Virus record (IMG/VR): IMGVR_UViG_3300008261_000075
Location: 1 to 64,000 of that record
Length of the DNA stretch: 64,000 bases
Direction: 5' to 3' (one strand)
From: a virus
Positions 1 through 64,000 of this stretch are shown piece by piece. The translations under genes were made by a program, and so were the position numbers. Each line of letters opens with the position of its first letter. The stretch's first letter is position 1. The notes below the pieces were generated by a model. The model searched no databases. It was not told the origin of the DNA and was given only the letters and a program-made list of their open reading frames with translations.

Positions 1-784
1 GTTGATTTCTAGACATTTCATAAATGATAGCCGCTAACGCAACATCACCAACTCTACTCAACATCTGCACCAATCGTTGAGCGGCAGCATTTCCTTTTAG
101 TCCTGCGAGACGCCCAAGCCAGTTTTTAAATTTATCAACTTGCTTGGCAACAAGTCCAGTAGCGCCACCTACGAGTTTGACAGTTCCCCCCAACGCAATA
201 GCCGCAATAACTTTTGAAGAATAAATCATTCTAGCAGATCCGATAGCTTGATTGGCATCTGCCAAAGCCTTTTCTTTATCAGCGTCGCTGACAGTACTGT
301 CTTCTAAAGTTTTAACAAGGTTTTTTCGTATATTCTGTTCTGTTGCTACGTAATCGTCCCATATATCATCTAAACTCCATGCAACAACAGAGATTGATCC
401 CCACTTTGCTATAACGTCTAATGCTGAAAAGAATTTTTTAGCTTTATCTTTTACAGCTTCTTTAACAGCGGCAGCACCTGCTTTGATATCTCGTATAAGT
501 CCTGCTCGCTCAGCTTGTCTAAAAGCCTTGACTGCTTCTTTATAGGCAGCATTCATAACTTCACGATCGGCAGCTAAAACAGGATCTCTAATCACGTTGA
601 TAGGCATGGATACTCTAATGTTACCTGCTTCTAACATCTTAGCAGACCATGCTTCCGCTAACTGTCTAGCAGCCTGATTCTTAGCACTGTTACCTAGAGA
701 CCATGCTACACCTCTAAGAATTTTGTTAAGAAACCCTACAGCTTCACTAGAGGGTGCTTCATTAATAATATCAAATACTTTCAT
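1..784 (-). CDS. Unknown phage protein, 3' end beyond window
   Basis: Reading from an ATG at 784 the frame stays open for 261 codons to the window edge, so the C-terminus is missing. The protein starts MKVFDIINEAPSS and is rich in Ala and Lys, with long predicted helices and a Gly/Ala-rich hydrophobic stretch around residues 195-215 that could be a membrane or buried segment. I do not recognise the family. An AATAAATACT late-type promoter lies 19-28 bases upstream of the start, which suggests late expression and so perhaps a virion or lysis-stage role. That role is inference only. Confidence 0.75.
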   Translation of the reverse strand, partial: MKVFDIINEAPSSEAVGFLNKILRGVAWSLGNSAKNQAARQLAEAWSAKMLEAGNIRVSMPINVIRDPVLAADREVMNAAYKEAVKAFRQAERAGLIRDIKAGAAAVKEAVKDKAKKFFSALDVIAKWGSISVVAWSLDDIWDDYVATEQNIRKNLVKTLEDSTVSDADKEKALADANQAIGSARMIYSSKVIAAIALGGTVKLVGGATGLVAKQVDKFKNWLGRLAGLKGNAAAQRLVQMLSRVGDVALAAIIYEMSRNQ

Positions 785-1265
785 ACCTGTTCCAATATAT
801 AGAGTATTTATTAAAGAAGAACTACGTTCTTCTGTGTTTATCGCTTGCGCTCAAACACATTTCACATTTCATTTATATTAACTGCGAAGCAGTTTAAATA
901 TTATCTAGATTGTTCAGTCACACTTAGCCCTTGCGGGCTAAAGTTTGGACATTATCTGAGTTGAACATGTCACTTAGCGTTAACACTACAAGTATTGCTA
1001 CTAGCTTAGGCGGTCATCCTGTACCTAATCGTGCTGTCTTTTGACGGCGGTGTGCAAATATACGCTAACATACGGGCACACGTAGGGTATTTCTCCCTTC
1101 TTTTAGCCTTTTAAATTCTTTTTAAACAGCAAAACCAGTTGTGTATAGGCATATCTGATCACGTCCTGTAAAGGATAGTTGCTGAGTACTCTTAACGGCG
1201 AGAGATTTCCTTACCCCGAGACATCACCGAGGATTTGGGCGCACGAAATTGGCCTGCGCTGAGCG
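785..1265. other. 480-base non-coding gap with three hairpins
   Basis: No convincing gene is seen. Three perfect hairpins lie in its left part: 815-833 (8-bp stem AGAAGAAC, loop TAC), 880-894 (6-bp stem AACTGC, loop GAA) and 924-941 (7-bp stem TTAGCCC, loop TTGC). None has a clear following T-run on either strand, so they are only weak terminator candidates. The right part (about 1100-1265) is less AT-rich and shows no clear tRNA fold. A 25-codon plus-strand ORF at 967 has no good ribosome site. Confidence 0.6.
803..812 (-). promoter_or_regulatory. Late-type promoter, AATAAATACT
   Basis: Read on the minus strand the bases are AATAAATACT, matching the T4 late -10 box TATAAATA except at the first base. 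It lies just upstream of the truncated gene starting at 784. The same motif occurs before several structural genes in this window. Confidence 0.6.
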
Positions 1266-1703
1266 TTAACCGTTTAGTTGTCGGCCTTTGATGTGTGAAC
1301 CGTGTACACGAACCTGTATGTGACCGTTGTAGTAGTCGTCACTTTCCAGTACTCGTCGTGTGAATTGTTCACGAGCCTCTATGTATGAGCATTCAGCCTT
1401 GCTGGTACAGTAGTATAATATTTCTCTTGTGAAATTATCTGCGCCTAGATCTTGTACGTCTTTGTTTAATTGGTCGTTTGAGCCATAGTATTCCGGCCAG
1501 TCAGAATCAATTTTAGATCGAATCCTCTTTTTCTTCTTGTTGCCGTTTTTAAGTTTTACTGTTTTATATGTGGTTTTACTAAACTTTGCTAGTTTCTTGC
1601 CTATATATTTGCGACCAGTGATGTTATTAGTGATGCAGTAGACGAATCCAATATACTCTTCAGATATAGTTTCGACTATTGTGTTTTGATAATACCATGA
1701 CAT
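1266..1703 (-). CDS. SegE-like GIY-YIG endonuclease
   Basis: A 145-residue protein with the GIY-YIG type core near its N-terminus: GFVYCITNNITGRKYIGKK carries the Y...YIG pair, followed by a Lys/Arg-rich stretch and the DWPEYYGSN and A.EQFTRRV motifs seen in the SegE-like branch of phage endonucleases. Such enzymes nick or cut DNA and are often mobile. The ATG at 1703 is preferred over an upstream TTG at 1706. It follows the 1707-1979 gene with a 3-base gap, so it is co-transcribed with gp46. No intron core was found around it, so it is best described as a free-standing endonuclease gene. Confidence 0.75.
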   Translation of the reverse strand: MSWYYQNTIVETISEEYIGFVYCITNNITGRKYIGKKLAKFSKTTYKTVKLKNGNKKKKRIRSKIDSDWPEYYGSNDQLNKDVQDLGADNFTREILYYCTSKAECSYIEAREQFTRRVLESDDYYNGHIQVRVHGSHIKGRQLNG

Positions 1704-1706
1704 CAA

Positions 1707-1979
1707 CTAGTTAGTGTCTTTGGAGCCTGCCTTGTGTTGTTTTTGAATACGCCTACGTGCCTTTTCTTCTGCCATTTCTATATTTCTAAGCCTACGCCAG
1801 TCCATGATCACTGCTCGACGCTGATCACATAGTTTTTTAATTTCAAGTAGCCAGTGTCTGGTGTCCATACCGGCTCTTTTGGTCCCCTCATTCAACCAAC
1901 GTTGATTAGCTTCAAAGTACTGCCTAAATGCTGTGAGCAATTCTGCATGTATCTCTTCGTCCTTGGGGAGCATACTCAC
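1707..1979 (-). CDS. Small conserved phage protein, unknown function
   Basis: A 90-residue, mostly helical, highly charged protein (many Arg, Lys and Glu) with three Trp residues and no recognised domain. A GTG at 1979 overlaps the gp46 stop by four bases (GTGA) and has a GGAG eight bases upstream; an ATG two codons later at 1973 is the alternative start. The tight coupling to gp46 suggests co-translation with the recombination genes, but nothing in the sequence defines its job. Confidence 0.7.
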   Translation of the reverse strand: MSMLPKDEEIHAELLTAFRQYFEANQRWLNEGTKRAGMDTRHWLLEIKKLCDQRRAVIMDWRRLRNIEMAEEKARRRIQKQHKAGSKDTN

Positions 1980-3754
1980 TCAGTAATCTCCAAGTCGTTA
2001 GCATAGCTGGTAAAGCCATTTTCTTTAATAACTTTGAGTACATTGCTGACACGCCCAATCAATTCATCTTTGTGACTGATTAGATAGATATTCTTTCGTC
2101 TTTCACGGCCCATCTTCTTAAGCACAGCCAGTGCGTTTTCAACACCTGACGCATCAAGCCCGTTATCAATCAGCTCGTCAATAAACAACAAGTTGATCTG
2201 CTGATACAAACTTTCCCACACATCACGGAATGCCCACGACAATCCTAAGATTAAGCGATTCCTTTCTCCCCGTGACAGGTTATCAAAGTCTAGATCCTGC
2301 CCCAGCTGTGTGATCTCAACAGTGAGATCGTTTTGGAATGACACAGTGTGCGGCAAGCCCATCTTGTCCAGATAGTAGGTAAGTCTGTTGTTGAGATACG
2401 CCAAGTTCTGATCAATGATCTTCTTGCGGATAAAACTATCCTTACTGGTCAGCAACTTGAGCAAAAATTCTTGATGATCTTTAACGCTGGTTAGTTCGTT
2501 TACATTGTCCCATGACACTTCTTGTAGCGCAGTTGCAGTCAGCTCATCAATTTGTTCTTGATAGGGATCTGTTTCCCCAGCTTTGATAGTCAGCTGTGTT
2601 TCCAACGTGTTTAAATTATTCTGATGCTTGAGTGCTTCTTCCACAGTGTCATAGTAGGTATTGGGTTTGACCAATTCAGTGTCTACACCTATCTCATCTG
2701 TGATCTTTTTAAGGTCTGCGGCCACTTTGTCTGCGTACTTTTGTGCTTCTGCCAAGTGCTTGGTCGCAGTTGCTGACATTTCTTCATGCTTGTGATCATG
2801 TAGATCTTGTTCGCAAGCGTGACATTTCTTACCGTCTAAGGCGGCAAGCTCGCTCGCGTATTTTTTTACGCTTCGCTCCGCTTGCGCTGTCGCGCTTTCT
2901 AGCGTTGCTCGTTCTTTGTTTAGACTTTTGATACGAGCAGAGTGTTCTAAATATTGTTTAAGTTGAGTATGTGCTTCAAGTTCCGTAGCAATATCTACAT
3001 TCTCAAGTTCAATAATAGCCCTGCCAATCTTTTCTAACTCTGTATCATGCTGATTATTCCATGCACGTTGTTTAGAACTTAACGCATCAATACTTTGTTG
3101 GATCTTTTCGTTGGACTTTTTAGTAGCTTCGATGTTTGCAGACTCTTGCGTGATAGCATCTTTGGTAGTCTTAATCAATTCTCTTAGTTTTTCTGCTTTC
3201 TCACTGAGTAATGTAATACCTAACAGTTGTTCAATGATCACTCTTTGATCATTTGCTTTCATACTAAGGAAAGGTTCACTATAAGTGTTTAATGCTACAA
3301 GATGTTTAAACATCTCGTGACTCATACCTAGCAAATCATCTAGGTCTTTTTGCGTTTCGCGCATGTCACCTTGACTATTATCTTCTGATTCGTCTGACTC
3401 TTGTTCTTCGTCGTTAACATAGAACTTTAGAATGTTAGGTTTACGTCCTCTCTCAATACGATAATTGATAGAATCTTTATCAAAAGACAAGGTGACCAAC
3501 ATGTTTTTATTGTTGATCTTGTTAATTAAGTTGTCTTTTTTAATATTAGTTAGAGCTTGACCGTATAGCGCATAGCTTAGTGCGTTGATAATTGTAGTTT
3601 TACCAGTGCCGTTACGGGCTCCGCTGTCATCACCGCCCATATCTAAGTTTTCACCTAGTACTAATGTTAACGTACCTTTGTCAAAGTCTACTGCTTGAGT
3701 TTGGTTACCCACACTCATAAAGTTTTTAACAGTTAAGTCTTTAATTTTTATCAT
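1976..3754 (-). CDS. 46: gp46-like recombination endonuclease subunit (Rad50/SbcC family)
   Basis: This is the ATPase subunit of the phage Mre11/Rad50-type complex that resects DNA ends for recombination-dependent replication. The 592-residue protein has Walker A GARNGTGKTT at 45-54, a long coiled-coil middle, a zinc-hook CHAC at 311-314, the ABC signature LSRGERNR at 493-500 and Walker B NLLFIDELID at 521-530. T4 gp46 is similar in length (about 560). It sits ten bases downstream of gp47, its nuclease partner. The coiled coil just before the hook contains a locally GC-rich DNA patch (about 2840-2905) unlike the rest of the gene. Confidence 0.95.
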   Translation of the reverse strand: MIKIKDLTVKNFMSVGNQTQAVDFDKGTLTLVLGENLDMGGDDSGARNGTGKTTIINALSYALYGQALTNIKKDNLINKINNKNMLVTLSFDKDSINYRIERGRKPNILKFYVNDEEQESDESEDNSQGDMRETQKDLDDLLGMSHEMFKHLVALNTYSEPFLSMKANDQRVIIEQLLGITLLSEKAEKLRELIKTTKDAITQESANIEATKKSNEKIQQSIDALSSKQRAWNNQHDTELEKIGRAIIELENVDIATELEAHTQLKQYLEHSARIKSLNKERATLESATAQAERSVKKYASELAALDGKKCHACEQDLHDHKHEEMSATATKHLAEAQKYADKVAADLKKITDEIGVDTELVKPNTYYDTVEEALKHQNNLNTLETQLTIKAGETDPYQEQIDELTATALQEVSWDNVNELTSVKDHQEFLLKLLTSKDSFIRKKIIDQNLAYLNNRLTYYLDKMGLPHTVSFQNDLTVEITQLGQDLDFDNLSRGERNRLILGLSWAFRDVWESLYQQINLLFIDELIDNGLDASGVENALAVLKKMGRERRKNIYLISHKDELIGRVSNVLKVIKENGFTSYANDLEITE

Positions 3755-3764
3755 GTAATGTAGT

Positions 3765-4778
3765 TTATAGACCGCTATAAATTTCTAATAGTTTATTTTT
3801 GTCAAACGTATCGCTTTCAATATTGATAATCTGATTGGACACAATTTGATCAACTGACTCGAACGCTTGAATATCAATATTAGTATTGATTTCAGCTTCT
3901 TTCTTTTCAGCAATCAGCGTAAGTTCACGGATATCGTAGTCAGAAATAAACTTTTCTTTAATAAAACTTGCTTCTTCGTAACTAATGTCAATGTCTAGTG
4001 TAACACGTAAGTGTTGCTTGGGCAATATCAATGTGTCCGCTTCGTCGATCAATTGACTTAACTTGACTGTACGGAATGTAGGTTGACTAGGCCAGCTGTA
4101 ATATTGAGGCTTTCCGTCCCATTCTAGTATCATCATTCCACGTTCATCATCCCAAGCATCTGCATAGTTGTGTGGAAAAGCATTACCAATATAGATCATA
4201 TTAGACTTTTGTTGTCGTTTATGAAAGTGCCCGCTAAACCCTAGCTCGTAAGATTTAAAATTTTCTAAATTAATTTCACCGTGATCGGGCATCTGTACCA
4301 TAGCGTTCATAAAGAAGTTAGGCAATTCAAAATGACCAAAAATATATTTGCCACCCTTTTTGCCTACAGTTTTCCATTCTTCCCCAACAAGCCAGGGGCA
4401 GAGTGTAACGTCTCCAATAGTAGTAGGCTCATGTACCACAGTGATACCAGGAATATACTTTCCAAACTCCACAGAGTGAATGTCTCGTTTGTCCTTGTAA
4501 TACAAATCATGATTACCAGGAAAGAAGTAGAACTGATCAAACGCCTGCCCCAACTTTTCCAAGGCCCTGAGGCTATAATCCATTGTAGTAATATTAAGGC
4601 TATTACGGTTATGGTGCCAATCACCCATAAAGATACCTGTATCACACCCTTCCTCCTTTGCTTTGGCAATATACCAGTCTACAAAATCTTCACAGTCTTG
4701 GTTATGTGTAGAACTATTTGATTTTAATCCAAAGTGAATGTCCGTAAAACAGGCAACTTTCTTAAACAAATTACTCAT
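3765..4778 (-). CDS. 47: gp47-like recombination endonuclease subunit (Mre11/SbcD family)
   Basis: The nuclease partner of gp46. The 337-residue protein is a calcineurin-type metallophosphoesterase: DIH at 13-15, GDWHHN near 52-57, a GNHD motif (FPGNHDLYY) near residue 88 and GHFHKRQ further on supply the metal ligands. The start at 4778 (MSNLFKKVACF) is chosen over an in-frame ATG-like start at 4826 because the homologous region begins here and AAGGA lies upstream. It overlaps the end of gp55 by eight bases, so gp55, gp47 and gp46 form one operon. Confidence 0.93.
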   Translation of the reverse strand: MSNLFKKVACFTDIHFGLKSNSSTHNQDCEDFVDWYIAKAKEEGCDTGIFMGDWHHNRNSLNITTMDYSLRALEKLGQAFDQFYFFPGNHDLYYKDKRDIHSVEFGKYIPGITVVHEPTTIGDVTLCPWLVGEEWKTVGKKGGKYIFGHFELPNFFMNAMVQMPDHGEINLENFKSYELGFSGHFHKRQQKSNMIYIGNAFPHNYADAWDDERGMMILEWDGKPQYYSWPSQPTFRTVKLSQLIDEADTLILPKQHLRVTLDIDISYEEASFIKEKFISDYDIRELTLIAEKKEAEINTNIDIQAFESVDQIVSNQIINIESDTFDKNKLLEIYSGL

Positions 4779-5607
4779 CAGTTGATCCTTCATAGCGTTT
4801 AACAGCCGCCGCATGTTCACCAGCACCTGTTCTGCTGTAGCTTGGATTCATGCCGTTCATTTCTAGTATGTCATCACGGATGTTTTGATTGCGCTTTTCA
4901 ATATTAATGACCCTAACAAAACTATTAGTAACCGCGGCAGTAAAATAAGCAAATGGGTTATCTGATTTACTCTCATCAAACTGTAGACCAATCTGTGTAA
5001 GTTGTAAGATTGCCTGACCACGCATTTCATCATTGTAGGTATATCCACGAACGTTACCTCTAGTAGCATATCTTTCGCACAGTTTGATCATCATACGGGC
5101 CAGCGTAGGAGTAATACATCCTGCGTCTTTATCAAACGTACCTGTTTCTAAATCACCCTTCCAATGACTTTTACCTACACAGACTAACTCGTCTTTGTCA
5201 TTAAACTTCCAGTGTTGGAATGGTGGAAAATTTACTTTGTCATGACGATCTGCTGTGCTCTTTGGGTTACGTTTTCTAATTCCGTTAACTGGCACATGTT
5301 CGTAAGTCATAATACGAAATACTACATCGGTTTTTACTATCTTCTTATAATCAACTTCGCAGTCTGCTTGTTTAACTTTTTCACCTGCGCTTTTTCTTGC
5401 TTGATATGCTTGTTCGCCCTGTCGTTTAGCACGATTACGTTTAGCTTCTGCTATAGTACGGATATTAACTTTGTCAACATTAGGAAGAATAAGGTCATAT
5501 TGATGGTATTCAGGGCTGGTAAAACTACAATATGATGTCTTGCTTCTATGTATTTCTAACAACATATCCTTGTTGTTTAGATAGTTAACTTTGGGGGTTG
5601 GTGTCAT
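4771..5607 (-). CDS. 55: gp55-like sigma factor for late transcription
   Basis: The phage sigma factor that directs host RNA polymerase to late promoters. The C-terminal half carries the gp55 hallmark around residues 215-245 (NPFAYFTAAVTNSFVRVIN then EKRNQNIRDD), related to sigma region 2. At 278 residues it is clearly longer than T4 gp55 (185), mainly through an extra N-terminal part of about 90 residues rich in Lys and Arg. It is the first gene of the gp55-gp47-gp46 operon and has a near-perfect sigma-70 promoter at 5629-5657. Its targets are probably the (A/G)ATAAATA boxes found in this window. Confidence 0.92.
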   Translation of the reverse strand: MTPTPKVNYLNNKDMLLEIHRSKTSYCSFTSPEYHQYDLILPNVDKVNIRTIAEAKRNRAKRQGEQAYQARKSAGEKVKQADCEVDYKKIVKTDVVFRIMTYEHVPVNGIRKRNPKSTADRHDKVNFPPFQHWKFNDKDELVCVGKSHWKGDLETGTFDKDAGCITPTLARMMIKLCERYATRGNVRGYTYNDEMRGQAILQLTQIGLQFDESKSDNPFAYFTAAVTNSFVRVINIEKRNQNIRDDILEMNGMNPSYSRTGAGEHAAAVKRYEGSTDE

Positions 5608-5628
5608 TAAATTGATCCTCTTTGATAT

Positions 5629-5657
5629 ATTATAAACTACGCAGATAATTTTGTCAA
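5629..5657 (-). promoter_or_regulatory. Sigma-70 consensus promoter of gp55
   Basis: On the minus strand a perfect TTGACA is followed by 17 bases and a perfect TATAAT. The -10 box ends 21 bases before the gp55 start. This should be read by unmodified host polymerase, fitting expression of the late sigma factor before late genes. Confidence 0.88.
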
Positions 5658-5666
5658 ATAAATACT
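5657..5666 (+). promoter_or_regulatory. Late-type promoter of the structural block
   Basis: The box AATAAATACT lies 17 bases before the ATG at 5684. Its first base overlaps the last base of the opposing gp55 -35 hexamer, making a compact divergent early/late control region. Confidence 0.7.
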
Positions 5667-5683
5667 AGCCAATGGAGAACATT

Positions 5684-6700
5684 ATGGGGATATTTGATAA
5701 TGCTGCCGGACTAACATCTAAAATTGGTGCCGCACAACAAACTTTTGGGGCACTTGGTGGCGCCAGCAGTGTGGCTAGTAATTTGAGTTCAGCCTTGGGC
5801 CAAGCCGCAAACGGCAATTTTTTAGGTGCAATACGAGCGGCAAATTTGCCAGCCGCTGGTGAATTAGTTGGCAATGTAATGGCCGCAGTATCGCTATTCA
5901 GTAGTGACAACAATAGTTCAGATTGGCGAGTAAGATTAAGTATGCCATCGTGGCCTGCATTTAGTACTAGTCCAGCATTACGACCTTTAAAGGATGCAGG
6001 CGGATTAGTATTTCCATATACTCCTACAATTAATATTGAATCTTCGGCCAAGTATACTCCTGTAACACCAATACATTCAAATTTTAGCTTTCAAACTTAC
6101 GAACATAGCAAACCTGGATCAATTGTAATTACTGCGCCAATGTTTGTTGAAGATGCAAGTCAAGCATTGTATTGGATAGCGATGGTGCATTATTTACGAT
6201 CTGTATCTAAAATGTTTACCGGTCGTGATCCTATTGCAGGTAATCCTCCTCCAATTGTATTACTAAACGGATACGGCAATTATGTGTTTAAAAATGTGCC
6301 TGTGGTAATAAGCAAATTTACTCTTCAACTAAAACCTGACTGCGACTATATGGGAGTAGGAGTTGAAGGAAGTGCCGCCGGACAAATAACCAACCTTGCA
6401 GACAGTATAGGCGGCTTAGCCGGATCACTTGGTGGCGCATTTGGTGGAGCCTTTGGTGGATCGTTAGGTACTATTGCCAACTCAGTTGGAAAAGTTGCAG
6501 GTGTGGTAGGAGATGTGTCAAGTCTGTTAGGCGGATTTGGTATAGGCGGTACAGCCAGTGGCGGCACTTCCTATGTCCCAACAAAGAGTGAATTTTCAGT
6601 TACACTAGAACCTGCATACAGTAGAAATAGTGCTAGAAACTTTAGTCTACAACAATTTGTTCAAGGCGGATATATGAACGGCACACCAGGATACATTTAA
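5684..6700 (+). CDS. Baseplate tail-tube junction protein (gp48/gp54 class)
   Basis: A 338-residue structural protein, first gene of the late plus-strand block. Both ends are Gly/Ala/Ser-rich and the middle has a conserved core (FQTYEHSKPGSIVITAPMF, then YWIAMVHYLRSVSKMFTG and LLNGYGNYVFKNVPVVI), which I associate with baseplate proteins that cap the hub and start the tail tube in T4-like phages. Its place directly before gp53 and gp5 supports a baseplate job. The ATG at 5684 is chosen because GGAG sits six bases before it; an ATG at 5672 overlaps that ribosome site. Assignment between gp48 and gp54 is not possible by eye. Confidence 0.65.
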   Translation: MGIFDNAAGLTSKIGAAQQTFGALGGASSVASNLSSALGQAANGNFLGAIRAANLPAAGELVGNVMAAVSLFSSDNNSSDWRVRLSMPSWPAFSTSPALRPLKDAGGLVFPYTPTINIESSAKYTPVTPIHSNFSFQTYEHSKPGSIVITAPMFVEDASQALYWIAMVHYLRSVSKMFTGRDPIAGNPPPIVLLNGYGNYVFKNVPVVISKFTLQLKPDCDYMGVGVEGSAAGQITNLADSIGGLAGSLGGAFGGAFGGSLGTIANSVGKVAGVVGDVSSLLGGFGIGGTASGGTSYVPTKSEFSVTLEPAYSRNSARNFSLQQFVQGGYMNGTPGYI

Positions 6701-6701
6701 T

Positions 6702-7001
6702 ATGGCAACTTATACAGCAACCAGTCCGTGGCATTTAACAAAAGTTAAACAAGACTACCTTGATGTTCTAAGCATTAGAACAATCAGTGCAGAGTCTGAT
6801 GATTTTTTATATACAATAGAAGCACAATACGCTAGTCGTCCTGACTTGCTGTCGTATGACTTATATGGAACTCCAAATTTATGGTGGGTATTTGCTCAAC
6901 GAAATTTAGATACTATTGAAGATCCTATTTTTGATTTTAATACTGGAGTACAAATTTACATTCCTAAAAAAAGTAGTCTATTTGCAATTTTAGGAATATA
7001 A
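6702..7001 (+). CDS. 53: gp53-like baseplate wedge subunit
   Basis: A 99-residue protein with the gp53 family pattern: a Thr/Tyr-rich start, then SRPDLLSYDLYGTPNLWWVF and a short C-terminal region with a G-QIYIPK turn. In T4, gp53 joins baseplate wedges to the hub. It starts one base after the stop of the previous gene and is followed by the next start after one base, so translation is probably coupled. It is about half the length of T4 gp53 (196), as is common in marine T4-like phages. Confidence 0.82.
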   Translation: MATYTATSPWHLTKVKQDYLDVLSIRTISAESDDFLYTIEAQYASRPDLLSYDLYGTPNLWWVFAQRNLDTIEDPIFDFNTGVQIYIPKKSSLFAILGI

Positions 7002-7002
7002 T

Positions 7003-9327
7003 ATGTTTGATATTTCAAGAGCTACTACTGCAATCAATGCAACTAAAACAGTGTTACAGGCCACAGGTCCGGCCTCAAATTTATCTGGAATCGTTAAAGG
7101 TGCATTAGATAGTTTAGGTGGAATAGGCACTGCTATCAGTGGAGCACTTGGTGCGCTGACCAAAGCATTAGCATCCACTTCAGGAGTAACACTGCCGTTG
7201 CCTAACGTGTTACACAACTATGCAACTTATAACTATGTGTTGAGTTTTGGAGTTTTAGACTCAAACGAATTAAATTTTCCAGACTCAACATACAGAGCTG
7301 GCATTAGTCCTCGATTAATTTTAAAAAGTGCCAATGCTGAACCTAACAATAGAGTTCAAACACCTTATGGCAAGTTTGATTTCTTTATTTCAGAGTTATC
7401 TTTTGAAGGATTTGCAGGCAACAGTAGAAAGACTGGTAACACAAATGCAACCAACATACAATTTAAAGTTATAGAACCATATAGTATGGGTTTGTTTATG
7501 ACAAGTATGCAACAGGCAGCGTTTGAAGCAGGTCACAAAAATTTTAGAGATGCTCCTTTTATTATCATTATTGAATTTAGAGGAAACACTCAATCTGGTA
7601 TACCTGAAAAAGTAATGGGTGCTACTAGATATCTACCATTAAAGATTAGTAATATTTCTATGAATGTTACAGGCGCTGGTAGTACGTATAATGTATCTGC
7701 ATTTGCATTTAATGAACAAGCATTGAGTAATCAAGTAGCACAAGTTAAAACAGATGTAACTATTAAAGGCAAAACAGTACAAGAAGTTTTACAAACAGGT
7801 GAATACAGCCTACAAGCCGCGTTGAATAAAAGACAATCTGATATGGTAACATCAGGTATTTTGCAAGTAGCTGACCAATATTTAATATTGTTTCCAAACG
7901 ATATTGCTAGTAATGCATCAGGCGCCGCCGGCGCAGGTGACACAGAAAATGATTCGTCAGCTACCGGTGCCCCAAGCGCCGGGGGCTCTGTATTTGCAAA
8001 ATTAGGTGTTGCACAGAGTAAAATTAATGATACATTTGTGCAGGGTGATGGAGAATGTAATTCTATAGGCAAAGCAAAGATGGGATTTGATCTCGAAAGA
8101 CGCGGCACTGCCCCAATGGCAGAAATGGACGAAGTTTGGGATTCTAAAAAAGGAATTATGAATCGATCTAAGCAATCTATAGATCCTGAAATGAGTGATA
8201 TGAAGTTTCCACAAAACAGCGATATCAACAATGCAATTAATCAAGTAATACTAAACAGTGAGTTCTCTTCAAAGACATTAGATCCGGCAGCACTAAAATC
8301 AGACGGAATGAGAGACTGGTGGCGTATTGATGTTCAAACATTTTTAATTGACGACGATTCTAATTTAACAACTACTGGTGTTAAACCTAAGTTATATGTT
8401 TATAGAGTAGTACCTTACGAAGTTCATGCAAGCAGAGCAGCCCCACCTAACGTTGCTCCAACATTTGAACAGCTAAAAACACAAGCAGTTAAAGAATACA
8501 ACTACATTTATACAGGTAAAAATGTTGATGTAATTAGATTTAATATTGATTTTGTTAACGGATTTCAACAAATGATGGCAGCTGATGACGGCCGCCGAAA
8601 CATAGATGTTAGAAAGAAAGAAGATGAAGCAGTTGGACAAGAAGAAGACGGGTATGTAAAACAACCTAAAGGTGATGCGCCGCCAGCACCTGGCGCAGGA
8701 TTTCCAAGCCAAGCATCATATAGCAGAACATCTACATCATCAGACGGCAAAGGCGGCGGCGGAACAGAAACTGCAGGAGTTCGTGTTGCTAAATTGTTTC
8801 ATGATTCGTTAATTAACGGTAAAGATTTAGTTAATTTAGATATAGATATTGTGGGAGACCCGTATTGGTTAACTAGTAGTGGTATGGGAAACTATACAGC
8901 GCAATCTACTCCATACAAAAATCTCAATGCTGAAGGCAGTGTCGACTACCAAAGCAGTGAAGTTGATGTAATAGTTAATTTTAAAACGCCAATAGATATT
9001 AACCAAGCTACAGGAATGTACGATTTTGGAAGTGCAGTAACAGTGCAACAGTTTAGCGGTCTTTATAAAGTTACAACTATTAAAAATGTTTTTAAACAAG
9101 GACAGTTTACTCAAACACTAGCAGGTTTTAGAAGATACGGGCAAGAGAATCCAACTCCAGTTGACGCAAGTCGTTTAACAACAGCAACTGAAAATGTTCC
9201 GGCAGCAGAGGAGTATTCAGATGATGCACCTAACACTGATGATTGGGATCTTAGTGATGTAGGCGAAGGCCCAAGTGATGAAGAAATTGCAAAAAATAAT
9301 GCTGATCTTAAAGATTTTCCAGGATAA
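7003..9327 (+). CDS. Large baseplate/hub structural protein, unassigned
   Basis: A 774-residue protein placed between gp53 and gp5. The N-terminus (residues 1-75) is Gly/Ala/Leu-rich, followed by a beta-rich domain (FDFFISELSFEGFAG, KVIEPYSMGLFMTSMQQAA, FIIIIEFRG), an acidic Gly/Ser linker near 305-325, a second domain, a low-complexity Gly/Pro/Ser stretch near 560-590 and a very acidic tail. The arrangement and location suggest a hub component, possibly a gp27-like one, but I cannot identify conserved residues that prove it. AGGAA lies nine bases before the ATG. Confidence 0.6.
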   Translation: MFDISRATTAINATKTVLQATGPASNLSGIVKGALDSLGGIGTAISGALGALTKALASTSGVTLPLPNVLHNYATYNYVLSFGVLDSNELNFPDSTYRAGISPRLILKSANAEPNNRVQTPYGKFDFFISELSFEGFAGNSRKTGNTNATNIQFKVIEPYSMGLFMTSMQQAAFEAGHKNFRDAPFIIIIEFRGNTQSGIPEKVMGATRYLPLKISNISMNVTGAGSTYNVSAFAFNEQALSNQVAQVKTDVTIKGKTVQEVLQTGEYSLQAALNKRQSDMVTSGILQVADQYLILFPNDIASNASGAAGAGDTENDSSATGAPSAGGSVFAKLGVAQSKINDTFVQGDGECNSIGKAKMGFDLERRGTAPMAEMDEVWDSKKGIMNRSKQSIDPEMSDMKFPQNSDINNAINQVILNSEFSSKTLDPAALKSDGMRDWWRIDVQTFLIDDDSNLTTTGVKPKLYVYRVVPYEVHASRAAPPNVAPTFEQLKTQAVKEYNYIYTGKNVDVIRFNIDFVNGFQQMMAADDGRRNIDVRKKEDEAVGQEEDGYVKQPKGDAPPAPGAGFPSQASYSRTSTSSDGKGGGGTETAGVRVAKLFHDSLINGKDLVNLDIDIVGDPYWLTSSGMGNYTAQSTPYKNLNAEGSVDYQSSEVDVIVNFKTPIDINQATGMYDFGSAVTVQQFSGLYKVTTIKNVFKQGQFTQTLAGFRRYGQENPTPVDASRLTTATENVPAAEEYSDDAPNTDDWDLSDVGEGPSDEEIAKNNADLKDFPG

Positions 9328-9332
9328 CATAT

Positions 9333-10940
9333 ATGTCAGATTCAAGTAATGAAGCAAGGTCAGCGCAAGACAAACCAACTGGAGATACCACAGGGTTTCC
9401 CCAGTTGGCCAAGGTAGTAAGACATACTGATAATACGTATAATGGTATCCTGGATGTAGAGATTCTGCGCCCGTCAGGTAATGAAAGAACAGGCACTCAA
9501 GTACAACAGGTTAAAATGATTAGTCCGTTTTTTGGATATACTCCTCGTGATTTTGTAGGAGAAGAACCTGACTTTAACGCTACTCAAAAAAGTTACGGTA
9601 TGTGGATGGTGCCACCTGATGTAGGTACAATGGTTGTTGTAATTTTTATCAATGGTGATCCTAAGAATGGCTATTGGCTTGGATCTATTATTGGTCCTGA
9701 TGTTAATTTTATGGTACCTGGTATGGCCGCCACCGGCTTTGCGCTTGAGGATTCTAAACTAACAGACAAGGAACGAGTACCAACAGCCGAACTTAACAAG
9801 AAGTTAAACGAAGCACCTATGGTAGATTCAACAAAAATCTTAAAACCAGCGCACCCTATTGAGGCTACGTTTAATCAGCAAGGATTACTAGAAGACGATA
9901 TTAGAGGTATTACTACTAGCTCAGCCCGTCGCGAAGTTCCTAGCATGGTGTTTGGTATAAGCACCCCGGGACCGTTAGACAAACAAGAAGGCGCTCCCCG
10001 TAATAAAATTGGTCTAAAAAATAAAGAAGCATTAGTTCCGTCTAGTAGATTAGGCGGCACAACTTTTGTTATGGACGACGGAGACGACAAGTTTATTAGA
10101 AAGAAAACTCCATCTGAAGGGCCTCCTGATTATCTCAGCATTGAACAAGAAGCCGCAGATCAAATTGCTGAAGCTGAAGTTACTATTCCTCACAATGAAT
10201 TGATGAGAATTCGCACCAGAACAGGTCATCAAATTCTGTTGCACAACTCAGAAGACTTAATTTATATTAGTAATGCAAAAGGAACAGCATGGATAGAATT
10301 TTCTAGTGATGGTAAAATTGATATCTTTGCAGAAGACAGTGTTAGTATTCGAACTAAACAAGACTTTAATTTTTATGCAGATAGAGATATAAATTTTGAA
10401 GCTAAAAGAAATGTTAATTTAAAATCTGGAGAAAGATTTCAATGTGACGTTGTTGGCAACTATAATCTAGTAGTGCAAGGCAATGGTAAAGTAACTACAA
10501 CTGGAACTTTAGATGTTAATACAGGTAGTACAAATAAATTTACATCTGGCGGCGATACTCATATCAAAGCCGCTAACACTGCAATAGACGGTGGCAACAT
10601 TAATTTTAATTCAGGAATAGCTACTGTAGCAACTACTGCATCACTATTAGCTACTCACAACATTAAAGACATTGAATTAGATGCCGAAGCAGAAGTAGTT
10701 TCTTACAAATTAGCAGACACTCCTATAACAAGTATTTTGAAACGTATACCAACACATGAGCCGTGGCCACATCATGAGAATTTAGATCCTTTAGAAGTTA
10801 AGTTTGAAAAAACTGATAGGGAAGTAGCAGCCGCAATTCCTGAACCAGAGTGGTATAAAAAGTATACTACTATAACAGATACATTTGCTAAGATTGCCGG
10901 CGAAGAAGAAGAACCCCCAGAAGAAGAGGAAGAATTTTAA
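9333..10940 (+). CDS. 5: gp5-like baseplate central spike, no lysozyme domain
   Basis: The tail spike/hub that pierces the outer membrane. Residues 20-130 look like the gp5 OB-fold (PQLAKVVRHTDNTYNGILDV, then VPPDVGTMVVVIFINGD and GYWLGSIIG). From about 290 a VgrG/gp5-type repeating beta-strand region follows (IRTRTGHQILLHNSEDLIYI, then repeats ending in DINFEAKRNVNLKSG), expected to form a trimeric beta-helix. T4 gp5 has a lysozyme domain between these parts; here residues 140-285 show no lysozyme motif and look like a linker, so cell-wall digestion must come from elsewhere. The C-terminus is Glu-rich. Confidence 0.85.
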   Translation: MSDSSNEARSAQDKPTGDTTGFPQLAKVVRHTDNTYNGILDVEILRPSGNERTGTQVQQVKMISPFFGYTPRDFVGEEPDFNATQKSYGMWMVPPDVGTMVVVIFINGDPKNGYWLGSIIGPDVNFMVPGMAATGFALEDSKLTDKERVPTAELNKKLNEAPMVDSTKILKPAHPIEATFNQQGLLEDDIRGITTSSARREVPSMVFGISTPGPLDKQEGAPRNKIGLKNKEALVPSSRLGGTTFVMDDGDDKFIRKKTPSEGPPDYLSIEQEAADQIAEAEVTIPHNELMRIRTRTGHQILLHNSEDLIYISNAKGTAWIEFSSDGKIDIFAEDSVSIRTKQDFNFYADRDINFEAKRNVNLKSGERFQCDVVGNYNLVVQGNGKVTTTGTLDVNTGSTNKFTSGGDTHIKAANTAIDGGNINFNSGIATVATTASLLATHNIKDIELDAEAEVVSYKLADTPITSILKRIPTHEPWPHHENLDPLEVKFEKTDREVAAAIPEPEWYKKYTTITDTFAKIAGEEEEPPEEEEEF

Positions 10941-11384
10941 ATGAGCTCAAATTCTAATTTATACAATAAAATAGTATTAACTGCACCTAGGCAAGAAAGC
11001 CCGTTGCCTCCTAAAACATACAAAGGTTTTAGTTCAATTAGCCCTGATAGCGAAAATTTTAACCTATTTGATCTTCAGTTAATCCGCCAAGATTTAATTA
11101 ATCATTTCCATGTTAGGCAGGGTGAAAGACTGATGAATCCTAGATTTGGAACTATCATATGGGATGTGTTATTTGAGCCGTTGACTGAAGAATTAAAGCA
11201 ATTAATTACTGCCAATGTAACAGATATAGTAAATTTTGATCCTCGTATTGTAGCTGACAATGTAGTGGTTAGTCAGTACGAAAGTGGCATTCAAATTGAA
11301 TGTCAATTAACATATTTGCCCTACAATGTGGCGCAGGGTATGCGATTACGATTCGATCAAGAAAATGGCCTGCTGGCTGAATAA
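10941..11384 (+). CDS. 25: gp25-like baseplate wedge subunit
   Basis: A 147-residue protein of the GPW/gp25 family, which nucleates sheath assembly on the baseplate. Visible hallmarks are FDLQLIRQDLINHFHVRQGE, RLMNPRFGTIIWDVLFEP and a C-terminal strand pattern ending YNVAQGMRLRFD. It begins directly after the gp5 stop codon, with a purine-rich GAGGAAG upstream inside gp5. The order gp5-gp25-gp6 is the same as in other T4-like phages. Confidence 0.9.
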   Translation: MSSNSNLYNKIVLTAPRQESPLPPKTYKGFSSISPDSENFNLFDLQLIRQDLINHFHVRQGERLMNPRFGTIIWDVLFEPLTEELKQLITANVTDIVNFDPRIVADNVVVSQYESGIQIECQLTYLPYNVAQGMRLRFDQENGLLAE

Positions 11385-11404
11385 CTACCCTGATAATTTT
11401 AACC

Positions 11405-11414
11405 AATAAATACA
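11405..11414 (+). promoter_or_regulatory. Late-type promoter before gp6
   Basis: The box AATAAATACA lies 17 bases before the gp6 ATG in the 46-base gap after gp25. Spacing to the start codon matches that of the box at 5657. Confidence 0.6.
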
Positions 11415-11430
11415 AGATATAGGATAAATC

Positions 11431-14400
11431 ATGAGTGCAACAGATAGACAAAATAGACTTCTTGTAGCAGAAGACTGGAAGAAAATTTATCAAACCTTCC
11501 GCAATGCAGACTTTCAAAGTTACGATTTTGAGAATCTGCGTCGCACTATGATCAATTATATCCGCCAGAATTACCCTGAAGATTTTAACGATTACATCGA
11601 GTCCAGCGAATACCTTGCCCTAATTGATCTTATTGCGTTCTTGGGCCAAAGCATAGCTTTCCGTGTTGACCTCAATGCTCGTGAAAACTTCTTAGAATTA
11701 GCAGAACGCCGTGAATCAGTGCTACGTCTAGCACGTATGTTAAGCTACAACGCCAAACGAAATGTGCCTGCTAACGGACTATTAAAGTTTACAACGGTAC
11801 AAACAACTCAAAATATTATTGACAGCAACGGCCGTAATATTGCTAACCAAGCAATAGTGTGGAATGATCCTGCTAATCCTGGTTGGTACGATCAATTTAT
11901 TCGTGTAATTAATGCGGCTATTCCTGCAACTAGACAATTTGGCAATCCAGATGACAAGGCAACAATATACGGCATTCCTACAGAACAGTATAGATTCCAA
12001 GCAGTTAATTCAGATGTTCCTGTTTATAGCTTTACTAAAACAATAGACGGCCGCGCAATGAATTTTGAAATAGTCAGTACTGTGTTTAACGGCCAAGACT
12101 ACATTTACGAAGAAGCTCCTAAAGTTGGCAATAGACTAGCATTTTTATATAGAGATGACGGCAAAGGTGCACCTAGTTCAGGGTCTGGTTTCTTCTTACA
12201 TTTCCGTCAAGGAACTTTAAACACCGGCGCATTTGGAATAACTCAACCAAGCAATAACGAATCAGTAGATATTGATGCAACTAACATTAATAACGATGAT
12301 GTTTGGTTATACCGTTTAGATAAGGATGGAGTTGAAACAGAAGCATGGGATAAAGTACCTAGCTTTGAAGGCAACAATATTATCTATAATAGTTTAAAGA
12401 AAAATATTAGAAATATCTACGGAGTAGTTACTCGAGCAGGCGACCGCGTGAGCTTAGTGTTTAGTGATGGTACGTTTGGTAATGTACCATTAGGTACATT
12501 CCGCGCATATTACAGAACTAGTAACGGAATCTCATATACTATTAATCCTAAAGATATGAGAGGTATTACTATAACTGTTCCTTATGTTTCTAACATTGGA
12601 CAATTAGAAACTCTTAGTATTACTATGAGCCTTGGTTCTGGTGTCAGTAATGCCGCACCTGCAGAATCAAATACTAGTATTAAAATTAAAGCCCCGCAAA
12701 ACTACTATACTCAAAATCGTATGATTACAGGCGAGGACTATAATATTAGTCCACTGGCGTCGAGTCAAGAAGTTGCAAAAATTAAATCAGTTAATAGAAG
12801 TAGCAGTGGTATCAGCAGATATTTTGATCTAGTAGATCCAACTGGCAAGTATAGTTCAACTAATTTATTTGCAGATGACGGAGTATTATATCAAGAAGAA
12901 TATGTCGATAAAATTAGATTTAGTTATGCTAATAAAACAGACATAGAAGGTATTATCTACAACGATATTTTTGATATTATTAAAAAATCTAGTTTGAGAA
13001 ATTATTATTATAATCGATTTATCAAACTGGCAGCATCTAGTTTAAACATTAGTTGGTTTAATGTTACTTCTGATACTGGAATGAGCACAGGGTATATAGG
13101 TGATGCATTATTAAAGACTACCTATAAAGTGGGACAGTTTACTGCTACAGATTTAAAATATGTCGAAGCAGGTAGTTTAATTAAGTTTATTGCGCCCGCA
13201 GGATTTTATTTTGATACTACAAATAATAATGCTCTAATACAAGGAAACGCCACAGCATACGGGTCAACAACATACATATGGGCAGAAATTGTTTCAGTCA
13301 GCGGGGACGGCACTGCTAACGGCACAGGCGTATTAAGCACAGGGCTTGGACCTATTGTAATTAATGAAATCATCCCAGGTGATGATAATGTATCGCCGCT
13401 GATTAACCAAATTATTCCTAAATGGCGCACTGTTATTGATAATAGTGTTGTAACATCAATTATAGATTTAATATTTGCTAACAAGCCGTTTGGCTTAAGA
13501 TACGACACTACTACTAAATCATGGCAGATTATATTTGAAAGCAATCTTGACAGTAAGAATTCTTTTAGTTTAGGTAAGCAAGGCGATGTTTCTAATCAAC
13601 AATTAGATTCAAGCTGGTTATTACTATTCACAACAGACAACGAATTTTATACTGTAACTAGTCGAGAACTACGTTATATTTTTGAAAGTGACGAACAGAT
13701 TAGATTCTACTTTGATAGTACAAACAAGATTTATGACAGCAAGTCAAATGCCATTGTTAAAGATAACATTAAAGTATTAAGCATTAATAGATTACCTAGT
13801 GCAACACAGGCATACACTAGTGATCAATCATGGGACATTGTTTCGGAGTTTAGGGGAGTTGACGGATATATCGATAATAAAAAGATTTTAGTAACGTTTT
13901 CAGATCCCGACGACAACGGAGTAGTTGACGATCCAGACACGTTTGCTAATATAGTCGGCCCAACTATTGGCAACCCACTGACAAAATATATTATTCTTGA
14001 AAAATACGATGTTGCCCAAGGTCAACAAGATTATCGATACATTGATAATTCTACAGAGATAGTAAAAATATTAAACAGCGAAAAGGATATTGTAACATTT
14101 CTTAATTATGTTAATGGTCAGTACTTTTATTTTATAGATACTAACTTAGTTAAAAAACTTAATCTGGCTACGGCAACATTGATTAATAGCCTAGACTATA
14201 AAGTATTTTTAGGCAGAGACAAATTAAAATTTCAATATATTCATAATGCAGATTATGAATCAAGAATTGATCCTGGATCAAGTAATATTATAGATGTCTT
14301 TATTTTATCAAAGACCTATGACACTCAATTTAGGCAATTTCTAAACGGTAGTAGAAAATCTGCTCCTTTACCTCCTAGTAGCGATGCGTTGTACAATACA

Positions 14401-14889
14401 CTTTCTCCGTCTTTAAATGCGATTAAGTCTATTAGTGATGAAATTATCTATCATCCTGTAAGGTATAAATTATTGTTTGGCGCGGCAGCATCTGCAGAAG
14501 TTCAGGCAACATTTAAAGCAGTAAAGAATAGCAAACAAGTTATTTCTGATAACGACATCAAAGCACAAATATTGACAGCAATAAATCAATTTTTTGTTTT
14601 AGAAAATTGGGATTTTGGAGATACATTTTACTTCTCAGAGTTGGCCACATACGTAATGAATCAACTTGCGCCCAACATTACAAACTTTGTAATTGTTCCT
14701 AAAGCAAACGGTTTAAATTTTGGTAGCTTGTTTGAAATAAAAGCAAACTCTGATGAATTGTTTATTAACGGTGCTACTGTTGACGATATAGAAGTAATTT
14801 CAGGTATTACAGCAAGTACAATTAAAGCAACTAGTGCAACTAGTGTTAGCAGTAATGTTGTATCACAACAAACTATTACAAGTAATTAA
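11431..14889 (+). CDS. 6: gp6-like baseplate wedge subunit, long form
   Basis: The N-terminal 110 residues are typical of gp6 (FENLRRTMINYIRQNYPEDF, SSEYLALIDLIAFLGQSIAF, then RRESVLRLARMLSYNAKRN). T4 gp6 dimers link the six baseplate wedges into a ring. At 1152 residues this protein is much longer than T4 gp6 (660); the extra middle and C-terminal parts are beta-rich, Asn/Ser/Thr-rich insertions. Residues near 1000-1090 again look like a conserved wedge region. AGGATAAATC precedes the ATG. It is followed after nine bases by the giant structural gene. Confidence 0.88.
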   Translation: MSATDRQNRLLVAEDWKKIYQTFRNADFQSYDFENLRRTMINYIRQNYPEDFNDYIESSEYLALIDLIAFLGQSIAFRVDLNARENFLELAERRESVLRLARMLSYNAKRNVPANGLLKFTTVQTTQNIIDSNGRNIANQAIVWNDPANPGWYDQFIRVINAAIPATRQFGNPDDKATIYGIPTEQYRFQAVNSDVPVYSFTKTIDGRAMNFEIVSTVFNGQDYIYEEAPKVGNRLAFLYRDDGKGAPSSGSGFFLHFRQGTLNTGAFGITQPSNNESVDIDATNINNDDVWLYRLDKDGVETEAWDKVPSFEGNNIIYNSLKKNIRNIYGVVTRAGDRVSLVFSDGTFGNVPLGTFRAYYRTSNGISYTINPKDMRGITITVPYVSNIGQLETLSITMSLGSGVSNAAPAESNTSIKIKAPQNYYTQNRMITGEDYNISPLASSQEVAKIKSVNRSSSGISRYFDLVDPTGKYSSTNLFADDGVLYQEEYVDKIRFSYANKTDIEGIIYNDIFDIIKKSSLRNYYYNRFIKLAASSLNISWFNVTSDTGMSTGYIGDALLKTTYKVGQFTATDLKYVEAGSLIKFIAPAGFYFDTTNNNALIQGNATAYGSTTYIWAEIVSVSGDGTANGTGVLSTGLGPIVINEIIPGDDNVSPLINQIIPKWRTVIDNSVVTSIIDLIFANKPFGLRYDTTTKSWQIIFESNLDSKNSFSLGKQGDVSNQQLDSSWLLLFTTDNEFYTVTSRELRYIFESDEQIRFYFDSTNKIYDSKSNAIVKDNIKVLSINRLPSATQAYTSDQSWDIVSEFRGVDGYIDNKKILVTFSDPDDNGVVDDPDTFANIVGPTIGNPLTKYIILEKYDVAQGQQDYRYIDNSTEIVKILNSEKDIVTFLNYVNGQYFYFIDTNLVKKLNLATATLINSLDYKVFLGRDKLKFQYIHNADYESRIDPGSSNIIDVFILSKTYDTQFRQFLNGSRKSAPLPPSSDALYNTLSPSLNAIKSISDEIIYHPVRYKLLFGAAASAEVQATFKAVKNSKQVISDNDIKAQILTAINQFFVLENWDFGDTFYFSELATYVMNQLAPNITNFVIVPKANGLNFGSLFEIKANSDELFINGATVDDIEVISGITASTIKATSATSVSSNVVSQQTITSN

Positions 14890-14898
14890 GAGAAAAGA

Positions 14899-17800
14899 AT
14901 GGCAGATAAAACTAATCCAACTGACGGCGGCATCTCAAATTTCCTTCCGCGTTTTTACAGAACAGACGCCAATAAAAAGTTCCTACAAGCAACAATTGAA
15001 CAATTGGTCAAACCCGGCACGGTTAAAAAGATTAATGGTTATGTTGGTAGAAAAAACGCAAAAGCTGCCGTAGGCGAAGATATTTTCGTAGCAGCCCCAA
15101 CAGTTGACAGACAAAATTATCAGCTAGAACCTAGTATAACAATTGACGATGCGCTGGGCAATACTACTTTCTTTAAAGATTATCAAGATTACATTAACCA
15201 ATTAAATGTATTTGGTGCCAACGTTAAGAATCATAGTAGACTAAACGAGCAAGAGTTTTATTCTTGGGATCCACATATTGATTGGGATAAGTTTGTAAAT
15301 TTTCAACAGTACTATTGGTTGCCCTATGGGCCTGATCCAATAACAATTTTTGGCCAGCAGAAAAAGATTAACAGTACGTTTACTGTCGAAATTGATATTG
15401 AATTAGATGACAAGAGTTTCTTGTTTACTCCAAACGGACTAACACGTAATCCAACTATAAAATTATTTAGAGGTCAAACTTATAAATTTGAAGTTAACTC
15501 ACCTGGAGAACCTTTTAGTATTAAAACTAGACGAGTTGGCGGCAGCGATGACAGATATGCTGAATTAAACCACATTGATAATTTTGCAGTGGAAAAAGGT
15601 GTAGTAACTTTTGTAGTACCTGAAGATGCTCCTGACGTATTATTTTATGTTAGCGAAACAAATATCGACATGGGCGGTGTGTTTCAAATTTTAGATATTA
15701 AAGACAACACTGAGATTAATGTTGAAGAACAGTTAATTGGTAAAAGAGATTATACATTAGCAAATGGAACTAAACTTAGTAACGGTATGAAAATATCGTT
15801 TGGTGGAAACGTTCTTCCTGCTGAGTATGCTAAAGACCAATATTATGTTGAAGGGGTTGGCACTGCAATTAAATTAGTTGCTGAATCTTCATTAGCGTTA
15901 ATTACTCCATACAGCGAAGAAATAAATGTACTTTTTGATGACACAAAGTTTGACGAATTGCCGTTTAATACTGCAACAGTTTATTCAGGGCAAGTTGATT
16001 ATATTGCAATTAACAGAGCAAGTAGAGATAAAAACCCGTGGAGTCGTTACAACAAATGGTTCCATCAAGATGTAATCAATAAGAGTGCCGCGTATAATGG
16101 CAAAATAGCCGACTTAAATCAAAACATTCGAGCAGTTAGACCTATCATTGAATTTAATGCAGATTTAAAATTATACAACTTTGGTCTTGATGCTGCCCCA
16201 GATGTTGACTTAATTGACACATACACTACAGATGTGTTTTCTACAATTGAAGGTGCGTTAGGATATAATATTGACGGTGTTCCATTAGTAAACGGACATA
16301 AGATTTTATTCACCGCTGATAATGATATTTTAGTTAAAAATAAAACCTTCCAAGTTAAGTTTATTGAAGTACAAGATAGTATTAAACAGACTCGTGTTCG
16401 TCAGCTTCACTTAGTTGAAATAAACACACCACTTGACAATCAAGTAGTAGTTATTCGATCAGGCGAAAGCAACAAAGGTACAATGCGTTGGTTTAACGGG
16501 TCTGATTGGTTAGTAGCACAAAATAAAACCAGTTTAAATCAGCCACCACTATTTGATATAGTTGATGAAAATGGAAATTCTTTTGCAGATAAAACGGTGT
16601 ATGACGGATCTACGTTTGCTGGAACTAAAATTTTTAGTTACAAACCAGGGTCAGGGTCTAATGATACGTATTTGAACTTTCCACTTTCATATAGAAATAT
16701 CAACAACGTTGGCGATATTGTTTTTAATTTTGATGTTGTTGGTAATGTATTCCAGTACAAAGACGTAGAAAAAATCTTAGAAAAGAACGTAAGTACAGGT
16801 TTCTTTGTTAAATCAAAAGGCAACAACACAGTTGCATATGAAAACGGCTGGCAAAAAAGTGTTATTAATTTTACATATCAGCCTGCCTTACGAATTTACA
16901 AAAATTCAAATCAAATCAATAATTTTGATCTAGATATTTTTGACGACAAACATAACCTTACTGATCTTGAAGTACGAATTTATGTCAACGGTATTCGTTT
17001 AGATAAATCAAAATGGTCAATGGTAGACGGTGCAGTCTATAAAAAAATTCAGTTAGTATCAAATATTTCAACCAACGATATTTTAACAATCAAGGCGTTT
17101 GCAAGCCAGCCCATTAACGCAAACGGATTTTATGAAATTCCATTTAACTTACAGAACAATCCGTTAAACTCGGCCATTGGCGATTTTACATTAGGTGAAG
17201 TAATTGACCATGTCAACTCAATAATTGACAACTTACAAACATTTGAAGGACAATATCCTGGATCTAATAATCTTAGAGACTTAGGTAATACTACTGTCTT
17301 TGGTACAAAGTTTGTGCAACACAGTGGCCCAATGAGTTTGGCATTGTATCATATTACTAATCCTAATAGTAATGTTATACGAGCAATTGAAAAATCTAGA
17401 GACGAGTATGGTCAGTTTAAACGTAATTTCCTTTCTGTAGCATTGGGATTAGGTATTGATACTGATACTAAGCAACACGTAGATTTAGTTTTACAAGAGC
17501 TTAACAAAGATAAACCTAAAAAAGCAGCCTATTATTTCAGTGATATGGTCCCGTATGGCAGTGCAGTTAAAAATGAATACACTGTAATTGACTATAGAAT
17601 ATTAACATATCCTCTAACTCAAGTATTTGATCTAGACATGCTATCAAACAGAGCAGTTGGAGTTTACTTAAACGGTGTACAACTAGTTTACGGAATACAG
17701 TATGAGTTTGACAGTCAGGGATTTGTTAGAATTATTACTACAATGCAAGACGGTGATTTAATCACAATTTATGAATATGATAATACTGACGGATCGTTCG

Positions 17801-20800
17801 TCCCGCAGACTCCTACTAAATTAGGTATATGGCCTGCATTTGAACCTAAAATTTATTTAGACACTAGTTTAATAACTCCTAGAACAATGATCCAGGGCCA
17901 TGACGGTAGCCAGGTATTGGCGTTTGGTGACTTTAGAGATGAGTTAATTTTAGAATTAGAAAAGCGAATATTTAACAATATCAAAGTGAAGTACAACCCG
18001 GCTATATTTGACGTTTACGATATATTACCAGGCTACGGCAGAGAAAATGATTATTCTTTAAAAGAATTTAATGAAGTGTTAGCTCCTAACTTTTTCAAAT
18101 GGACAACGCTGATTGACAGAGACTTTACTAAACCGTTAAGTTTTGACAAAAATAATAGCCTTACATTTAACTACAGAGGACAAACTGCTCCCGACGGGAG
18201 AGAAGTTCCAGGGTATTGGAGAGGTATATATCGATGGATGCTAGATACAGACAGACCAAATATCTGTCCATGGGAGTGTCTTGGTTATACAATTGAGCCA
18301 TCTTGGTGGCAAGATGTGTATGGGCCAGCACCTTATACTAGCAATAACAAAGTTATGTGGCAAGATTTATCAGAAGGTATAATAAAAGAACCAGGTAAGC
18401 CAATAGAACGTAATCCTAAATTTATTAGACCATTTTTGATAGATTGTATTCCTGTTGACGAATTTGGTAATTTAATAAGCCCGTTGTTTTCTAATATGGC
18501 CGCAGGCCTTATCACTCAAAGTACATCTGGAGACTTTGTATTTGGAGATGTTAGCCCTATAGAAGCAGCCTGGAGAAGAAGTAGCTATTATCCATTTAGT
18601 CTACTGCTAACGTCAATTCTTTTAAAGCCAGCAAACACGTTTGGAGTATTACTAGATAGATCAAGAATTATCCGTAACCTAACAGGACAACTAGTTTATA
18701 AAGACACTGGATTGCGAGTTACACCGACTGACTTAATATTACCTAACATTTATTCTAGTGACACTAGAGTTCAAACAGCAGGATTAATCAACTATATTGT
18801 TGACTATGTCATTGCAGATAATTCTAAGTCTTATGATCAATACCTTTATGATTTAAACAACATTAGCTTTAAATTAAGTTATAGAGTTAGTGGATTTACT
18901 AGTAAAGACAAATTTAATTTATTGTTGGATAGCAAAAATCCCACAGCAGTAGGCGGCGTATTTGTTCCTCCTGAAAATTTTAAAATTGTTTTAAATTCTA
19001 GTAGTCCTATAAAACGTTTAACATATAGCGGTGTAATAATTACAAAATTACACGACGGATACGAGGTCAAAGGATATAGTAAAACTACACCTTACTTTGA
19101 ATATTATCCTTGGATACAAAGCGGCAACACTATTAACGTAGGAGGCATGAGTGAAAGTTATATTATTTGGACATCTAACCAGCGGTATACTACCGGTAAG
19201 GTTGTAAGCTATGGTAACTCATTCTATCGATGCACAGTAACCCATGTTGCGTCTGACACGTTTGAACAAGCTAATTTCCAAAGACTTCCTAAGTTGCCAG
19301 TCATTGGCGGCCGAGACGCAGTACTGAGAAAATTATGGGATCGAAGAGAATTACTGGTCCTTCCATACGGTACTAAATTTAGAACTATTCAGGAAGTAGT
19401 GGATTTCCTACAAGGTTACGGCGAGCGTTTAAAGGATCAAGGATTTGTATTTGACGACTTTAACAACACCCTTGGGCAGATAACTAACTGGGAAACCAGT
19501 GCCAAAGAATTCTTATTTTGGACTACACAAAATTGGAGTTCAGGCCAAGACAAGTGGAACGACTGGTCTGCAGATCAGCCTGTTAACTACGGTAGTATTG
19601 TAAGATACAATGGTGACTATTACAGAGCTGTAAGAAATGTCCCAACTAGTAGTATATTTGAAGAACAATACTATGACAAGTTAGAAGGACTAAGCACAGT
19701 TGGTAGCAGTGTTATTGCTCTAAGTCCAGCAGCCAACAAAATTGTTATCAAGTCAGACTTTGCAGTGGTAGACGATATATTAAATCAATTTAACGGATAC
19801 GATATTTTTAAAGTTGATGGAACAAAATTAGAACCTAATTTTCTTAACTCATATAGATCAGGCAATTTAGTCACGTACTCACCTGCAAATTCTGAAGGCA
19901 TATTTGGTGCTACATTCTTTTTAATACAAAAAGAACAAGTAGTTATTTTAGATAATAATACGCTATTCAACGATACAATTTATAATCCAGAAAGTGGTTA
20001 CAGACAAGAACGAATTAAAACTTCTAGTTATGTTAGTACTACATGGGACGGCAGTTTTGATGTACCTGGTTTTATATTTGATCAAGCAAAAATACAAGAA
20101 TGGAACGCATGGACAGATTACAGTTTAGGCGACATTATCAAATATAAAGAATTTTATTACAGTGCAAAAACTGCAATAGTTGGCGAATCTACGTTTAATG
20201 ACAGCGAATGGACTCGACTTTCTGAAAAGCCAACACCTAACCTGTTGCCTAACTGGTCTTACAAGGCTGCACAGTTTACAGATTTTTATAGTCTGGACAG
20301 CGGAAACTTTGATGTAGGCCAACAGACAATGGCTCAACATTTAATTGGATATCAGAAGCGTCAATATCTAAGTAATATTATTAAAGATGATGTTAGTGAA
20401 TTTAAATTCTATCAAGGCATGATAATTGAAAAAGGCACGCAAAATAGCTTGAACAAGTTGTTTGATGTGCTCAGTGCTGACGGTCAAGAAAGTTTAAAAT
20501 TCTTTGAGGAATGGGCAGTACGTGTTGGGCAATATGGTGCCAGTTCTGCGTTTGAAGACATTGAATTTACGCTAGATCAGAGTTTATTTAAGAATAATCC
20601 ACAAGGGTTTGAGTTAACTCAATTACCAGTAGACAAGTTAGATTTTATTATACGACAAACTCCCAATGACGTCTACTTAAAACCGTTTGGCTATAATAGT
20701 CAACCTTGGTTAGTTAACAATAAGTTTAGTCCATTTTTAAGAACTCCTGGATATGTTCGTAGAGAAGATGCCGCATTGGTATTAGATAACATTAATGAAA

Positions 20801-22983
20801 TTCTTACAAAAAATCCAGATCCACTAAATGAAGGTGATTATGTTTGGTGTGCATTTGAGGGCAGAGAGTGGAACATTTATAGATACACTGCTAGTCCGTT
20901 AAAACTTACAGATGCAACTTACACTTCAAATACGTTAACTTTAACATTTGATGAGCAAGTGCGATTAGAGCCCGGTACGTATATAAGTGTTGTGCAAGTA
21001 GATAAGTTTAGCGGATTTTATAAAATTGATTCAGTAACATTAAATCAAATTAAAATTAAAACAGCGTTAAAAGTTCCTCCTGCCACACCTTTTATAGATC
21101 AAACAACTGCTCAAGTATTGTTTTTGAAGAGTCAGCGTATAGATTCAATCGATGATGCAAATAGTATTCTTCCAGACAATATCGGTCTCAACGAAAAATT
21201 GTGGACTGACAATCGAGGCGACGGCAAGTGGGCAGTATGGAATTATTCTAAAGTCTTTGAACCTAAAGAGTTTGTTAACTCGAGTCCTACAGATGAACTA
21301 GCCTATGGTAGAAGCATTAGCACTGATATCAAAGGTCAGTATGCGGCTGTATCAACACGCGACGAAATTGTAATCACGTATGACAAAGTTCCAGGGTCAA
21401 ACAAATGGTTGCAACGCCAAAGTATTGCAGAACCGTTTATATTTGCGCTATCAAATAGACCTGCAAATATTTCAGCAGGATATTCTTTTGGTGAAACTGT
21501 TTCAGTATCTAAAGATGGCGAGTGGTTGGTTGTTGGTAGCCCTCGAGCAAGTTTTGCATCAACCTACTTTGCAGGCCTGCACAATAGTGGTCAAACTTAT
21601 AGTCAAGATCAAGTAGTGTATTCAAACTTGTTCCATTATTCTGCCAAACAAAGTGTGCCAGTGGGCACTGCTATTACCAACACTCAGTATTGGAAACCAA
21701 CAAATATTATAGAAACAACGATTACAGGCGCATCAAACGCTCTTACTAGACACGGTGCAATTTCTCTTTACAAGATAGATATTTCAAATACTGCAAATTA
21801 CGTAGGTACAATTATTAGCCCGTACCCTGCTAGCGATGAACTGTTTGGAACTAGTATTACATTTGGTAATGATACAATGTTTGTTTCTGCGGTTGATAAA
21901 GTATATCAACTAAATTATAATACCATTACTGCTACCGCAACTTATTTGCCATTAGGTAGTACAGGTATTACGTTAAAAGTATCTAGCACAGCTACTATTG
22001 AAGTTGGAATGTTTATAACAGGAACAGGATTCCAAGGTTATCAAACTGTTGCTAGAGTTATTGACAGTACTACAATACAAATTAGTGAAGCTCCTAATGC
22101 AACCCCGTTTGGTACATTAACATTTAAAATTTCTCGTTGGGAATATAGCTACAACAGAAAGTATAAAGGTCAATGGAACAATACTGCTGTATATCTAAAA
22201 GACGATTTAGTGCAATATAAAAACAAGTTATATCTAGCACTTTCTACAGTTACTTCATTAGACACGCCGGTAGCAAACGTTGAACAATGGATAGAAAACA
22301 ATCCAACTAACATTACAGGTGTTTTCCCGCAACAGTTAACACCTACATACTTGCCATTGACTACAGAAAAAGTTGAAGCAGTTCAAACTGGTAATCAATA
22401 TGGATATTCTGTAAGTATTAGTAATGATTTTACAAAACTAATAGTCTATTACAAGTGCATTTATAATTTTAATAATACAGTAGCAGGTGTGTGGAATGGA
22501 TCACGATGGGAACAAGTATTTTCAATAAATCAACGTATAGCAACAGGCAAAGTATTTGTCTATACCTTAACTAACAATTCATATATTTTAACTCAAACGT
22601 TATCAGCTACTGGCAATGCTGCCACGTCAAATCAACGATTTGGAGATAGCGTAGCAGTATCCGGAAACGGCAAATATTTGGCCATTGGCTCTACATTATA
22701 TGACGGTACTAACATAGACCAAGGTAGAGTATTAATTTATGATCAAGTAGGTACTAATTTTAATGTATATCAAGAACTAGTTAGTAATAATCCTGAGACG
22801 GCAGAGTTCTTTGGTGCAAAACTAGCATTTATGAACAACTACGAAACACTGGTAGTGTTCAGCGCCAACGGCGACAGCTACAAGTCTACTGTGTTTGATA
22901 CCGACTCTACAATATTTGACAACGGGGTAATGAACTTAGTTGAAGATATTAAGGTGCACCTTATGCTACAGATAGAACTTTAA
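14899..22983 (+). CDS. Giant tail/baseplate structural protein, N-terminal part (frameshifted)
   Basis: A 2694-residue ORF that appears to be the first half of one gene of about 4,960 codons ending at 29789. The N-terminus (ISNFLPRFYRTDANKKFLQA, then HIDWDKFVNFQQYYWLPYGP) looks like a conserved phage structural start, and the place after gp6 is where T4 has gp7 and gp8, but homology to these is not evident by eye. Repeated modules include V.LNG..L...YEF..QG beta units, at least five W..Y..GD.V.Y...YY.A units resembling CBM5/12 glycan-binding modules (about residues 1426-2470), and FG-GAP-like propeller repeats (about 2150-2670, e.g. FGDSVAVSGNGKYLAIGS). The last ten codons are out of frame. 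Confidence 0.8.
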   Translation: MADKTNPTDGGISNFLPRFYRTDANKKFLQATIEQLVKPGTVKKINGYVGRKNAKAAVGEDIFVAAPTVDRQNYQLEPSITIDDALGNTTFFKDYQDYINQLNVFGANVKNHSRLNEQEFYSWDPHIDWDKFVNFQQYYWLPYGPDPITIFGQQKKINSTFTVEIDIELDDKSFLFTPNGLTRNPTIKLFRGQTYKFEVNSPGEPFSIKTRRVGGSDDRYAELNHIDNFAVEKGVVTFVVPEDAPDVLFYVSETNIDMGGVFQILDIKDNTEINVEEQLIGKRDYTLANGTKLSNGMKISFGGNVLPAEYAKDQYYVEGVGTAIKLVAESSLALITPYSEEINVLFDDTKFDELPFNTATVYSGQVDYIAINRASRDKNPWSRYNKWFHQDVINKSAAYNGKIADLNQNIRAVRPIIEFNADLKLYNFGLDAAPDVDLIDTYTTDVFSTIEGALGYNIDGVPLVNGHKILFTADNDILVKNKTFQVKFIEVQDSIKQTRVRQLHLVEINTPLDNQVVVIRSGESNKGTMRWFNGSDWLVAQNKTSLNQPPLFDIVDENGNSFADKTVYDGSTFAGTKIFSYKPGSGSNDTYLNFPLSYRNINNVGDIVFNFDVVGNVFQYKDVEKILEKNVSTGFFVKSKGNNTVAYENGWQKSVINFTYQPALRIYKNSNQINNFDLDIFDDKHNLTDLEVRIYVNGIRLDKSKWSMVDGAVYKKIQLVSNISTNDILTIKAFASQPINANGFYEIPFNLQNNPLNSAIGDFTLGEVIDHVNSIIDNLQTFEGQYPGSNNLRDLGNTTVFGTKFVQHSGPMSLALYHITNPNSNVIRAIEKSRDEYGQFKRNFLSVALGLGIDTDTKQHVDLVLQELNKDKPKKAAYYFSDMVPYGSAVKNEYTVIDYRILTYPLTQVFDLDMLSNRAVGVYLNGVQLVYGIQYEFDSQGFVRIITTMQDGDLITIYEYDNTDGSFVPQTPTKLGIWPAFEPKIYLDTSLITPRTMIQGHDGSQVLAFGDFRDELILELEKRIFNNIKVKYNPAIFDVYDILPGYGRENDYSLKEFNEVLAPNFFKWTTLIDRDFTKPLSFDKNNSLTFNYRGQTAPDGREVPGYWRGIYRWMLDTDRPNICPWECLGYTIEPSWWQDVYGPAPYTSNNKVMWQDLSEGIIKEPGKPIERNPKFIRPFLIDCIPVDEFGNLISPLFSNMAAGLITQSTSGDFVFGDVSPIEAAWRRSSYYPFSLLLTSILLKPANTFGVLLDRSRIIRNLTGQLVYKDTGLRVTPTDLILPNIYSSDTRVQTAGLINYIVDYVIADNSKSYDQYLYDLNNISFKLSYRVSGFTSKDKFNLLLDSKNPTAVGGVFVPPENFKIVLNSSSPIKRLTYSGVIITKLHDGYEVKGYSKTTPYFEYYPWIQSGNTINVGGMSESYIIWTSNQRYTTGKVVSYGNSFYRCTVTHVASDTFEQANFQRLPKLPVIGGRDAVLRKLWDRRELLVLPYGTKFRTIQEVVDFLQGYGERLKDQGFVFDDFNNTLGQITNWETSAKEFLFWTTQNWSSGQDKWNDWSADQPVNYGSIVRYNGDYYRAVRNVPTSSIFEEQYYDKLEGLSTVGSSVIALSPAANKIVIKSDFAVVDDILNQFNGYDIFKVDGTKLEPNFLNSYRSGNLVTYSPANSEGIFGATFFLIQKEQVVILDNNTLFNDTIYNPESGYRQERIKTSSYVSTTWDGSFDVPGFIFDQAKIQEWNAWTDYSLGDIIKYKEFYYSAKTAIVGESTFNDSEWTRLSEKPTPNLLPNWSYKAAQFTDFYSLDSGNFDVGQQTMAQHLIGYQKRQYLSNIIKDDVSEFKFYQGMIIEKGTQNSLNKLFDVLSADGQESLKFFEEWAVRVGQYGASSAFEDIEFTLDQSLFKNNPQGFELTQLPVDKLDFIIRQTPNDVYLKPFGYNSQPWLVNNKFSPFLRTPGYVRREDAALVLDNINEILTKNPDPLNEGDYVWCAFEGREWNIYRYTASPLKLTDATYTSNTLTLTFDEQVRLEPGTYISVVQVDKFSGFYKIDSVTLNQIKIKTALKVPPATPFIDQTTAQVLFLKSQRIDSIDDANSILPDNIGLNEKLWTDNRGDGKWAVWNYSKVFEPKEFVNSSPTDELAYGRSISTDIKGQYAAVSTRDEIVITYDKVPGSNKWLQRQSIAEPFIFALSNRPANISAGYSFGETVSVSKDGEWLVVGSPRASFASTYFAGLHNSGQTYSQDQVVYSNLFHYSAKQSVPVGTAITNTQYWKPTNIIETTITGASNALTRHGAISLYKIDISNTANYVGTIISPYPASDELFGTSITFGNDTMFVSAVDKVYQLNYNTITATATYLPLGSTGITLKVSSTATIEVGMFITGTGFQGYQTVARVIDSTTIQISEAPNATPFGTLTFKISRWEYSYNRKYKGQWNNTAVYLKDDLVQYKNKLYLALSTVTSLDTPVANVEQWIENNPTNITGVFPQQLTPTYLPLTTEKVEAVQTGNQYGYSVSISNDFTKLIVYYKCIYNFNNTVAGVWNGSRWEQVFSINQRIATGKVFVYTLTNNSYILTQTLSATGNAATSNQRFGDSVAVSGNGKYLAIGSTLYDGTNIDQGRVLIYDQVGTNFNVYQELVSNNPETAEFFGAKLAFMNNYETLVVFSANGDSYKSTVFDTDSTIFDNGVMNLVEDIKVHLMLQIEL

Positions 22984-23279
22984 ATTCAGGTTTAATTTTT
23001 AGTTATGAAAAACCAGCACACACATTAGCATGGACTCAAATTCAAACCGAAGAAGATAAACCAGACATCTCTAAGATTAAGAAAGCGTTTTTATACAATA
23101 AGAGAACAAACAAGCTAATAACTTACCTAGACATTATTGATCCAATCCAAGGCAAAGTTCCAGGAATTGCAGAACAAGAAATCAAGTTTAAAACTTATTA
23201 TGACCCTGCAACATACACTGTTGGTACAAGTGCTGTAAAAGTTGATGACGGACAGGCATGGACAACTACTAAAGTTGGC
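22950..23279 (+). other. Continuation of the giant gene in the next frame
   Basis: From 22953 the frame used by the downstream ORF is open and reads GAPYATDRTLNSGLIFSYEK onward into the 23280 ORF without a stop or start codon. It joins smoothly to ...NGVMNLVEDIK encoded upstream. One extra A in GATATTAAGGTG (to give ATT AAA GGT) would fuse both ORFs, so the break near 22951-22953 is a one-base deletion, real or technical. Confidence 0.8.
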
Positions 23280-26200
23280 ATGCTATGGTGGGATTTAACT
23301 CGTGCTAAATTTATTGACAGCTACGGCGGCGATGTAGTGTATCGTAACACCACATGGAATACATTGTTTGATACTGCAAGTATTGACATATACGAATGGG
23401 TAGAGACTAGTTTAAAACCTGCAGAGTGGGATAAAAGAGCTGATACCGAAGCTGGATTGTCATCAAATATCAGTGGCACAAGTCTATATGGCAATTCAGT
23501 TTATAGTGTTAAGAAACGATATGATAACGTTTCTAAAACTTTTAAAGAAACATATTACTTTTGGGTAAAGAATAAAAAAACAATACCTAACGTACAAGAC
23601 AGACGGATGAGTGCTTCTGACGTTTCCGGATTGATTTCTAATCCAAAAGGCCAAGGATACAAATACCTTGCGCTAACAGGATTAAATTCATTTAGCTTGG
23701 TTAATGTTAAGCCATTGCTACAAGACACTGATGTTGTGTTGTCTGTACAATATTGGACCATTGACAAGACTGATCAAAATATCCATAGCGAGTGGCGCCT
23801 AATAAGCTCAGACGAAAATACAGCACTTCCTGCTAGCATTGAAGAAAAGTGGTTTGACAGTTTGTGTGGCAAAGATCAAAATAATCGCGTAGTACCTGAT
23901 TTAAATCTTCCACCTAAATTACGATACGGCGCAGAATTCCGCCCACGTCAAAGTTTGTTTGTTAATCGCTTTGAAGCTCTAAAACAATTTGTTGAACGTG
24001 CAAATAGTGTCATGTTAACTAATCAAATTGTTGAGACTCGTGACATTTTAGCATTAAGCAGTTATGACCCACAACCAAGCATTATCACAGCGTTATACGA
24101 CGAAGTGTTTGATACTGATGCAGAATTAAGATTTGCCAGTGTTAGTACGTTTAAAGCACCTTCTTTATTACCTATAATTCAAGACGGTTCTATAGTTGGG
24201 GTAGAAATTATTGAAGCTGGTAACGGATATGTAACTGCGCCCTATATAACAGTTAAGGGTAACGGACATAGTGCAGAATTACAAGCATTAATTAATAGTC
24301 GAGGTCAAGTTGTTGGCGTAAAAATTATTGAAGAAGGTAAAGGTTATGACAGCGCAACTGTTTTGGAATTAAGAAACTATTCTGTTTTAATTCGTAGTGA
24401 TAGTCAAGCACTCAACAGGTGGAGCATATATGCATACACTCCAAACTCTAGAACATGGTCTAGAACTCAAAGTCAAGCATATGATACTCGCCGCTATTGG
24501 AACTATGCTGACTGGTATGCTGCCGATGTTAACCAATTTACATTAGCAGATTTTTCAGTTGAAACAATTAGTGATATTAATAATCTAACAGTTAAGATTG
24601 GTCAATATGTTAAAGTTAGAACTACTGGCTCAGGCGGCTGGGACTTGTTACAAAAATACGCTGATAGTATTAGTATTGACTGGACACAGAGTTATAAAGT
24701 AGTAGGTAGTCAAAACGGAACAATTCAATTAAGTAGTGAACTTTATAAATTTTCAGACACTACTTTGGGATTTGATGGTGCGTTATTTGATGGTGACACT
24801 TTTGACAACACCGCAGTTATTGAATTAAGAATTATTCTTGAGACTTTAAAGAATAAAATCTTTATTGACACTTTAAAACAAACTTACTTAGATTTATTCT
24901 TTGTATGCTTACGTTATGCATTGTCTGAACAGACGTATTTAGATTGGGCATTTAAAACTAGCTTTGTTAGAGCTCAACATAATGTTGGACCTTTAAAACA
25001 AAAAGTTACATTTAATAACGATAACCTTGCAGATTTTGAAGCATACATTGCAGAAGTAAAACCATACAGAACTCAAATTAGAGAGTATGTTAGTGAATAC
25101 ACTGCAATAGATCAAACTGAAACTTCAGTAACTGACTTTGATATACTTCCTGTTTATAGAGAAGGAAAAACACTTCCAGTTGCAGTAGCCAACGTTAACG
25201 GTGACATTCAATCGTTAGAACCGGCTATTTTAACTTATCCTTGGAAGTACTGGCTAGATAATGTTGGATTTGAAATTTTATCTATTAAAATTGTTGACCA
25301 AGGTAGTGGATACATTACTGAACCCGTGGTTAGAATTATTGATCCAGATACACAAAGTACCTCAACCGCCGCCACAGCTAGAGCATTTATTTCTAACGGT
25401 AAGTTATCTAGAATAGTATTACTAACATCCGGCAAAGGCTATCTAACAACTCCAACTATAGTGATTGACGGCGGCCTTGATATTGACGGGACTCCAGCAA
25501 GGGCAATTGCAATTATTGGCAATAGTGTTGTTCGTAGTAATCTTATCAAAATGAAATTTGATAGAACTAGTAGAACATATTTTATTACAGAATTAGAAGA
25601 GTCGGCAGCATTTACTGGCACAGGCAATCAATTACAGTTTGCACTAAAATGGGCTCCAGATATTAGAATTGGAAAAAGTTTAGTAAAAGTTGACGGAGTA
25701 GAAGTGTTGAGAGCCAACTATAAATTAGCCGTCAACAAATCCACAGTTAGGGGATACACTAGTTATTATGGAACATTGACATTTGAAACTCCACCGGCCA
25801 AGGCAGCAGTTATCACTATTGATTATATTAAAGATTGGTCGCTACTAAGCGCCGCAGATAGAATTCAATACTACTACGATCCAAAAACCGGCCAACTTGG
25901 TAAAGACCTAGCACAATTAATGACTGGTGTTGATTATGGCGGTGTAATTATCACTGGTTTAGATTTTGGCATATCAACTGGTTGGGATAGTGTTCCGTAT
26001 TTCTCTGATAGATGGGACGAGATCGATCCTACCTTTGATGACTACATTATTAAAGCAGGCTTAAATTCAAACGAATTTACTTTGCCATACATTCCAGAAT
26101 ACGACACAGTTATTAACATATACCATAACGGTATTAGGATTGACGACTTAAACTACGGTACAGAACAACAGACTAATATTAATGCTACAATGCAAACATT

Positions 26201-29200
26201 TGTAGGAGATGGTATTATCAGCACAATATCGTTACCGTCAATTGCAGTTACAGTTGATACAGATTTAATTGCGGTGCAAGGCGCAACAGCAATTCAGTTG
26301 ACTGATGTATTAACTATTCAACCTGGTAGTTTAGTGTTGTCACCTAATGTAATTGTTAACGGATCAACGGTTATCTTTGTAACAGGTAATGTTGTTCCGT
26401 CATCAACTACTGGGTCAATTAACGACACTGTGTTAACTGCACCTGGCCTAACAACTTACGCAACAGGTATGAAAGTAACTGGTATAGGAGTTGCGGCAGA
26501 TACTTATATTGTATCCGTTACTCCTGGCGTACAAGGTATTGCAGAAATTCAAAAGATTTTAGTAACTGGTACCGCTACCGGCCCTGTATCGTTCTTGGGA
26601 TCAGTAGTGCCAAGTGTAGTATCTGGCAATACTGCTAAACAAGTAGTTAACAGGATTGTGTCAAACAGAGCAGGCATAATTTCTGCTTGGAACAGTCTAA
26701 ATCCTACTCGTATAATTCAAGAGTTAGAAATTGATCTTTTTGAGGACGGTGACTCGACCATCAAAGTAACCTATAGTCTATCTTCTGGAAATGTACCAAA
26801 TCTACCTCAGCAGATCAGTAATGGTATTAATTTTGGAAATAGTGTAACTTCAAGAAGTGGTCTTGCAGGCACAGTTTCAACGGCAGTAATATCAGTTAGT
26901 CAAGTTGTTGGACCAACAATGTTAACCTTTACGCCTGTAATAGAAATTTCTAATGCTATTTTAGCAGATATATCGTCATTATCAGAACTAGTTGTTGGTA
27001 ATGTATCTGTGTTTACTGCTGGAAATCAATTAAAGAATTCAACAAAAATAACAGTAAGTAATGCTACCGGGGTTAACGAAGGCGACATAGTAAGTTCTTT
27101 ACTAGAACGCATTACAACATCTGCAATATTATCAAACACTGCGGTAGTTGATATTGATCCAGTAACAAACATTGTGACATTGTCTACTCCTTTATCTAGC
27201 GAAATTCCTGCAGGCACTGCATTAACTTTTGGTTATAACAAGTTAGCGTTCCGTAAGAGTACTAGTGACGGATCAATTAAGCCACAAGAAGTTGATTATG
27301 ATACTAGTTTATCAGGTGGTGCATTTGTAGGATCTGCACTAACAAGTGCAACAGGTCTTGCTCCAGACGATATTATTCTAGATGGTGACGGCTTAGTAAC
27401 ACCAACAACTAGTTCTGATCTAGAAGAAGTTGTTCCAGGTCAAATCTTAGATGCTGTTGCAATTAAAGTATTTTATAGACCAACATCTGGTGCCGCAAAT
27501 ATTCGAGTTGATAATCATATTGCCAACGGTACTACTCAAACGTACTCGTTTAATCAATATATCAACAGTTCAGAAGCAGTATTGGTAAAAGTTGACGATA
27601 CTATCCTTACTTTAGATGACGACTATCAAGTAGATTACAGGAATCGAACAATAGAGTTATCAGCAATACCGCAGGTAGGTGCAATAGTTTCTATATTCAA
27701 CTACGGATTTAATGGATCTGGTGTGCTAGACATTGATTACTTTGTAGGAGATGATGATACATTTGAATTTATTACCAAAGCTCCTTGGTTAGACACAGTG
27801 TCCGCAATAGCTTATGTTGACGGACTAGTAGAGCCTTTTGAATTATTTCAAACAGACGACACATATGACAGTGTCAACACAGTTGGTATTAGATTTGGTG
27901 CCACACCAGTTGCCAATGCAATTATAAATTATGTGATTGTTGACAATAAAAATGAAACGTTTAGTTTAGTTAAATCTGAACGATTTGTTTCGAACGGAAC
28001 AGCTACAGTTTTTAACTTAGAAAATCCTGTAGGAACAACAGAACCGTATGCACCTAATGTAATAGTTAGGGCAGGGCAGACAATTCTAGCACCTGCTAAC
28101 AATGTTTACTTTACTATTGGTAAAAATAAACTTAATTACACAATTGATCAAACTAAAGCTAGACCGTATGAGCCAGACATGGATGAAATACTTGTCTATG
28201 TAGATGGTGTTCAACTGCAAGTAAATGTAGACTACATTATCGATCCAGCAGGCATCACAGTTAAGATCAATAGAACAGTATACAACAATAACAAAGGAAA
28301 ATTATTAGTAATCAGTATCATAAACAATCAACAATATTTGATGACAGGTACGTCTTTAGTGTTAATGCAGCCCCAGCCTACTGGCACAGAAATTGAAGTA
28401 GTTAATGCTTACAAACATCAAGTGCTAGATATACACCGTACAAGTATTTCAGCTAAATCTGATCTAAGTTACGAGCCTGACACAGTTGAGTATTATAATT
28501 TTAATAATATCCTTAGTGGTTATATTAAACTTGACCGACCAGTGATTGACGATGCTGGGGTGTGGGTTACTAAAAACGGACAACTGTTAACTCCTAGCGT
28601 TGATTATAAACTCAACTCAGATAAACAGAGTATCACATTATTAAATACTGTTGCAGTCAATGATAAAATTGATTTAATCACGTATTCAACTAATGTTTAC
28701 CAACAGACTATGAGTTATATGCAGTTTAAAGACATGTTGAATAGAACACACTTTAAACGTCTAGCGTTACGCAAACAGACAAGGTTAACCCAACCGTTGA
28801 ATTTTTATGATTTTGAAATTTATGTAGAAGATGCATCAACATTTGATGTGCCTAACATGAGTAAAAATTTACCAGGAGCAGTAGAAATCAACGGCGAACG
28901 CATTGAATATTTTGAAAAAGATGGTAACGTTTTACGAAGATTAAGAAGAGGTACACTAGGTACAGGAACTGCACAAGTATATCCAAGAGGTACTAAAGTT
29001 CAAGATATTGGACCAAGTGAAACTATTCCGTATCGTGACGAAACACAAGTCCTACAGTTTACTTCGTCAGGTAGCAATACCTTCAACTTAGAATTCTTAC
29101 CAACAAAGTCTAACACTGAATGGTCTTTTGCCAATGGGTTTACTTCAACTATTCCTACAGGCTACGGACAGTCAAATGATATAGAAGTGTTTGTTGGCGG

Positions 29201-29789
29201 CTATGACAACAGTCAAATATGGATACCGTCTACAGTTTATCAAGTAGATACTATAGTTCAAGTTGGCAGTTACAATTATAGATGCGTGACTGCGCATACA
29301 TCTAGCACTAGATTCTCGCTAGACTCAGCTTACTGGCAATTCTTTGTAGGCAACATCAGACTTAAAAAACATCCATTCAAAGTACATAATGTTGGCATTC
29401 ACAGCGAAAGTCCCGAGGGAGATGTACAATTTGACCCTGACTTTGCAGTTGACGGTGACACAACAGCAGTGAGACTAACTCATGCTCTTGATCAAGGAGT
29501 TAAGGTCACAGTGGTTAAGAAGACCGGCAGATTGTGGACTGGTATTACATACAATCCTACACCTGCTGTGTTTGATGGGGTAGAAACTGATTTTGACACA
29601 GGTACTACTGTGTTTGATCAAAGAGACAGCGCAATACTTTCTCAAGCAAATAGAAATATTATTGAGTTCTTGAGAGCAGAACCTGGAATATGGTATTCTG
29701 GTTCTAAAAACGTAATAGGTACAGCAACTTACGATTCGTCAACTACAACGTTTGACGGTACCGAAACAAAATTTGATAAAGGGAATTAA
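23280..29789 (+). CDS. Giant tail/baseplate structural protein, C-terminal part
   Basis: A 2169-residue ORF whose apparent ATG at 23280 is internal to the giant gene; no ribosome site precedes it. It contains two GxGY-type repeats (VEIIEAGNGYVTAPYITV and VDQGSGYITEPVVRI), a conserved block DFEAYIAEVKPYRTQIREYV typical of large phage virion proteins, and many V.VDG..L....DY.......I.L...P..G..I.I..Y beta modules in the second half (for example residues 1420-1470 and 1625-1810). A sixth W..Y..D..V..G...Y module lies near residue 1980. The C-terminal region (ERIEYFEKDGNVLRRLRRGT) resembles ends of other marine phage structural proteins. Function is likely baseplate or tail-fibre-network structure. 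Confidence 0.8.
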   Translation: MLWWDLTRAKFIDSYGGDVVYRNTTWNTLFDTASIDIYEWVETSLKPAEWDKRADTEAGLSSNISGTSLYGNSVYSVKKRYDNVSKTFKETYYFWVKNKKTIPNVQDRRMSASDVSGLISNPKGQGYKYLALTGLNSFSLVNVKPLLQDTDVVLSVQYWTIDKTDQNIHSEWRLISSDENTALPASIEEKWFDSLCGKDQNNRVVPDLNLPPKLRYGAEFRPRQSLFVNRFEALKQFVERANSVMLTNQIVETRDILALSSYDPQPSIITALYDEVFDTDAELRFASVSTFKAPSLLPIIQDGSIVGVEIIEAGNGYVTAPYITVKGNGHSAELQALINSRGQVVGVKIIEEGKGYDSATVLELRNYSVLIRSDSQALNRWSIYAYTPNSRTWSRTQSQAYDTRRYWNYADWYAADVNQFTLADFSVETISDINNLTVKIGQYVKVRTTGSGGWDLLQKYADSISIDWTQSYKVVGSQNGTIQLSSELYKFSDTTLGFDGALFDGDTFDNTAVIELRIILETLKNKIFIDTLKQTYLDLFFVCLRYALSEQTYLDWAFKTSFVRAQHNVGPLKQKVTFNNDNLADFEAYIAEVKPYRTQIREYVSEYTAIDQTETSVTDFDILPVYREGKTLPVAVANVNGDIQSLEPAILTYPWKYWLDNVGFEILSIKIVDQGSGYITEPVVRIIDPDTQSTSTAATARAFISNGKLSRIVLLTSGKGYLTTPTIVIDGGLDIDGTPARAIAIIGNSVVRSNLIKMKFDRTSRTYFITELEESAAFTGTGNQLQFALKWAPDIRIGKSLVKVDGVEVLRANYKLAVNKSTVRGYTSYYGTLTFETPPAKAAVITIDYIKDWSLLSAADRIQYYYDPKTGQLGKDLAQLMTGVDYGGVIITGLDFGISTGWDSVPYFSDRWDEIDPTFDDYIIKAGLNSNEFTLPYIPEYDTVINIYHNGIRIDDLNYGTEQQTNINATMQTFVGDGIISTISLPSIAVTVDTDLIAVQGATAIQLTDVLTIQPGSLVLSPNVIVNGSTVIFVTGNVVPSSTTGSINDTVLTAPGLTTYATGMKVTGIGVAADTYIVSVTPGVQGIAEIQKILVTGTATGPVSFLGSVVPSVVSGNTAKQVVNRIVSNRAGIISAWNSLNPTRIIQELEIDLFEDGDSTIKVTYSLSSGNVPNLPQQISNGINFGNSVTSRSGLAGTVSTAVISVSQVVGPTMLTFTPVIEISNAILADISSLSELVVGNVSVFTAGNQLKNSTKITVSNATGVNEGDIVSSLLERITTSAILSNTAVVDIDPVTNIVTLSTPLSSEIPAGTALTFGYNKLAFRKSTSDGSIKPQEVDYDTSLSGGAFVGSALTSATGLAPDDIILDGDGLVTPTTSSDLEEVVPGQILDAVAIKVFYRPTSGAANIRVDNHIANGTTQTYSFNQYINSSEAVLVKVDDTILTLDDDYQVDYRNRTIELSAIPQVGAIVSIFNYGFNGSGVLDIDYFVGDDDTFEFITKAPWLDTVSAIAYVDGLVEPFELFQTDDTYDSVNTVGIRFGATPVANAIINYVIVDNKNETFSLVKSERFVSNGTATVFNLENPVGTTEPYAPNVIVRAGQTILAPANNVYFTIGKNKLNYTIDQTKARPYEPDMDEILVYVDGVQLQVNVDYIIDPAGITVKINRTVYNNNKGKLLVISIINNQQYLMTGTSLVLMQPQPTGTEIEVVNAYKHQVLDIHRTSISAKSDLSYEPDTVEYYNFNNILSGYIKLDRPVIDDAGVWVTKNGQLLTPSVDYKLNSDKQSITLLNTVAVNDKIDLITYSTNVYQQTMSYMQFKDMLNRTHFKRLALRKQTRLTQPLNFYDFEIYVEDASTFDVPNMSKNLPGAVEINGERIEYFEKDGNVLRRLRRGTLGTGTAQVYPRGTKVQDIGPSETIPYRDETQVLQFTSSGSNTFNLEFLPTKSNTEWSFANGFTSTIPTGYGQSNDIEVFVGGYDNSQIWIPSTVYQVDTIVQVGSYNYRCVTAHTSSTRFSLDSAYWQFFVGNIRLKKHPFKVHNVGIHSESPEGDVQFDPDFAVDGDTTAVRLTHALDQGVKVTVVKKTGRLWTGITYNPTPAVFDGVETDFDTGTTVFDQRDSAILSQANRNIIEFLRAEPGIWYSGSKNVIGTATYDSSTTTFDGTETKFDKGN

Positions 29790-29794
29790 TTAAA

Positions 29795-32700
29795 ATGGCA
29801 AAACAAATTATCAATGTTGGTGCTCGTAATAACGATGGTACAGGCGATTCGTTAAGAGTTGGAGCAACCAAGGTTAACGACAACTTTAGTGAAATTTATA
29901 ATCTACTAGGTGACGGTGAAAATTTAAGCGTTGTTTCTAGAATTACTGCTGGCATAGGTCTAGCAGTTGGTAACAATACTGGAGCAGTGCTAATTACAGG
30001 TCGTATTGCGTCTGGTAACGATCTAGGAATGATTAAGGTTGGTGAAAATTTAACAATTAGTCAAGACGGAACATTGAGCGCACAGCAAACAGAATATATT
30101 TTACCCACAGCATCGTCTACTGTGTTGGGAGGTGTTAAAGTTGGTTCGGGGTTAGCAATAAATCAAGGTGTACTTAGTAACACTGTGTCAGCATACACTC
30201 TTCCAACTGCATCTACTAGTTTACTTGGTGGAGTAAAAGTTGACGGCACTAGTATTACAATCAACAACGGTGTTATCAGCGGAAGCAATCAGTATTCTTT
30301 ACCAACAGCAACTGACAGCATACTAGGCGGTATAAAAATTGGCGCTGGCTTATCTATTAGTCAAGGAGTTGTTAGCGTAACTGGCACTAGTAATTTGGCC
30401 ACAGTGGCTACTACAGGCAGTTATAATGATTTATTAAACCAGCCAGCTCTGTTCAGCGGCGCATATGCAGACTTGAGTGGCACTCCGACTATTCCTTCTG
30501 CACAAATACAAAGTGATTGGAATCAAGCTAGTAATGTAGCATTGGATTTTATTAAGAATAAGCCAACTATTCCATCTGCATATACACTGCCCACAGCAAC
30601 AACAAGTGTATTAGGTGGTGTAAAAGTTGATGGTACAACTATTACTATTGCCGATGGAGTTATTAGTTCAGTTAGTACAGATCCTAACCTTTGGGTTGAA
30701 ACATTTGCAATGGCTCCTCTAGAGGAAGGTATTGTACAGATAGCAACCAGCGTGGAATATGATGCAAGTGGAAATATTTTTGCCTTGTTCAGCCATTATG
30801 TACCTGGACCTGATACCAACTCTTCCGACGACGACATAACTTATACCTCTGTGGCCAAGTTAACCCCCGCCGGTGCTGTAATATGGAGGGTTCGTTTTGC
30901 TAACACTCTAAACACAGACGGGTGGGGCTTGGCCTATGACGGCGCCGACGCTGTATACATTGCCGGTCAACAGCGTCCAAACTCGCTGACCTATAGATCT
31001 GCCACACTGACTAAGATAGACGCAGTTGATGGCAGCATAGTATGGGGCAAAACCTACGATTTTGGATACTATAGCGGTAGTCCTGTAGTAGATGTAGACG
31101 TTGACGGTAATCCTATTATGGTAGGCTATGCTGACAACAGTATAGATAGTATGATCGTTACTAGTAAAATTGATCAAGCAGACGGCACAGTAATATGGTC
31201 AAAGACTCTAGACGGCCAGGGCGACGATCAAGCCTATGGTATGGCTGTGGGTCCTACAGGGGAAATTGTTACTATTGGTTATGTTGATAGGATCGGAGTA
31301 CAAGATGCAGTTGCAACAGTTGTTACAATACCGCCAACTAACCCTAATTGGACAGACGCATACAGTGTTTCTAATGGCAGCTTTTCGTGTGATATCACTT
31401 TTGCTAGTCCAGGCAATCCAACATTCAGCAACGTTGTAGACACTGTGGGTAACAGAACAATAGGAGACACACTAGTAACTGTAATGGGTTCAGATCTTGG
31501 AGGGATGGACGGTGATGATGATATGATTATCAATGTTGCCACTTTAGCTCCAAACGACACAGTCAATCGTATGATTGTGATCAAGTATGCTGCCGACGGT
31601 ACTATTACTTGGCGCAAAGCTGTGCAATTTGACATAGGTTTAAATTGCACAGGAGCAGATGCTGACATTGATGCAGCCGGCAACATTTACGTGTGCGGCA
31701 ATTACGATACGCCAGGCGAAGACGTGGCAATGGGGTTGCTCAAACTGGACAGTAGTGGAGTTAAACAATGGAGTAGACGAGTACAAGGTGACTGTCTTGA
31801 CTTTGCTACCAGCGTAGTAGTAGGTCCCGACAACAACTTGTACTTGAGTGGTGTTACAGGTAGGTTCGGTCTTTCAGATTTTGTCTGGGTTGTAGCCAAG
31901 TATAGTACTACTGGTACAGTGATATGGCAACGTTTAATCGATAATACTGCCAGTTGGACATTTAACGGTGGAATATTTTTTAATAACTCAGGTGGTAGTA
32001 ATCTTGCTGTGAGAAACGAATATGTAGCATTGGCTGGCGGGTTTGCCAATCTTGACCTCAATGAGTCGTCAACGGCTACGGTGGTACAAATTGACACCAA
32101 CGGTACTATGTTTACCGTAAGCGATTGGGCTATTACAGGTGCTTTATTTACAGGCTTGTTAAATGCTACAGCTAGTGATATTACAGTGGTTAACGTTGGC
32201 AAGACTTCAAACACAGTGACGCCAGGAGTGGCTGATTTTGTTGTTCAAGAAGATGCCACTAACTTCTTATCTGTCACACAATATAACCCAAGCGCCATCG
32301 AAAACGCCAGTAGTATAAACAACGGTGCATATTCAGTAAGTGTTAACACGAATGGTGTTGTCACTATGGCAACAAGCCGTGGCTCACTGGAGTTCGGAGC
32401 ATTGCCAGAAATTGGCGGCACAACTCACTTCCACATAATGAAGACTGCTGGAGACACCGCCGATCTATACTTTGGTGATGACTACAACTATATGCTACAG
32501 CGTGGGCCAGCATACCTTGGATCGCCTGCATATGGTGTTGAGATTGGAACCAACGACAATGACGCCGGCAATCAGCATGTGTGGCGTTTTGGCACAGATG
32601 GTAGACTAACACTACCTGGTGGCGAAGCATGGGTAGAGGTTAGCGGTGACGGCGGCGTAAGCATTCTCGAAGGCGAATATGCGTTTGATGATATTCCTGT

Positions 32701-33241
32701 AGCGGCAATTAAAATTGGCGGTACAGAAGGCGACGCATTTACAATATCCAGTTACGATGATCTGGTTAAGACTTGGCGCTTTAATCACAACGGTGCTGTA
32801 ACATTCCCTGATAACACAGTACAAACCACTGCCTATCCTGGAGAATTAGTTCCAGCCAACGGTGATACAGTAAGTGGTAATGCTAATCTAGTATTTTATG
32901 CTGGCACTGATTGGTACAACACATCTAAGGTAACCATTAACCCTACCTCGTCTATGTTGACGTTGAGTGGAAATAGCGGCACAGGTGGTATAACATTCCC
33001 AGATGCTACAGTACAGACCACAGCCTGGGCAGGTGGTCGTGTTGTTGCAGTACCTACTGCTAGCATAGGTGCCGCAGGCAATAAGCAAGGTGATTTAGCA
33101 TTTAATAGTTCCTACATATATTATTGTACTCAAAATTTTACACCATCTAGTTATTCTTCTACGATTGTCTTAACGTATTCAGGTACATATCCTACTATAG
33201 TAAAAGGCAGTATTCCTCAACCGAGTGGAGACACTTGGTAA
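29795..33241 (+). CDS. Tail fibre-like protein with LGGVKV repeats and beta-propeller
   Basis: A 1148-residue fibre protein. Residues 1-40 (MAKQIINVGARNNDGTGDSL then KVNDNFSEIYNLL) match the start seen in many marine T4-like fibre proteins and probably attach it to the tail. Residues 101-300 hold four copies of a unit YxLPTAxxxxLGGVKV followed by an I...GVIS strand. Residues about 305-690 contain repeats of the SBBP/PQQ-propeller kind (AKLTPAGAVIWRVRF, TLTKIDAVDGSIVWGKTY, TSKIDQADGTVIWSKTLD). The C-terminal third has repeated VWRFGTDGRLTLP-like units that end in TVQTTA, common in fibre shafts. Confidence 0.8.
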   Translation: MAKQIINVGARNNDGTGDSLRVGATKVNDNFSEIYNLLGDGENLSVVSRITAGIGLAVGNNTGAVLITGRIASGNDLGMIKVGENLTISQDGTLSAQQTEYILPTASSTVLGGVKVGSGLAINQGVLSNTVSAYTLPTASTSLLGGVKVDGTSITINNGVISGSNQYSLPTATDSILGGIKIGAGLSISQGVVSVTGTSNLATVATTGSYNDLLNQPALFSGAYADLSGTPTIPSAQIQSDWNQASNVALDFIKNKPTIPSAYTLPTATTSVLGGVKVDGTTITIADGVISSVSTDPNLWVETFAMAPLEEGIVQIATSVEYDASGNIFALFSHYVPGPDTNSSDDDITYTSVAKLTPAGAVIWRVRFANTLNTDGWGLAYDGADAVYIAGQQRPNSLTYRSATLTKIDAVDGSIVWGKTYDFGYYSGSPVVDVDVDGNPIMVGYADNSIDSMIVTSKIDQADGTVIWSKTLDGQGDDQAYGMAVGPTGEIVTIGYVDRIGVQDAVATVVTIPPTNPNWTDAYSVSNGSFSCDITFASPGNPTFSNVVDTVGNRTIGDTLVTVMGSDLGGMDGDDDMIINVATLAPNDTVNRMIVIKYAADGTITWRKAVQFDIGLNCTGADADIDAAGNIYVCGNYDTPGEDVAMGLLKLDSSGVKQWSRRVQGDCLDFATSVVVGPDNNLYLSGVTGRFGLSDFVWVVAKYSTTGTVIWQRLIDNTASWTFNGGIFFNNSGGSNLAVRNEYVALAGGFANLDLNESSTATVVQIDTNGTMFTVSDWAITGALFTGLLNATASDITVVNVGKTSNTVTPGVADFVVQEDATNFLSVTQYNPSAIENASSINNGAYSVSVNTNGVVTMATSRGSLEFGALPEIGGTTHFHIMKTAGDTADLYFGDDYNYMLQRGPAYLGSPAYGVEIGTNDNDAGNQHVWRFGTDGRLTLPGGEAWVEVSGDGGVSILEGEYAFDDIPVAAIKIGGTEGDAFTISSYDDLVKTWRFNHNGAVTFPDNTVQTTAYPGELVPANGDTVSGNANLVFYAGTDWYNTSKVTINPTSSMLTLSGNSGTGGITFPDATVQTTAWAGGRVVAVPTASIGAAGNKQGDLAFNSSYIYYCTQNFTPSSYSSTIVLTYSGTYPTIVKGSIPQPSGDTW
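30095..30680 (+). repeat. Four tandem LPTA-LGGVKV coding repeats
   Basis: Protein-level repeats inside the fibre gene at 29795. The four copies begin YILPTASSTV, YTLPTASTSL, YSLPTATDSI and YTLPTATTSV, each followed by LGG(V/I)K(V/I). Spacing is about 33 residues for the first three and larger for the last, which is separated by a SYNDLLNQP/KPTIPS segment. Confidence 0.8.
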
Positions 33242-33268
33242 TGATTAAACTAGCATATTATAGCTATT

Positions 33269-33278
33269 GATAAATAAT
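33269..33278 (+). promoter_or_regulatory. Late-type promoter before the 33297 gene
   Basis: The box GATAAATAAT lies 18 bases before the ATG at 33297, in the 55-base gap after the fibre gene. It has the same position relative to the start as the other late-type boxes. Confidence 0.6.
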
Positions 33279-33296
33279 GAATAACGAGATTTTACC

Positions 33297-33905
33297 ATGC
33301 AAAGTAAAGATTTAACAGGACTACACATTGAAGGGCATATTAAAATATATGACCCTATAACTAAAGATGTTTTCATAGACAAGCGAAATGCTATCCACTA
33401 TGAAAACATCAGTATTGCTCTAGCACAAAGTATTGCTAATAGCGGCCAAGGTTTTATCTACGAAATGGCATTTGGTAACGGCGGAACAGCAGTTGACCCA
33501 ACCGGTATTATTACTTACTTAACACCAAACAGCTCTGGATCAAACGCCAGCTTGTATAATCAAACCTACGCCAAAGTAGTTGATGATCGTTCAAGCAACA
33601 ATAGCGATCCTACACGTAATTACATAGAAACACGTCACGTAACAGGCACAAACTATACTGACGTGTTTATTACTTGTCTACTGGATTACGGTGAGCCTAG
33701 CGGGCAAAGTGCATTTGACAATACCAATGATAATCAAAGTGAATTTGTATTTGATGAATTGGGATTAAAAAGTTATAGTACCTCTGGAAACAGCCTACTG
33801 CTAACTCATGTTATTTTTCACCCTGTGCAAAAATCGTTGAATCGTTTAATTCAAATCGACTACACTGTTCGAGTACAGAGTTTAACTGGTCTAGCGGGAG
33901 TATAA
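33297..33905 (+). CDS. Fibre-associated virion protein, unknown function
   Basis: A 202-residue, beta-rich protein beginning MQSKDLTGLHIEGHIKIYDP. It has no recognised catalytic motif. Its position between fibre genes and its own late-type promoter make it a likely virion component, for example a fibre connector or tip protein. Conserved-looking segments are FIYEMAFGNGGTAVDP and QSEFVFDELGLKSY. The next gene starts one base after its stop. Confidence 0.65.
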   Translation: MQSKDLTGLHIEGHIKIYDPITKDVFIDKRNAIHYENISIALAQSIANSGQGFIYEMAFGNGGTAVDPTGIITYLTPNSSGSNASLYNQTYAKVVDDRSSNNSDPTRNYIETRHVTGTNYTDVFITCLLDYGEPSGQSAFDNTNDNQSEFVFDELGLKSYSTSGNSLLLTHVIFHPVQKSLNRLIQIDYTVRVQSLTGLAGV

Positions 33906-33906
33906 T

Positions 33907-36060
33907 ATGAGCTATCAAGTTCGTTTTTCAGAATTAAATAATCCGCAAAAAACAACTATTGTTGTTGAAGACCAAACCCTTAATACAGAAACTAGTTTAA
34001 CCTTTGTTGGTAAAAACTATGCAGGCTATGCACAATTTGTTGCAGAAAACTTTTTACATCTGTTAGAAAATTTTGCAAGGTCAACTGCTCCTAGCAATCC
34101 AGTACAAGGTCAACTATGGTTTGACAACACGGCTGGGGTTAATCAGCTAAAAGTATTTGATGGAACAACATGGACTGCCGCTGGTAGTGTTAAGAAAGCT
34201 CCGGTAGCTCCGTCAGTGTCAAACAGTATCAAAGGCGATCTTTGGGTCGACACTGACAATCAGCAGTTATACATGTTCTCAGGTTCTAACTGGGTTTTAA
34301 TTGGCCCACAGTTTAGCGGAGGTCTAAAGACAGGACCTAACGTTGAAACAATAGTTGATACCTCAAATAATGTTCACGGTGTGATCAGTTTATATTCAGA
34401 TGGCGACCTAATTGCCATTATCAGTAACGTAAGTTTTGCGCCAAAGAGTGCTATAACTGGGTTTGAAGTTATTGGCAAAGGTCTTAATATCAGTTCAGTA
34501 GATGTTTCAAGCACTACTTCTCCAATGAAAATGTGGGGTGTCGCCAGTAAAGCTGATGCATTAGTTGTTAACAATGCAGTCGTACCGTCAACTAGTTTTT
34601 TAAGATCTGACCAAGTTAGTACTACTAACAACGGACTAAATGTTCGTTCAAACAGCGGTATTAGTCTAGGCGGCGACCTAAGTTTTAACATTGGTACTGA
34701 CGTTAACAGCGCAGTATTATATTCTAAGACTAGTAATTCAGTTATTGACTTTAAATTAACACTAGCTAGCGGTGACCCTAAAACGGTCATGCGTATTAAC
34801 AGTACTGAAAACATTACCAACGTCGGTATTAACAAAACTAATCCTAATGAAAGCCTTGATGTATCTGGCAAAATTAGAAGTGATGAAGGTATAGTAGTTA
34901 CTGGTACTGGTATATCTAGCATTAATACTGCTGGCGGACTAGTGGTAGCCGGTACAAGCAATCTCAAAGGGCAAATTACAAACGAAGCTCCTATGATTAT
35001 AACTTATCTAGATACTAACGGTAATCCTAGATCAGATAATCCAGTTATTGCACCTAGTTCAACTGCGGCTCATATGAAATATGATATTGGCAGTCCTTCA
35101 AAATCTTTTAGAAATATCTATGCAGAAACATTTGTAGGAAATTTTAGCGGAACATTTAGTGGTTCACTAACAGGTAACATTTCAGGAACTGCGGCAAGGC
35201 TAGCAAGTTCAACACTATTCCAGTTGGTAGGTGATGTAACCAGTAACCAGATTAACTTCAACGGACAAACGGGCGACGGAACAGCAACATTCCAAACAGT
35301 AATTGGCCAAGATATGATTGGTGCAAGAGAAGAAGTTGGGGCAGCATTTCAAACAGATCAGTTATTGATATTAAGACCTAACTTAGGTCTACGTAAAATT
35401 AGCAAGCAGACGTTGTTTGCTTCTGCTGCCACAGTGCCAACGGGTTCTATACTACCATTTGGTGGCCAGACAGCTCCAGCTGGATATTTGTTGTGTGATG
35501 GCGGTGAAGTTAGAATTTCAGAATTTCCGTTACTGTTTTCAGTAATTGGATATTCATTTAAAGATGTAAGCCTATTACAGGGTGCTTCAACCTTTGCACT
35601 ACCGGACTTAAGAGGACGTTTCCCCTTAGGTCGTGACAATATGGACAACGGTAGAACTATTCCTAGTAAAGACAACGCTACAATTCTTATAGATGCTGGA
35701 GGCGGCATTGCTGACAGGGTAACTGATACCACAGCAGACATAGTGGGTGCGGCATCTGGTAATGAACAACGTTCATTAGCAATCAACAACATTCCAGAGC
35801 ACGAACACGATTTTAGAGGTACTAGATCCAGCGGTGGCGTTGGTAATCAGTATTATGCAATTCGTAATGTACCCGGAGCACCTATTGATAACGGCATTCC
35901 AGCACAGGGCGCAACAGGTGCCAACGGATCAGCACAGGCACTAGGATCAAGTGGAGGCATCTTAACAGACGATTTACCTGTTAAAGATCTTGCAACTCCG
36001 TTTAATACTATGAATCCTTATCAAACAGTCAACTACATTATCTATACTGGTATACTATAA
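33907..36060 (+). CDS. Tail fibre with phage tail-collar domain
   Basis: A 717-residue fibre. Residues 1-110 are an attachment-like module (VGKNYAGYAQFVAENFLHLL, then NPVQGQLWFD) shared with the next two genes. The shaft has a chaperone-like VGINKTNPNESLDVSGKI repeat region. Residues about 511-575 match the tail-collar domain (TGSILPFGGQTAPAGYLLCD, then FALPDLRGRFPLGRDN), and the C-terminus is Gly-rich and ends in a typical MNPYQTVNYIIYTG strand. This makes it a good receptor-binding candidate. The stop and the next start share one base (TAATG). Confidence 0.85.
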   Translation: MSYQVRFSELNNPQKTTIVVEDQTLNTETSLTFVGKNYAGYAQFVAENFLHLLENFARSTAPSNPVQGQLWFDNTAGVNQLKVFDGTTWTAAGSVKKAPVAPSVSNSIKGDLWVDTDNQQLYMFSGSNWVLIGPQFSGGLKTGPNVETIVDTSNNVHGVISLYSDGDLIAIISNVSFAPKSAITGFEVIGKGLNISSVDVSSTTSPMKMWGVASKADALVVNNAVVPSTSFLRSDQVSTTNNGLNVRSNSGISLGGDLSFNIGTDVNSAVLYSKTSNSVIDFKLTLASGDPKTVMRINSTENITNVGINKTNPNESLDVSGKIRSDEGIVVTGTGISSINTAGGLVVAGTSNLKGQITNEAPMIITYLDTNGNPRSDNPVIAPSSTAAHMKYDIGSPSKSFRNIYAETFVGNFSGTFSGSLTGNISGTAARLASSTLFQLVGDVTSNQINFNGQTGDGTATFQTVIGQDMIGAREEVGAAFQTDQLLILRPNLGLRKISKQTLFASAATVPTGSILPFGGQTAPAGYLLCDGGEVRISEFPLLFSVIGYSFKDVSLLQGASTFALPDLRGRFPLGRDNMDNGRTIPSKDNATILIDAGGGIADRVTDTTADIVGAASGNEQRSLAINNIPEHEHDFRGTRSSGGVGNQYYAIRNVPGAPIDNGIPAQGATGANGSAQALGSSGGILTDDLPVKDLATPFNTMNPYQTVNYIIYTGIL

Positions 36061-37985
36061 TGAGCTATATTATTAATAAAACAGACGGGACCGTACTAAC
36101 TGAAGTAGTAGACGGCACTCTTGACCAAACGTCAACTGATGTTACTCTAGTTGGAAAGAATTCTAGTAGTTACGGTGAATTTTTTAATGAAAATTTTATT
36201 CACTTATTAGAAAACTTTGCCAACACAAGTCCTCCTAGTAATCCTATAACCGGCCAGTTGTGGTATGACACTACCGAAGGCAGACTTAAAGCCTATGATG
36301 GCAATGGATTTAGAGTATCGGGTGGAACAGTTGTGTCAAATAAAGTCCCTAGTAATCTAGTACAAGGTGATATATGGATTGACAGTTTTAGAAAGCAATT
36401 GTTTTTTTATGACGGCACACAGTTAACTTTAGCTGGCCCTCAATTTACTGACCAACAAGGGTTAACCGGACTGACAATTGAATCTATTTTAGATACTAAT
36501 CAGATTAGTCATACAATAGCACTGATGTATGTTAATCAAACATTAATGGGAATTTGGAGTAAAGATCAATTTACTCCCGCTAGTCCAATTGCAGGCGCAG
36601 TTCCTGGGCCAATTTATAGAGGATTTAATTCTAGTTCATTAACCGGCCTAGAGTTTAGAGGTACTATTACCAAAGCTAGAGGACTAATTGCCGCCGATGG
36701 TTCAGTAAAAACACCTGAAAACTTTGTATCAGTAACTGACCCAGAAACAATATTCCAAGGTCAAGTCTATATTAACAATGCAGTTCCGCTGACGTTAGGT
36801 CCTGGACCATCAACAGAAATTAGAACTACTGATGCACAATTTAATATTACTCCACTACAAAGTGGTCAAGAAGTAGTATTAAAAGTTAAAAACGTAGACG
36901 GTATTAAATCAGCAGTACATATCAAGGCCACAACTGAGAGAGTTGGTATTTTTACACCTTCTCCTGAAAGTACATTAGATGTAAATGGCGACACTATAAT
37001 TAGAGGTAATCTTACTGTACAAGGTCAAACGACATCTTTAGAAACTAATAATATTGTAGTTGAAGATAAGACTATTGAGCTGGCAAAAACAGACCTTCCA
37101 ACTGATGTTAATTGTGACGAAGGTGGTCTAATACTTAAAGGAACTACAGATCATACTATTCTTTGGGTGAGAGACAGCTTAGATGTTACTAACAGTAACT
37201 GGACATTTAACGAACATATAAGTTTAGGGGTTAGCAAGAAGTTTAAAATTAATAATATTGAGGTTTTATCAGCAGATACTTTAGGTAATACAGTGGCAAC
37301 GGCGCTGGGTCTAAGACGTATTGGTAACTTAGAAGATCTAAGTGTTGATAATCTCTTGTTAAACAACAACACTATTAGTTCTACTGATACTAATGGTGAT
37401 ATTATTATTAGTCCTAACGGTACAGGAGTTGTTGATGTTAATAATTCTATAGTAACAAATATTTTAGATCCTGTAAATCCGCTAGATGCTGTAAATTTAG
37501 CATTTTTACAAAATGCCATACTAGCACTACCTAAGGCATTCTCGTTAGATATTACAGGGCTAAGTCAAATTGCTGGAACTTTGCGAACTCAAATAGCCAC
37601 TATTTTAACAGACGTATTTCCAATTGCAAATAATCCTACAGGAACAGTTTGCAGAGTGTATTGTACCCGCCAAGAAATTAGCTTTCCAGCATTGGCTATT
37701 CCGTTATCTGAAACTGTAAATGCTCCTGGTATTGTAAAAACAACTGCTACTGCACTAGGACAACGCGATACAGGTACGCTAGTTACAGCACCAACTAGCC
37801 CAGGCGGAGAAGCAGTAATTTACGGGGTAGTTCCAGGATCAGAAGTGTCTGTGTTAGAAGATATTGACACAAATCCGTTTAATACGGGCCCTGCAACTAT
37901 AACTTATACAAGGTCTATTAAAGTTTTTGAAGTTGTAAACAGTGTCTGGACATGGGATAGCGACGAAGCCGCTACTCCAATATAA
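36060..37985 (+). CDS. Tail fibre paralogue, second copy
   Basis: A 641-residue fibre with the same N-terminal module (VGKNSSSYGEFFNENFIHLL, NPITGQLWYD) as its neighbours. The central part has the shaft motif ERVGIFTPSPESTLDVNGD and the widely shared NIVVEDKTIELAK segment found in marine phage fibres. The C-terminal 140 residues differ from the flanking paralogues and have no collar domain, suggesting a different tip. It overlaps the preceding gene by one base. Confidence 0.8.
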   Translation: MSYIINKTDGTVLTEVVDGTLDQTSTDVTLVGKNSSSYGEFFNENFIHLLENFANTSPPSNPITGQLWYDTTEGRLKAYDGNGFRVSGGTVVSNKVPSNLVQGDIWIDSFRKQLFFYDGTQLTLAGPQFTDQQGLTGLTIESILDTNQISHTIALMYVNQTLMGIWSKDQFTPASPIAGAVPGPIYRGFNSSSLTGLEFRGTITKARGLIAADGSVKTPENFVSVTDPETIFQGQVYINNAVPLTLGPGPSTEIRTTDAQFNITPLQSGQEVVLKVKNVDGIKSAVHIKATTERVGIFTPSPESTLDVNGDTIIRGNLTVQGQTTSLETNNIVVEDKTIELAKTDLPTDVNCDEGGLILKGTTDHTILWVRDSLDVTNSNWTFNEHISLGVSKKFKINNIEVLSADTLGNTVATALGLRRIGNLEDLSVDNLLLNNNTISSTDTNGDIIISPNGTGVVDVNNSIVTNILDPVNPLDAVNLAFLQNAILALPKAFSLDITGLSQIAGTLRTQIATILTDVFPIANNPTGTVCRVYCTRQEISFPALAIPLSETVNAPGIVKTTATALGQRDTGTLVTAPTSPGGEAVIYGVVPGSEVSVLEDIDTNPFNTGPATITYTRSIKVFEVVNSVWTWDSDEAATPI

Positions 37986-37986
37986 C

Positions 37987-37996
37987 GATAAATACT
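37987..37996 (+). promoter_or_regulatory. Late-type promoter before the third fibre
   Basis: The box GATAAATACT lies 21 bases before the ATG at 38017, immediately after the stop of the second fibre. A GAGGAAT follows as a plausible ribosome site further down. Confidence 0.62.
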
Positions 37997-38016
37997 AGGA
38001 ACGAGGAATAAACGAG

Positions 38017-39468
38017 ATGGCTTATACCATAAACAAATACGACGGGTCGCAAGTTACAGTAGTTGCGGACGGTACCATCGACAATACTTTAGATATCAAA
38101 TTAATTGGTAAAAACTATGCTGGTTATGGTGAAGTCCAGAACGAGAATTTAGTGTTTTTACTGGAGAATTTTGCTAATACAACCCAACCTTCTAAGCCAG
38201 TTAGGGGCCAAATTTGGTTTGATAGTGGCACAAGAAAATTAAAGTTTTACGATGGAACTAAATTCCGTACTACAGGCGGTGCTGAAATTTCAGCTACTGC
38301 TCCTACTGGGTTAACAACAGGCGACTTTTGGTATGATACAACAAACGACCAGCTATATGCGTGGAACGGTGTTGAATTTATCCTAATTGGACCACAAGGT
38401 GTTTCAGGATCAGGAACTACACAGATGTTATCTCGCAGTGTTCTTGACGATCAAAGCGTTGGACATGCGATTATTGAAGCGATTGTTAATGACAAGACGG
38501 TGTTTATTATCTCAAAAGATGCGTTTACCTTGTCAAGTATTAATCCAATTACAGGATTTACTTCAATTAAGAAAGGTACTACATTAGCATATAGCCCAAC
38601 TGGCGTTACTGCCACAGATGACAGATTTTGGGGAACTGCTACAGACGCAGATAGACTAGGTGGATTTTTAGCATCAGACTATGTTCGCTCAGGCGAAGCT
38701 AATTTTAGTACACTAGTAAGATTTAGTGATTTAGGGTATACAGTCGGTAACAACAATACTCTTAAAGTATTCATTGAAAGTTCTACAGATCCTATTATTC
38801 AAAATCAAGTAGGCGACAAGATTATATTTAGAACTACTGTAGCCGGTATTACAAGAACTCCTTTAAGAATTTTAGGCAATGACTTAATTCCAGGTGTTGA
38901 TAACGGAAACGATGTAGGATCAACGGCGTTTAAATTTAGAACAATGTACGCTAATACCTTTAGCGGACTAGCTACTCAGGCAGCTACGCTAGATGTTGCA
39001 GGTTCGTTTAGAACTGCGTCAGCGGCAGCAACATCAAACTCAATTGCAGCCAGAGATGGTAGCGGCAATCTATATGCTACTTTATTCCAAGGTGAAGCGT
39101 CAACAGCACGTTGGGCTGACTTGGCAGAAAAATATTTAACAGATCAAGTATACGAAGTTGGTACAGTTGTAGCAGTTGGCGGAGAAGCAGAAGTTACAGC
39201 ATCGAAGTATGGAGATAGAGCTATTGGTGTAGTTAGTTCTCAACCTGCATTTATGATGAACAGTGAATTAGAAGGTGGCACATATATTGCGTTGAAAGGT
39301 CGAGTTCCGGTAAAAGTTACTGGGGCAATAACAAAAGGTCAACGTTTAGTTGCAGCCAACGACGGAACAGCAGTTGCTGGAGTCCCACACGCAAACGATG
39401 TATTTGGTATTGCATTAGAATCAAGCGACGACACTGGAGTCAAATTGATCGAAGCAGTGATACTATAA
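38017..39468 (+). CDS. Tail fibre paralogue, third copy, with peptidase-G2-like C-terminus
   Basis: A 483-residue fibre with the shared N-terminal module (IGKNYAGYGEVQNENLVFLL, KPVRGQIWFD). The last 115 residues (ARWADLAEKYLTD, GTVVAVGGEAEVTAS, AIGVVSSQPAFMMN, GRVPVKVTGAITKGQRL) resemble the G2-type intramolecular chaperone/autoprotease region that trims some phage fibres after folding. This last assignment is from pattern memory, and the catalytic residues were not confirmed. A late-type promoter precedes the gene. Confidence 0.78.
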   Translation: MAYTINKYDGSQVTVVADGTIDNTLDIKLIGKNYAGYGEVQNENLVFLLENFANTTQPSKPVRGQIWFDSGTRKLKFYDGTKFRTTGGAEISATAPTGLTTGDFWYDTTNDQLYAWNGVEFILIGPQGVSGSGTTQMLSRSVLDDQSVGHAIIEAIVNDKTVFIISKDAFTLSSINPITGFTSIKKGTTLAYSPTGVTATDDRFWGTATDADRLGGFLASDYVRSGEANFSTLVRFSDLGYTVGNNNTLKVFIESSTDPIIQNQVGDKIIFRTTVAGITRTPLRILGNDLIPGVDNGNDVGSTAFKFRTMYANTFSGLATQAATLDVAGSFRTASAAATSNSIAARDGSGNLYATLFQGEASTARWADLAEKYLTDQVYEVGTVVAVGGEAEVTASKYGDRAIGVVSSQPAFMMNSELEGGTYIALKGRVPVKVTGAITKGQRLVAANDGTAVAGVPHANDVFGIALESSDDTGVKLIEAVIL

Positions 39469-39478
39469 GGAATTAATT

Positions 39479-40390
39479 ATGCCAGGCGTAGGTTCAAGAG
39501 TTAGGGCAGCTGATTATAATGCAATTCAAGGAAAGATTGCATTAGTCTTAGGAACAGGCACAGGCAATTACGGCTATGGTCAGTCTCTCACCAGCACACA
39601 AGTAGCAGTTGGCGATCTAATTCGTGCAGTGCAATGGAATCAGTTAAGAACAGATTTACTTAAAACAAGACAACACCAAACTGGTGTTGACGAAACTAGT
39701 AATTTAACATTGGCTTCAACCAGCAGTATTATTAGTGAAGCCTTGCGGGCACAATACGATAATATGGCAGATACAGTTACTGCCAATAGATTAGCAGTAG
39801 CTAGTAATCAAGGTACATTAGAAAATGTAGTATCACCGTATCAGCGAACTAGTGCATGGAACGGTACATTAACGCATACTTGTACTATTACATTTTCTAG
39901 TTTTGATGCCGCAAGACACTACTTTAACGCTGGCGGAAATTTTCAAATCAGTGCCAGCAGAACTGGCGGAAATTCGGGTTCAAAGAATAATACATGGACA
40001 TTGATGTTAAGTCAAATGGGTACTATTACTATGAACTACACTACTACAGTCTGTGGAGATCCTAGCGCAACTGCTCAGACTTTTCCAATTGGGTTCTATA
40101 GTTTAACAGGCAGCGACCAATTAATCTTCCGTAAACAAGCACCAGCTGGAGCCTATGCAGAAAACGATTATTTTATCTATGCTAGATTAACTGGAAATAA
40201 TATTGTCTTTTCAATAGTATTTCAAGATGAAGATGCAGGTGATTTAAACAATCCAAGTCCTGGTTTTCCACCGGGTCCAGTACAAGACGAGGATGTAGAT
40301 GGTACGTTAACTAGTTCCATTCAAATGTTCCGTCCATCTGGCGCAAACGTATCAGTACCAGTACCGTCTGCTTCGCAGTCAGGATTCTAA
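39479..40390 (+). CDS. Fibre/virion structural protein, unknown
   Basis: A 303-residue protein, last of the structural block. The N-terminal 100 residues are helical (RVRAADYNAIQGKIALVLGT, GDLIRAVQWNQLRTDLLKTR), then a beta-rich part with Thr/Ser/Gly-rich segments and a Pro/Gly linker (NPSPGFPPGPVQDED) before a short C-terminal end. AAGGAATTAATT precedes the ATG. Late location after the fibres suggests a virion role; no enzyme motif is seen. Confidence 0.65.
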   Translation: MPGVGSRVRAADYNAIQGKIALVLGTGTGNYGYGQSLTSTQVAVGDLIRAVQWNQLRTDLLKTRQHQTGVDETSNLTLASTSSIISEALRAQYDNMADTVTANRLAVASNQGTLENVVSPYQRTSAWNGTLTHTCTITFSSFDAARHYFNAGGNFQISASRTGGNSGSKNNTWTLMLSQMGTITMNYTTTVCGDPSATAQTFPIGFYSLTGSDQLIFRKQAPAGAYAENDYFIYARLTGNNIVFSIVFQDEDAGDLNNPSPGFPPGPVQDEDVDGTLTSSIQMFRPSGANVSVPVPSASQSGF

Positions 40391-40442
40391 ACCTTTTTAC
40401 TAAATTAAGATAATTACTTGAGCAATTCAAGTGAGATTATCT

Positions 40443-40796
40443 ATGACAGAAAGTTTAGAAAAAGCATTCCAAACCGCCAACTTTATGGCGTCGTTAACAG
40501 GACAAAGAAAATTAGCCTTAGAAGAATTTAATCAAGGACTAATTTTCTATCAAAGTGGTGCTAGCTTTACTATTCAACGAGAGTTAATTACTTTTGTTAA
40601 GTTAGTATTAGATTCTGGATATACTGAAGATGTTGTTCTTATTGACGACAACAATATGCCTGTACAGATAAAAGATGTTCAAGAATTTTATGATAATATT
40701 CTTGACCAATACTTTCAATCATCAAATCAATATTTTTCAAAATATTCAGCACTTAAAAAACAAAGAAAAGTTGAGGATTTAGTCAAGTATGACTAA
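40443..40796 (+). CDS. Conserved phage protein, unknown function
   Basis: A 117-residue acidic, helical protein with TGQRKLALEEFNQGLIFYQS and LIDDNNMPVQIKDVQEFYDN as its most conserved-looking parts. Such proteins recur next to fibre genes in marine T4-like phages, but I know no function. A GTG at 40431 is an alternative start; GTGAG there more likely serves as the ribosome site for ATG 40443. It overlaps the next gene by eight bases. Confidence 0.65.
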   Translation: MTESLEKAFQTANFMASLTGQRKLALEEFNQGLIFYQSGASFTIQRELITFVKLVLDSGYTEDVVLIDDNNMPVQIKDVQEFYDNILDQYFQSSNQYFSKYSALKKQRKVEDLVKYD

Positions 40797-41631
40797 GGGA
40801 TGTTTAATCTTTGCTCAGAACAACAGTGAAGTTGACTATGTTAAACAGGCACTGTTTGCAGCCAAGCGGGTAAAACAGTATTTAAATGTTCCAGTTTCAA
40901 TTGTTACAGACAGCCCTGATTATCTTGCTGAGATAGACACAGACAACACATTTGACCAAGTAATTGATATTTGGAAAGTAGTTGACTATAGAAATAGTCA
41001 AACTCAGAATAGAAGTTTTCACGACGGCACACTAAAGAAAAAATTACTAAAGTGGAATAATTTTAGTAGAACAAGTGCATATGAGTTGTCACCTTATGAT
41101 GAAACGTTAGTAATTGACAGTGACTTTATCATCTGCTCTGACAACTTAAAAGCTATCTGGGACAACTCTAGCGATTTTGCCATCTATAAAGACAGCTACG
41201 ATATATCAAGATGGCGTATGAAGTATGAATATATTAATCAGTATTCAGTTCCTTTTTATTGGGCAACAGTATTTTATTTTAAAAAGACTCCTATAACAGA
41301 ATCATTTTTTACGTTGATTAATCACATTAGAGAAAATTGGAATTACTACAGATTGCTCTATTGTGTAGAAACAATGACCTATAGAAACGATTATGCGTTT
41401 AGTATAGCAATCAGTATTATGAACGGTGGCACCCCAGACAGTTTTTTTGCATCAAGTTTGCCCGGAAAACTTTATTACGCTATAGATAAAGACATAATTA
41501 ATAGTATTAACGGACATGAATGTCAAATTCTAATTGAAAAAGAAAGTTTTCCAGGGGAATACATTGTTGTTAAAACATCAAATCTTGATGTACATCTTAT
41601 GAACAAATATAGTTTAGAGCGAATAATTTAA
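40789..41631 (+). CDS. GT-A-type glycosyltransferase-like protein (copy 1)
   Basis: A 280-residue protein with the architecture of a GT-A nucleotide-sugar transferase. The N-terminus has a Rossmann-like start (GCLIFAQNNSEVDYVKQALF) and YDETLVIDSDF at 103-113 provides a DxD-type metal/nucleotide site (DSD 110-112). It is a paralogue of the gene at 42098. It probably adds a sugar to phage or host glycans or to a virion protein, but donor and acceptor cannot be read from sequence. Confidence 0.7.
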   Translation: MTKGCLIFAQNNSEVDYVKQALFAAKRVKQYLNVPVSIVTDSPDYLAEIDTDNTFDQVIDIWKVVDYRNSQTQNRSFHDGTLKKKLLKWNNFSRTSAYELSPYDETLVIDSDFIICSDNLKAIWDNSSDFAIYKDSYDISRWRMKYEYINQYSVPFYWATVFYFKKTPITESFFTLINHIRENWNYYRLLYCVETMTYRNDYAFSIAISIMNGGTPDSFFASSLPGKLYYAIDKDIINSINGHECQILIEKESFPGEYIVVKTSNLDVHLMNKYSLERII

Positions 41632-41639
41632 GGAATTTT

Positions 41640-42101
41640 ATGAAATTTATTGAAAATCATCCAAGAACAATAGCCAAGGTAATTTCATGGCGTGTTCTAC
41701 TAACAGTCAGTCATGTCGTAAATGGATTTATTGTATCGGGTAGTTGGGTTACCGGTTTGCAAATTGCCGGACTGGCAGCAGTAATTAATTCAGTGTTATA
41801 CTGGGCACACGAACGTGGTTGGAATTTTGCACAGTGGAATCGTAAACCTTCGGACGGCCTATTATTCCATGAAGGCCAACCACGAACTATCAGCAAGATT
41901 GTTACATGGCGTGTACTAATTACATCTAGCAATTTCTTAATTCCATTTATTATGACAGGAAGCTGGGGTAGTGCTGCCGCGTTCTTAGGTATTGCTACCG
42001 TTGTAAACATTGCATTATTCTATGGACACGAACGTGTTTGGAATAGAGTTACCTGGGGCAAGAAATCCGACGATACTAATACAGCATTAAGCGCGGCATG
42101 A
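41640..42101 (+). CDS. Membrane protein with two tandem DUF2061 domains
   Basis: A 153-residue protein made of two copies of one unit: HPRTIAKVISWRVLLTVSH with VLYWAHERGWN (about 7-62), and QPRTISKIVTWRVLITSSN with IALFYGHERVWN (about 80-135). Each has two hydrophobic helices, giving about four membrane segments. This matches the DUF2061 family of small predicted membrane proteins. It overlaps the next glycosyltransferase start by four bases (ATGA), so it is embedded in the glycosyltransferase operon, perhaps anchoring the enzymes or carrying substrate; this is inference. Confidence 0.75.
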   Translation: MKFIENHPRTIAKVISWRVLLTVSHVVNGFIVSGSWVTGLQIAGLAAVINSVLYWAHERGWNFAQWNRKPSDGLLFHEGQPRTISKIVTWRVLITSSNFLIPFIMTGSWGSAAAFLGIATVVNIALFYGHERVWNRVTWGKKSDDTNTALSAA

Positions 42102-42949
42102 AAGGATTCCTAGTATTAGCTCAAAATAGCGAAGGCATAGATTATGTAAAGCAAGCCTATGCTCTTGCTTTGAGTCTACATACTAGTCAAGATTCTTGCC
42201 TTATAAGTATCGTCACAAACGATCCTGTGCCTGAAGAGTATCAAGCAGTGTTTGATAAAGTACTAGCCATTCCCGGTGACGACCAAGCAGCCGACAGTGT
42301 ATGGAAGGTTGAAAATCGTTGGAAACTATATCACATTACACCGTATGATGAAACTATAGTCTTAGATAGTGATATGTTAGTCTTAGACAATTTCACACCA
42401 ATGTGGGATCAGTTGTCTAACTACGATGTTTTCTTCAATTCAAAAATAAAAGATTTTAGAGGTCGAGTACTTAAAGACTATGTAAATCGTAAAATGTTTA
42501 ATGAGAACGAATTACCTAACGTATATTTTGGTCTCCATTACTTTAAGAAAAATAAAACAGCGTTAGACTTTTATAACGCTATGGCATTTGTTGTTGCCAA
42601 CTGGGAACGTACATATTTTGATATTGCTCCTAAGCACAAACAGAGTTGGCTAAGCATGGATGTCAGTGCAGCCATTGCGGCCAAGGTGTTAGGCGTAGAC
42701 GATCAAATTGTCAATGATCAAATCAACTTATCAATAACACACATGAAATCTAATCTGCAGAATATTAGTCCAATACCAACAAGTTGGACTAAAGTTTTAG
42801 ATTGGTACTATACTGATAGCGGACAGTTATACGTGTCTAATATTTTACAAACAGGCGTGTTTCATTATATTGACGATAGTTTTTTAACTCCACAAGTGTT
42901 ATCTTCATTAAAGGAATCCTCAAAAAATGGAAGAAGAATTGTTGCATGA
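42098..42949 (+). CDS. GT-A-type glycosyltransferase-like protein (copy 2)
   Basis: A 283-residue paralogue of the gene at 40789. Shared features are LVLAQNSEGIDYVKQAYALA at the N-terminus and TPYDETIVLDSDMLVLDN (DSD at 90-92) as the DxD site. The middle has a YFGLHYFKKN segment equivalent to YWATVFYFKK in copy 1. Start coupling with the DUF2061 gene (ATGA overlap) and a 23-base overlap with the next gene show tight packing. The acceptor is unknown. Confidence 0.7.
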   Translation: MKGFLVLAQNSEGIDYVKQAYALALSLHTSQDSCLISIVTNDPVPEEYQAVFDKVLAIPGDDQAADSVWKVENRWKLYHITPYDETIVLDSDMLVLDNFTPMWDQLSNYDVFFNSKIKDFRGRVLKDYVNRKMFNENELPNVYFGLHYFKKNKTALDFYNAMAFVVANWERTYFDIAPKHKQSWLSMDVSAAIAAKVLGVDDQIVNDQINLSITHMKSNLQNISPIPTSWTKVLDWYYTDSGQLYVSNILQTGVFHYIDDSFLTPQVLSSLKESSKNGRRIVA

Positions 42950-43565
42950 AGATGACGTATTGTCAGATGAAGCAATCATACAAGCACATAATCTAGGTGT
43001 TATTGACAACAGCTATTTGATTTATTTTGATAAATTTAATGGTGCAATACTTTCAATAACAAATGAAGAAAGAAAAGATCTTGATTCGTTTATCAAGATG
43101 CCATATGACGATGTAAAACTATTTTTAGAAGGCAAACAAAATTTTAATGATTTTAAAATTGTCTTTGAAAAAGATCAAATAACTTTAGTTAGTTCTAAAG
43201 TTAGTACTGATATCAATTTTAATTCATTAATTCTTGTAGATTTGTCTAATGTATTAGATAGCTCGTGTTCAATTGAAAATCACATAGATGTAAAACACTG
43301 GGCATTTAAAATACGTGATGATGTTAAAGTTGGCCTAAAACAAAAAATTCTTGATGTAACATTAGAGTTTTATATTTGTAAATATCAAAATAAAAATTTT
43401 GTGTTTAGAACAATTCCTATAACACTAGAAAGACTAGTTCGAGAAGATCGCGTGTTTATCCCACATGAATTTAATATCGAATCTGATAGTACAGAAGTTT
43501 CTATTGTAACTAAAAAATTCTTTGATACTTATAGCCTAAGGACATTAAATGAGTCAAAAGTTTAA
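42927..43565 (+). CDS. Conserved phage protein in glycosyltransferase cluster, unknown
   Basis: A 212-residue protein with an acidic N-terminus (MEEELLHEDDVLSDEA) and alternating beta-strand and charged segments such as DNSYLIYFDKFNGAILSITN. No domain or catalytic motif is recognised. It overlaps both neighbours (23 and 17 bases), so it belongs to the same translated unit as the glycosyltransferases. AAGGAATCC lies a short way upstream of its ATG. Confidence 0.65.
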   Translation: MEEELLHEDDVLSDEAIIQAHNLGVIDNSYLIYFDKFNGAILSITNEERKDLDSFIKMPYDDVKLFLEGKQNFNDFKIVFEKDQITLVSSKVSTDINFNSLILVDLSNVLDSSCSIENHIDVKHWAFKIRDDVKVGLKQKILDVTLEFYICKYQNKNFVFRTIPITLERLVREDRVFIPHEFNIESDSTEVSIVTKKFFDTYSLRTLNESKV

Positions 43566-44472
43566 AATTATAGATTTTGACATTATCTATCTCAGCTATG
43601 ATGAACCAAATGCTGAAAAAAATTATGCAGATTTATTAAACAAAGTACCCTGGGCAAAGCGTGTACACGGTGTTAAAGGCAGCGATAGTGCTCATAAAGC
43701 CTGCGCCGCATTAAGTGAAACAGATCGATTCGTTACAGTAGACGGCGACAATATTGTACGTGAAGATTTCTTTAATCAAGAAGTTGACTTTACTGCATAC
43801 AAAGACTATAGTCGTTGTGTAGTTAGTTGGTGTGGTCATAACATTATAAATGGATTAATGTACGGTAACGGCGGCCTAAAGTTATGGCCAAAAGAATACG
43901 TGTTGTCTATGAAGACGCACGAAAATGCTCCCACTGATGATCCAAATGCACAAGTAGACTTTTGCTGGGATGCAGAATATATCCAAATGAATAGTTGTTA
44001 CAGCGATGTACACAATAATGCTACTCCGTTTCAAGCATGGCGAGCAGGATTCCGTGAAGGTGTTAAGATGTCATTGGATCGTGGCGTTCGTGTTAATCAT
44101 ATAAATTTTAAAAAAGAAGTACATTGGAAAAATCTACATCGCTTGTTGATCTGGATGAATGTTGGGTCTGATGTTAAAAACGGTATGTGGGCAATACTTG
44201 GCGCTAGACAGGGATGCTACATGACCAATTGTACTGATTGGGATTATACCAATGTTCGAGATTTTGATTATCTTGGAAAACTATATGCTGAGACAGTAGA
44301 CGGTACAGTTACTGATGAAAACATTATTGATTATGTAAAACATTTTGGGGACAAATTAAGTCCGCAATTGGACATACCATTAAGCGTGTTAGATGAAAGT
44401 GCCAGCCGATTTTTTAAACATGTTCATGCAGATCAAACTCGTATTACAACTAATCTGCTAGACAGAGAATAA
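43549..44472 (+). CDS. Glycosyltransferase-like protein, family B copy 1
   Basis: A 307-residue protein with DIIYLSYDEPNAEKNYADLL near the start and RFVTVDGDNIVRE at 60-72, where DGD (65-67) is a DxD-type site. Further conserved segments shared with the next gene are NGLMYGNGGLKLWPK and TPFQAWRAGFREG. It is a different subfamily from the copies at 40789 and 42098. I call it a likely GT-A enzyme, but the fold should be verified. The next start overlaps its stop by one base. Confidence 0.65.
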   Translation: MSQKFKIIDFDIIYLSYDEPNAEKNYADLLNKVPWAKRVHGVKGSDSAHKACAALSETDRFVTVDGDNIVREDFFNQEVDFTAYKDYSRCVVSWCGHNIINGLMYGNGGLKLWPKEYVLSMKTHENAPTDDPNAQVDFCWDAEYIQMNSCYSDVHNNATPFQAWRAGFREGVKMSLDRGVRVNHINFKKEVHWKNLHRLLIWMNVGSDVKNGMWAILGARQGCYMTNCTDWDYTNVRDFDYLGKLYAETVDGTVTDENIIDYVKHFGDKLSPQLDIPLSVLDESASRFFKHVHADQTRITTNLLDRE

Positions 44473-45524
44473 TGTACGATATAATTTTCCTACATAATAA
44501 GTCTTGGCCAGAAGATGCATTAAACCGTGCAAAAGATCAATTTCCGTTAGCTAAAATAGTTTATGATTTAGATGCTTTTTCTACAGCAGTAAATTACACA
44601 AACACTGTTAGAACTAAAATGTTTTGGATTATACCAACTGTCCAACTTCTTAGTTTTGAATTTTTAAAAATAGATCCTGTATTTTTAGATAGGATTTCTT
44701 ATTTAGAAGATGTAAATTCTAATAAGATCTATTTGTGCCCTGGAAGAAAACCAGTAACTAAGGCAGCATTTGAATCTGCTAAATTTTTAGTAAGCACTCG
44801 ATATAAAAAATCATCAGTATGTTATGATGTATTTTTTCTCAGTTACAATGAAACTTATGCAGAGAATAACTGGCAAAAATTAAAAAACAAAGTGCCATCT
44901 GCAAATAGAGTAAACGGGATTAAGGGAATAGCCAATGCACATAAACGTGCCGCACTCGGTTCTGCAACAAGTTTTTTATGGGTAGTTGACGCCGATGCAA
45001 TAATTGAAGACACTTTTAAATTTACCTACGAAGTATCAGCTGATCATTTTGATACAGTTCATATTTGGAAGAGTCGTAATCCAGTCAATGGATTAGAATA
45101 CGGTTACGGCGGAATAAAGTTATTACCAAAACATCTATTAATAGATAAAACAGCAGGAGTTGATGTTACTACTAGTTTAAGTCACAATGTTAAAGTTATG
45201 GACGAAATTAGCAATGTAACAAACTTTGCGGTTAGTCCATTTGAAGCATGGAAAGGTGCGTTTCGAGAGTGTGCAAAATTAGCTAGTCAAAGTATTGATA
45301 GACAAGATACTAGCGAAACACAGGATCGATTAGCAAAGTGGTTAGAGCCAACTAATCATGTATTTGCTAACTATATACTTGATGGCGCACAGCAAGGAGA
45401 GTTGTTTGGGAAAACGTGCAGAAGTAACATATCTGCACTGGTTTCAATTAACAATTATGATTGGCTAGGCAATCAGTTTGATACAAGATCGTTAGCCATA
45501 GGGAACACTGTTGAAATTACTTGA
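44472..45524 (+). CDS. Glycosyltransferase-like protein, family B copy 2 with N-terminal extension
   Basis: A 350-residue paralogue of the previous gene: residues 118-350 align with it (DVFFLSYNETYAENNWQKLK, VVDADAIIED with DAD 173-175, NGLEYGYGGIKLLPK, SPFEAWKGAFRECA). Residues 1-115 are an extra domain not present in copy 1. Its 3' end overlaps the convergent thyX gene by 52 bases, and no terminator hairpin is visible between the two strands' genes. Confidence 0.65.
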   Translation: MYDIIFLHNKSWPEDALNRAKDQFPLAKIVYDLDAFSTAVNYTNTVRTKMFWIIPTVQLLSFEFLKIDPVFLDRISYLEDVNSNKIYLCPGRKPVTKAAFESAKFLVSTRYKKSSVCYDVFFLSYNETYAENNWQKLKNKVPSANRVNGIKGIANAHKRAALGSATSFLWVVDADAIIEDTFKFTYEVSADHFDTVHIWKSRNPVNGLEYGYGGIKLLPKHLLIDKTAGVDVTTSLSHNVKVMDEISNVTNFAVSPFEAWKGAFRECAKLASQSIDRQDTSETQDRLAKWLEPTNHVFANYILDGAQQGELFGKTCRSNISALVSINNYDWLGNQFDTRSLAIGNTVEIT

Positions 45525-46141
45525 GCACATGCTTTGGCAATTTCTTGATGTTCTAGTTGAGTACCGTTAGCTGATCGAAGTTCTATGTAGTGTACCCAAC
45601 TACGTAAAGTTCCATTCATATATAAACGACTTTCTGTAAGACCTTCTGGTAAAACAGCACGAGCCTGTTCCTTGGCAATACCTCTTTCAATTGCCTCAGA
45701 GTATGCTGAACTAGCCTGTTCAATAATCCATTTTTGTTTAGCATCCCACCATGCTTGCAGTTCTGTGTCATTTGTGGAAATACTGTTTTGCCTATTTTTT
45801 GTATCTTGTAGCCTAGCCTCTCGAATTACAAAATTTAAATCTTTAGTAGGATCAGCGTAGCGTTGACTAAACTCTTGAAATGCAAAGCTTCGATGTCGCA
45901 GAATTTGCCTTGCAATATCTCTAGTAGTAGTAATTTCAATACAGGCGCTGACCATTTCTAATGGTGACCAATGTTGATGTTTAATTAGATATTTGATAAG
46001 TTTTTCACTAGTTTCTGTATTAAATTGATTGCTAGGATTACTTACTCTTGCACAATATGCAATAAGTTCTTGAGCATCAGCGATGCCCAAATTCTTAAAC
46101 TCTTGTGTGGGTTGACTGTAGGATAGGAGGTTAACTTTCAT
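45473..46141 (-). CDS. thyX: Flavin-dependent thymidylate synthase ThyX
   Basis: Makes dTMP from dUMP using FAD and methylene-tetrahydrofolate, supplying thymidine for phage replication. The 222-residue length is typical. The diagnostic RHRx7S motif is present: RHR at 82-84 and Ser92 (RHRSFAFQEFSQRY). LPEGLTESRLYMNGTLRSWV and the following HYIELR supply the usual C-terminal active-site region. It is last in the long minus-strand metabolic run and meets the plus-strand glycosyltransferase operon tail to tail. Confidence 0.95.
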   Translation of the reverse strand: MKVNLLSYSQPTQEFKNLGIADAQELIAYCARVSNPSNQFNTETSEKLIKYLIKHQHWSPLEMVSACIEITTTRDIARQILRHRSFAFQEFSQRYADPTKDLNFVIREARLQDTKNRQNSISTNDTELQAWWDAKQKWIIEQASSAYSEAIERGIAKEQARAVLPEGLTESRLYMNGTLRSWVHYIELRSANGTQLEHQEIAKACAQVISTVFPMANDLVSN

Positions 46142-46462
46142 TTAATCTAACTTTTTCTTAAGAAATTTTTGTGTATCTTTAGTAATATCTTTTTTAACTC
46201 TGTCAGTATCTAACTTAAAATCAACGTTATCAATTTTTTCTTCGTATGTTTTAACCAACTCAGAAATAGACTTTTCGAACTGATCCCAACCAGCATCTCT
46301 AGTCTTTTTAGTAACTTTAATCTCCCAAACTTTACCGTCTTTAAAATTTAACAGCACAGAGTCCAAATATCGTAAGGGTAGAACATTTAATCTTACCTCA
46401 CCAAATACTTCAGGCCAGTGTGCTATAACATCTTTTGGGAGAGACTTCCCTTGGTTGCTCAC
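46142..46462 (-). CDS. Conserved phage protein, unknown function
   Basis: A 106-residue protein with a conserved-looking centre (HWPEVFGEVRLNVLPLRYLD, FKDGKVWEIKV) and a strongly charged, coiled C-terminus rich in Lys and Asp. It fits a DNA- or protein-binding accessory role, but no family is recognised. It ends directly at the thyX start codon and overlaps the preceding gene by four bases (ATGA type), so it is co-translated with them. Confidence 0.65.
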   Translation of the reverse strand: MSNQGKSLPKDVIAHWPEVFGEVRLNVLPLRYLDSVLLNFKDGKVWEIKVTKKTRDAGWDQFEKSISELVKTYEEKIDNVDFKLDTDRVKKDITKDTQKFLKKKLD

Positions 46463-47076
46463 TCCACTGCCGATACTTTCTTTTTAGTGGGCACTAAATC
46501 TTCAGCCATTCTTCTAAGTTGTGCTGCCTCTTTACTAAGACGATCTGCATCGCTTCGGTATTTTTTAGCTACAGCATCGTCAGTTAGTGGCTCGGTATCG
46601 GTTGGTGGAGTCAACGGTTGAGATTTTGGCGGATCTACATCTCGAATAGTTGCAACATCACGTACCTGAATATTTGGATCAGTTAATGGACGTTGTACAG
46701 CAAGGCTGTCAACTGTAACGCCTTTTTGCTCTGCAATTAATGAATTTAATTCAGACAGTATTACAGTGTGACTGTTAGTTGGGCACATTTCTATTTCGCT
46801 AGTACCAACAGATATCATCCTACCTTGAGAATGCAAAGCAGCCAGCATAATAGTACCGTCTGGAAAATTGGTACGTGCTAATACTTCTGCAAATTCGTTA
46901 GCACTTTGTCCAGCGTTACTCTCAACAAGATTAATTAATGCATCGTGATAACTATCTGGTAGGCTTTCAGTTGGGACAACCAAGCATCTATCAGATGCAC
47001 CAGGTAATGTTCTAAAAGCTACTAATACTTTTTTGCCGGTTTTTACAACCCGACCTATGTGTTTAAGTTCAGCCAT
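46459..47076 (-). CDS. Conserved phage protein, unknown function
   Basis: A 205-residue protein from ATG 47076 (MAELKHIGRVVKTGKKVLVA), which has AGGAG eight bases upstream; a longer reading from 47112 lacks support. The N-terminal 130 residues look like a compact beta-rich domain (AFRTLPGASDRCLVVPTESL, GTIMLAALHSQGRMISVG), followed by a Pro/Asp-rich linker and a C-terminal helix. Homologues recur in T4-like phages of aquatic bacteria, as far as I recall without assigned function. It overlaps the upstream gene by eight bases. Confidence 0.65.
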   Translation of the reverse strand: MAELKHIGRVVKTGKKVLVAFRTLPGASDRCLVVPTESLPDSYHDALINLVESNAGQSANEFAEVLARTNFPDGTIMLAALHSQGRMISVGTSEIEMCPTNSHTVILSELNSLIAEQKGVTVDSLAVQRPLTDPNIQVRDVATIRDVDPPKSQPLTPPTDTEPLTDDAVAKKYRSDADRLSKEAAQLRRMAEDLVPTKKKVSAVE

Positions 47077-47311
47077 TTTGTTTTGCTCCTTCTGCAGTTT
47101 TTGACACAACATCTAAAAATGCGGCCAGCTTTGCATATGTTTGGCCCACCGCCACCATTTCAGATGGTTTAAATGCACCCCTGCTACTAGCGATGTCGAT
47201 GATAACTTTTAAGGCATTAAGATCGTTAATGTTAAGATCTGGGCCTTCTTGTGCGGGTGCGGCCGGCCCGCTTGGTGCCGCTGTTTTAATATCTTTGTTT
47301 TCTTCAGTCAT
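47069..47311 (-). CDS. Small conserved phage protein, unknown
   Basis: An 80-residue acidic protein with an Ala/Pro-rich disordered N-terminus and a helical C-terminal half (DLNALKVIIDIASSRGAF, VGQTYAKLAAFLDVV). AGGAGACTTT directly precedes the ATG, a strong ribosome site. It may act with the downstream gene at 46459, with which it overlaps; no domain is recognised. Confidence 0.65.
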   Translation of the reverse strand: MTEENKDIKTAAPSGPAAPAQEGPDLNINDLNALKVIIDIASSRGAFKPSEMVAVGQTYAKLAAFLDVVSKTAEGAKQNG

Positions 47312-47341
47312 AAAGTCTCCTAAACAAGAACGTATAGTAAT

Positions 47342-47629
47342 TTATCTTGATTCTAAAATAGGACACGCAATTTTGAAGAAACTAAGTTCTTTTTCCGTTT
47401 CAAACCCTACCTTAGTTACATATACTATGGTATTTGTATGATCTAAAGTTAAATCCTGACCTACGTAATATCTACCGTTAAGATTCAGTTTAATCCATTG
47501 ATCGATATCTTTAACTAATGTAGGTGTATATCTGTCTATTTTAGTGTAAACAAAATGCGGAGCAGAATAATCTACTCTCCTTAGATTAAAAAAATTTAAA
47601 GGATTTGGCTTGCCATTTTTTAAGGCCAT
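47342..47629 (-). CDS. Small conserved phage protein, unknown
   Basis: A 95-residue protein with LNFFNLRRVDYSAPHFVYTK and DIDQWIKLNLNGRYYVGQDL as main features. It looks like a single small alpha/beta domain. Its start codon shares a base with the stop of the methyltransferase-like gene upstream. No function can be assigned. Confidence 0.62.
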   Translation of the reverse strand: MALKNGKPNPLNFFNLRRVDYSAPHFVYTKIDRYTPTLVKDIDQWIKLNLNGRYYVGQDLTLDHTNTIVYVTKVGFETEKELSFFKIACPILESR

Positions 47630-48177
47630 TATTTTTTACCTATTGTCATGTATCTAGTATAGGAATCCATGCATTTACTACCTGTAAAAAATGTTTCAGC
47701 TAGCGGAAATTTTTGTTCTAATTCTTCTATACTTGATACTATGTTTATGTGATCTGAGTGTTGAAGATTGTTAGATTGAAATAGACACAGAGTACCATTA
47801 GGTATCCGATCATACCATGCGGTACCTTTTACGTGTTCAGTTACTGTATTAATTACGCAGTTAACGGACACTGGGTAATCTATTGTATTAATATCTTGTG
47901 GATATGCTCTAAATGCCCAGTCTTGTAATTCCCAAGTGTTGTTAATTGCATTAGCAACTGAACAGGCACTGGGATCAAGATCAAAAGATCGACACGAATT
48001 TATTTTAATATTATTTCTAACTTTGAGGATAAAGTGTAATAGGGAATACCAACCGCCTAAGACATATATGTCCAAGGGGTCGGTAATGTGTTCCTTTACA
48101 CACCATTCTAGTTTTTCAGCGGCCCATAGTTTGCTATTAACTTGACCACTACTAAATGCATCAAACTCTAGATTCAT
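47629..48177 (-). CDS. SAM-dependent methyltransferase-like protein
   Basis: A 182-residue protein from ATG 48177 (MNLEFDAFSSGQVNSKLWAA). It shows a class I methyltransferase pattern: DIYVLGGWYSLLHFIL as motif I region, SCRSFDLDPSACSVAN with the acidic loop that would bind the SAM ribose, and VNCVINTVTEHV as a motif IV-like strand. The canonical GxGxG is reduced to LGGWY. A longer frame reaches back to 48294 but overlaps the upstream VWA gene by 134 bases and is not favoured. Substrate is unknown. Confidence 0.65.
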   Translation of the reverse strand: MNLEFDAFSSGQVNSKLWAAEKLEWCVKEHITDPLDIYVLGGWYSLLHFILKVRNNIKINSCRSFDLDPSACSVANAINNTWELQDWAFRAYPQDINTIDYPVSVNCVINTVTEHVKGTAWYDRIPNGTLCLFQSNNLQHSDHINIVSSIEELEQKFPLAETFFTGSKCMDSYTRYMTIGKK

Positions 48178-49366
48178 TCTTAAATTCGTAGTAGGCAAAC
48201 TCACCCCATGGTGGAATAATAGTGTCGTTGCCATGAATGATGAATACTGTATCGCAATAGTTTTCATCACCCCACGAACCGTATGGATAACCATCTGTAA
48301 ACATGATAAACTTTTTAGGGTTAATATCGTTTTCTTTCATGTATTCCCAGTTAGCCATAAACTCAGTTCCACCACCGCCTGCTACTTTATAGTCTTCAAA
48401 CTCGTCAATAGTGTATCCGTCAAAGTCTGCTTCGTTATACACAGCAGTGTCAAAACACCATAGTTTGATTTTAAAGTCTTTATATTCTTCCATAATTCCT
48501 TTAATCTCAGTAAGGAAATCTCGAGCTTGATCGTCGCCAATACTTCCGCTCATATCAATGGAGATACAGATATCAATAGTTTCTTGATAGTTCTGACCAG
48601 GAAGAATAGCATTCATATGCCAGCCCTTACGGTTAGGCCGCATAAAACTAAAGTCGTTCTTAATAGTGCTTTGGATTTGTTGACGCAGAATTTGTCTCCA
48701 ATCCATTTTAGGTTCAGTAAGTTCTTTAATCATGCGCTGAATGTTTGCGGGAGTATTTCCCGCACCCGCTGCCTGTGCCGCCTGCACAATAGCTTCACGC
48801 ATCTCGTCTCTAATTTTCTTTAGTTCTTCTTTGCTGTATTGAGGACGATTGCCCTTGCCATCCTGGCTATCACCATCTTGGTTACCCCAGTCTATGTGTT
48901 CATCCAACAGTTGACCTAACGCACTCAATTCTTCATCAGTATGTTTGTCATAAATGTCGTCATAGACCTGTTCTGCACCCCAAGTATAGTATTTAGGATC
49001 GTGAAAGATTTTAATTTCTTTTGGAGGTATCTCTCCAATATGGTCACGGATCAATTGTCCGTTAACGCAATAGTCAGCGGCAATGTTAAAGATTCTATGA
49101 TCGCGGCCTTCGTTACGGCTCAAGTGATCGAATACATTATGTAGGATTTCGTGAGCAATAACAAATTCAATTTGTTTAATGCTTAATTTTTGGAAAAATT
49201 CTCTATTAAAATAGATATGGCGACCATCTGTAGCCGCAGTTGCACACCAATCACTGCCGTCTACAATTTTTAAACGAGTTGCCATGTTACCAAAGAATGG
49301 ATGACGTAGCAACAGTCCAACACGGGCGACAATAATGTTGTCAATGATTGGATCAAGATTAGACAT
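48161..49366 (-). CDS. Metallopeptidase/VWA-like protein (DUF2201 type), MoxR partner
   Basis: A 401-residue two-domain protein. The N-terminal part has the zinc-peptidase signature HEILH at 72-76 and an N-terminal DUF2201-like layout. The C-terminal part is a von Willebrand A-like domain with MIDAS motif DMSGS (271-275) and GGGTEF plus FTDGYPYG further on. Proteins of this kind are partners of MoxR AAA+ ATPases, and such an ATPase lies immediately upstream. The pair may remodel or load metal into a protein target. It has its own near-consensus promoter at 49395-49423. Confidence 0.82.
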   Translation of the reverse strand: MSNLDPIIDNIIVARVGLLLRHPFFGNMATRLKIVDGSDWCATAATDGRHIYFNREFFQKLSIKQIEFVIAHEILHNVFDHLSRNEGRDHRIFNIAADYCVNGQLIRDHIGEIPPKEIKIFHDPKYYTWGAEQVYDDIYDKHTDEELSALGQLLDEHIDWGNQDGDSQDGKGNRPQYSKEELKKIRDEMREAIVQAAQAAGAGNTPANIQRMIKELTEPKMDWRQILRQQIQSTIKNDFSFMRPNRKGWHMNAILPGQNYQETIDICISIDMSGSIGDDQARDFLTEIKGIMEEYKDFKIKLWCFDTAVYNEADFDGYTIDEFEDYKVAGGGGTEFMANWEYMKENDINPKKFIMFTDGYPYGSWGDENYCDTVFIIHGNDTIIPPWGEFAYYEFKNESRV

Positions 49367-49394
49367 TAAATGCTCCTATTTACAATATACTTAT

Positions 49395-49423
49395 ATTATA
49401 ACACCGCCCTAAGGCGGTGTCAA
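49395..49423 (-). promoter_or_regulatory. Sigma-70 promoter with palindromic spacer
   Basis: On the minus strand TTGACA, 17 bases, TATAAT precede the VWA gene. An 8-bp perfect inverted repeat (ACACCGCC/GGCGGTGT around TTAG, about 49401-49420) fills the spacer and extends into both boxes. It could act as the terminator of the upstream ATPase gene, as an operator, or both. Confidence 0.8.
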
Positions 49424-49428
49424 TCATT

Positions 49429-50526
49429 TTAGCGAACGCTCTTTTCAGTTGCTGCCGAAATGTACTTTCCATACTTTGCATGGAAATCATCAAAACACTT
49501 GATCTCATCTGGATCCAGCGGAAGTTTATATTGGCTCAATGCCAATTTAGTACCCATAATAACTAATTCTGTTTCAAAATTATCCATCATGAACTGGAAA
49601 AAGTTATTAACTTGTAAATCCCAATCTTTAGAACGTTTGTCGTTTGCTTCTTTAAGCTCGTAGCACAGACTAACAGTCAATGAGTACATGGCACTGATTT
49701 CTTTAGTATCCATTTTCTTAACTTTGCCAGACAGGATATCTGTTGGATTAGGCATTTTGCTGGCATGCTTACGGTGTGCCATAAATTTAATAGCAAGACC
49801 TTCGCCAATTGCTCCACAAGTAAGATCAGTAAGTGTACTGTCATCGCAGTCGTCGTCTGTGAGCAGTTCGCTAACGAAAGCCCATGAGCGAGGTGTAGCA
49901 AATGCACGTGAGCTAGACTTTGGGTCAAAGTCGTACAGGTCCTTCTTAGAGAAGGTCAAGAAGCCAACTACGTCTTTATGGATCTTGTTTTCAGTAGCCC
50001 ACTCAAAATAGTCATCCCACTCAACAGTCATTTCCAAGTGAACGAAACGGTTAGCCAACGGCGCAGGCATACGATAGGTAACACCCTTGTCAGTTTCACG
50101 GTTACCAGCGGCAACCATTACAACGTTGTCTGGCAATTCATAAGTGCCTACTTTACGGTTGAGCACTAGCTGATAAGCCGCGGCCTGTACGCTAGGAGCC
50201 GCAGAGTTCATTTCGTCCATAAACAGGATAATTTGTTTATGATTCTTAGCAAATTCTTTGCTTGGCAATTCACCTGGAGGTGCCCAAACCATTGTATTAG
50301 AGTTTGAGTCAAAATATGGAATACCTTTAATGTCGGTAGGTTCCCAAAGTGACAAACGAACGTCGATCACATATGCGTCAAGTTCTGCACCCAACTGTTT
50401 AATAATATCTGACTTACCAATTCCTGGAGGACCCCAAAGGAAGATTGGACGTTTACTGTTAAATGCTTTACGCAGGGATTTTTTAGCGGCTTTAGGACCA
50501 ACGGTACGTGAAATGATCTCGCTCAT
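49429..50526 (-). CDS. MoxR-family AAA+ ATPase
   Basis: A 365-residue AAA+ protein. Walker A GPPGIGKS is at 32-39 and Walker B IILFMDEMNS at about 99-108; sensor-like AAGNRETD and arginine-finger region MPAPLANRFVHLEM follow. MoxR ATPases work as chaperones with VWA-domain partners, and such a gene follows directly. C-terminal residues 280-365 form a helical lid with no close family feature. A near-consensus sigma-70 promoter stands upstream, so the gene is likely expressed before the late phase. Confidence 0.88.
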   Translation of the reverse strand: MSEIISRTVGPKAAKKSLRKAFNSKRPIFLWGPPGIGKSDIIKQLGAELDAYVIDVRLSLWEPTDIKGIPYFDSNSNTMVWAPPGELPSKEFAKNHKQIILFMDEMNSAAPSVQAAAYQLVLNRKVGTYELPDNVVMVAAGNRETDKGVTYRMPAPLANRFVHLEMTVEWDDYFEWATENKIHKDVVGFLTFSKKDLYDFDPKSSSRAFATPRSWAFVSELLTDDDCDDSTLTDLTCGAIGEGLAIKFMAHRKHASKMPNPTDILSGKVKKMDTKEISAMYSLTVSLCYELKEANDKRSKDWDLQVNNFFQFMMDNFETELVIMGTKLALSQYKLPLDPDEIKCFDDFHAKYGKYISAATEKSVR

Positions 50527-50573
50527 ATATACTCCAGGGTTAAAAATTGTTAAGAACTATCTGTCTATGTGTT

Positions 50574-50602
50574 ATTATACGACAGTAGCTTAACTAAGTC
50601 AA
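50574..50602 (-). promoter_or_regulatory. Sigma-70 promoter of the MoxR ATPase
   Basis: On the minus strand TTGACT is followed by 17 bases and a perfect TATAAT, 47 bases before the ATPase start. It lies in an 87-base gap, so the ATPase and probably the genes after it start a new transcript here. Confidence 0.85.
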
Positions 50603-50613
50603 CTGGAATTTTA

Positions 50614-51021
50614 TTAATTTTGGACAGAATCGTCCAAATCTTTTTGGCGTTCTTTCATTGCTTTTACTAGTCCAAATTTTCGAATATCGTCCGAAAATAG
50701 ATAAAGCTCAAAACTTTTCTTTTCTGAGAATACTGTTATGCTTTCGGCAGTCAAATAGTACGGGCAATCAATGTATCGTTCTAAAAATACAATAGTCTGA
50801 GGGCTTAGTTCAATAGATTCGGTAAACGGTATCTCGTAGCTTTTTAAATCCAATTCTTCTAATAGGAATTTAAATCCTTCGTCGCTAAGTCTGAATGCTG
50901 ACTGTTTGCCAACTCTTGTAGATTGCCACCATTTTCGTGAAAACAATTTAACATTGGTGTCATCTGTACCCTTGCCCCATTGTTTGAGAAAAATTTTAGT
51001 TAATGTATCTCTCTCAATCAT
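50614..51021 (-). CDS. Conserved phage protein, unknown function
   Basis: A 135-residue protein with an aromatic and basic N-terminal part (FSRKWWQSTRVGKQSAFRLS, then DEGFKFLLEE) that resembles a small winged-helix-like unit, followed by an acidic/beta C-terminal half (LSPQTIVFLERYIDCPYYLT). No firm family. Its start overlaps the stop of the 51018 gene by four bases. Confidence 0.62.
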   Translation of the reverse strand: MIERDTLTKIFLKQWGKGTDDTNVKLFSRKWWQSTRVGKQSAFRLSDEGFKFLLEELDLKSYEIPFTESIELSPQTIVFLERYIDCPYYLTAESITVFSEKKSFELYLFSDDIRKFGLVKAMKERQKDLDDSVQN

Positions 51022-51302
51022 TTTTGAATTTCACCTTGCGTTAATTTAACCACTTGGAAATCTTGAGTACCAAAAGTTAGATTAAGTTTTTTAGCAAGGT
51101 TTACAGCATGTCCGGGATTGCTAAAGGATACTTTTTTGTACTTAGGTCCAGGGTAGCTGGTAAGGCTGTTGAATGATTTAAGATTAAACGGCTGTCCTTT
51201 ATAGAAGACTGCCCAAATGGCATCAGCTTCTAAAACTTGTTCAGCTTTATAAGTTTTTTTGTTAACGTACTCTAATAGAACTTTAGGTTTTGGTCTGCTC
51301 AT
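51018..51302 (-). CDS. Small conserved phage protein, unknown
   Basis: A 94-residue basic protein (VLLEYVNKKTYKAEQVLEAD, IWAVFYKGQPFNLKS, KYKKVSFSNPGHAVNLAKKL). It resembles small conserved proteins of T4-like marine phages of unknown role. A late-type box GATAAATATA lies 20-29 bases upstream, unusual for this mostly early/middle-looking minus-strand region. Confidence 0.62.
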   Translation of the reverse strand: MSRPKPKVLLEYVNKKTYKAEQVLEADAIWAVFYKGQPFNLKSFNSLTSYPGPKYKKVSFSNPGHAVNLAKKLNLTFGTQDFQVVKLTQGEIQK

Positions 51303-51321
51303 ATGCGTTGTTATCTACGCA

Positions 51322-51331
51322 TATATTTATC
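51322..51331 (-). promoter_or_regulatory. Late-type promoter before the 51302 gene
   Basis: On the minus strand the box GATAAATATA is followed by ATGCG and then the gene start at 51302. It matches the TATAAATA-like core of the other late boxes. A short GCGT/ACGC inverted repeat follows it in the leader. Confidence 0.55.
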
Positions 51332-51356
51332 ATTTTTAACGGTATAAAGTACCAAG

Positions 51357-51602
51357 TTAATCTTTCTGAAAATCTCCACCGTCCATTTCAACAGAAACTA
51401 TATCTGGATTAGATCCTTGTTTTAGTGCATGATACAATGTTTCCCAGTCTCTATTCATGTGCTCTAATACTTCTGCTAGTGCTAGCGAGATTAAACGTGC
51501 CTGTTGCATAGGCAGTTTAACTTCTTTTTGTTGGCTTAATTCCGCAGTTCGTATTTGCTGAATAAACTGTGTTATTGGAGTAGTATTAATCTGATTTTGC
51601 AT
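51357..51602 (-). CDS. Small conserved phage protein, unknown
   Basis: An 81-residue helical protein (QQARLISLALAEVLEHMNRD, WETLYHALKQG) with a short acidic C-terminal tail (IVSVEMDGGDFQKD). The same C-terminal pattern appears in other marine phage small proteins. It overlaps the upstream gene by 17 bases. No function is known to me. Confidence 0.62.
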   Translation of the reverse strand: MQNQINTTPITQFIQQIRTAELSQQKEVKLPMQQARLISLALAEVLEHMNRDWETLYHALKQGSNPDIVSVEMDGGDFQKD

Positions 51603-52068
51603 TAGCTAACATAACCTTCATTTCAAGTTCACTAGTAAATGGACCTTTATATGGATATCGCTCTACAGTGATTGCTTTTGGACAAAAACTTTTAACCCAA
51701 CCTTTGTCAAATTTAATTACATAGTATCCAGCACAATAAAGACTTTTTGATTTTTCACTTTTAGTAAACAGTGGCAGTTTTCTTCTTACATCGTACATGG
51801 CGTTATACGGATTACAACTAGCCGGATACCCATGACACTCCTTGTTCTCTTCAGTTGAAGTAATCTTCACTTTGGAATTTTTTAAGAAAAAGTCCTTGCC
51901 AAATTGTTTGGTAAGATCATCTTTCTTATTAAACATAAGTTCACCGCCAGTTGAACTGAGCATAAACTTGTTGTTTTCTTTTTTATGTAGTAGACCTACT
52001 TTGACACCGTCTTGTTCAACGATCCAAAATTTTCCATCTATAATAGGCTTAGCATAATATTCTGTCAT
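51586..52068 (-). CDS. Conserved phage protein, unknown function
   Basis: A 160-residue protein. The first half is beta-rich with DGKFWIVEQDGVKVGLLHKK, and the second half has ECHGYPASCNPYNAMYDVRR and SLYCAGYYVIKFDKGWVKSF, with several Cys residues that could be structural. It directly follows the RNase H gene with no gap and may belong to the replication module. No family is recognised. Confidence 0.63.
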   Translation of the reverse strand: MTEYYAKPIIDGKFWIVEQDGVKVGLLHKKENNKFMLSSTGGELMFNKKDDLTKQFGKDFFLKNSKVKITSTEENKECHGYPASCNPYNAMYDVRRKLPLFTKSEKSKSLYCAGYYVIKFDKGWVKSFCPKAITVERYPYKGPFTSELEMKVMLANAKSD

Positions 52069-53088
52069 TTAATTCTCCTGTAATAGCTCACGTATCTCAT
52101 TTGATCTTGTTGGATACTTTGCTTGGAATGGCTCAGCATACGACTGTATGTTGTCTGCAATTTTTTTCATATCCCACGCATTGCAGAATTTTAACATACG
52201 TATACCGACTTGTGTAATGTCCTTAGGTACAGCATGTGTGGCAATTGTTTCTTTAATAATTGTTTTAATTTCGTCGGGCTGTGCAGTCAAGTCGCATAAT
52301 TTAACATTACGAATATAATCATCTAGTACACGATGTTCGACGCCGTTATGGTCAACCCAACGTTGAAGCATGAGATTGTTCCAAGAATATCCTTTGCTCT
52401 TACGATCTTCAAATGCTTCCATTAGCCCCACTTTATTTTTAGAACCTTTTGTACGCACACCGGGATAAGCTGAGAATACATTATCACTAGTATCTCCACG
52501 CATACACTTTTCGAATAGCATCCATTCTGGATCTTGTGCAGGCTTTGGCTCCCCTGTCTTTTTATCTTTAACAGGTTTACCTTTAGCATCAAATATGCCC
52601 TCGTGTGTAATATGTAAATCACCTACGCCGTTATACTGACTAACTGTAGGGCTTACTAATTGTGCAAAATCCCCGTCTGTTGAAATAATAACGTGTTTGT
52701 CAGTTGGATGACTTTGTATCCAGCCTGCAATTAAGTCGTCTGCTTCTAATTGCTGATGTTGCATTACTGTACAATTAGTTTTTTCTGTAATAAAAGTCTT
52801 AAACTCGTCAAACGCTTCCCAGAACAATTTGTCTTCTTCTTGTTCTTTTACAGTCATTGCACTACGAGTTTCCTGTCTGTTGCGTTTATACGGCTGATAA
52901 AAGTCTTTACGCCACGAGCGACCTTCGAGGCAGAACACTACGTGAGTACCGCCGAAGTCGTTCCACGCTTTTTTAATGCTATTGAAAGTAATGTGAAAAG
53001 CCATGCCAAGTTTAATATCAGCACCACCTTGCACCACGTGTCTAGCACGAAAAAACGTGTTAGCAGTATCAACTATAATGTGTGTCAT
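52069..53088 (-). CDS. rnh: RNase H / 5'-3' exonuclease (T4 Rnh, FEN-1 family)
   Basis: Removes RNA primers and 5' flaps during lagging-strand synthesis. The 339-residue protein has the acidic metal-binding residues of the FEN family: D7 (IIVDTANTFF), E-x-D-D in LEADDLIAGW, STDGDFAQL and RGDTSDN, followed by a helix-hairpin-helix-like region. SWRKDFYQPYKRNRQ is the typical Arg/Tyr-rich DNA-contact segment. T4 Rnh is 305 residues, so the length fits. It overlaps the upstream gene by four bases (ATGA). Confidence 0.88.
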   Translation of the reverse strand: MTHIIVDTANTFFRARHVVQGGADIKLGMAFHITFNSIKKAWNDFGGTHVVFCLEGRSWRKDFYQPYKRNRQETRSAMTVKEQEEDKLFWEAFDEFKTFITEKTNCTVMQHQQLEADDLIAGWIQSHPTDKHVIISTDGDFAQLVSPTVSQYNGVGDLHITHEGIFDAKGKPVKDKKTGEPKPAQDPEWMLFEKCMRGDTSDNVFSAYPGVRTKGSKNKVGLMEAFEDRKSKGYSWNNLMLQRWVDHNGVEHRVLDDYIRNVKLCDLTAQPDEIKTIIKETIATHAVPKDITQVGIRMLKFCNAWDMKKIADNIQSYAEPFQAKYPTRSNEIRELLQEN

Positions 53089-53516
53089 GAAACCTCTGAT
53101 TTGCCTTTTGTTAGCGGAACAACATTAATAAAACCTGCTGTGCGATTTCTTGGATCTAATCCTTGCTCCATAAACATATTACTAGCAAGCTCTCTGAACC
53201 AACGATCCACAATCTCTTCGTCTGGATCACCATCAAAACCGTATCCAGCTTGTTTCAATTGTACTATAAAAAGGTCATTCCAGTCAAGCTCAAAGAAACC
53301 GTTTCTAACGTTATCATGGTTAACATGTGTGTTAAGCACTCCTACCCATGGTTCACCTTTTTTAGTAGCTCGATCTTTTGGAGTAGCTTTAGCTTGCTCT
53401 TCTTTTTGCTGAGCCAATACAGCTTCGGCCGCGGCTTTGTCTCTAGCCGCTTGAAGCTCGGCTTTTTCTATTTCTAGTTTTTCAATTCCAAAAATACGTT
53501 TAATAAATTGTTTCAT
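53085..53516 (-). CDS. Conserved phage protein with Ala/Gln-rich coiled coil, unknown
   Basis: A 143-residue protein from ATG 53516, whose A overlaps the queE stop (TAATG). Residues 10-45 are an Ala/Gln/Glu-rich coiled coil, and residues 58-143 a compact domain (GEPWVGVLNTHVNHDNVRNG, FFELDWNDLFIVQLKQAGY, EEIVDRWFRELASNMF). The same C-terminal domain is common in marine T4-like phages. No catalytic motif is evident. Confidence 0.65.
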   Translation of the reverse strand: MKQFIKRIFGIEKLEIEKAELQAARDKAAAEAVLAQQKEEQAKATPKDRATKKGEPWVGVLNTHVNHDNVRNGFFELDWNDLFIVQLKQAGYGFDGDPDEEIVDRWFRELASNMFMEQGLDPRNRTAGFINVVPLTKGKSEVS

Positions 53517-54370
53517 TATGTACCCCACTCATTTTTAAACAACGGCACTTGCAAACGGTCACTGTAGCGCCATCCACGTTTCATTGCAGCCAATGCTACA
53601 TTCTTTGCGTTCAGCGTGTACACACTTTCAACGCCGCCTACAGGCATTAGATAAACATGACCTTTAAACCCTGCTTCGCGATATTCCTCCACAGCATGTT
53701 CTGCATCAATAATATCTTCTTCAGTTGCTACTACAAACTTCAAATATGCCGTGCCAACTTCTTCGTACTCGCAAACAATTTCTGGCTTAATTGCATCAAA
53801 CCAATTCTCGCCACTTGCCGGCAGTTTAGCACTTACACTAAAGGTAAGTTCTTTTCCTACTACGCTATTCCATTTTCTTAAATATTCTTTAAACTCTGGT
53901 GTAAGTTTCTGGGTACCGTTTGTTTCAAATGTGATCTCTTTTAATCCGCGCATCTTAGAATTATTCAACAAGTCTGGATAAGCACGTTGCCAGCCTAGCA
54001 AAGGCTCACCGCCTGTAATAACCAAATGTTCATCCTGCCAATCATTATGCGGAATGATTTCCATGATGCGATCTACAATGGCTTCACTAGTAAGCATAGG
54101 ACTAAGATCTTTAAAATCTGGATGCCAGCTGGCATAGCTGTCACAACCAGTGCTAACTAATGGCAAGTCTTCGTATTTTGTAAATGGAGTAATCATTGTA
54201 TGTGTAGCCGCAATGTCTGTTGCTTCGTGACTAATTTCACCACGCGGCATGCCAAACCCACTACATTTAAAGTTACAACCAAATGTACGTAAGAAAACAG
54301 ACGGTACACCCATATACCGTCCTTCACCTTGTATACTATAAAATAATTCTGCAATTTTAATCTTTGACAT
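53516..54370 (-). CDS. queE: QueE-like 7-carboxy-7-deazaguanine synthase (radical SAM)
   Basis: Would convert 6-carboxy-tetrahydropterin to 7-carboxy-7-deazaguanine, an intermediate of preQ0. Evidence: start IAELFYSIQGEGRYMGVPSV typical of QueE, radical-SAM FGCNFKCSG, and HLVITGGEPLLGW (GGEP). The third cluster cysteine is displaced: Cys32 and Cys36 are spaced normally, but residue 39 is Phe and the next candidate is Cys76 in TGCDSYASW, giving CX3CX39C with a roughly 38-residue insertion. At 284 residues it is longer than bacterial QueE (about 210-245). FolE and a QueD-like gene elsewhere in this block complete a pathway. Confidence 0.87.
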   Translation of the reverse strand: MSKIKIAELFYSIQGEGRYMGVPSVFLRTFGCNFKCSGFGMPRGEISHEATDIAATHTMITPFTKYEDLPLVSTGCDSYASWHPDFKDLSPMLTSEAIVDRIMEIIPHNDWQDEHLVITGGEPLLGWQRAYPDLLNNSKMRGLKEITFETNGTQKLTPEFKEYLRKWNSVVGKELTFSVSAKLPASGENWFDAIKPEIVCEYEEVGTAYLKFVVATEEDIIDAEHAVEEYREAGFKGHVYLMPVGGVESVYTLNAKNVALAAMKRGWRYSDRLQVPLFKNEWGT

Positions 54371-54698
54371 TCTGTTTCCTAAATTCTTCTACATCTTTGA
54401 TTGCTAATTGTAACACAGATGCATAGTTTAGTGCAACCTGTTTGGTCATAATAATACAAGATTCAGTTTCAACATAACCTTTGGTTAGCAACTTCCAAAT
54501 ATGTGTCCAACGTCTAGTAGACCAAAAATTTGTTCTTGTTTGGGTATAGACTGTTACTGTAACACCTACGTCCTCCGCCTCTACATCTATAGTATGTGTA
54601 CAGTCGTTATCACCGCATTGGCATACAGCTTTGTACATTTTACTAGAACCCCAATCGTTGATTAGGAGTATACCATTGGCAGGTTCTTGTGCGCTCAT
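54357..54698 (-). CDS. Conserved phage protein with Cys pairs, unknown
   Basis: A 113-residue protein with a Cys-rich N-terminal part (YKAVCQCGDNDCTHTIDVEA) that could bind zinc, then VTVYTQTRTNFWSTRRWTHI and a C-terminal helix. It overlaps queE by 14 bases and the upstream gene by four bases. No family is recognised. Confidence 0.65.
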   Translation of the reverse strand: MSAQEPANGILLINDWGSSKMYKAVCQCGDNDCTHTIDVEAEDVGVTVTVYTQTRTNFWSTRRWTHIWKLLTKGYVETESCIIMTKQVALNYASVLQLAIKDVEEFRKQNVKD

Positions 54699-55012
54699 CG
54701 TAAGACCTCTAGTGTTGAAATTTTAGCAATCTTTTCACCAAAGTCTTCGTCTTTGCCAATAACATATATTTGATGATCGTGTCTGTCAGTTTTACGGTCA
54801 TAGCGAGTAAACTCTACAACCTTGCCACCTACAGCGTTGTATACTTTGAACTGTAGTGTAGCTTCGCTATCAACGTGAGCACGACCACTGATAGTGCTGA
54901 TAGTATTGCCACGACTCAACTTAGGACTTGGATAACAATCCTCTGGCTGGTCTCTAGCATTTTCCCAATCCTCACGTACCCATTTAACCACCATTCTTTT
55001 AAACCAGTTCAT
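54695..55012 (-). CDS. Conserved phage protein, unknown function
   Basis: A 105-residue protein starting MNWFKRMVVKWVREDWENAR, an amphipathic basic helix, followed by a beta-rich domain (ATLQFKVYNAVGGKVVEFTR, DHQIYVIGKDEDFGEKIAKI). It looks like a small DNA- or membrane-surface-binding protein, but this is only an impression. Both ends overlap neighbouring genes by four bases. Confidence 0.65.
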   Translation of the reverse strand: MNWFKRMVVKWVREDWENARDQPEDCYPSPKLSRGNTISTISGRAHVDSEATLQFKVYNAVGGKVVEFTRYDRKTDRHDHQIYVIGKDEDFGEKIAKISTLEVLR

Positions 55013-55227
55013 TTACAAGTCTCCAACCATTTATCTAAACGATCAACAGCCTCTTCAAAATCAACAGCCCAAACTTTAGCTTCAATTTCTCCGTCGACTA
55101 TTTGCATGTTAAACGGAACAACTCCGTTAAATCTAAAGTCAGCTGGTGTGTTTACACATACAGTAAACTCCTGCAAATTTTTTGCGCGACTAATAAATTG
55201 ATCCATAATATCTTTAGCAGTATCCAT
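55009..55227 (-). CDS. Small phage protein, unknown
   Basis: A 72-residue acidic protein (FRFNGVVPFNMQIVDGEIEA, KVWAVDFEEAVDRLDKWLET). The strand-helix layout resembles small conserved proteins of T4-like phages. It starts one base inside the stop of the upstream gene and overlaps the downstream gene by four bases. Confidence 0.63.
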   Translation of the reverse strand: MDTAKDIMDQFISRAKNLQEFTVCVNTPADFRFNGVVPFNMQIVDGEIEAKVWAVDFEEAVDRLDKWLETCK

Positions 55228-55733
55228 TATTCTTCCTCAGGTTTAGGGTTATCCGTACTCCACGGCCACGATGTTCTAGGATCCGGCCGCGGTTTAAGTT
55301 TAACGTTTTCTTCAATAACTGTGCCGTCATCTTCGCACAGATCAATTTGATACGGAGCAATGATGTGAACCGCAGTGTCTTCTTCTAGCCAATCATGTTC
55401 CCCGTCAAACAACCAACCAGCGCCACCATCGTAGTAAGCTTCTCGGATAGCTTCTTGTTCTTCTTCACCGATATCATCACTAAACTCAATTTCAATGTTA
55501 ATGCTGTCATCAAACTCACAACCCCAGCCTGCATCAGCTCTAGCATAAGCAACATCATCGCCCTCCCAAGGAAGGTTGCAGTCTAAGTCGCCCTCCACAA
55601 AACCTTGACCCCAACGATAAGTTTCGTCAATGGTAAAAGAACTAATGCTACCGTCTGCATTTTCTCTAAACATTTCTACATGATAGACAATGCTTTTCTT
55701 TTCAAGTGGTTTAATTACATATACTTGGCTCAT
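55227..55733 (-). CDS. Acidic conserved phage protein, unknown
   Basis: A 168-residue protein with a strong excess of Asp and Glu (for example INIEIEFSDDIGEEEQEAI) and several Trp/Gly motifs (GAGWLFDGEHDWLEED). The strong negative charge recalls DNA-mimic proteins, which is a guess from composition only. It lies ten bases downstream of folE and is probably on the same transcript. Confidence 0.65.
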   Translation of the reverse strand: MSQVYVIKPLEKKSIVYHVEMFRENADGSISSFTIDETYRWGQGFVEGDLDCNLPWEGDDVAYARADAGWGCEFDDSINIEIEFSDDIGEEEQEAIREAYYDGGAGWLFDGEHDWLEEDTAVHIIAPYQIDLCEDDGTVIEENVKLKPRPDPRTSWPWSTDNPKPEEE

Positions 55734-55742
55734 AATTTTTCC

Positions 55743-56423
55743 TTAACGTGGTTTCTTTGTACCCTGATCATCTTTAAATGCGCCTTTAAGTACTGTAGTC
55801 TGTGTTAGACTAGAGTGTGCCATAATACCACGGTTTTCACAACAGCCGTGTGTGGCTTGAATGTATACTGCTACGTTTTCTGAGTTGGTTGCTTTTTGGA
55901 TTTCCCTAGCAATGTCATTACAAAGTTCCTCCTGGAGAGTACCTCTACGGGCACACCACTGAGCGATCCTTGTATACTTGCTAAGTCCGATGAGTTTCTC
56001 AGCCGCAATAATACCAATATAAGCAACGCCAGCAACGGGTTGGTGATGATGGCTACACATACTGCGAAGCTCACTACGAACAACCAACATACCTTGATAA
56101 CGGTCTGTCGAGTCATTTGGAAACGCGGTTGCGTCTGGTGCTGGTTCATATCTTCCTGCCATTATTTCATTAAAGTACATTTTAGCAAGACGTCTTGCTG
56201 TACCTTTGCTGTTAGGATCAGTTTCTCGATCAATCAACAGGGTGTCTAATACTTGTTCAAATGCTGTTGTTGCTTCGTTGATTAAAGAATCTTTTTCAAC
56301 ATCGCTAATGTATTCGCTGATATTGTCGCCAGCCCAGAAACGTTTGTTATTTTGTTTGAGCCTGTTGCGGATAACCTGGCTAAGAGGTCGTCCGTCTTCT
56401 TCTTTATAATGTAGTTCTGACAT
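55743..56423 (-). CDS. folE: GTP cyclohydrolase I FolE
   Basis: Converts GTP to dihydroneopterin triphosphate, first step toward folate or, with QueD and QueE, 7-deazaguanine. The 226-residue protein has the zinc-site motif MCSHHHQPV (Cys123, His126), GLSKYTRIAQWCARR, and the second zinc cysteine in ATHGCCENRGI (Cys194 or Cys195). These agree with the type IA enzyme. A near-consensus sigma-70 promoter at 56463-56492 starts transcription here, and the gene heads a run reaching QueE. A role in DNA modification or in thymidylate cofactor supply (with ThyX) is possible. Confidence 0.93.
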   Translation of the reverse strand: MSELHYKEEDGRPLSQVIRNRLKQNNKRFWAGDNISEYISDVEKDSLINEATTAFEQVLDTLLIDRETDPNSKGTARRLAKMYFNEIMAGRYEPAPDATAFPNDSTDRYQGMLVVRSELRSMCSHHHQPVAGVAYIGIIAAEKLIGLSKYTRIAQWCARRGTLQEELCNDIAREIQKATNSENVAVYIQATHGCCENRGIMAHSSLTQTTVLKGAFKDDQGTKKPR

Positions 56424-56462
56424 TTATTCTCCGAGTTAGTGTCGTGGATGACATATACTAGT

Positions 56463-56492
56463 AGTATATAGGTTTATTTAGGTCAAGGTCAA
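56463..56492 (-). promoter_or_regulatory. Sigma-70-like promoter of folE
   Basis: On the minus strand TTGACC, 18 bases, TATACT lie 40 bases before the folE start. A second overlapping TTGACC copy sits six bases closer but with too short a spacer. The 80-base gap is one of the few in this half of the window. Confidence 0.7.
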
Positions 56493-56503
56493 GTTTTCTC
56501 TGC

Positions 56504-56725
56504 TCAAACATTATCGGGAATTTTGTTTAAGATTTGGCAAAGTGATTTGACATCATCGTTGGTCATGAAGAAATTATAAGTTTGGCTGTCTACAACCTCG
56601 CCATTGTTCAAACTCTCCTGTATAAACTCTACAGAATTATAATCTTCTGGTCTAACACATTTCCAACTTTTAACACGAAGACGGAATCCTTCGCTTTCTT
56701 TAACAACTTCATTTAATACGTTCAT
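56504..56725 (-). CDS. Small phage protein, unknown
   Basis: A 73-residue protein from ATG 56725, which has a strong AAGGAGAAATAC leader; the longer frame to 56758 lacks one. Features: FRLRVKSWKCVRPEDYNSVE and YNFFMTNDDVKSLCQILNKI. No family recognised. Just downstream lies the folE promoter, so this gene may end the preceding transcript. Confidence 0.65.
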   Translation of the reverse strand: MNVLNEVVKESEGFRLRVKSWKCVRPEDYNSVEFIQESLNNGEVVDSQTYNFFMTNDDVKSLCQILNKIPDNV

Positions 56726-56735
56726 GTATTTCTCC

Positions 56736-57302
56736 TTAAAAAATAAGATCGGCTGCAATTACAAATCGATCTTGAGTTGATTGTGGTATCATGGGCCTAT
56801 GATACACTTTACCAGGGTAAACAATCCAAGTAAAATCTTTTGGTACAGATTTAAATCTTTCAAGATTTTCTACGCCATTATAGGCAAATTCTGTACCACA
56901 TTCTGTTTTGTCTGCAACATCATCAGGAATGTGCAAATAGTACACACCACTTAGTGTGCGCTCCTCACCGTATTGATGAGTATGCCAGAGCCTTTCCCGA
57001 TCTTCTTGAATAGTGTTTGAAGTCATAAAACTCCAAGCCATTAGTTGTTTAATTGGAACTTCTTTTCCAAGATACATAAAACAACTAAAGATAAAACTCA
57101 TTCTAAATTTTAACCAAGTAGGATCTTGGATTCCAAACAAATTAACTTCTGTTTGATACTTTGGTGAATTTTTAAAATATCTACCTTGATCAATAAATTC
57201 TCTAATTTGTGACTTTGCACTATTGTGATCGTCAGAAGTTATAACCGAACTAAAATCGTATTCTTCAAAAGTTTCAAAGCCGTTATTAAATACCACTGTC
57301 AT
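56736..57302 (-). CDS. 2OG-Fe(II) oxygenase-like protein
   Basis: A 188-residue protein with the double-stranded beta-helix pattern of the putative phage 2OG-Fe(II) oxygenase group: RLWHTHQYGEERTLSGVYYL provides the first metal-ligand region, and FTWIVYPGKVYHRP the distal His, followed by DRFVIAADLIF. Such proteins are very common in marine T4-like phages. The Fe ligands were placed by pattern only, and the substrate (nucleic acid, protein or small molecule) is not known. It overlaps the 57299 gene by four bases. Confidence 0.7.
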   Translation of the reverse strand: MTVVFNNGFETFEEYDFSSVITSDDHNSAKSQIREFIDQGRYFKNSPKYQTEVNLFGIQDPTWLKFRMSFIFSCFMYLGKEVPIKQLMAWSFMTSNTIQEDRERLWHTHQYGEERTLSGVYYLHIPDDVADKTECGTEFAYNGVENLERFKSVPKDFTWIVYPGKVYHRPMIPQSTQDRFVIAADLIF

Positions 57303-57556
57303 AGTCGTTCACTTAATAGTATGCGGCATAACTGCTCGTCTTTTTCATTTTTAAAATGAAACTCCATAAAGTCTTCAAATGGGTGATAGACAAACCTATC
57401 ACCGGGTAAACCAAACACTTCCAATACCATGGCACATGTTTCATTCCACCACGATGTTCCTTGATTGTGCCAATCTACTCGAACACAATAACTAAACTTC
57501 TTTACGGTAATTACCCTTTTCTGGGATAACGTGTCTAACACCGCCTCTTGGGTCAT
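57299..57556 (-). CDS. Small phage protein overlapping the HIT gene, unknown
   Basis: An 85-residue protein (FSYCVRVDWHNQGTSWWNET, FGLPGDRFVYHPFEDFMEFH). Its ATG at 57556 lies 65 bases inside the HIT gene in another frame, but has a strong AAAGGAG six bases away, and no other start exists before the conserved-looking part. The overlap therefore seems genuine. No function is recognised. Confidence 0.65.
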   Translation of the reverse strand: MTQEAVLDTLSQKRVITVKKFSYCVRVDWHNQGTSWWNETCAMVLEVFGLPGDRFVYHPFEDFMEFHFKNEKDEQLCRILLSERL

Positions 57557-57866
57557 CCATATCTCCTTTGCGTCGCGGAATCATATGTACATGTGGGTAC
57601 ATTACTGTTTGACCAGCAGCCTCGCCAACATTTTGTCCGATGTTGAACGCTTCCCACCGTCCAAGTTCAACGCCTTCAAACCCGAATTTATATGCGGCTT
57701 TGAAGCACTCCCAGAGATTAACACTTTGCTCTTCGGTAGGCACAAATAGCAAATGCCCGGGGGTAACTGGATATGCGTCTCTAAACACCCAAAAGTCTTT
57801 TGATCGGAATTCAATTTCAGTCCACGGTGCTCGATTTTCATCTAAGGCCCTTTCAAGGTTGGTCAT
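57492..57866 (-). CDS. HIT-family hydrolase-like protein
   Basis: A 124-residue protein with the histidine-triad layout: FWVFRDAYPVTPGHLLFVPT (substrate-binding strand) and AFNIGQNVGEAAGQTVMYPH followed by VHMIPRRKGD. The HxHxH triad reads Y90-P-H92-V-H94, with the first His replaced by Tyr. HIT proteins hydrolyse nucleotide phosphoramidates or dinucleoside polyphosphates. The start at 57866 (MTNLERALDENRAPW) fits the family better than 57881. It overlaps the 57299 gene by 65 bases. Confidence 0.8.
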   Translation of the reverse strand: MTNLERALDENRAPWTEIEFRSKDFWVFRDAYPVTPGHLLFVPTEEQSVNLWECFKAAYKFGFEGVELGRWEAFNIGQNVGEAAGQTVMYPHVHMIPRRKGDMDDPRGGVRHVIPEKGNYRKEV

Positions 57867-58014
57867 CTTTAATCTCAGCAAGTTGTTCTAGTAAGTATTC
57901 TCTATACATTCTTAACGATTCGCTATGACGATCTGCGTTAGTAGGCATGTCTTTTACTTTTTCTAGGTCTGCATTTACTTGCGATATTCTTTGTAAGATT
58001 TCATCTTTAGTCAT
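57853..58014 (-). CDS. Small helical phage protein, unknown
   Basis: A 53-residue ORF (MTKDEILQRISQVNADLEKV, then KDMPTNADRHSESLRMYREY). It fills the gap between the phosphoribosyltransferase, with which it shares an ATGA overlap, and the HIT gene, which it overlaps by 14 bases. The packed arrangement on both sides and the coding-like sequence make it a probable real gene, perhaps forming a coiled-coil hairpin. Confidence 0.68.
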   Translation of the reverse strand: MTKDEILQRISQVNADLEKVKDMPTNADRHSESLRMYREYLLEQLAEIKDDQP

Positions 58015-58508
58015 TTAACCCACCATTCCTCGTATGGAAATTCAATCCAAACATCTTTCTCAGCTTTATTAACTTCCATGCCCCAGTAATTCATTCCGAC
58101 ATTGCACTTACTACTAAGATTATCAACGACTACAGCAAACCTAACATTATTACCCCAGACACCTTCCCATTTAGGATCGTCGGGAAAGCAACCGCTTGGC
58201 CAGTCTTTCATAATCCAGTTTAAAGTAGTTCCTTGGTCATTAATATCGTCAACAATGAGAATGTTTTTATTATTATATGCATCTTCAGCCATTCCTAGAT
58301 CGCTAACAGTTTCAATGTTATCTCGAAGACTAACCTGTAGCGGCTTCATAGGGATGTTAAAATATTGACTAATCATTACAGCAGGCAATAACCCACCACG
58401 ACTAATACCTACAATGTAGTCAGGTTTCCAACCAGTACGTTGAATAGTAGAACACATGTTTAAAACAAGCAATTTAAATTCTTTAAATTTTATTAAACGC
58501 TTGTTCAT
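58011..58508 (-). CDS. Phosphoribosyltransferase-like protein
   Basis: A 165-residue protein with a type I PRTase fold: PDYIVGISRGGLLPAVMIS for the phosphate loop region and the PRPP-binding NILIVDDINDQGTTLNW at 83-97. A hood-like N-terminal helix precedes it. Type I PRTases salvage purine or pyrimidine bases; the acceptor base cannot be told, though hypoxanthine/xanthine-guanine type enzymes have this size. It could feed nucleotide pools or relate to the deazaguanine genes nearby. Confidence 0.83.
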   Translation of the reverse strand: MNKRLIKFKEFKLLVLNMCSTIQRTGWKPDYIVGISRGGLLPAVMISQYFNIPMKPLQVSLRDNIETVSDLGMAEDAYNNKNILIVDDINDQGTTLNWIMKDWPSGCFPDDPKWEGVWGNNVRFAVVVDNLSSKCNVGMNYWGMEVNKAEKDVWIEFPYEEWWVK

Positions 58509-58759
58509 TGAATGTTCCTTTTGGTAGTGCTATTATCTTCTGACAAAGATCGAACAATTTGTTGTTGCACATCTTCATCGAGAGTGTCAAGATCTTCAGC
58601 AGTAATTTGAGTCGACATAGCTTCGAGCTCTTCTTTACTTTTGTTCTCAAACATGTCCATAATGTCTTTAATCATTTGATCAAGCTCTTCTTGAGTGCCA
58701 TCAAAATGATCAAAACATCCTGGCGCAAATTCGACTTTGAGTTTTTTGTCTTCAGTCAT
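58505..58759 (-). CDS. Small acidic phage protein, unknown
   Basis: An 84-residue acidic protein from ATG 58759 (MTEDKKLKVEFAPGCFDHFD), with a long C-terminal helix rich in Glu and Asp (EELDQMIKDIMDMFENKSKE). A longer frame to 58819 overlaps the upstream gene without reason. The start overlaps the stop of the upstream gene by eight bases. This family occurs widely in T4-like marine phages as hypothetical protein. Confidence 0.67.
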   Translation of the reverse strand: MTEDKKLKVEFAPGCFDHFDGTQEELDQMIKDIMDMFENKSKEELEAMSTQITAEDLDTLDEDVQQQIVRSLSEDNSTTKRNIQ

Positions 58760-59156
58760 CGTCGCCTTTAATTGTTTCAAATGTTCTGTATTTTCCCAAT
58801 GCCGCAATGTATTCGTCATACAATTTCTTTAGCTTTGGGTGCTTAGCCTCTAGTTTAACATCTCTTTCGGGAATTTGCAAGACTTTTTCGATTGTGGTTA
58901 ACCGTTCTTCTAAATCTCTACCGTTAATAACCATTCGACCTGTAACTTCTAATTCTGGCGGATTGGTTTGTTTAACAGTTAATGCAGGATTGGTATTGAC
59001 AGTGCCATTAGCCCAAATATTAGAATAAGAAGTACCGTTACTACCAGTAGATGTTAAAAACTGTCCGTTCGTAGTGTTAGTAGTATAGTTTACTAAAGGT
59101 ATTGCTCCGTATCCTGGACTAACCGCGGAGTTTACGTTCTTGTAAGTAGCTGTCAT
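58752..59156 (-). CDS. Small fibre-like protein with helical tail, unknown
   Basis: A 134-residue protein from ATG 59156 (MTATYKNVNSAVSPGYGAIP). The N-terminal 75 residues are Thr/Asn/Ser/Gly-rich and look like a structural low-complexity region. The C-terminal part is helical (LEVTGRMVINGRDLEERLTT, HPKLKKLYDEYIAALGKYRT). The layout matches that of the gene at 59573. It overlaps the cupin gene by 38 bases. It may be a small virion component; not proven. Confidence 0.62.
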   Translation of the reverse strand: MTATYKNVNSAVSPGYGAIPLVNYTTNTTNGQFLTSTGSNGTSYSNIWANGTVNTNPALTVKQTNPPELEVTGRMVINGRDLEERLTTIEKVLQIPERDVKLEAKHPKLKKLYDEYIAALGKYRTFETIKGDDD

Positions 59157-59598
59157 TGTGAATCCATTTATTATCAACAAGAAATCCCCATTCTCGTTTT
59201 TGTGGACCAGGCATAAACAAGGTCCATGCAGTTACACCGGCTTTAAGCTCAATGCGATGATAGCTATTAGGACTGCAAATACGAAAATGACCAGGCCTGC
59301 GCCAATGCCGTGTCTCACTGATCTTGACTCCAGTTGAATCAAAGTTAGGAGTCCATTCATAATAACCACCTTTTAAAATCAATGTGGCATACGGCCATGG
59401 ATGATCGTGTATATCATCCGGATCACCTTTTAAAAATTTATGTAAAAATACATTAAACGGGAACGTTTTTCTATCTTTTAGAAAAAGATAATATCTTTCT
59501 AGATAGGGTTGATTATCAACTCGATCCATAATGATCCTTTTTCGATCATGCTTTTCTAAAAAAGAAAAGAATTTATTTTTTATCTGTTGGATTATCAT
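59119..59598 (-). CDS. Cupin-fold protein
   Basis: A 159-residue protein with a cupin-like core: FNVFLHKFLKGDPDDIHDHP followed by WPYATLILKGGYYEW and a second motif near RPGHFRICSPNSYHRIELKA. The His/Asp residues in DIHDHP and SYHRI could bind a metal. Cupins cover many functions, for example sugar or cysteine metabolism, and nothing indicates which applies. It lies between two structurally similar small genes and overlaps both by a few dozen bases. Confidence 0.72.
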   Translation of the reverse strand: MIIQQIKNKFFSFLEKHDRKRIIMDRVDNQPYLERYYLFLKDRKTFPFNVFLHKFLKGDPDDIHDHPWPYATLILKGGYYEWTPNFDSTGVKISETRHWRRPGHFRICSPNSYHRIELKAGVTAWTLFMPGPQKREWGFLVDNKWIHNDSYLQERKLRG

Positions 59599-59977
59599 AA
59601 TCGTCTTTCACAAGTTTATAAGTAGTTTTAAACTTTTCAAATGCAATTTTCAATCCAGGATACTGCTCGCACATTTCTTGAATTCTTGTCCATTGCGGAA
59701 ATGAATTGACCCATTCTTCGTCACTCCAGTAATACGGTGAACTATCGAGTGTTACTGTATTAATAGTACCAGACACTGCGCCACCGTTTGTTATAGTAAA
59801 ACTACCAGTTGCACCTACACCACCTATACCAGCACCGGTGTTATAAAAATAAGTACCTCCGGTATTGCTTAGAGTAATTGTATCTGATGCAACCATAGTA
59901 GATACATTCTGAGATGAGAACTCACCGGAATCATCTAATGTTATTGAGTAGCTTGGTTGCGCTGAAGAATTGTTCAT
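59573..59977 (-). CDS. Small fibre-like protein with helical tail, unknown (second)
   Basis: A 134-residue protein from ATG 59977, preceded by AAGGA at eight bases. The N-terminal 85 residues are Ser/Thr/Gly-rich beta-like sequence (FTITNGGAVSGTINTVTLDS), and the C-terminal part helical with WSDEEWVNSFPQWTRIQEMC and PGLKIAFEKFKTTYKLVKDD. Same length and layout as the 58752 gene, which suggests related roles although the sequences are diverged. It begins inside the displaced 3' end of the glycosyltransferase gene. Confidence 0.62.
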   Translation of the reverse strand: MNNSSAQPSYSITLDDSGEFSSQNVSTMVASDTITLSNTGGTYFYNTGAGIGGVGATGSFTITNGGAVSGTINTVTLDSSPYYWSDEEWVNSFPQWTRIQEMCEQYPGLKIAFEKFKTTYKLVKDDYDNPTDKK

Positions 59978-60128
59978 GTAGTGCATCCTTTTGTTTTCTT
60001 ATTTGCGGCAAGAAAGAAGCATAGTTTTCCATGTATTGAGTTATTTTATAACATATAGCAGGTCTAAACATTTCGTATGCTTCAAAACTTTCAGTCCAAT
60101 AGCATCTACTACGGCACCTTCGTACCAA
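59931..60128 (-). other. Displaced C-terminal part of the GT-B gene
   Basis: In the next frame, from about 60098, the sequence reads WTESFEAYEMFRPAICYKIT onward to a stop at 59931, which looks like a natural continuation of a GT-B glycosyltransferase after ...GISWYEGAVVDAI. The annotated frame instead runs into an out-of-frame tail ending at 60041. One extra T in GCTATTGGACTG would restore the frame. Confidence 0.6.
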
Positions 60129-60961
60129 CTGATGCCAAGTGTTTCTTGTAAGTTAGCACTGAACACTAGTTTAGCCTCGCCTAACAAATTATGATACTCG
60201 TTCTTTGTAAGTTGCTGATCCTGACAAACAACAAATTCATATTGTGGTAAGTGTTCTTTTAGATCACGGAATATGTCAACTTGTTTTTCTGGAGCGATAC
60301 GATGCGGGAAAAGAATAAGATCACGCTTGGGCATGTTTTTATACATTAACAATGTATCCTGCATATACTCCATAGGCCAGCCAGTACGTACAAATCTAGG
60401 ATCTTCACCATTTAGGATTTCTTCTAAGTGTTCACTATACCAAGGATTTTCTGTAGGATAATCATTTAGTAAATTTGTATAGAACAACTTGATATGGAAA
60501 TCTGTAGCAAAGTAGTTATGATCAAATGCGTGAAAGAAACTCTTCTCAGCATGTCTAACCCAAGGCTTATTACCTACAAGACGTCCTAAAAAGTCTTGCG
60601 GATCATAACTACCAGCATGCCATAAGCCGTGAGTGACTACTGGAATGCCCAGCAATTCACTCATATACTTTAGGTTAATGATACCCGGGTGCCAAGCATC
60701 AGTAAAAATAAAGTGATCACCGGGATGAACGGCTCCGTCGCAAAATAGACGACCCATCTGCTCCACTTGTGCTGATTTATAAATGTTGGTACCGCCAAAA
60801 TTAAGGAACGCACCCGGAGTAGTTGCTGTAGGAATGTCTGTAGGCCCACATAGAACTTGAACATTGTGTCCTGCCTTTTTAAGTAAAGTAGGTACATGGC
60901 GCTTCCACTGCGCCGTATACCTGGTTTCAACTGCTTCTAAATCAACTAAAAATACGTTCAT
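60041..60961 (-). CDS. GT-B glycosyltransferase, C-terminus frameshifted
   Basis: A 306-residue protein of the phage GT-B (GT1/GT4-like) kind: GDHFIFTDAWHPGIINLKYM in the acceptor half, LILFPHRIAPEKQVDIFRDL (R..PEK donor-binding start) and FSANLQETLGISWYEGAVVD in the donor half. The last 18 residues are likely out of frame; the natural C-terminus of about 55 residues is in the next frame (see 59931-60128). If the frameshift is real the enzyme may be inactive or altered. Sugar and acceptor are unknown. Confidence 0.75.
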   Translation of the reverse strand: MNVFLVDLEAVETRYTAQWKRHVPTLLKKAGHNVQVLCGPTDIPTATTPGAFLNFGGTNIYKSAQVEQMGRLFCDGAVHPGDHFIFTDAWHPGIINLKYMSELLGIPVVTHGLWHAGSYDPQDFLGRLVGNKPWVRHAEKSFFHAFDHNYFATDFHIKLFYTNLLNDYPTENPWYSEHLEEILNGEDPRFVRTGWPMEYMQDTLLMYKNMPKRDLILFPHRIAPEKQVDIFRDLKEHLPQYEFVVCQDQQLTKNEYHNLLGEAKLVFSANLQETLGISWYEGAVVDAIGLKVLKHTKCLDLLYVIK

Positions 60962-61203
60962 TAAGCATCGTGTCTTGAGTTATTAAATCTAGGCTTATTT
61001 CCTAGGTACGGTTTACGTTCACCGGTCCAGGGCTTCTTTTCGCCATTCCATGGACGCTTAGGTCTGCGGCTATTTTCAAATGAACGCCATACGTGGCTTT
61101 CTCTATTATAGAGATCTGCCGGGTTGTATGGAAGGAGTTCGAATCTGCAAAAATTTAGCAGGTTTTCGAGATCGTTAAAAATTTTAACAACTTCCGGTTT
61201 CAT
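60961..61203 (-). CDS. Small basic protein with Lys/Pro/Trp repeats, unknown
   Basis: An 80-residue protein. The first half is helical and Leu-rich (VVKIFNDLENLLNFCRFELL), and the second half has short repeats RPWNGEKKPWTGERKPYLGN, basic and Pro-rich, suggesting nucleic acid or membrane-surface binding. It starts 14 bases downstream of the queD remnant and ends at the start codon of the GT-B gene (one-base overlap). Confidence 0.62.
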   Translation of the reverse strand: MKPEVVKIFNDLENLLNFCRFELLPYNPADLYNRESHVWRSFENSRRPKRPWNGEKKPWTGERKPYLGNKPRFNNSRHDA

Positions 61204-61216
61204 ATACTGTCCTTAA

Positions 61217-61285
61217 TTAATATTTGATAAATGAACCATTTTCTCCGTCTTCGGAGACCTCAATCCAAACCTCACGGCTAGAGAG
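61217..61285 (-). pseudogene. queD-like C-terminal remnant
   Basis: The minus strand here reads REVWIEVSEDGENGSFIKY then stop, nearly identical to the end of the complete QueD-like protein at 62819-63241 (REVWIEVSEDGENGALIKF). DNA identity is lower than protein identity, so it is a diverged copy. Similarity stops abruptly near 61279, just before the start of the HNH endonuclease at 61293. Confidence 0.82.
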
Positions 61286-61292
61286 ATAAGTT

Positions 61293-61889
61293 ATGCCTAT
61301 ACTGACTACCACTAATGTTAATTATACTTGTTTTTTGTGCGGAAGTCAAGCCTTCTACATAAGTGTGAACTCCAAACAGATGCGTTGCGTTGAAAAAATT
61401 ACCCAATGTCCGGGCCACGCTAAGAAGGCCGAAGCCTCTCGACAGGCACGAATGAGTAAAGCGGATAGAATCAAACATATGAAAACTATGAGCGAACGAG
61501 GAAATGCCAGTCTCAAGGAACTTCATACTGATGCTAATTGGCGTAGACAAAAAGGACACAATATTTCCAAGGCTAAATCTACCATTCCTATCGAACAGCG
61601 TCCTCTCTGGGAAGCATACGAAAACATTGTTGATAGAATTACAAGAGATAGTTGGATATATCATAATGATAAAATTAATCCTTTAGGGCTACCGCGGGGA
61701 ACTGAATACGAGTTGGATCACAAATATAGCAAACATCAAGGTTTCCTAAATAATGTGCCGCCCGAATTAATCGGGCATTATTCAAATCTTCAAATGATTT
61801 CACGGCATTCCAATCGCACAAAGTATAATAAATGTTCCATTACTTTGGAAAAACTTCTTCAACTTCAACAGGTCGAAAAACTGGTGTAG
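61293..61889 (+). CDS. HNH-type homing endonuclease
   Basis: A 198-residue protein on the strand opposite to all neighbours. The N-terminus has CFLCGSQ and RCVEKITQCPGHAKK as a possible zinc site, then ERGNASLKELHTDANWRRQ and NISKAKSTI, a NUMOD-like DNA-binding region, and a C-terminal catalytic-like motif YELDHKYSKHQGFLNNVPPE with NLQMISRHSNRTKYNKC. Such enzymes are free-standing homing endonucleases of T4-like phages. Its ribosome site (GAGAGAT) lies at the edge of the queD remnant, and its 3' end overlaps the convergent gene at 61840 by 50 bases. Confidence 0.8.
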   Translation: MPILTTTNVNYTCFLCGSQAFYISVNSKQMRCVEKITQCPGHAKKAEASRQARMSKADRIKHMKTMSERGNASLKELHTDANWRRQKGHNISKAKSTIPIEQRPLWEAYENIVDRITRDSWIYHNDKINPLGLPRGTEYELDHKYSKHQGFLNNVPPELIGHYSNLQMISRHSNRTKYNKCSITLEKLLQLQQVEKLV

Positions 61890-62043
61890 ATTTTGACATT
61901 CTTACAAACTCTAAATTATTAACTGAGAGTGTGTCTAATGTGCCGCGATAGCGTTCAATGCTTACTTTGCCGTTATTTTCAATAACATAGAAAAACTGAT
62001 CAGTAGCACCACCGTCTATTTGTTGTTTAAAATATTCGTTCAT
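61840..62043 (-). CDS. Small phage protein, unknown
   Basis: A 67-residue protein (QIDGGATDQFFYVIENNGKV, SIERYRGTLDTLSVNNLEFV). It looks like a small beta domain with an acidic C-terminus. Its 3' end is overlapped by the endonuclease gene on the other strand. ATGA-type overlap with the upstream gene supports it as a real member of this small-gene run. Confidence 0.62.
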   Translation of the reverse strand: MNEYFKQQIDGGATDQFFYVIENNGKVSIERYRGTLDTLSVNNLEFVRMSKSTPVFRPVEVEEVFPK

Positions 62044-62267
62044 TCTTCAACTCCGAAATGTTGTTTAATCTCCGCCATACATTGTGTGCCACCATTCAAC
62101 CAAGTATCAACTGATTCGGGAACAGGATCACTGATAACTTGTTCGCAACATCCTAAACATTCCTTTACAATCAACTCGGCGAACTTTTCTTTACTGAAGA
62201 CGAGTTCTCCATCATATGGCACAAGACTCTGTGCGGCAAACTTTTCCAACATAGGTATCTTTTTCAT
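62040..62267 (-). CDS. Small conserved phage protein, unknown
   Basis: A 75-residue protein (PYDGELVFSKEKFAELIVKE, CLGCCEQVISDPVPES, MAEIKQHFGVEE). Proteins with this C-terminal pattern recur in marine T4-like phages as hypothetical proteins. It has a Cys-x2-Cys-Cys group that might bind metal. Overlaps of four bases on both sides fit a translated chain. Confidence 0.63.
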   Translation of the reverse strand: MKKIPMLEKFAAQSLVPYDGELVFSKEKFAELIVKECLGCCEQVISDPVPESVDTWLNGGTQCMAEIKQHFGVEE

Positions 62268-62509
62268 TCTTTGTAAACCTTTGTAGTTTTTTCAAATCCA
62301 ATATAGGTTGTTTCAGTAATATCTTTACCAAGCAAGTTTTTGATTTTAGGATCATTCCAACAATCTTCGTCAATCATAATATTTTTAGTAAGACGCATTT
62401 TACTGAGTATGTAGATAACTTCTTCCAGTGTAGTCACTTGAGACCAGTCCAATGTCTTGTATCTGTTAGTTATTGGTTCTGGCGGTAATCGCTTAAACAG
62501 ATTCCACAT
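62264..62509 (-). CDS. Small phage protein, unknown
   Basis: An 81-residue protein with helical N-terminus (MWNLFKRLPPEPITNRYKTL) and SQVTTLEEVIYILSKMRLTK and TTYIGFEKTTKVYKE further on. It overlaps the downstream gene by four bases (ATGA) and shares one base with the upstream stop. No function recognised. Confidence 0.62.
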   Translation of the reverse strand: MWNLFKRLPPEPITNRYKTLDWSQVTTLEEVIYILSKMRLTKNIMIDEDCWNDPKIKNLLGKDITETTYIGFEKTTKVYKE

Positions 62510-62817
62510 TACACATTCCCCAATCCTACTCTACTATAACCCAGTTCTGATTTAACTTCTCGCTCAATGTTTTGAGTCTTATGCCGCCAGTTGATACCCC
62601 AAGTGGTAATAAACTCAATAGCATCACTATCAAGATTACACTCAACATAGCCCATATTGCCCCAACGGCGATTTTCTGGATCTGCCAAGCACCACGCTTC
62701 TAACTCTGCCCGTTGCTCTCCACCATAGTGCGACATCTCAAAACAATATTTAAACTTGTTCTTAGAATGAGGAGGTGGCATCTGGCGAATAGTAGTTCGG
62801 GGCAAAGGCTTAGACAT
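62509..62817 (-). CDS. Conserved phage protein, unknown
   Basis: A 102-residue protein (KFKYCFEMSHYGGEQRAELE, AWCLADPENRRWGNMGYVEC, EFITTWGINWRHKTQNIERE). It begins one base after the QueD-like stop codon, so the two are likely co-translated; whether they share a pathway is open. Confidence 0.63.
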   Translation of the reverse strand: MSKPLPRTTIRQMPPPHSKNKFKYCFEMSHYGGEQRAELEAWCLADPENRRWGNMGYVECNLDSDAIEFITTWGINWRHKTQNIEREVKSELGYSRVGLGNV

Positions 62818-62818
62818 A

Positions 62819-63241
62819 TTAGAACTTAATTAGAGCACCATTTTCGCCGTCTTCTGACACTTCGATCCAAACTTCTCGTCCTGGGTGTTTTGCGGCAATC
62901 TGTTCATACAAATCTTCTGCCATCATCTCACAGGATTTATAGTCTAACTGGAGTGTTCCTTGACTATACAGATTTTCTAACCAGCGTTTAAATTGAATAA
63001 ATTCAATCGCCCGGTCTGAATGTTCTACGGAAATCCAAACTTTAAAGTGGAAGATGTGACGATGCGGATATCCTAGAAAACTTACATCGTACTCATCACC
63101 TGTAGCAAGTGCTGGATCTGTAAGTGCGGCTGGATATTTGTGCATACCTTCTTTCTGAAAGGTAACCCAAATCATTTTGTTAGGGCGGATATCTTGTTTA
63201 ATAATCATAGGATTTAAATTTTCTATTTTACCAACTATCAT
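62819..63241 (-). CDS. QueD-like / PTPS-family protein (T-fold)
   Basis: A 140-residue protein with the T-fold pattern of 6-carboxy-tetrahydropterin synthase: GMH (His34) and PHRHIFHF (His60, His62) match the three zinc histidines, AIEFIQFKRWLENL equals the usual DF..LK helix, and WIEVSEDGENGALI the C-terminal Glu strand. The catalytic cysteine normally four residues before the HxH is Leu56 here, so activity may differ. With FolE and QueE it would form most of a preQ0-precursor pathway. It shares ATGA with the upstream gene, and a remnant of a second copy lies at 61217-61285. Confidence 0.75.
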   Translation of the reverse strand: MIVGKIENLNPMIIKQDIRPNKMIWVTFQKEGMHKYPAALTDPALATGDEYDVSFLGYPHRHIFHFKVWISVEHSDRAIEFIQFKRWLENLYSQGTLQLDYKSCEMMAEDLYEQIAAKHPGREVWIEVSEDGENGALIKF

Positions 63242-63756
63242 TGTACAATCTCGTCATTGTTATATTGTGACCAGTCTGTGAAGTTTTTACGATCCATAAG
63301 TGAGTGCAGACTGTGGGACCACACACCTGGGTTTGTTGCTTTAAAATCCTTGTCATCAATTTTAAGCATTGTATTATAGTTCCATAATTTAATATATGGA
63401 ATTGGCACACGTATTTGCGGAATAAAGTTATCATACTCACAATAACCGCTTTCGTGAAATTCTTCAATTTGATTAAACGGAATATCTAAGGAGCATAGAA
63501 CACCTTTTTTAAGGAAATAAAAGATCATTTCTTCCCATGCTTTGTGTTCTTCATAGGTCCGTGGATTAAAACTATGATTAGCACCAAAGAAAATATGCTT
63601 ACATTCTTTATCTTTAAAGAATTCTTCTATAGCATTGCAAGGGTGTACTCCTACAACAAACAAACTTAATTTTCCAAACGCAGGAGTATGTTCAATTTCA
63701 GTGCCAACAAAAAAGTTTACTCCCGTAGTAACTCCATCATTGTAATTACGCTTCAT
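63238..63756 (-). CDS. Conserved phage protein coupled to QueD-like gene, unknown
   Basis: A 172-residue protein from ATG 63756 (MKRNYNDGVTTGVNFFVGTE), chosen because homologous-looking sequence begins here and the longer frame to 63843 lies inside the upstream gene. Contains KLSLFVVGVHPCNAIEEFFK, KHIFFGANHSFNPRTYEEHK and VLCSLDIPFNQIEEFHESG. No catalytic motif is recognised. Its stop overlaps the QueD-like start (ATGA), so it is a candidate partner in the same pathway. Confidence 0.68.
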   Translation of the reverse strand: MKRNYNDGVTTGVNFFVGTEIEHTPAFGKLSLFVVGVHPCNAIEEFFKDKECKHIFFGANHSFNPRTYEEHKAWEEMIFYFLKKGVLCSLDIPFNQIEEFHESGYCEYDNFIPQIRVPIPYIKLWNYNTMLKIDDKDFKATNPGVWSHSLHSLMDRKNFTDWSQYNNDEIVQ

Positions 63757-64000
63757 CTTTTTTGTCCTTTGCTTGCTCGTACCGCCTAAATAATCTAGTA
63801 ACATCTTCCATTTGTGTTTGAAATATATGTGGACTAGCTTCACAGACCTGCATCATATCCCAATCACTGGGATAGTGGCGTAATACACCTCTAGCTTGAC
63901 TGCGTATAATTGCAGGAACCTTAGGAGTCTTTTGCGGATCCATTAGTTCTTGCAAAAACTGGCGAGCCATTTTTACTGCACGATATCTTTCGTCGGGGAG
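63746..64000 (-). CDS. Small helical phage protein, 5' end beyond window
   Basis: An internal ATG at 63970 gives 74 residues, but the frame stays open to the window edge as LPDERYRAVK ahead of MARQFLQELM, so the gene probably begins beyond 64000. The pattern PDERxRAV...REFL..L and VP..IR..ARGVLRHYPSDWD resembles the BPSL0761 family of small phage proteins of unknown function. The C-terminal tail is Lys/Asp-rich. Confidence 0.68.
   Translation of the reverse strand, partial: LPDERYRAVKMARQFLQELMDPQKTPKVPAIIRSQARGVLRHYPSDWDMMQVCEASPHIFQTQMEDVTRLFRRYEQAKDKKDEA

Follow-up and report, generated by a model that had tools for sequence, protein, structure and literature searches.

The 64,000-nucleotide stretch of viral DNA analysed here (the window; positions 1 to 64,000 of the 109-kb IMG/VR record IMGVR_UViG_3300008261_000075) carries two very long open reading frames, one behind the other and in different frames. 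This raises the question of whether they are two genes or one and, if one, what broke its frame. The original prediction had proposed a single giant tail gene interrupted by the loss of one base at the AA run (22951-22952). Here we find that both long frames are halves of one giant phage baseplate gene. Very probably, 14899-29789 is a single baseplate-associated virion gene whose frame was broken when a 133-base piece was lost during assembly of the metagenomic contig. The two parts are as follows.

14899-22983, plus strand: 5' part of the giant virion gene, an ORF of 2694 aa (phrog_10938, E=2e-234)
22953-29789, plus strand: 3' part of the same gene, in a frame open from 22953 (phrog_10938, E=1.4e-82)

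In a profile search both were assigned to phrog_10938, a family of virion structural proteins whose profile spans 3,324 positions, with a match over most of the conserved core. The coordinates of the two ORFs (14899-22983 and 23280-29789) and the opening of the downstream frame at 22953 were as originally described. As far as the junction at 22951 the first ORF encodes the true protein, and its last 10 codons (22954-22983) are out of frame. Downstream, an ATG at 23280 opens a 2169-aa ORF (23280-29789) that could be taken for a second, separate gene, but the 109 codons preceding this ATG encode conserved protein: matches to phage proteins start at residues 10-48 of the 22953 frame, in which the ATG is residue 110. 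Nor does a Shine-Dalgarno-like motif precede 23280, while all 11 of the other starts checked have a match of at least 3 bases. On this sequence evidence 23280 is no real start. Furthermore, the region lies in one frame in all 80 IMG/VR relatives, 77 of which have at least 300 bases of upstream frame, the locus itself beginning at the region in the remaining three. Complete uninterrupted ORFs are found at 46 IMG/VR loci and in four annotated phage genomes, and all relatives have one ORF. Two separate genes are therefore extremely improbable, and the expectation that the downstream frame continues the upstream protein was correct.

The nature of the break is revealed by two contigs from other metagenomes, 3300027798_000131 (L002) and 3300027808_002597 (L003), which were recovered by an IMG/VR search with the downstream protein. 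They are 99.86-100% identical to the window with zero single-base gaps, and both have 133 extra bases at the same point.

22951-22952, no strand: junction J2, 133 bases absent and frame broken; the bases are present in L002 and L003

In L003 the gene reads through as a single ORF of 5,041 codons, rather than the approximately 4,960 first estimated for the intact gene, so that a single uninterrupted gene exists in L003 and in all relatives though not in the window's own record. The 28-mer spanning J2 in the window is absent from every other viral contig searched, in a scan that may leave out records very near the window, and the intact junction occurs in both sister contigs. The lost segment codes for approximately 44 residues (IDSGRIDVYDRYATKWIYSESLQTDAVIGDGYGTGFTVGSNTILI, including the codons at its edges), and its counterpart is kept in the complete environmental relatives. 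Because 133 is 3x44+1, the loss mimics one missing base. It is true that one added base joins the frames, but a single-base sequencing or assembly error has almost no credence when both near-identical contigs hold 133 bases at this position and relatives encode the missing segment; it is refuted, short of an identical error in both contigs. The earlier view that the break is technical in origin is probably right, with a different cause, namely the absence of the 133-base segment. Programmed ribosomal frameshifting, in which the ribosome would enter the second frame by a -1 step at AAG (22951-22953), is scarcely believable either: there is no classical slippery heptamer at the site, the relatives are already in one frame and need no shift, and the product would miss a conserved segment.

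The missing residues belong to a recognisable domain, which is also affected by a second loss not seen in the original prediction.

21280-23010, plus strand: FG-GAP beta-propeller region (Pfam FG-GAP_2), interrupted by J1 and J2
22445-22446, no strand: junction J1, an in-frame loss of 102 bases within the same giant gene

Pfam FG-GAP_2 scores 33.7 bits with the window protein and 40.6 bits with that of L003 (cut-off 23). A model of the intact L003 propeller region (pLDDT 79.5, pTM 0.80) matches propellers in fold comparison at modest TM-scores, among them integrin alpha heads and FG-GAP proteins of viruses, and thus FG-GAP repeats and a propeller fold are indicated by Pfam, model and fold comparison alike. 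The J2 loss corresponds to model residues ~592-636, comprising several propeller strands, and the J1 loss to residues ~389-423. Adding one base, as originally proposed, does restore the frame, but it does not restore the protein, which is still short of ~44 conserved residues and a further 34 upstream; such a repair leaves the propeller domain damaged because J2 and J1 both remove propeller residues.

Two further losses are found outside the giant gene.

33222-33223, no strand: junction J3, where the window lacks 177 bases that L002 has, in frame and unmarked, close to the 3' end of the gp9/10-like gene
55751-55752, no strand: junction J4, where the window lacks 39 bases that L089, a strain 98.8% identical, has

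J4 takes out 13 residues near the C-terminus of its gene, which we take from its sequence to be GTP cyclohydrolase I. It is the least certain of the four losses because it is known only against the 98.8% identical strain. At J1 to J3 no base is shared between the two sides of any join, and the window holds no N. We also observed that seven bases of the window (CACATTT, 856-862), in a part that holds no long ORF, are absent from the near-identical contig L171.

Most likely the split is an assembly artefact. According to this reading, two contig ends would have been joined across an unsequenced and unmarked gap, which is the most likely source of the 133-base loss, and the loss would shift the frame and divide the giant gene into two ORFs. 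In its favour are the presence of the J2 segment in both L002 and L003, the three further blunt gaps, and the ends of the sister contig 3300027798_000131, one of which falls exactly at J4 and the other 4 bases from J1. Two random ends would match these points so closely with a chance of ~3e-7, the 4-base tolerance having been chosen afterwards. Since the contig terminates at one of the four junctions and within a few bases of another, these look like assembly break points. Repeat-mediated collapse was considered as a route to such losses and rejected: the window contains nothing close to a copy of the missing segments, and of the three segments looked for across the full 109-kb record, that of J2 among them, none was found elsewhere in searches run without a positive control. 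In the 3.76 Mb of fetched IMG/VR loci (L002-L247) all 61 runs of N are one base long. This pattern would be compatible with longer runs of N having been deleted, or not recorded in the first place, and scaffold gaps may accordingly be silent in the collection. The same single-base runs show that not every N has been stripped from it, which counts against an artefact.

That assembly or scaffolding, rather than deletion in the phage, removed the bases is what we infer, and observations on the other side have to be weighed. Three of the four losses are divisible by three (chance ~0.11), which also speaks against an artefact, as selection acting on real deletions gives the same pattern. The short form is, moreover, what the record shows, and the sister contigs come from other samples. 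It is nonetheless very unlikely that the 133 bases were truly lost in the sampled phages, whether in all or in part of them, leaving a pseudogene or two shorter proteins, given that the four losses are blunt, share no bases and lie in a window otherwise nearly identical to its sisters, that a contig ends at two of them, and that this conserved virion gene is intact in every relative. Very unlikely indeed is the wider proposal that all the losses are real and that a phage population carries deletion alleles of the giant baseplate gene, so that either the protein comes as two pieces or the genomes are defective.

Taking the split as an assembly artefact, these findings are a caution, since a public viral contig contains four or more unmarked gaps within 64 kb. 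One of these looks exactly like a one-base frameshift, and adding a base would hide the error. Gene counts or pseudogene calls made from such records can be wrong.

The giant gene is embedded in a baseplate neighbourhood, in the order gp25-like gene, gp6-like gene, giant gene, gp9/10-like gene. Its neighbours are as follows.

10941-11384, plus strand: gp25-like baseplate wedge gene (phrog_43 and phrog_261, baseplate wedge subunit), so named from families and synteny
11431-14889, plus strand: gp6-like baseplate wedge gene (phrog_10646 and phrog_219, baseplate wedge subunit), the gp6 name following from synteny with PA5oct, Atu_ph07, Phosso, Syn9 and P-SSM4
29795-33241, plus strand: baseplate gene with a gp9/gp10-type N-terminus (PF07880; phrog_677, phrog_958), its 3' end holding J3

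The 46 complete environmental loci encode 4,543 to 5,658 codons, and uninterrupted relatives overall range from 3,807 to 5,658 aa. The longest intact environmental member found (L077:1022-17998) has its 5,658 codons in one frame. Literature searches on giant phage genes yielded nothing about this particular gene. A family of single proteins of ~4,500-5,700 residues with an FG-GAP propeller, from environmental T4-like phages, is a useful and little-described resource for baseplate evolution. Two additional modules bear on its likely role.

15424-15699, plus strand: module at residues 176-267, common to cyanophage tail-fibre and baseplate proteins
19168-19263, plus strand: CBM_5_12-like carbohydrate-binding module at residues 1424-1455 (41.8 bits, cut-off 26.2)

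Our best inference is that the giant is a baseplate-edge protein that would help to contact the host surface through its carbohydrate-binding-like modules, small beta-repeats and FG-GAP propeller.

Among named systems, T4 gp7 (1,032 aa, about a fifth of the giant's length) has the same place, after gp6 and before gp8/9/10-type genes. Homology to it was sought by hhalign over the whole protein or blocks and over tiles, with no significant match; the Pfam Gp7 domains are found in T4 gp7 and not in the giant, and a PDB sequence search returned only a chitinase chitin-binding domain, with no support for gp7. An AlphaFold model of the conserved residues 1480-1990 (pLDDT 54.8) was too poor for a fold search. 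The giant protein would appear to occupy the T4 gp7 place at the baseplate wedge and, since the homology tested for was not found, it cannot be filed as gp7. One paper reports that cyano- and pelagimyophages lack T4 gp7 and that VrlC appears to take its place (PMC7029224). The giant is not equated with VrlC, which P-SSM4 carries as a separate downstream gene.

The closest named counterparts are the phrog_10938 genes of jumbo phages, each a single ORF: gp355 of PA5oct (3,857 aa), for which the record entry notes detection by ESI-MS/MS, gp180 of Atu_ph07 (4,449 aa), the Phosso protein (4,555 aa) and gp140 of SCTP-2 (3,807 aa). In PA5oct, Atu_ph07 and Phosso the giant directly follows a gp6-like wedge gene, as it does in the window. 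Identity to the window giant is only 25-30% over the matching parts, and none of the four shows a counterpart of the J2 propeller segment. The same order of gp25, gp6, giant and gp9/10-like genes is seen in the cyanophages Syn9 (gp101, 6,076 aa) and P-SSM4 ('gp7', 7,312 aa). The latter (L256:4145-26083) is one ORF of 7,312 codons and exceeds every family member seen. Overall homology to these cyanophage giants was not accepted, as only repeat modules match by sequence; small beta-repeat modules are common to them and the window giant, whereas the cyanophage genes are longer. The suggestion that the window gene ranks among the longest structural genes of T4-like phages was overstated, since these syntenic genes are longer in the same place and its size is therefore unexceptional among T4-like phages. 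The giant gene exists, is large, and belongs to a known kind.
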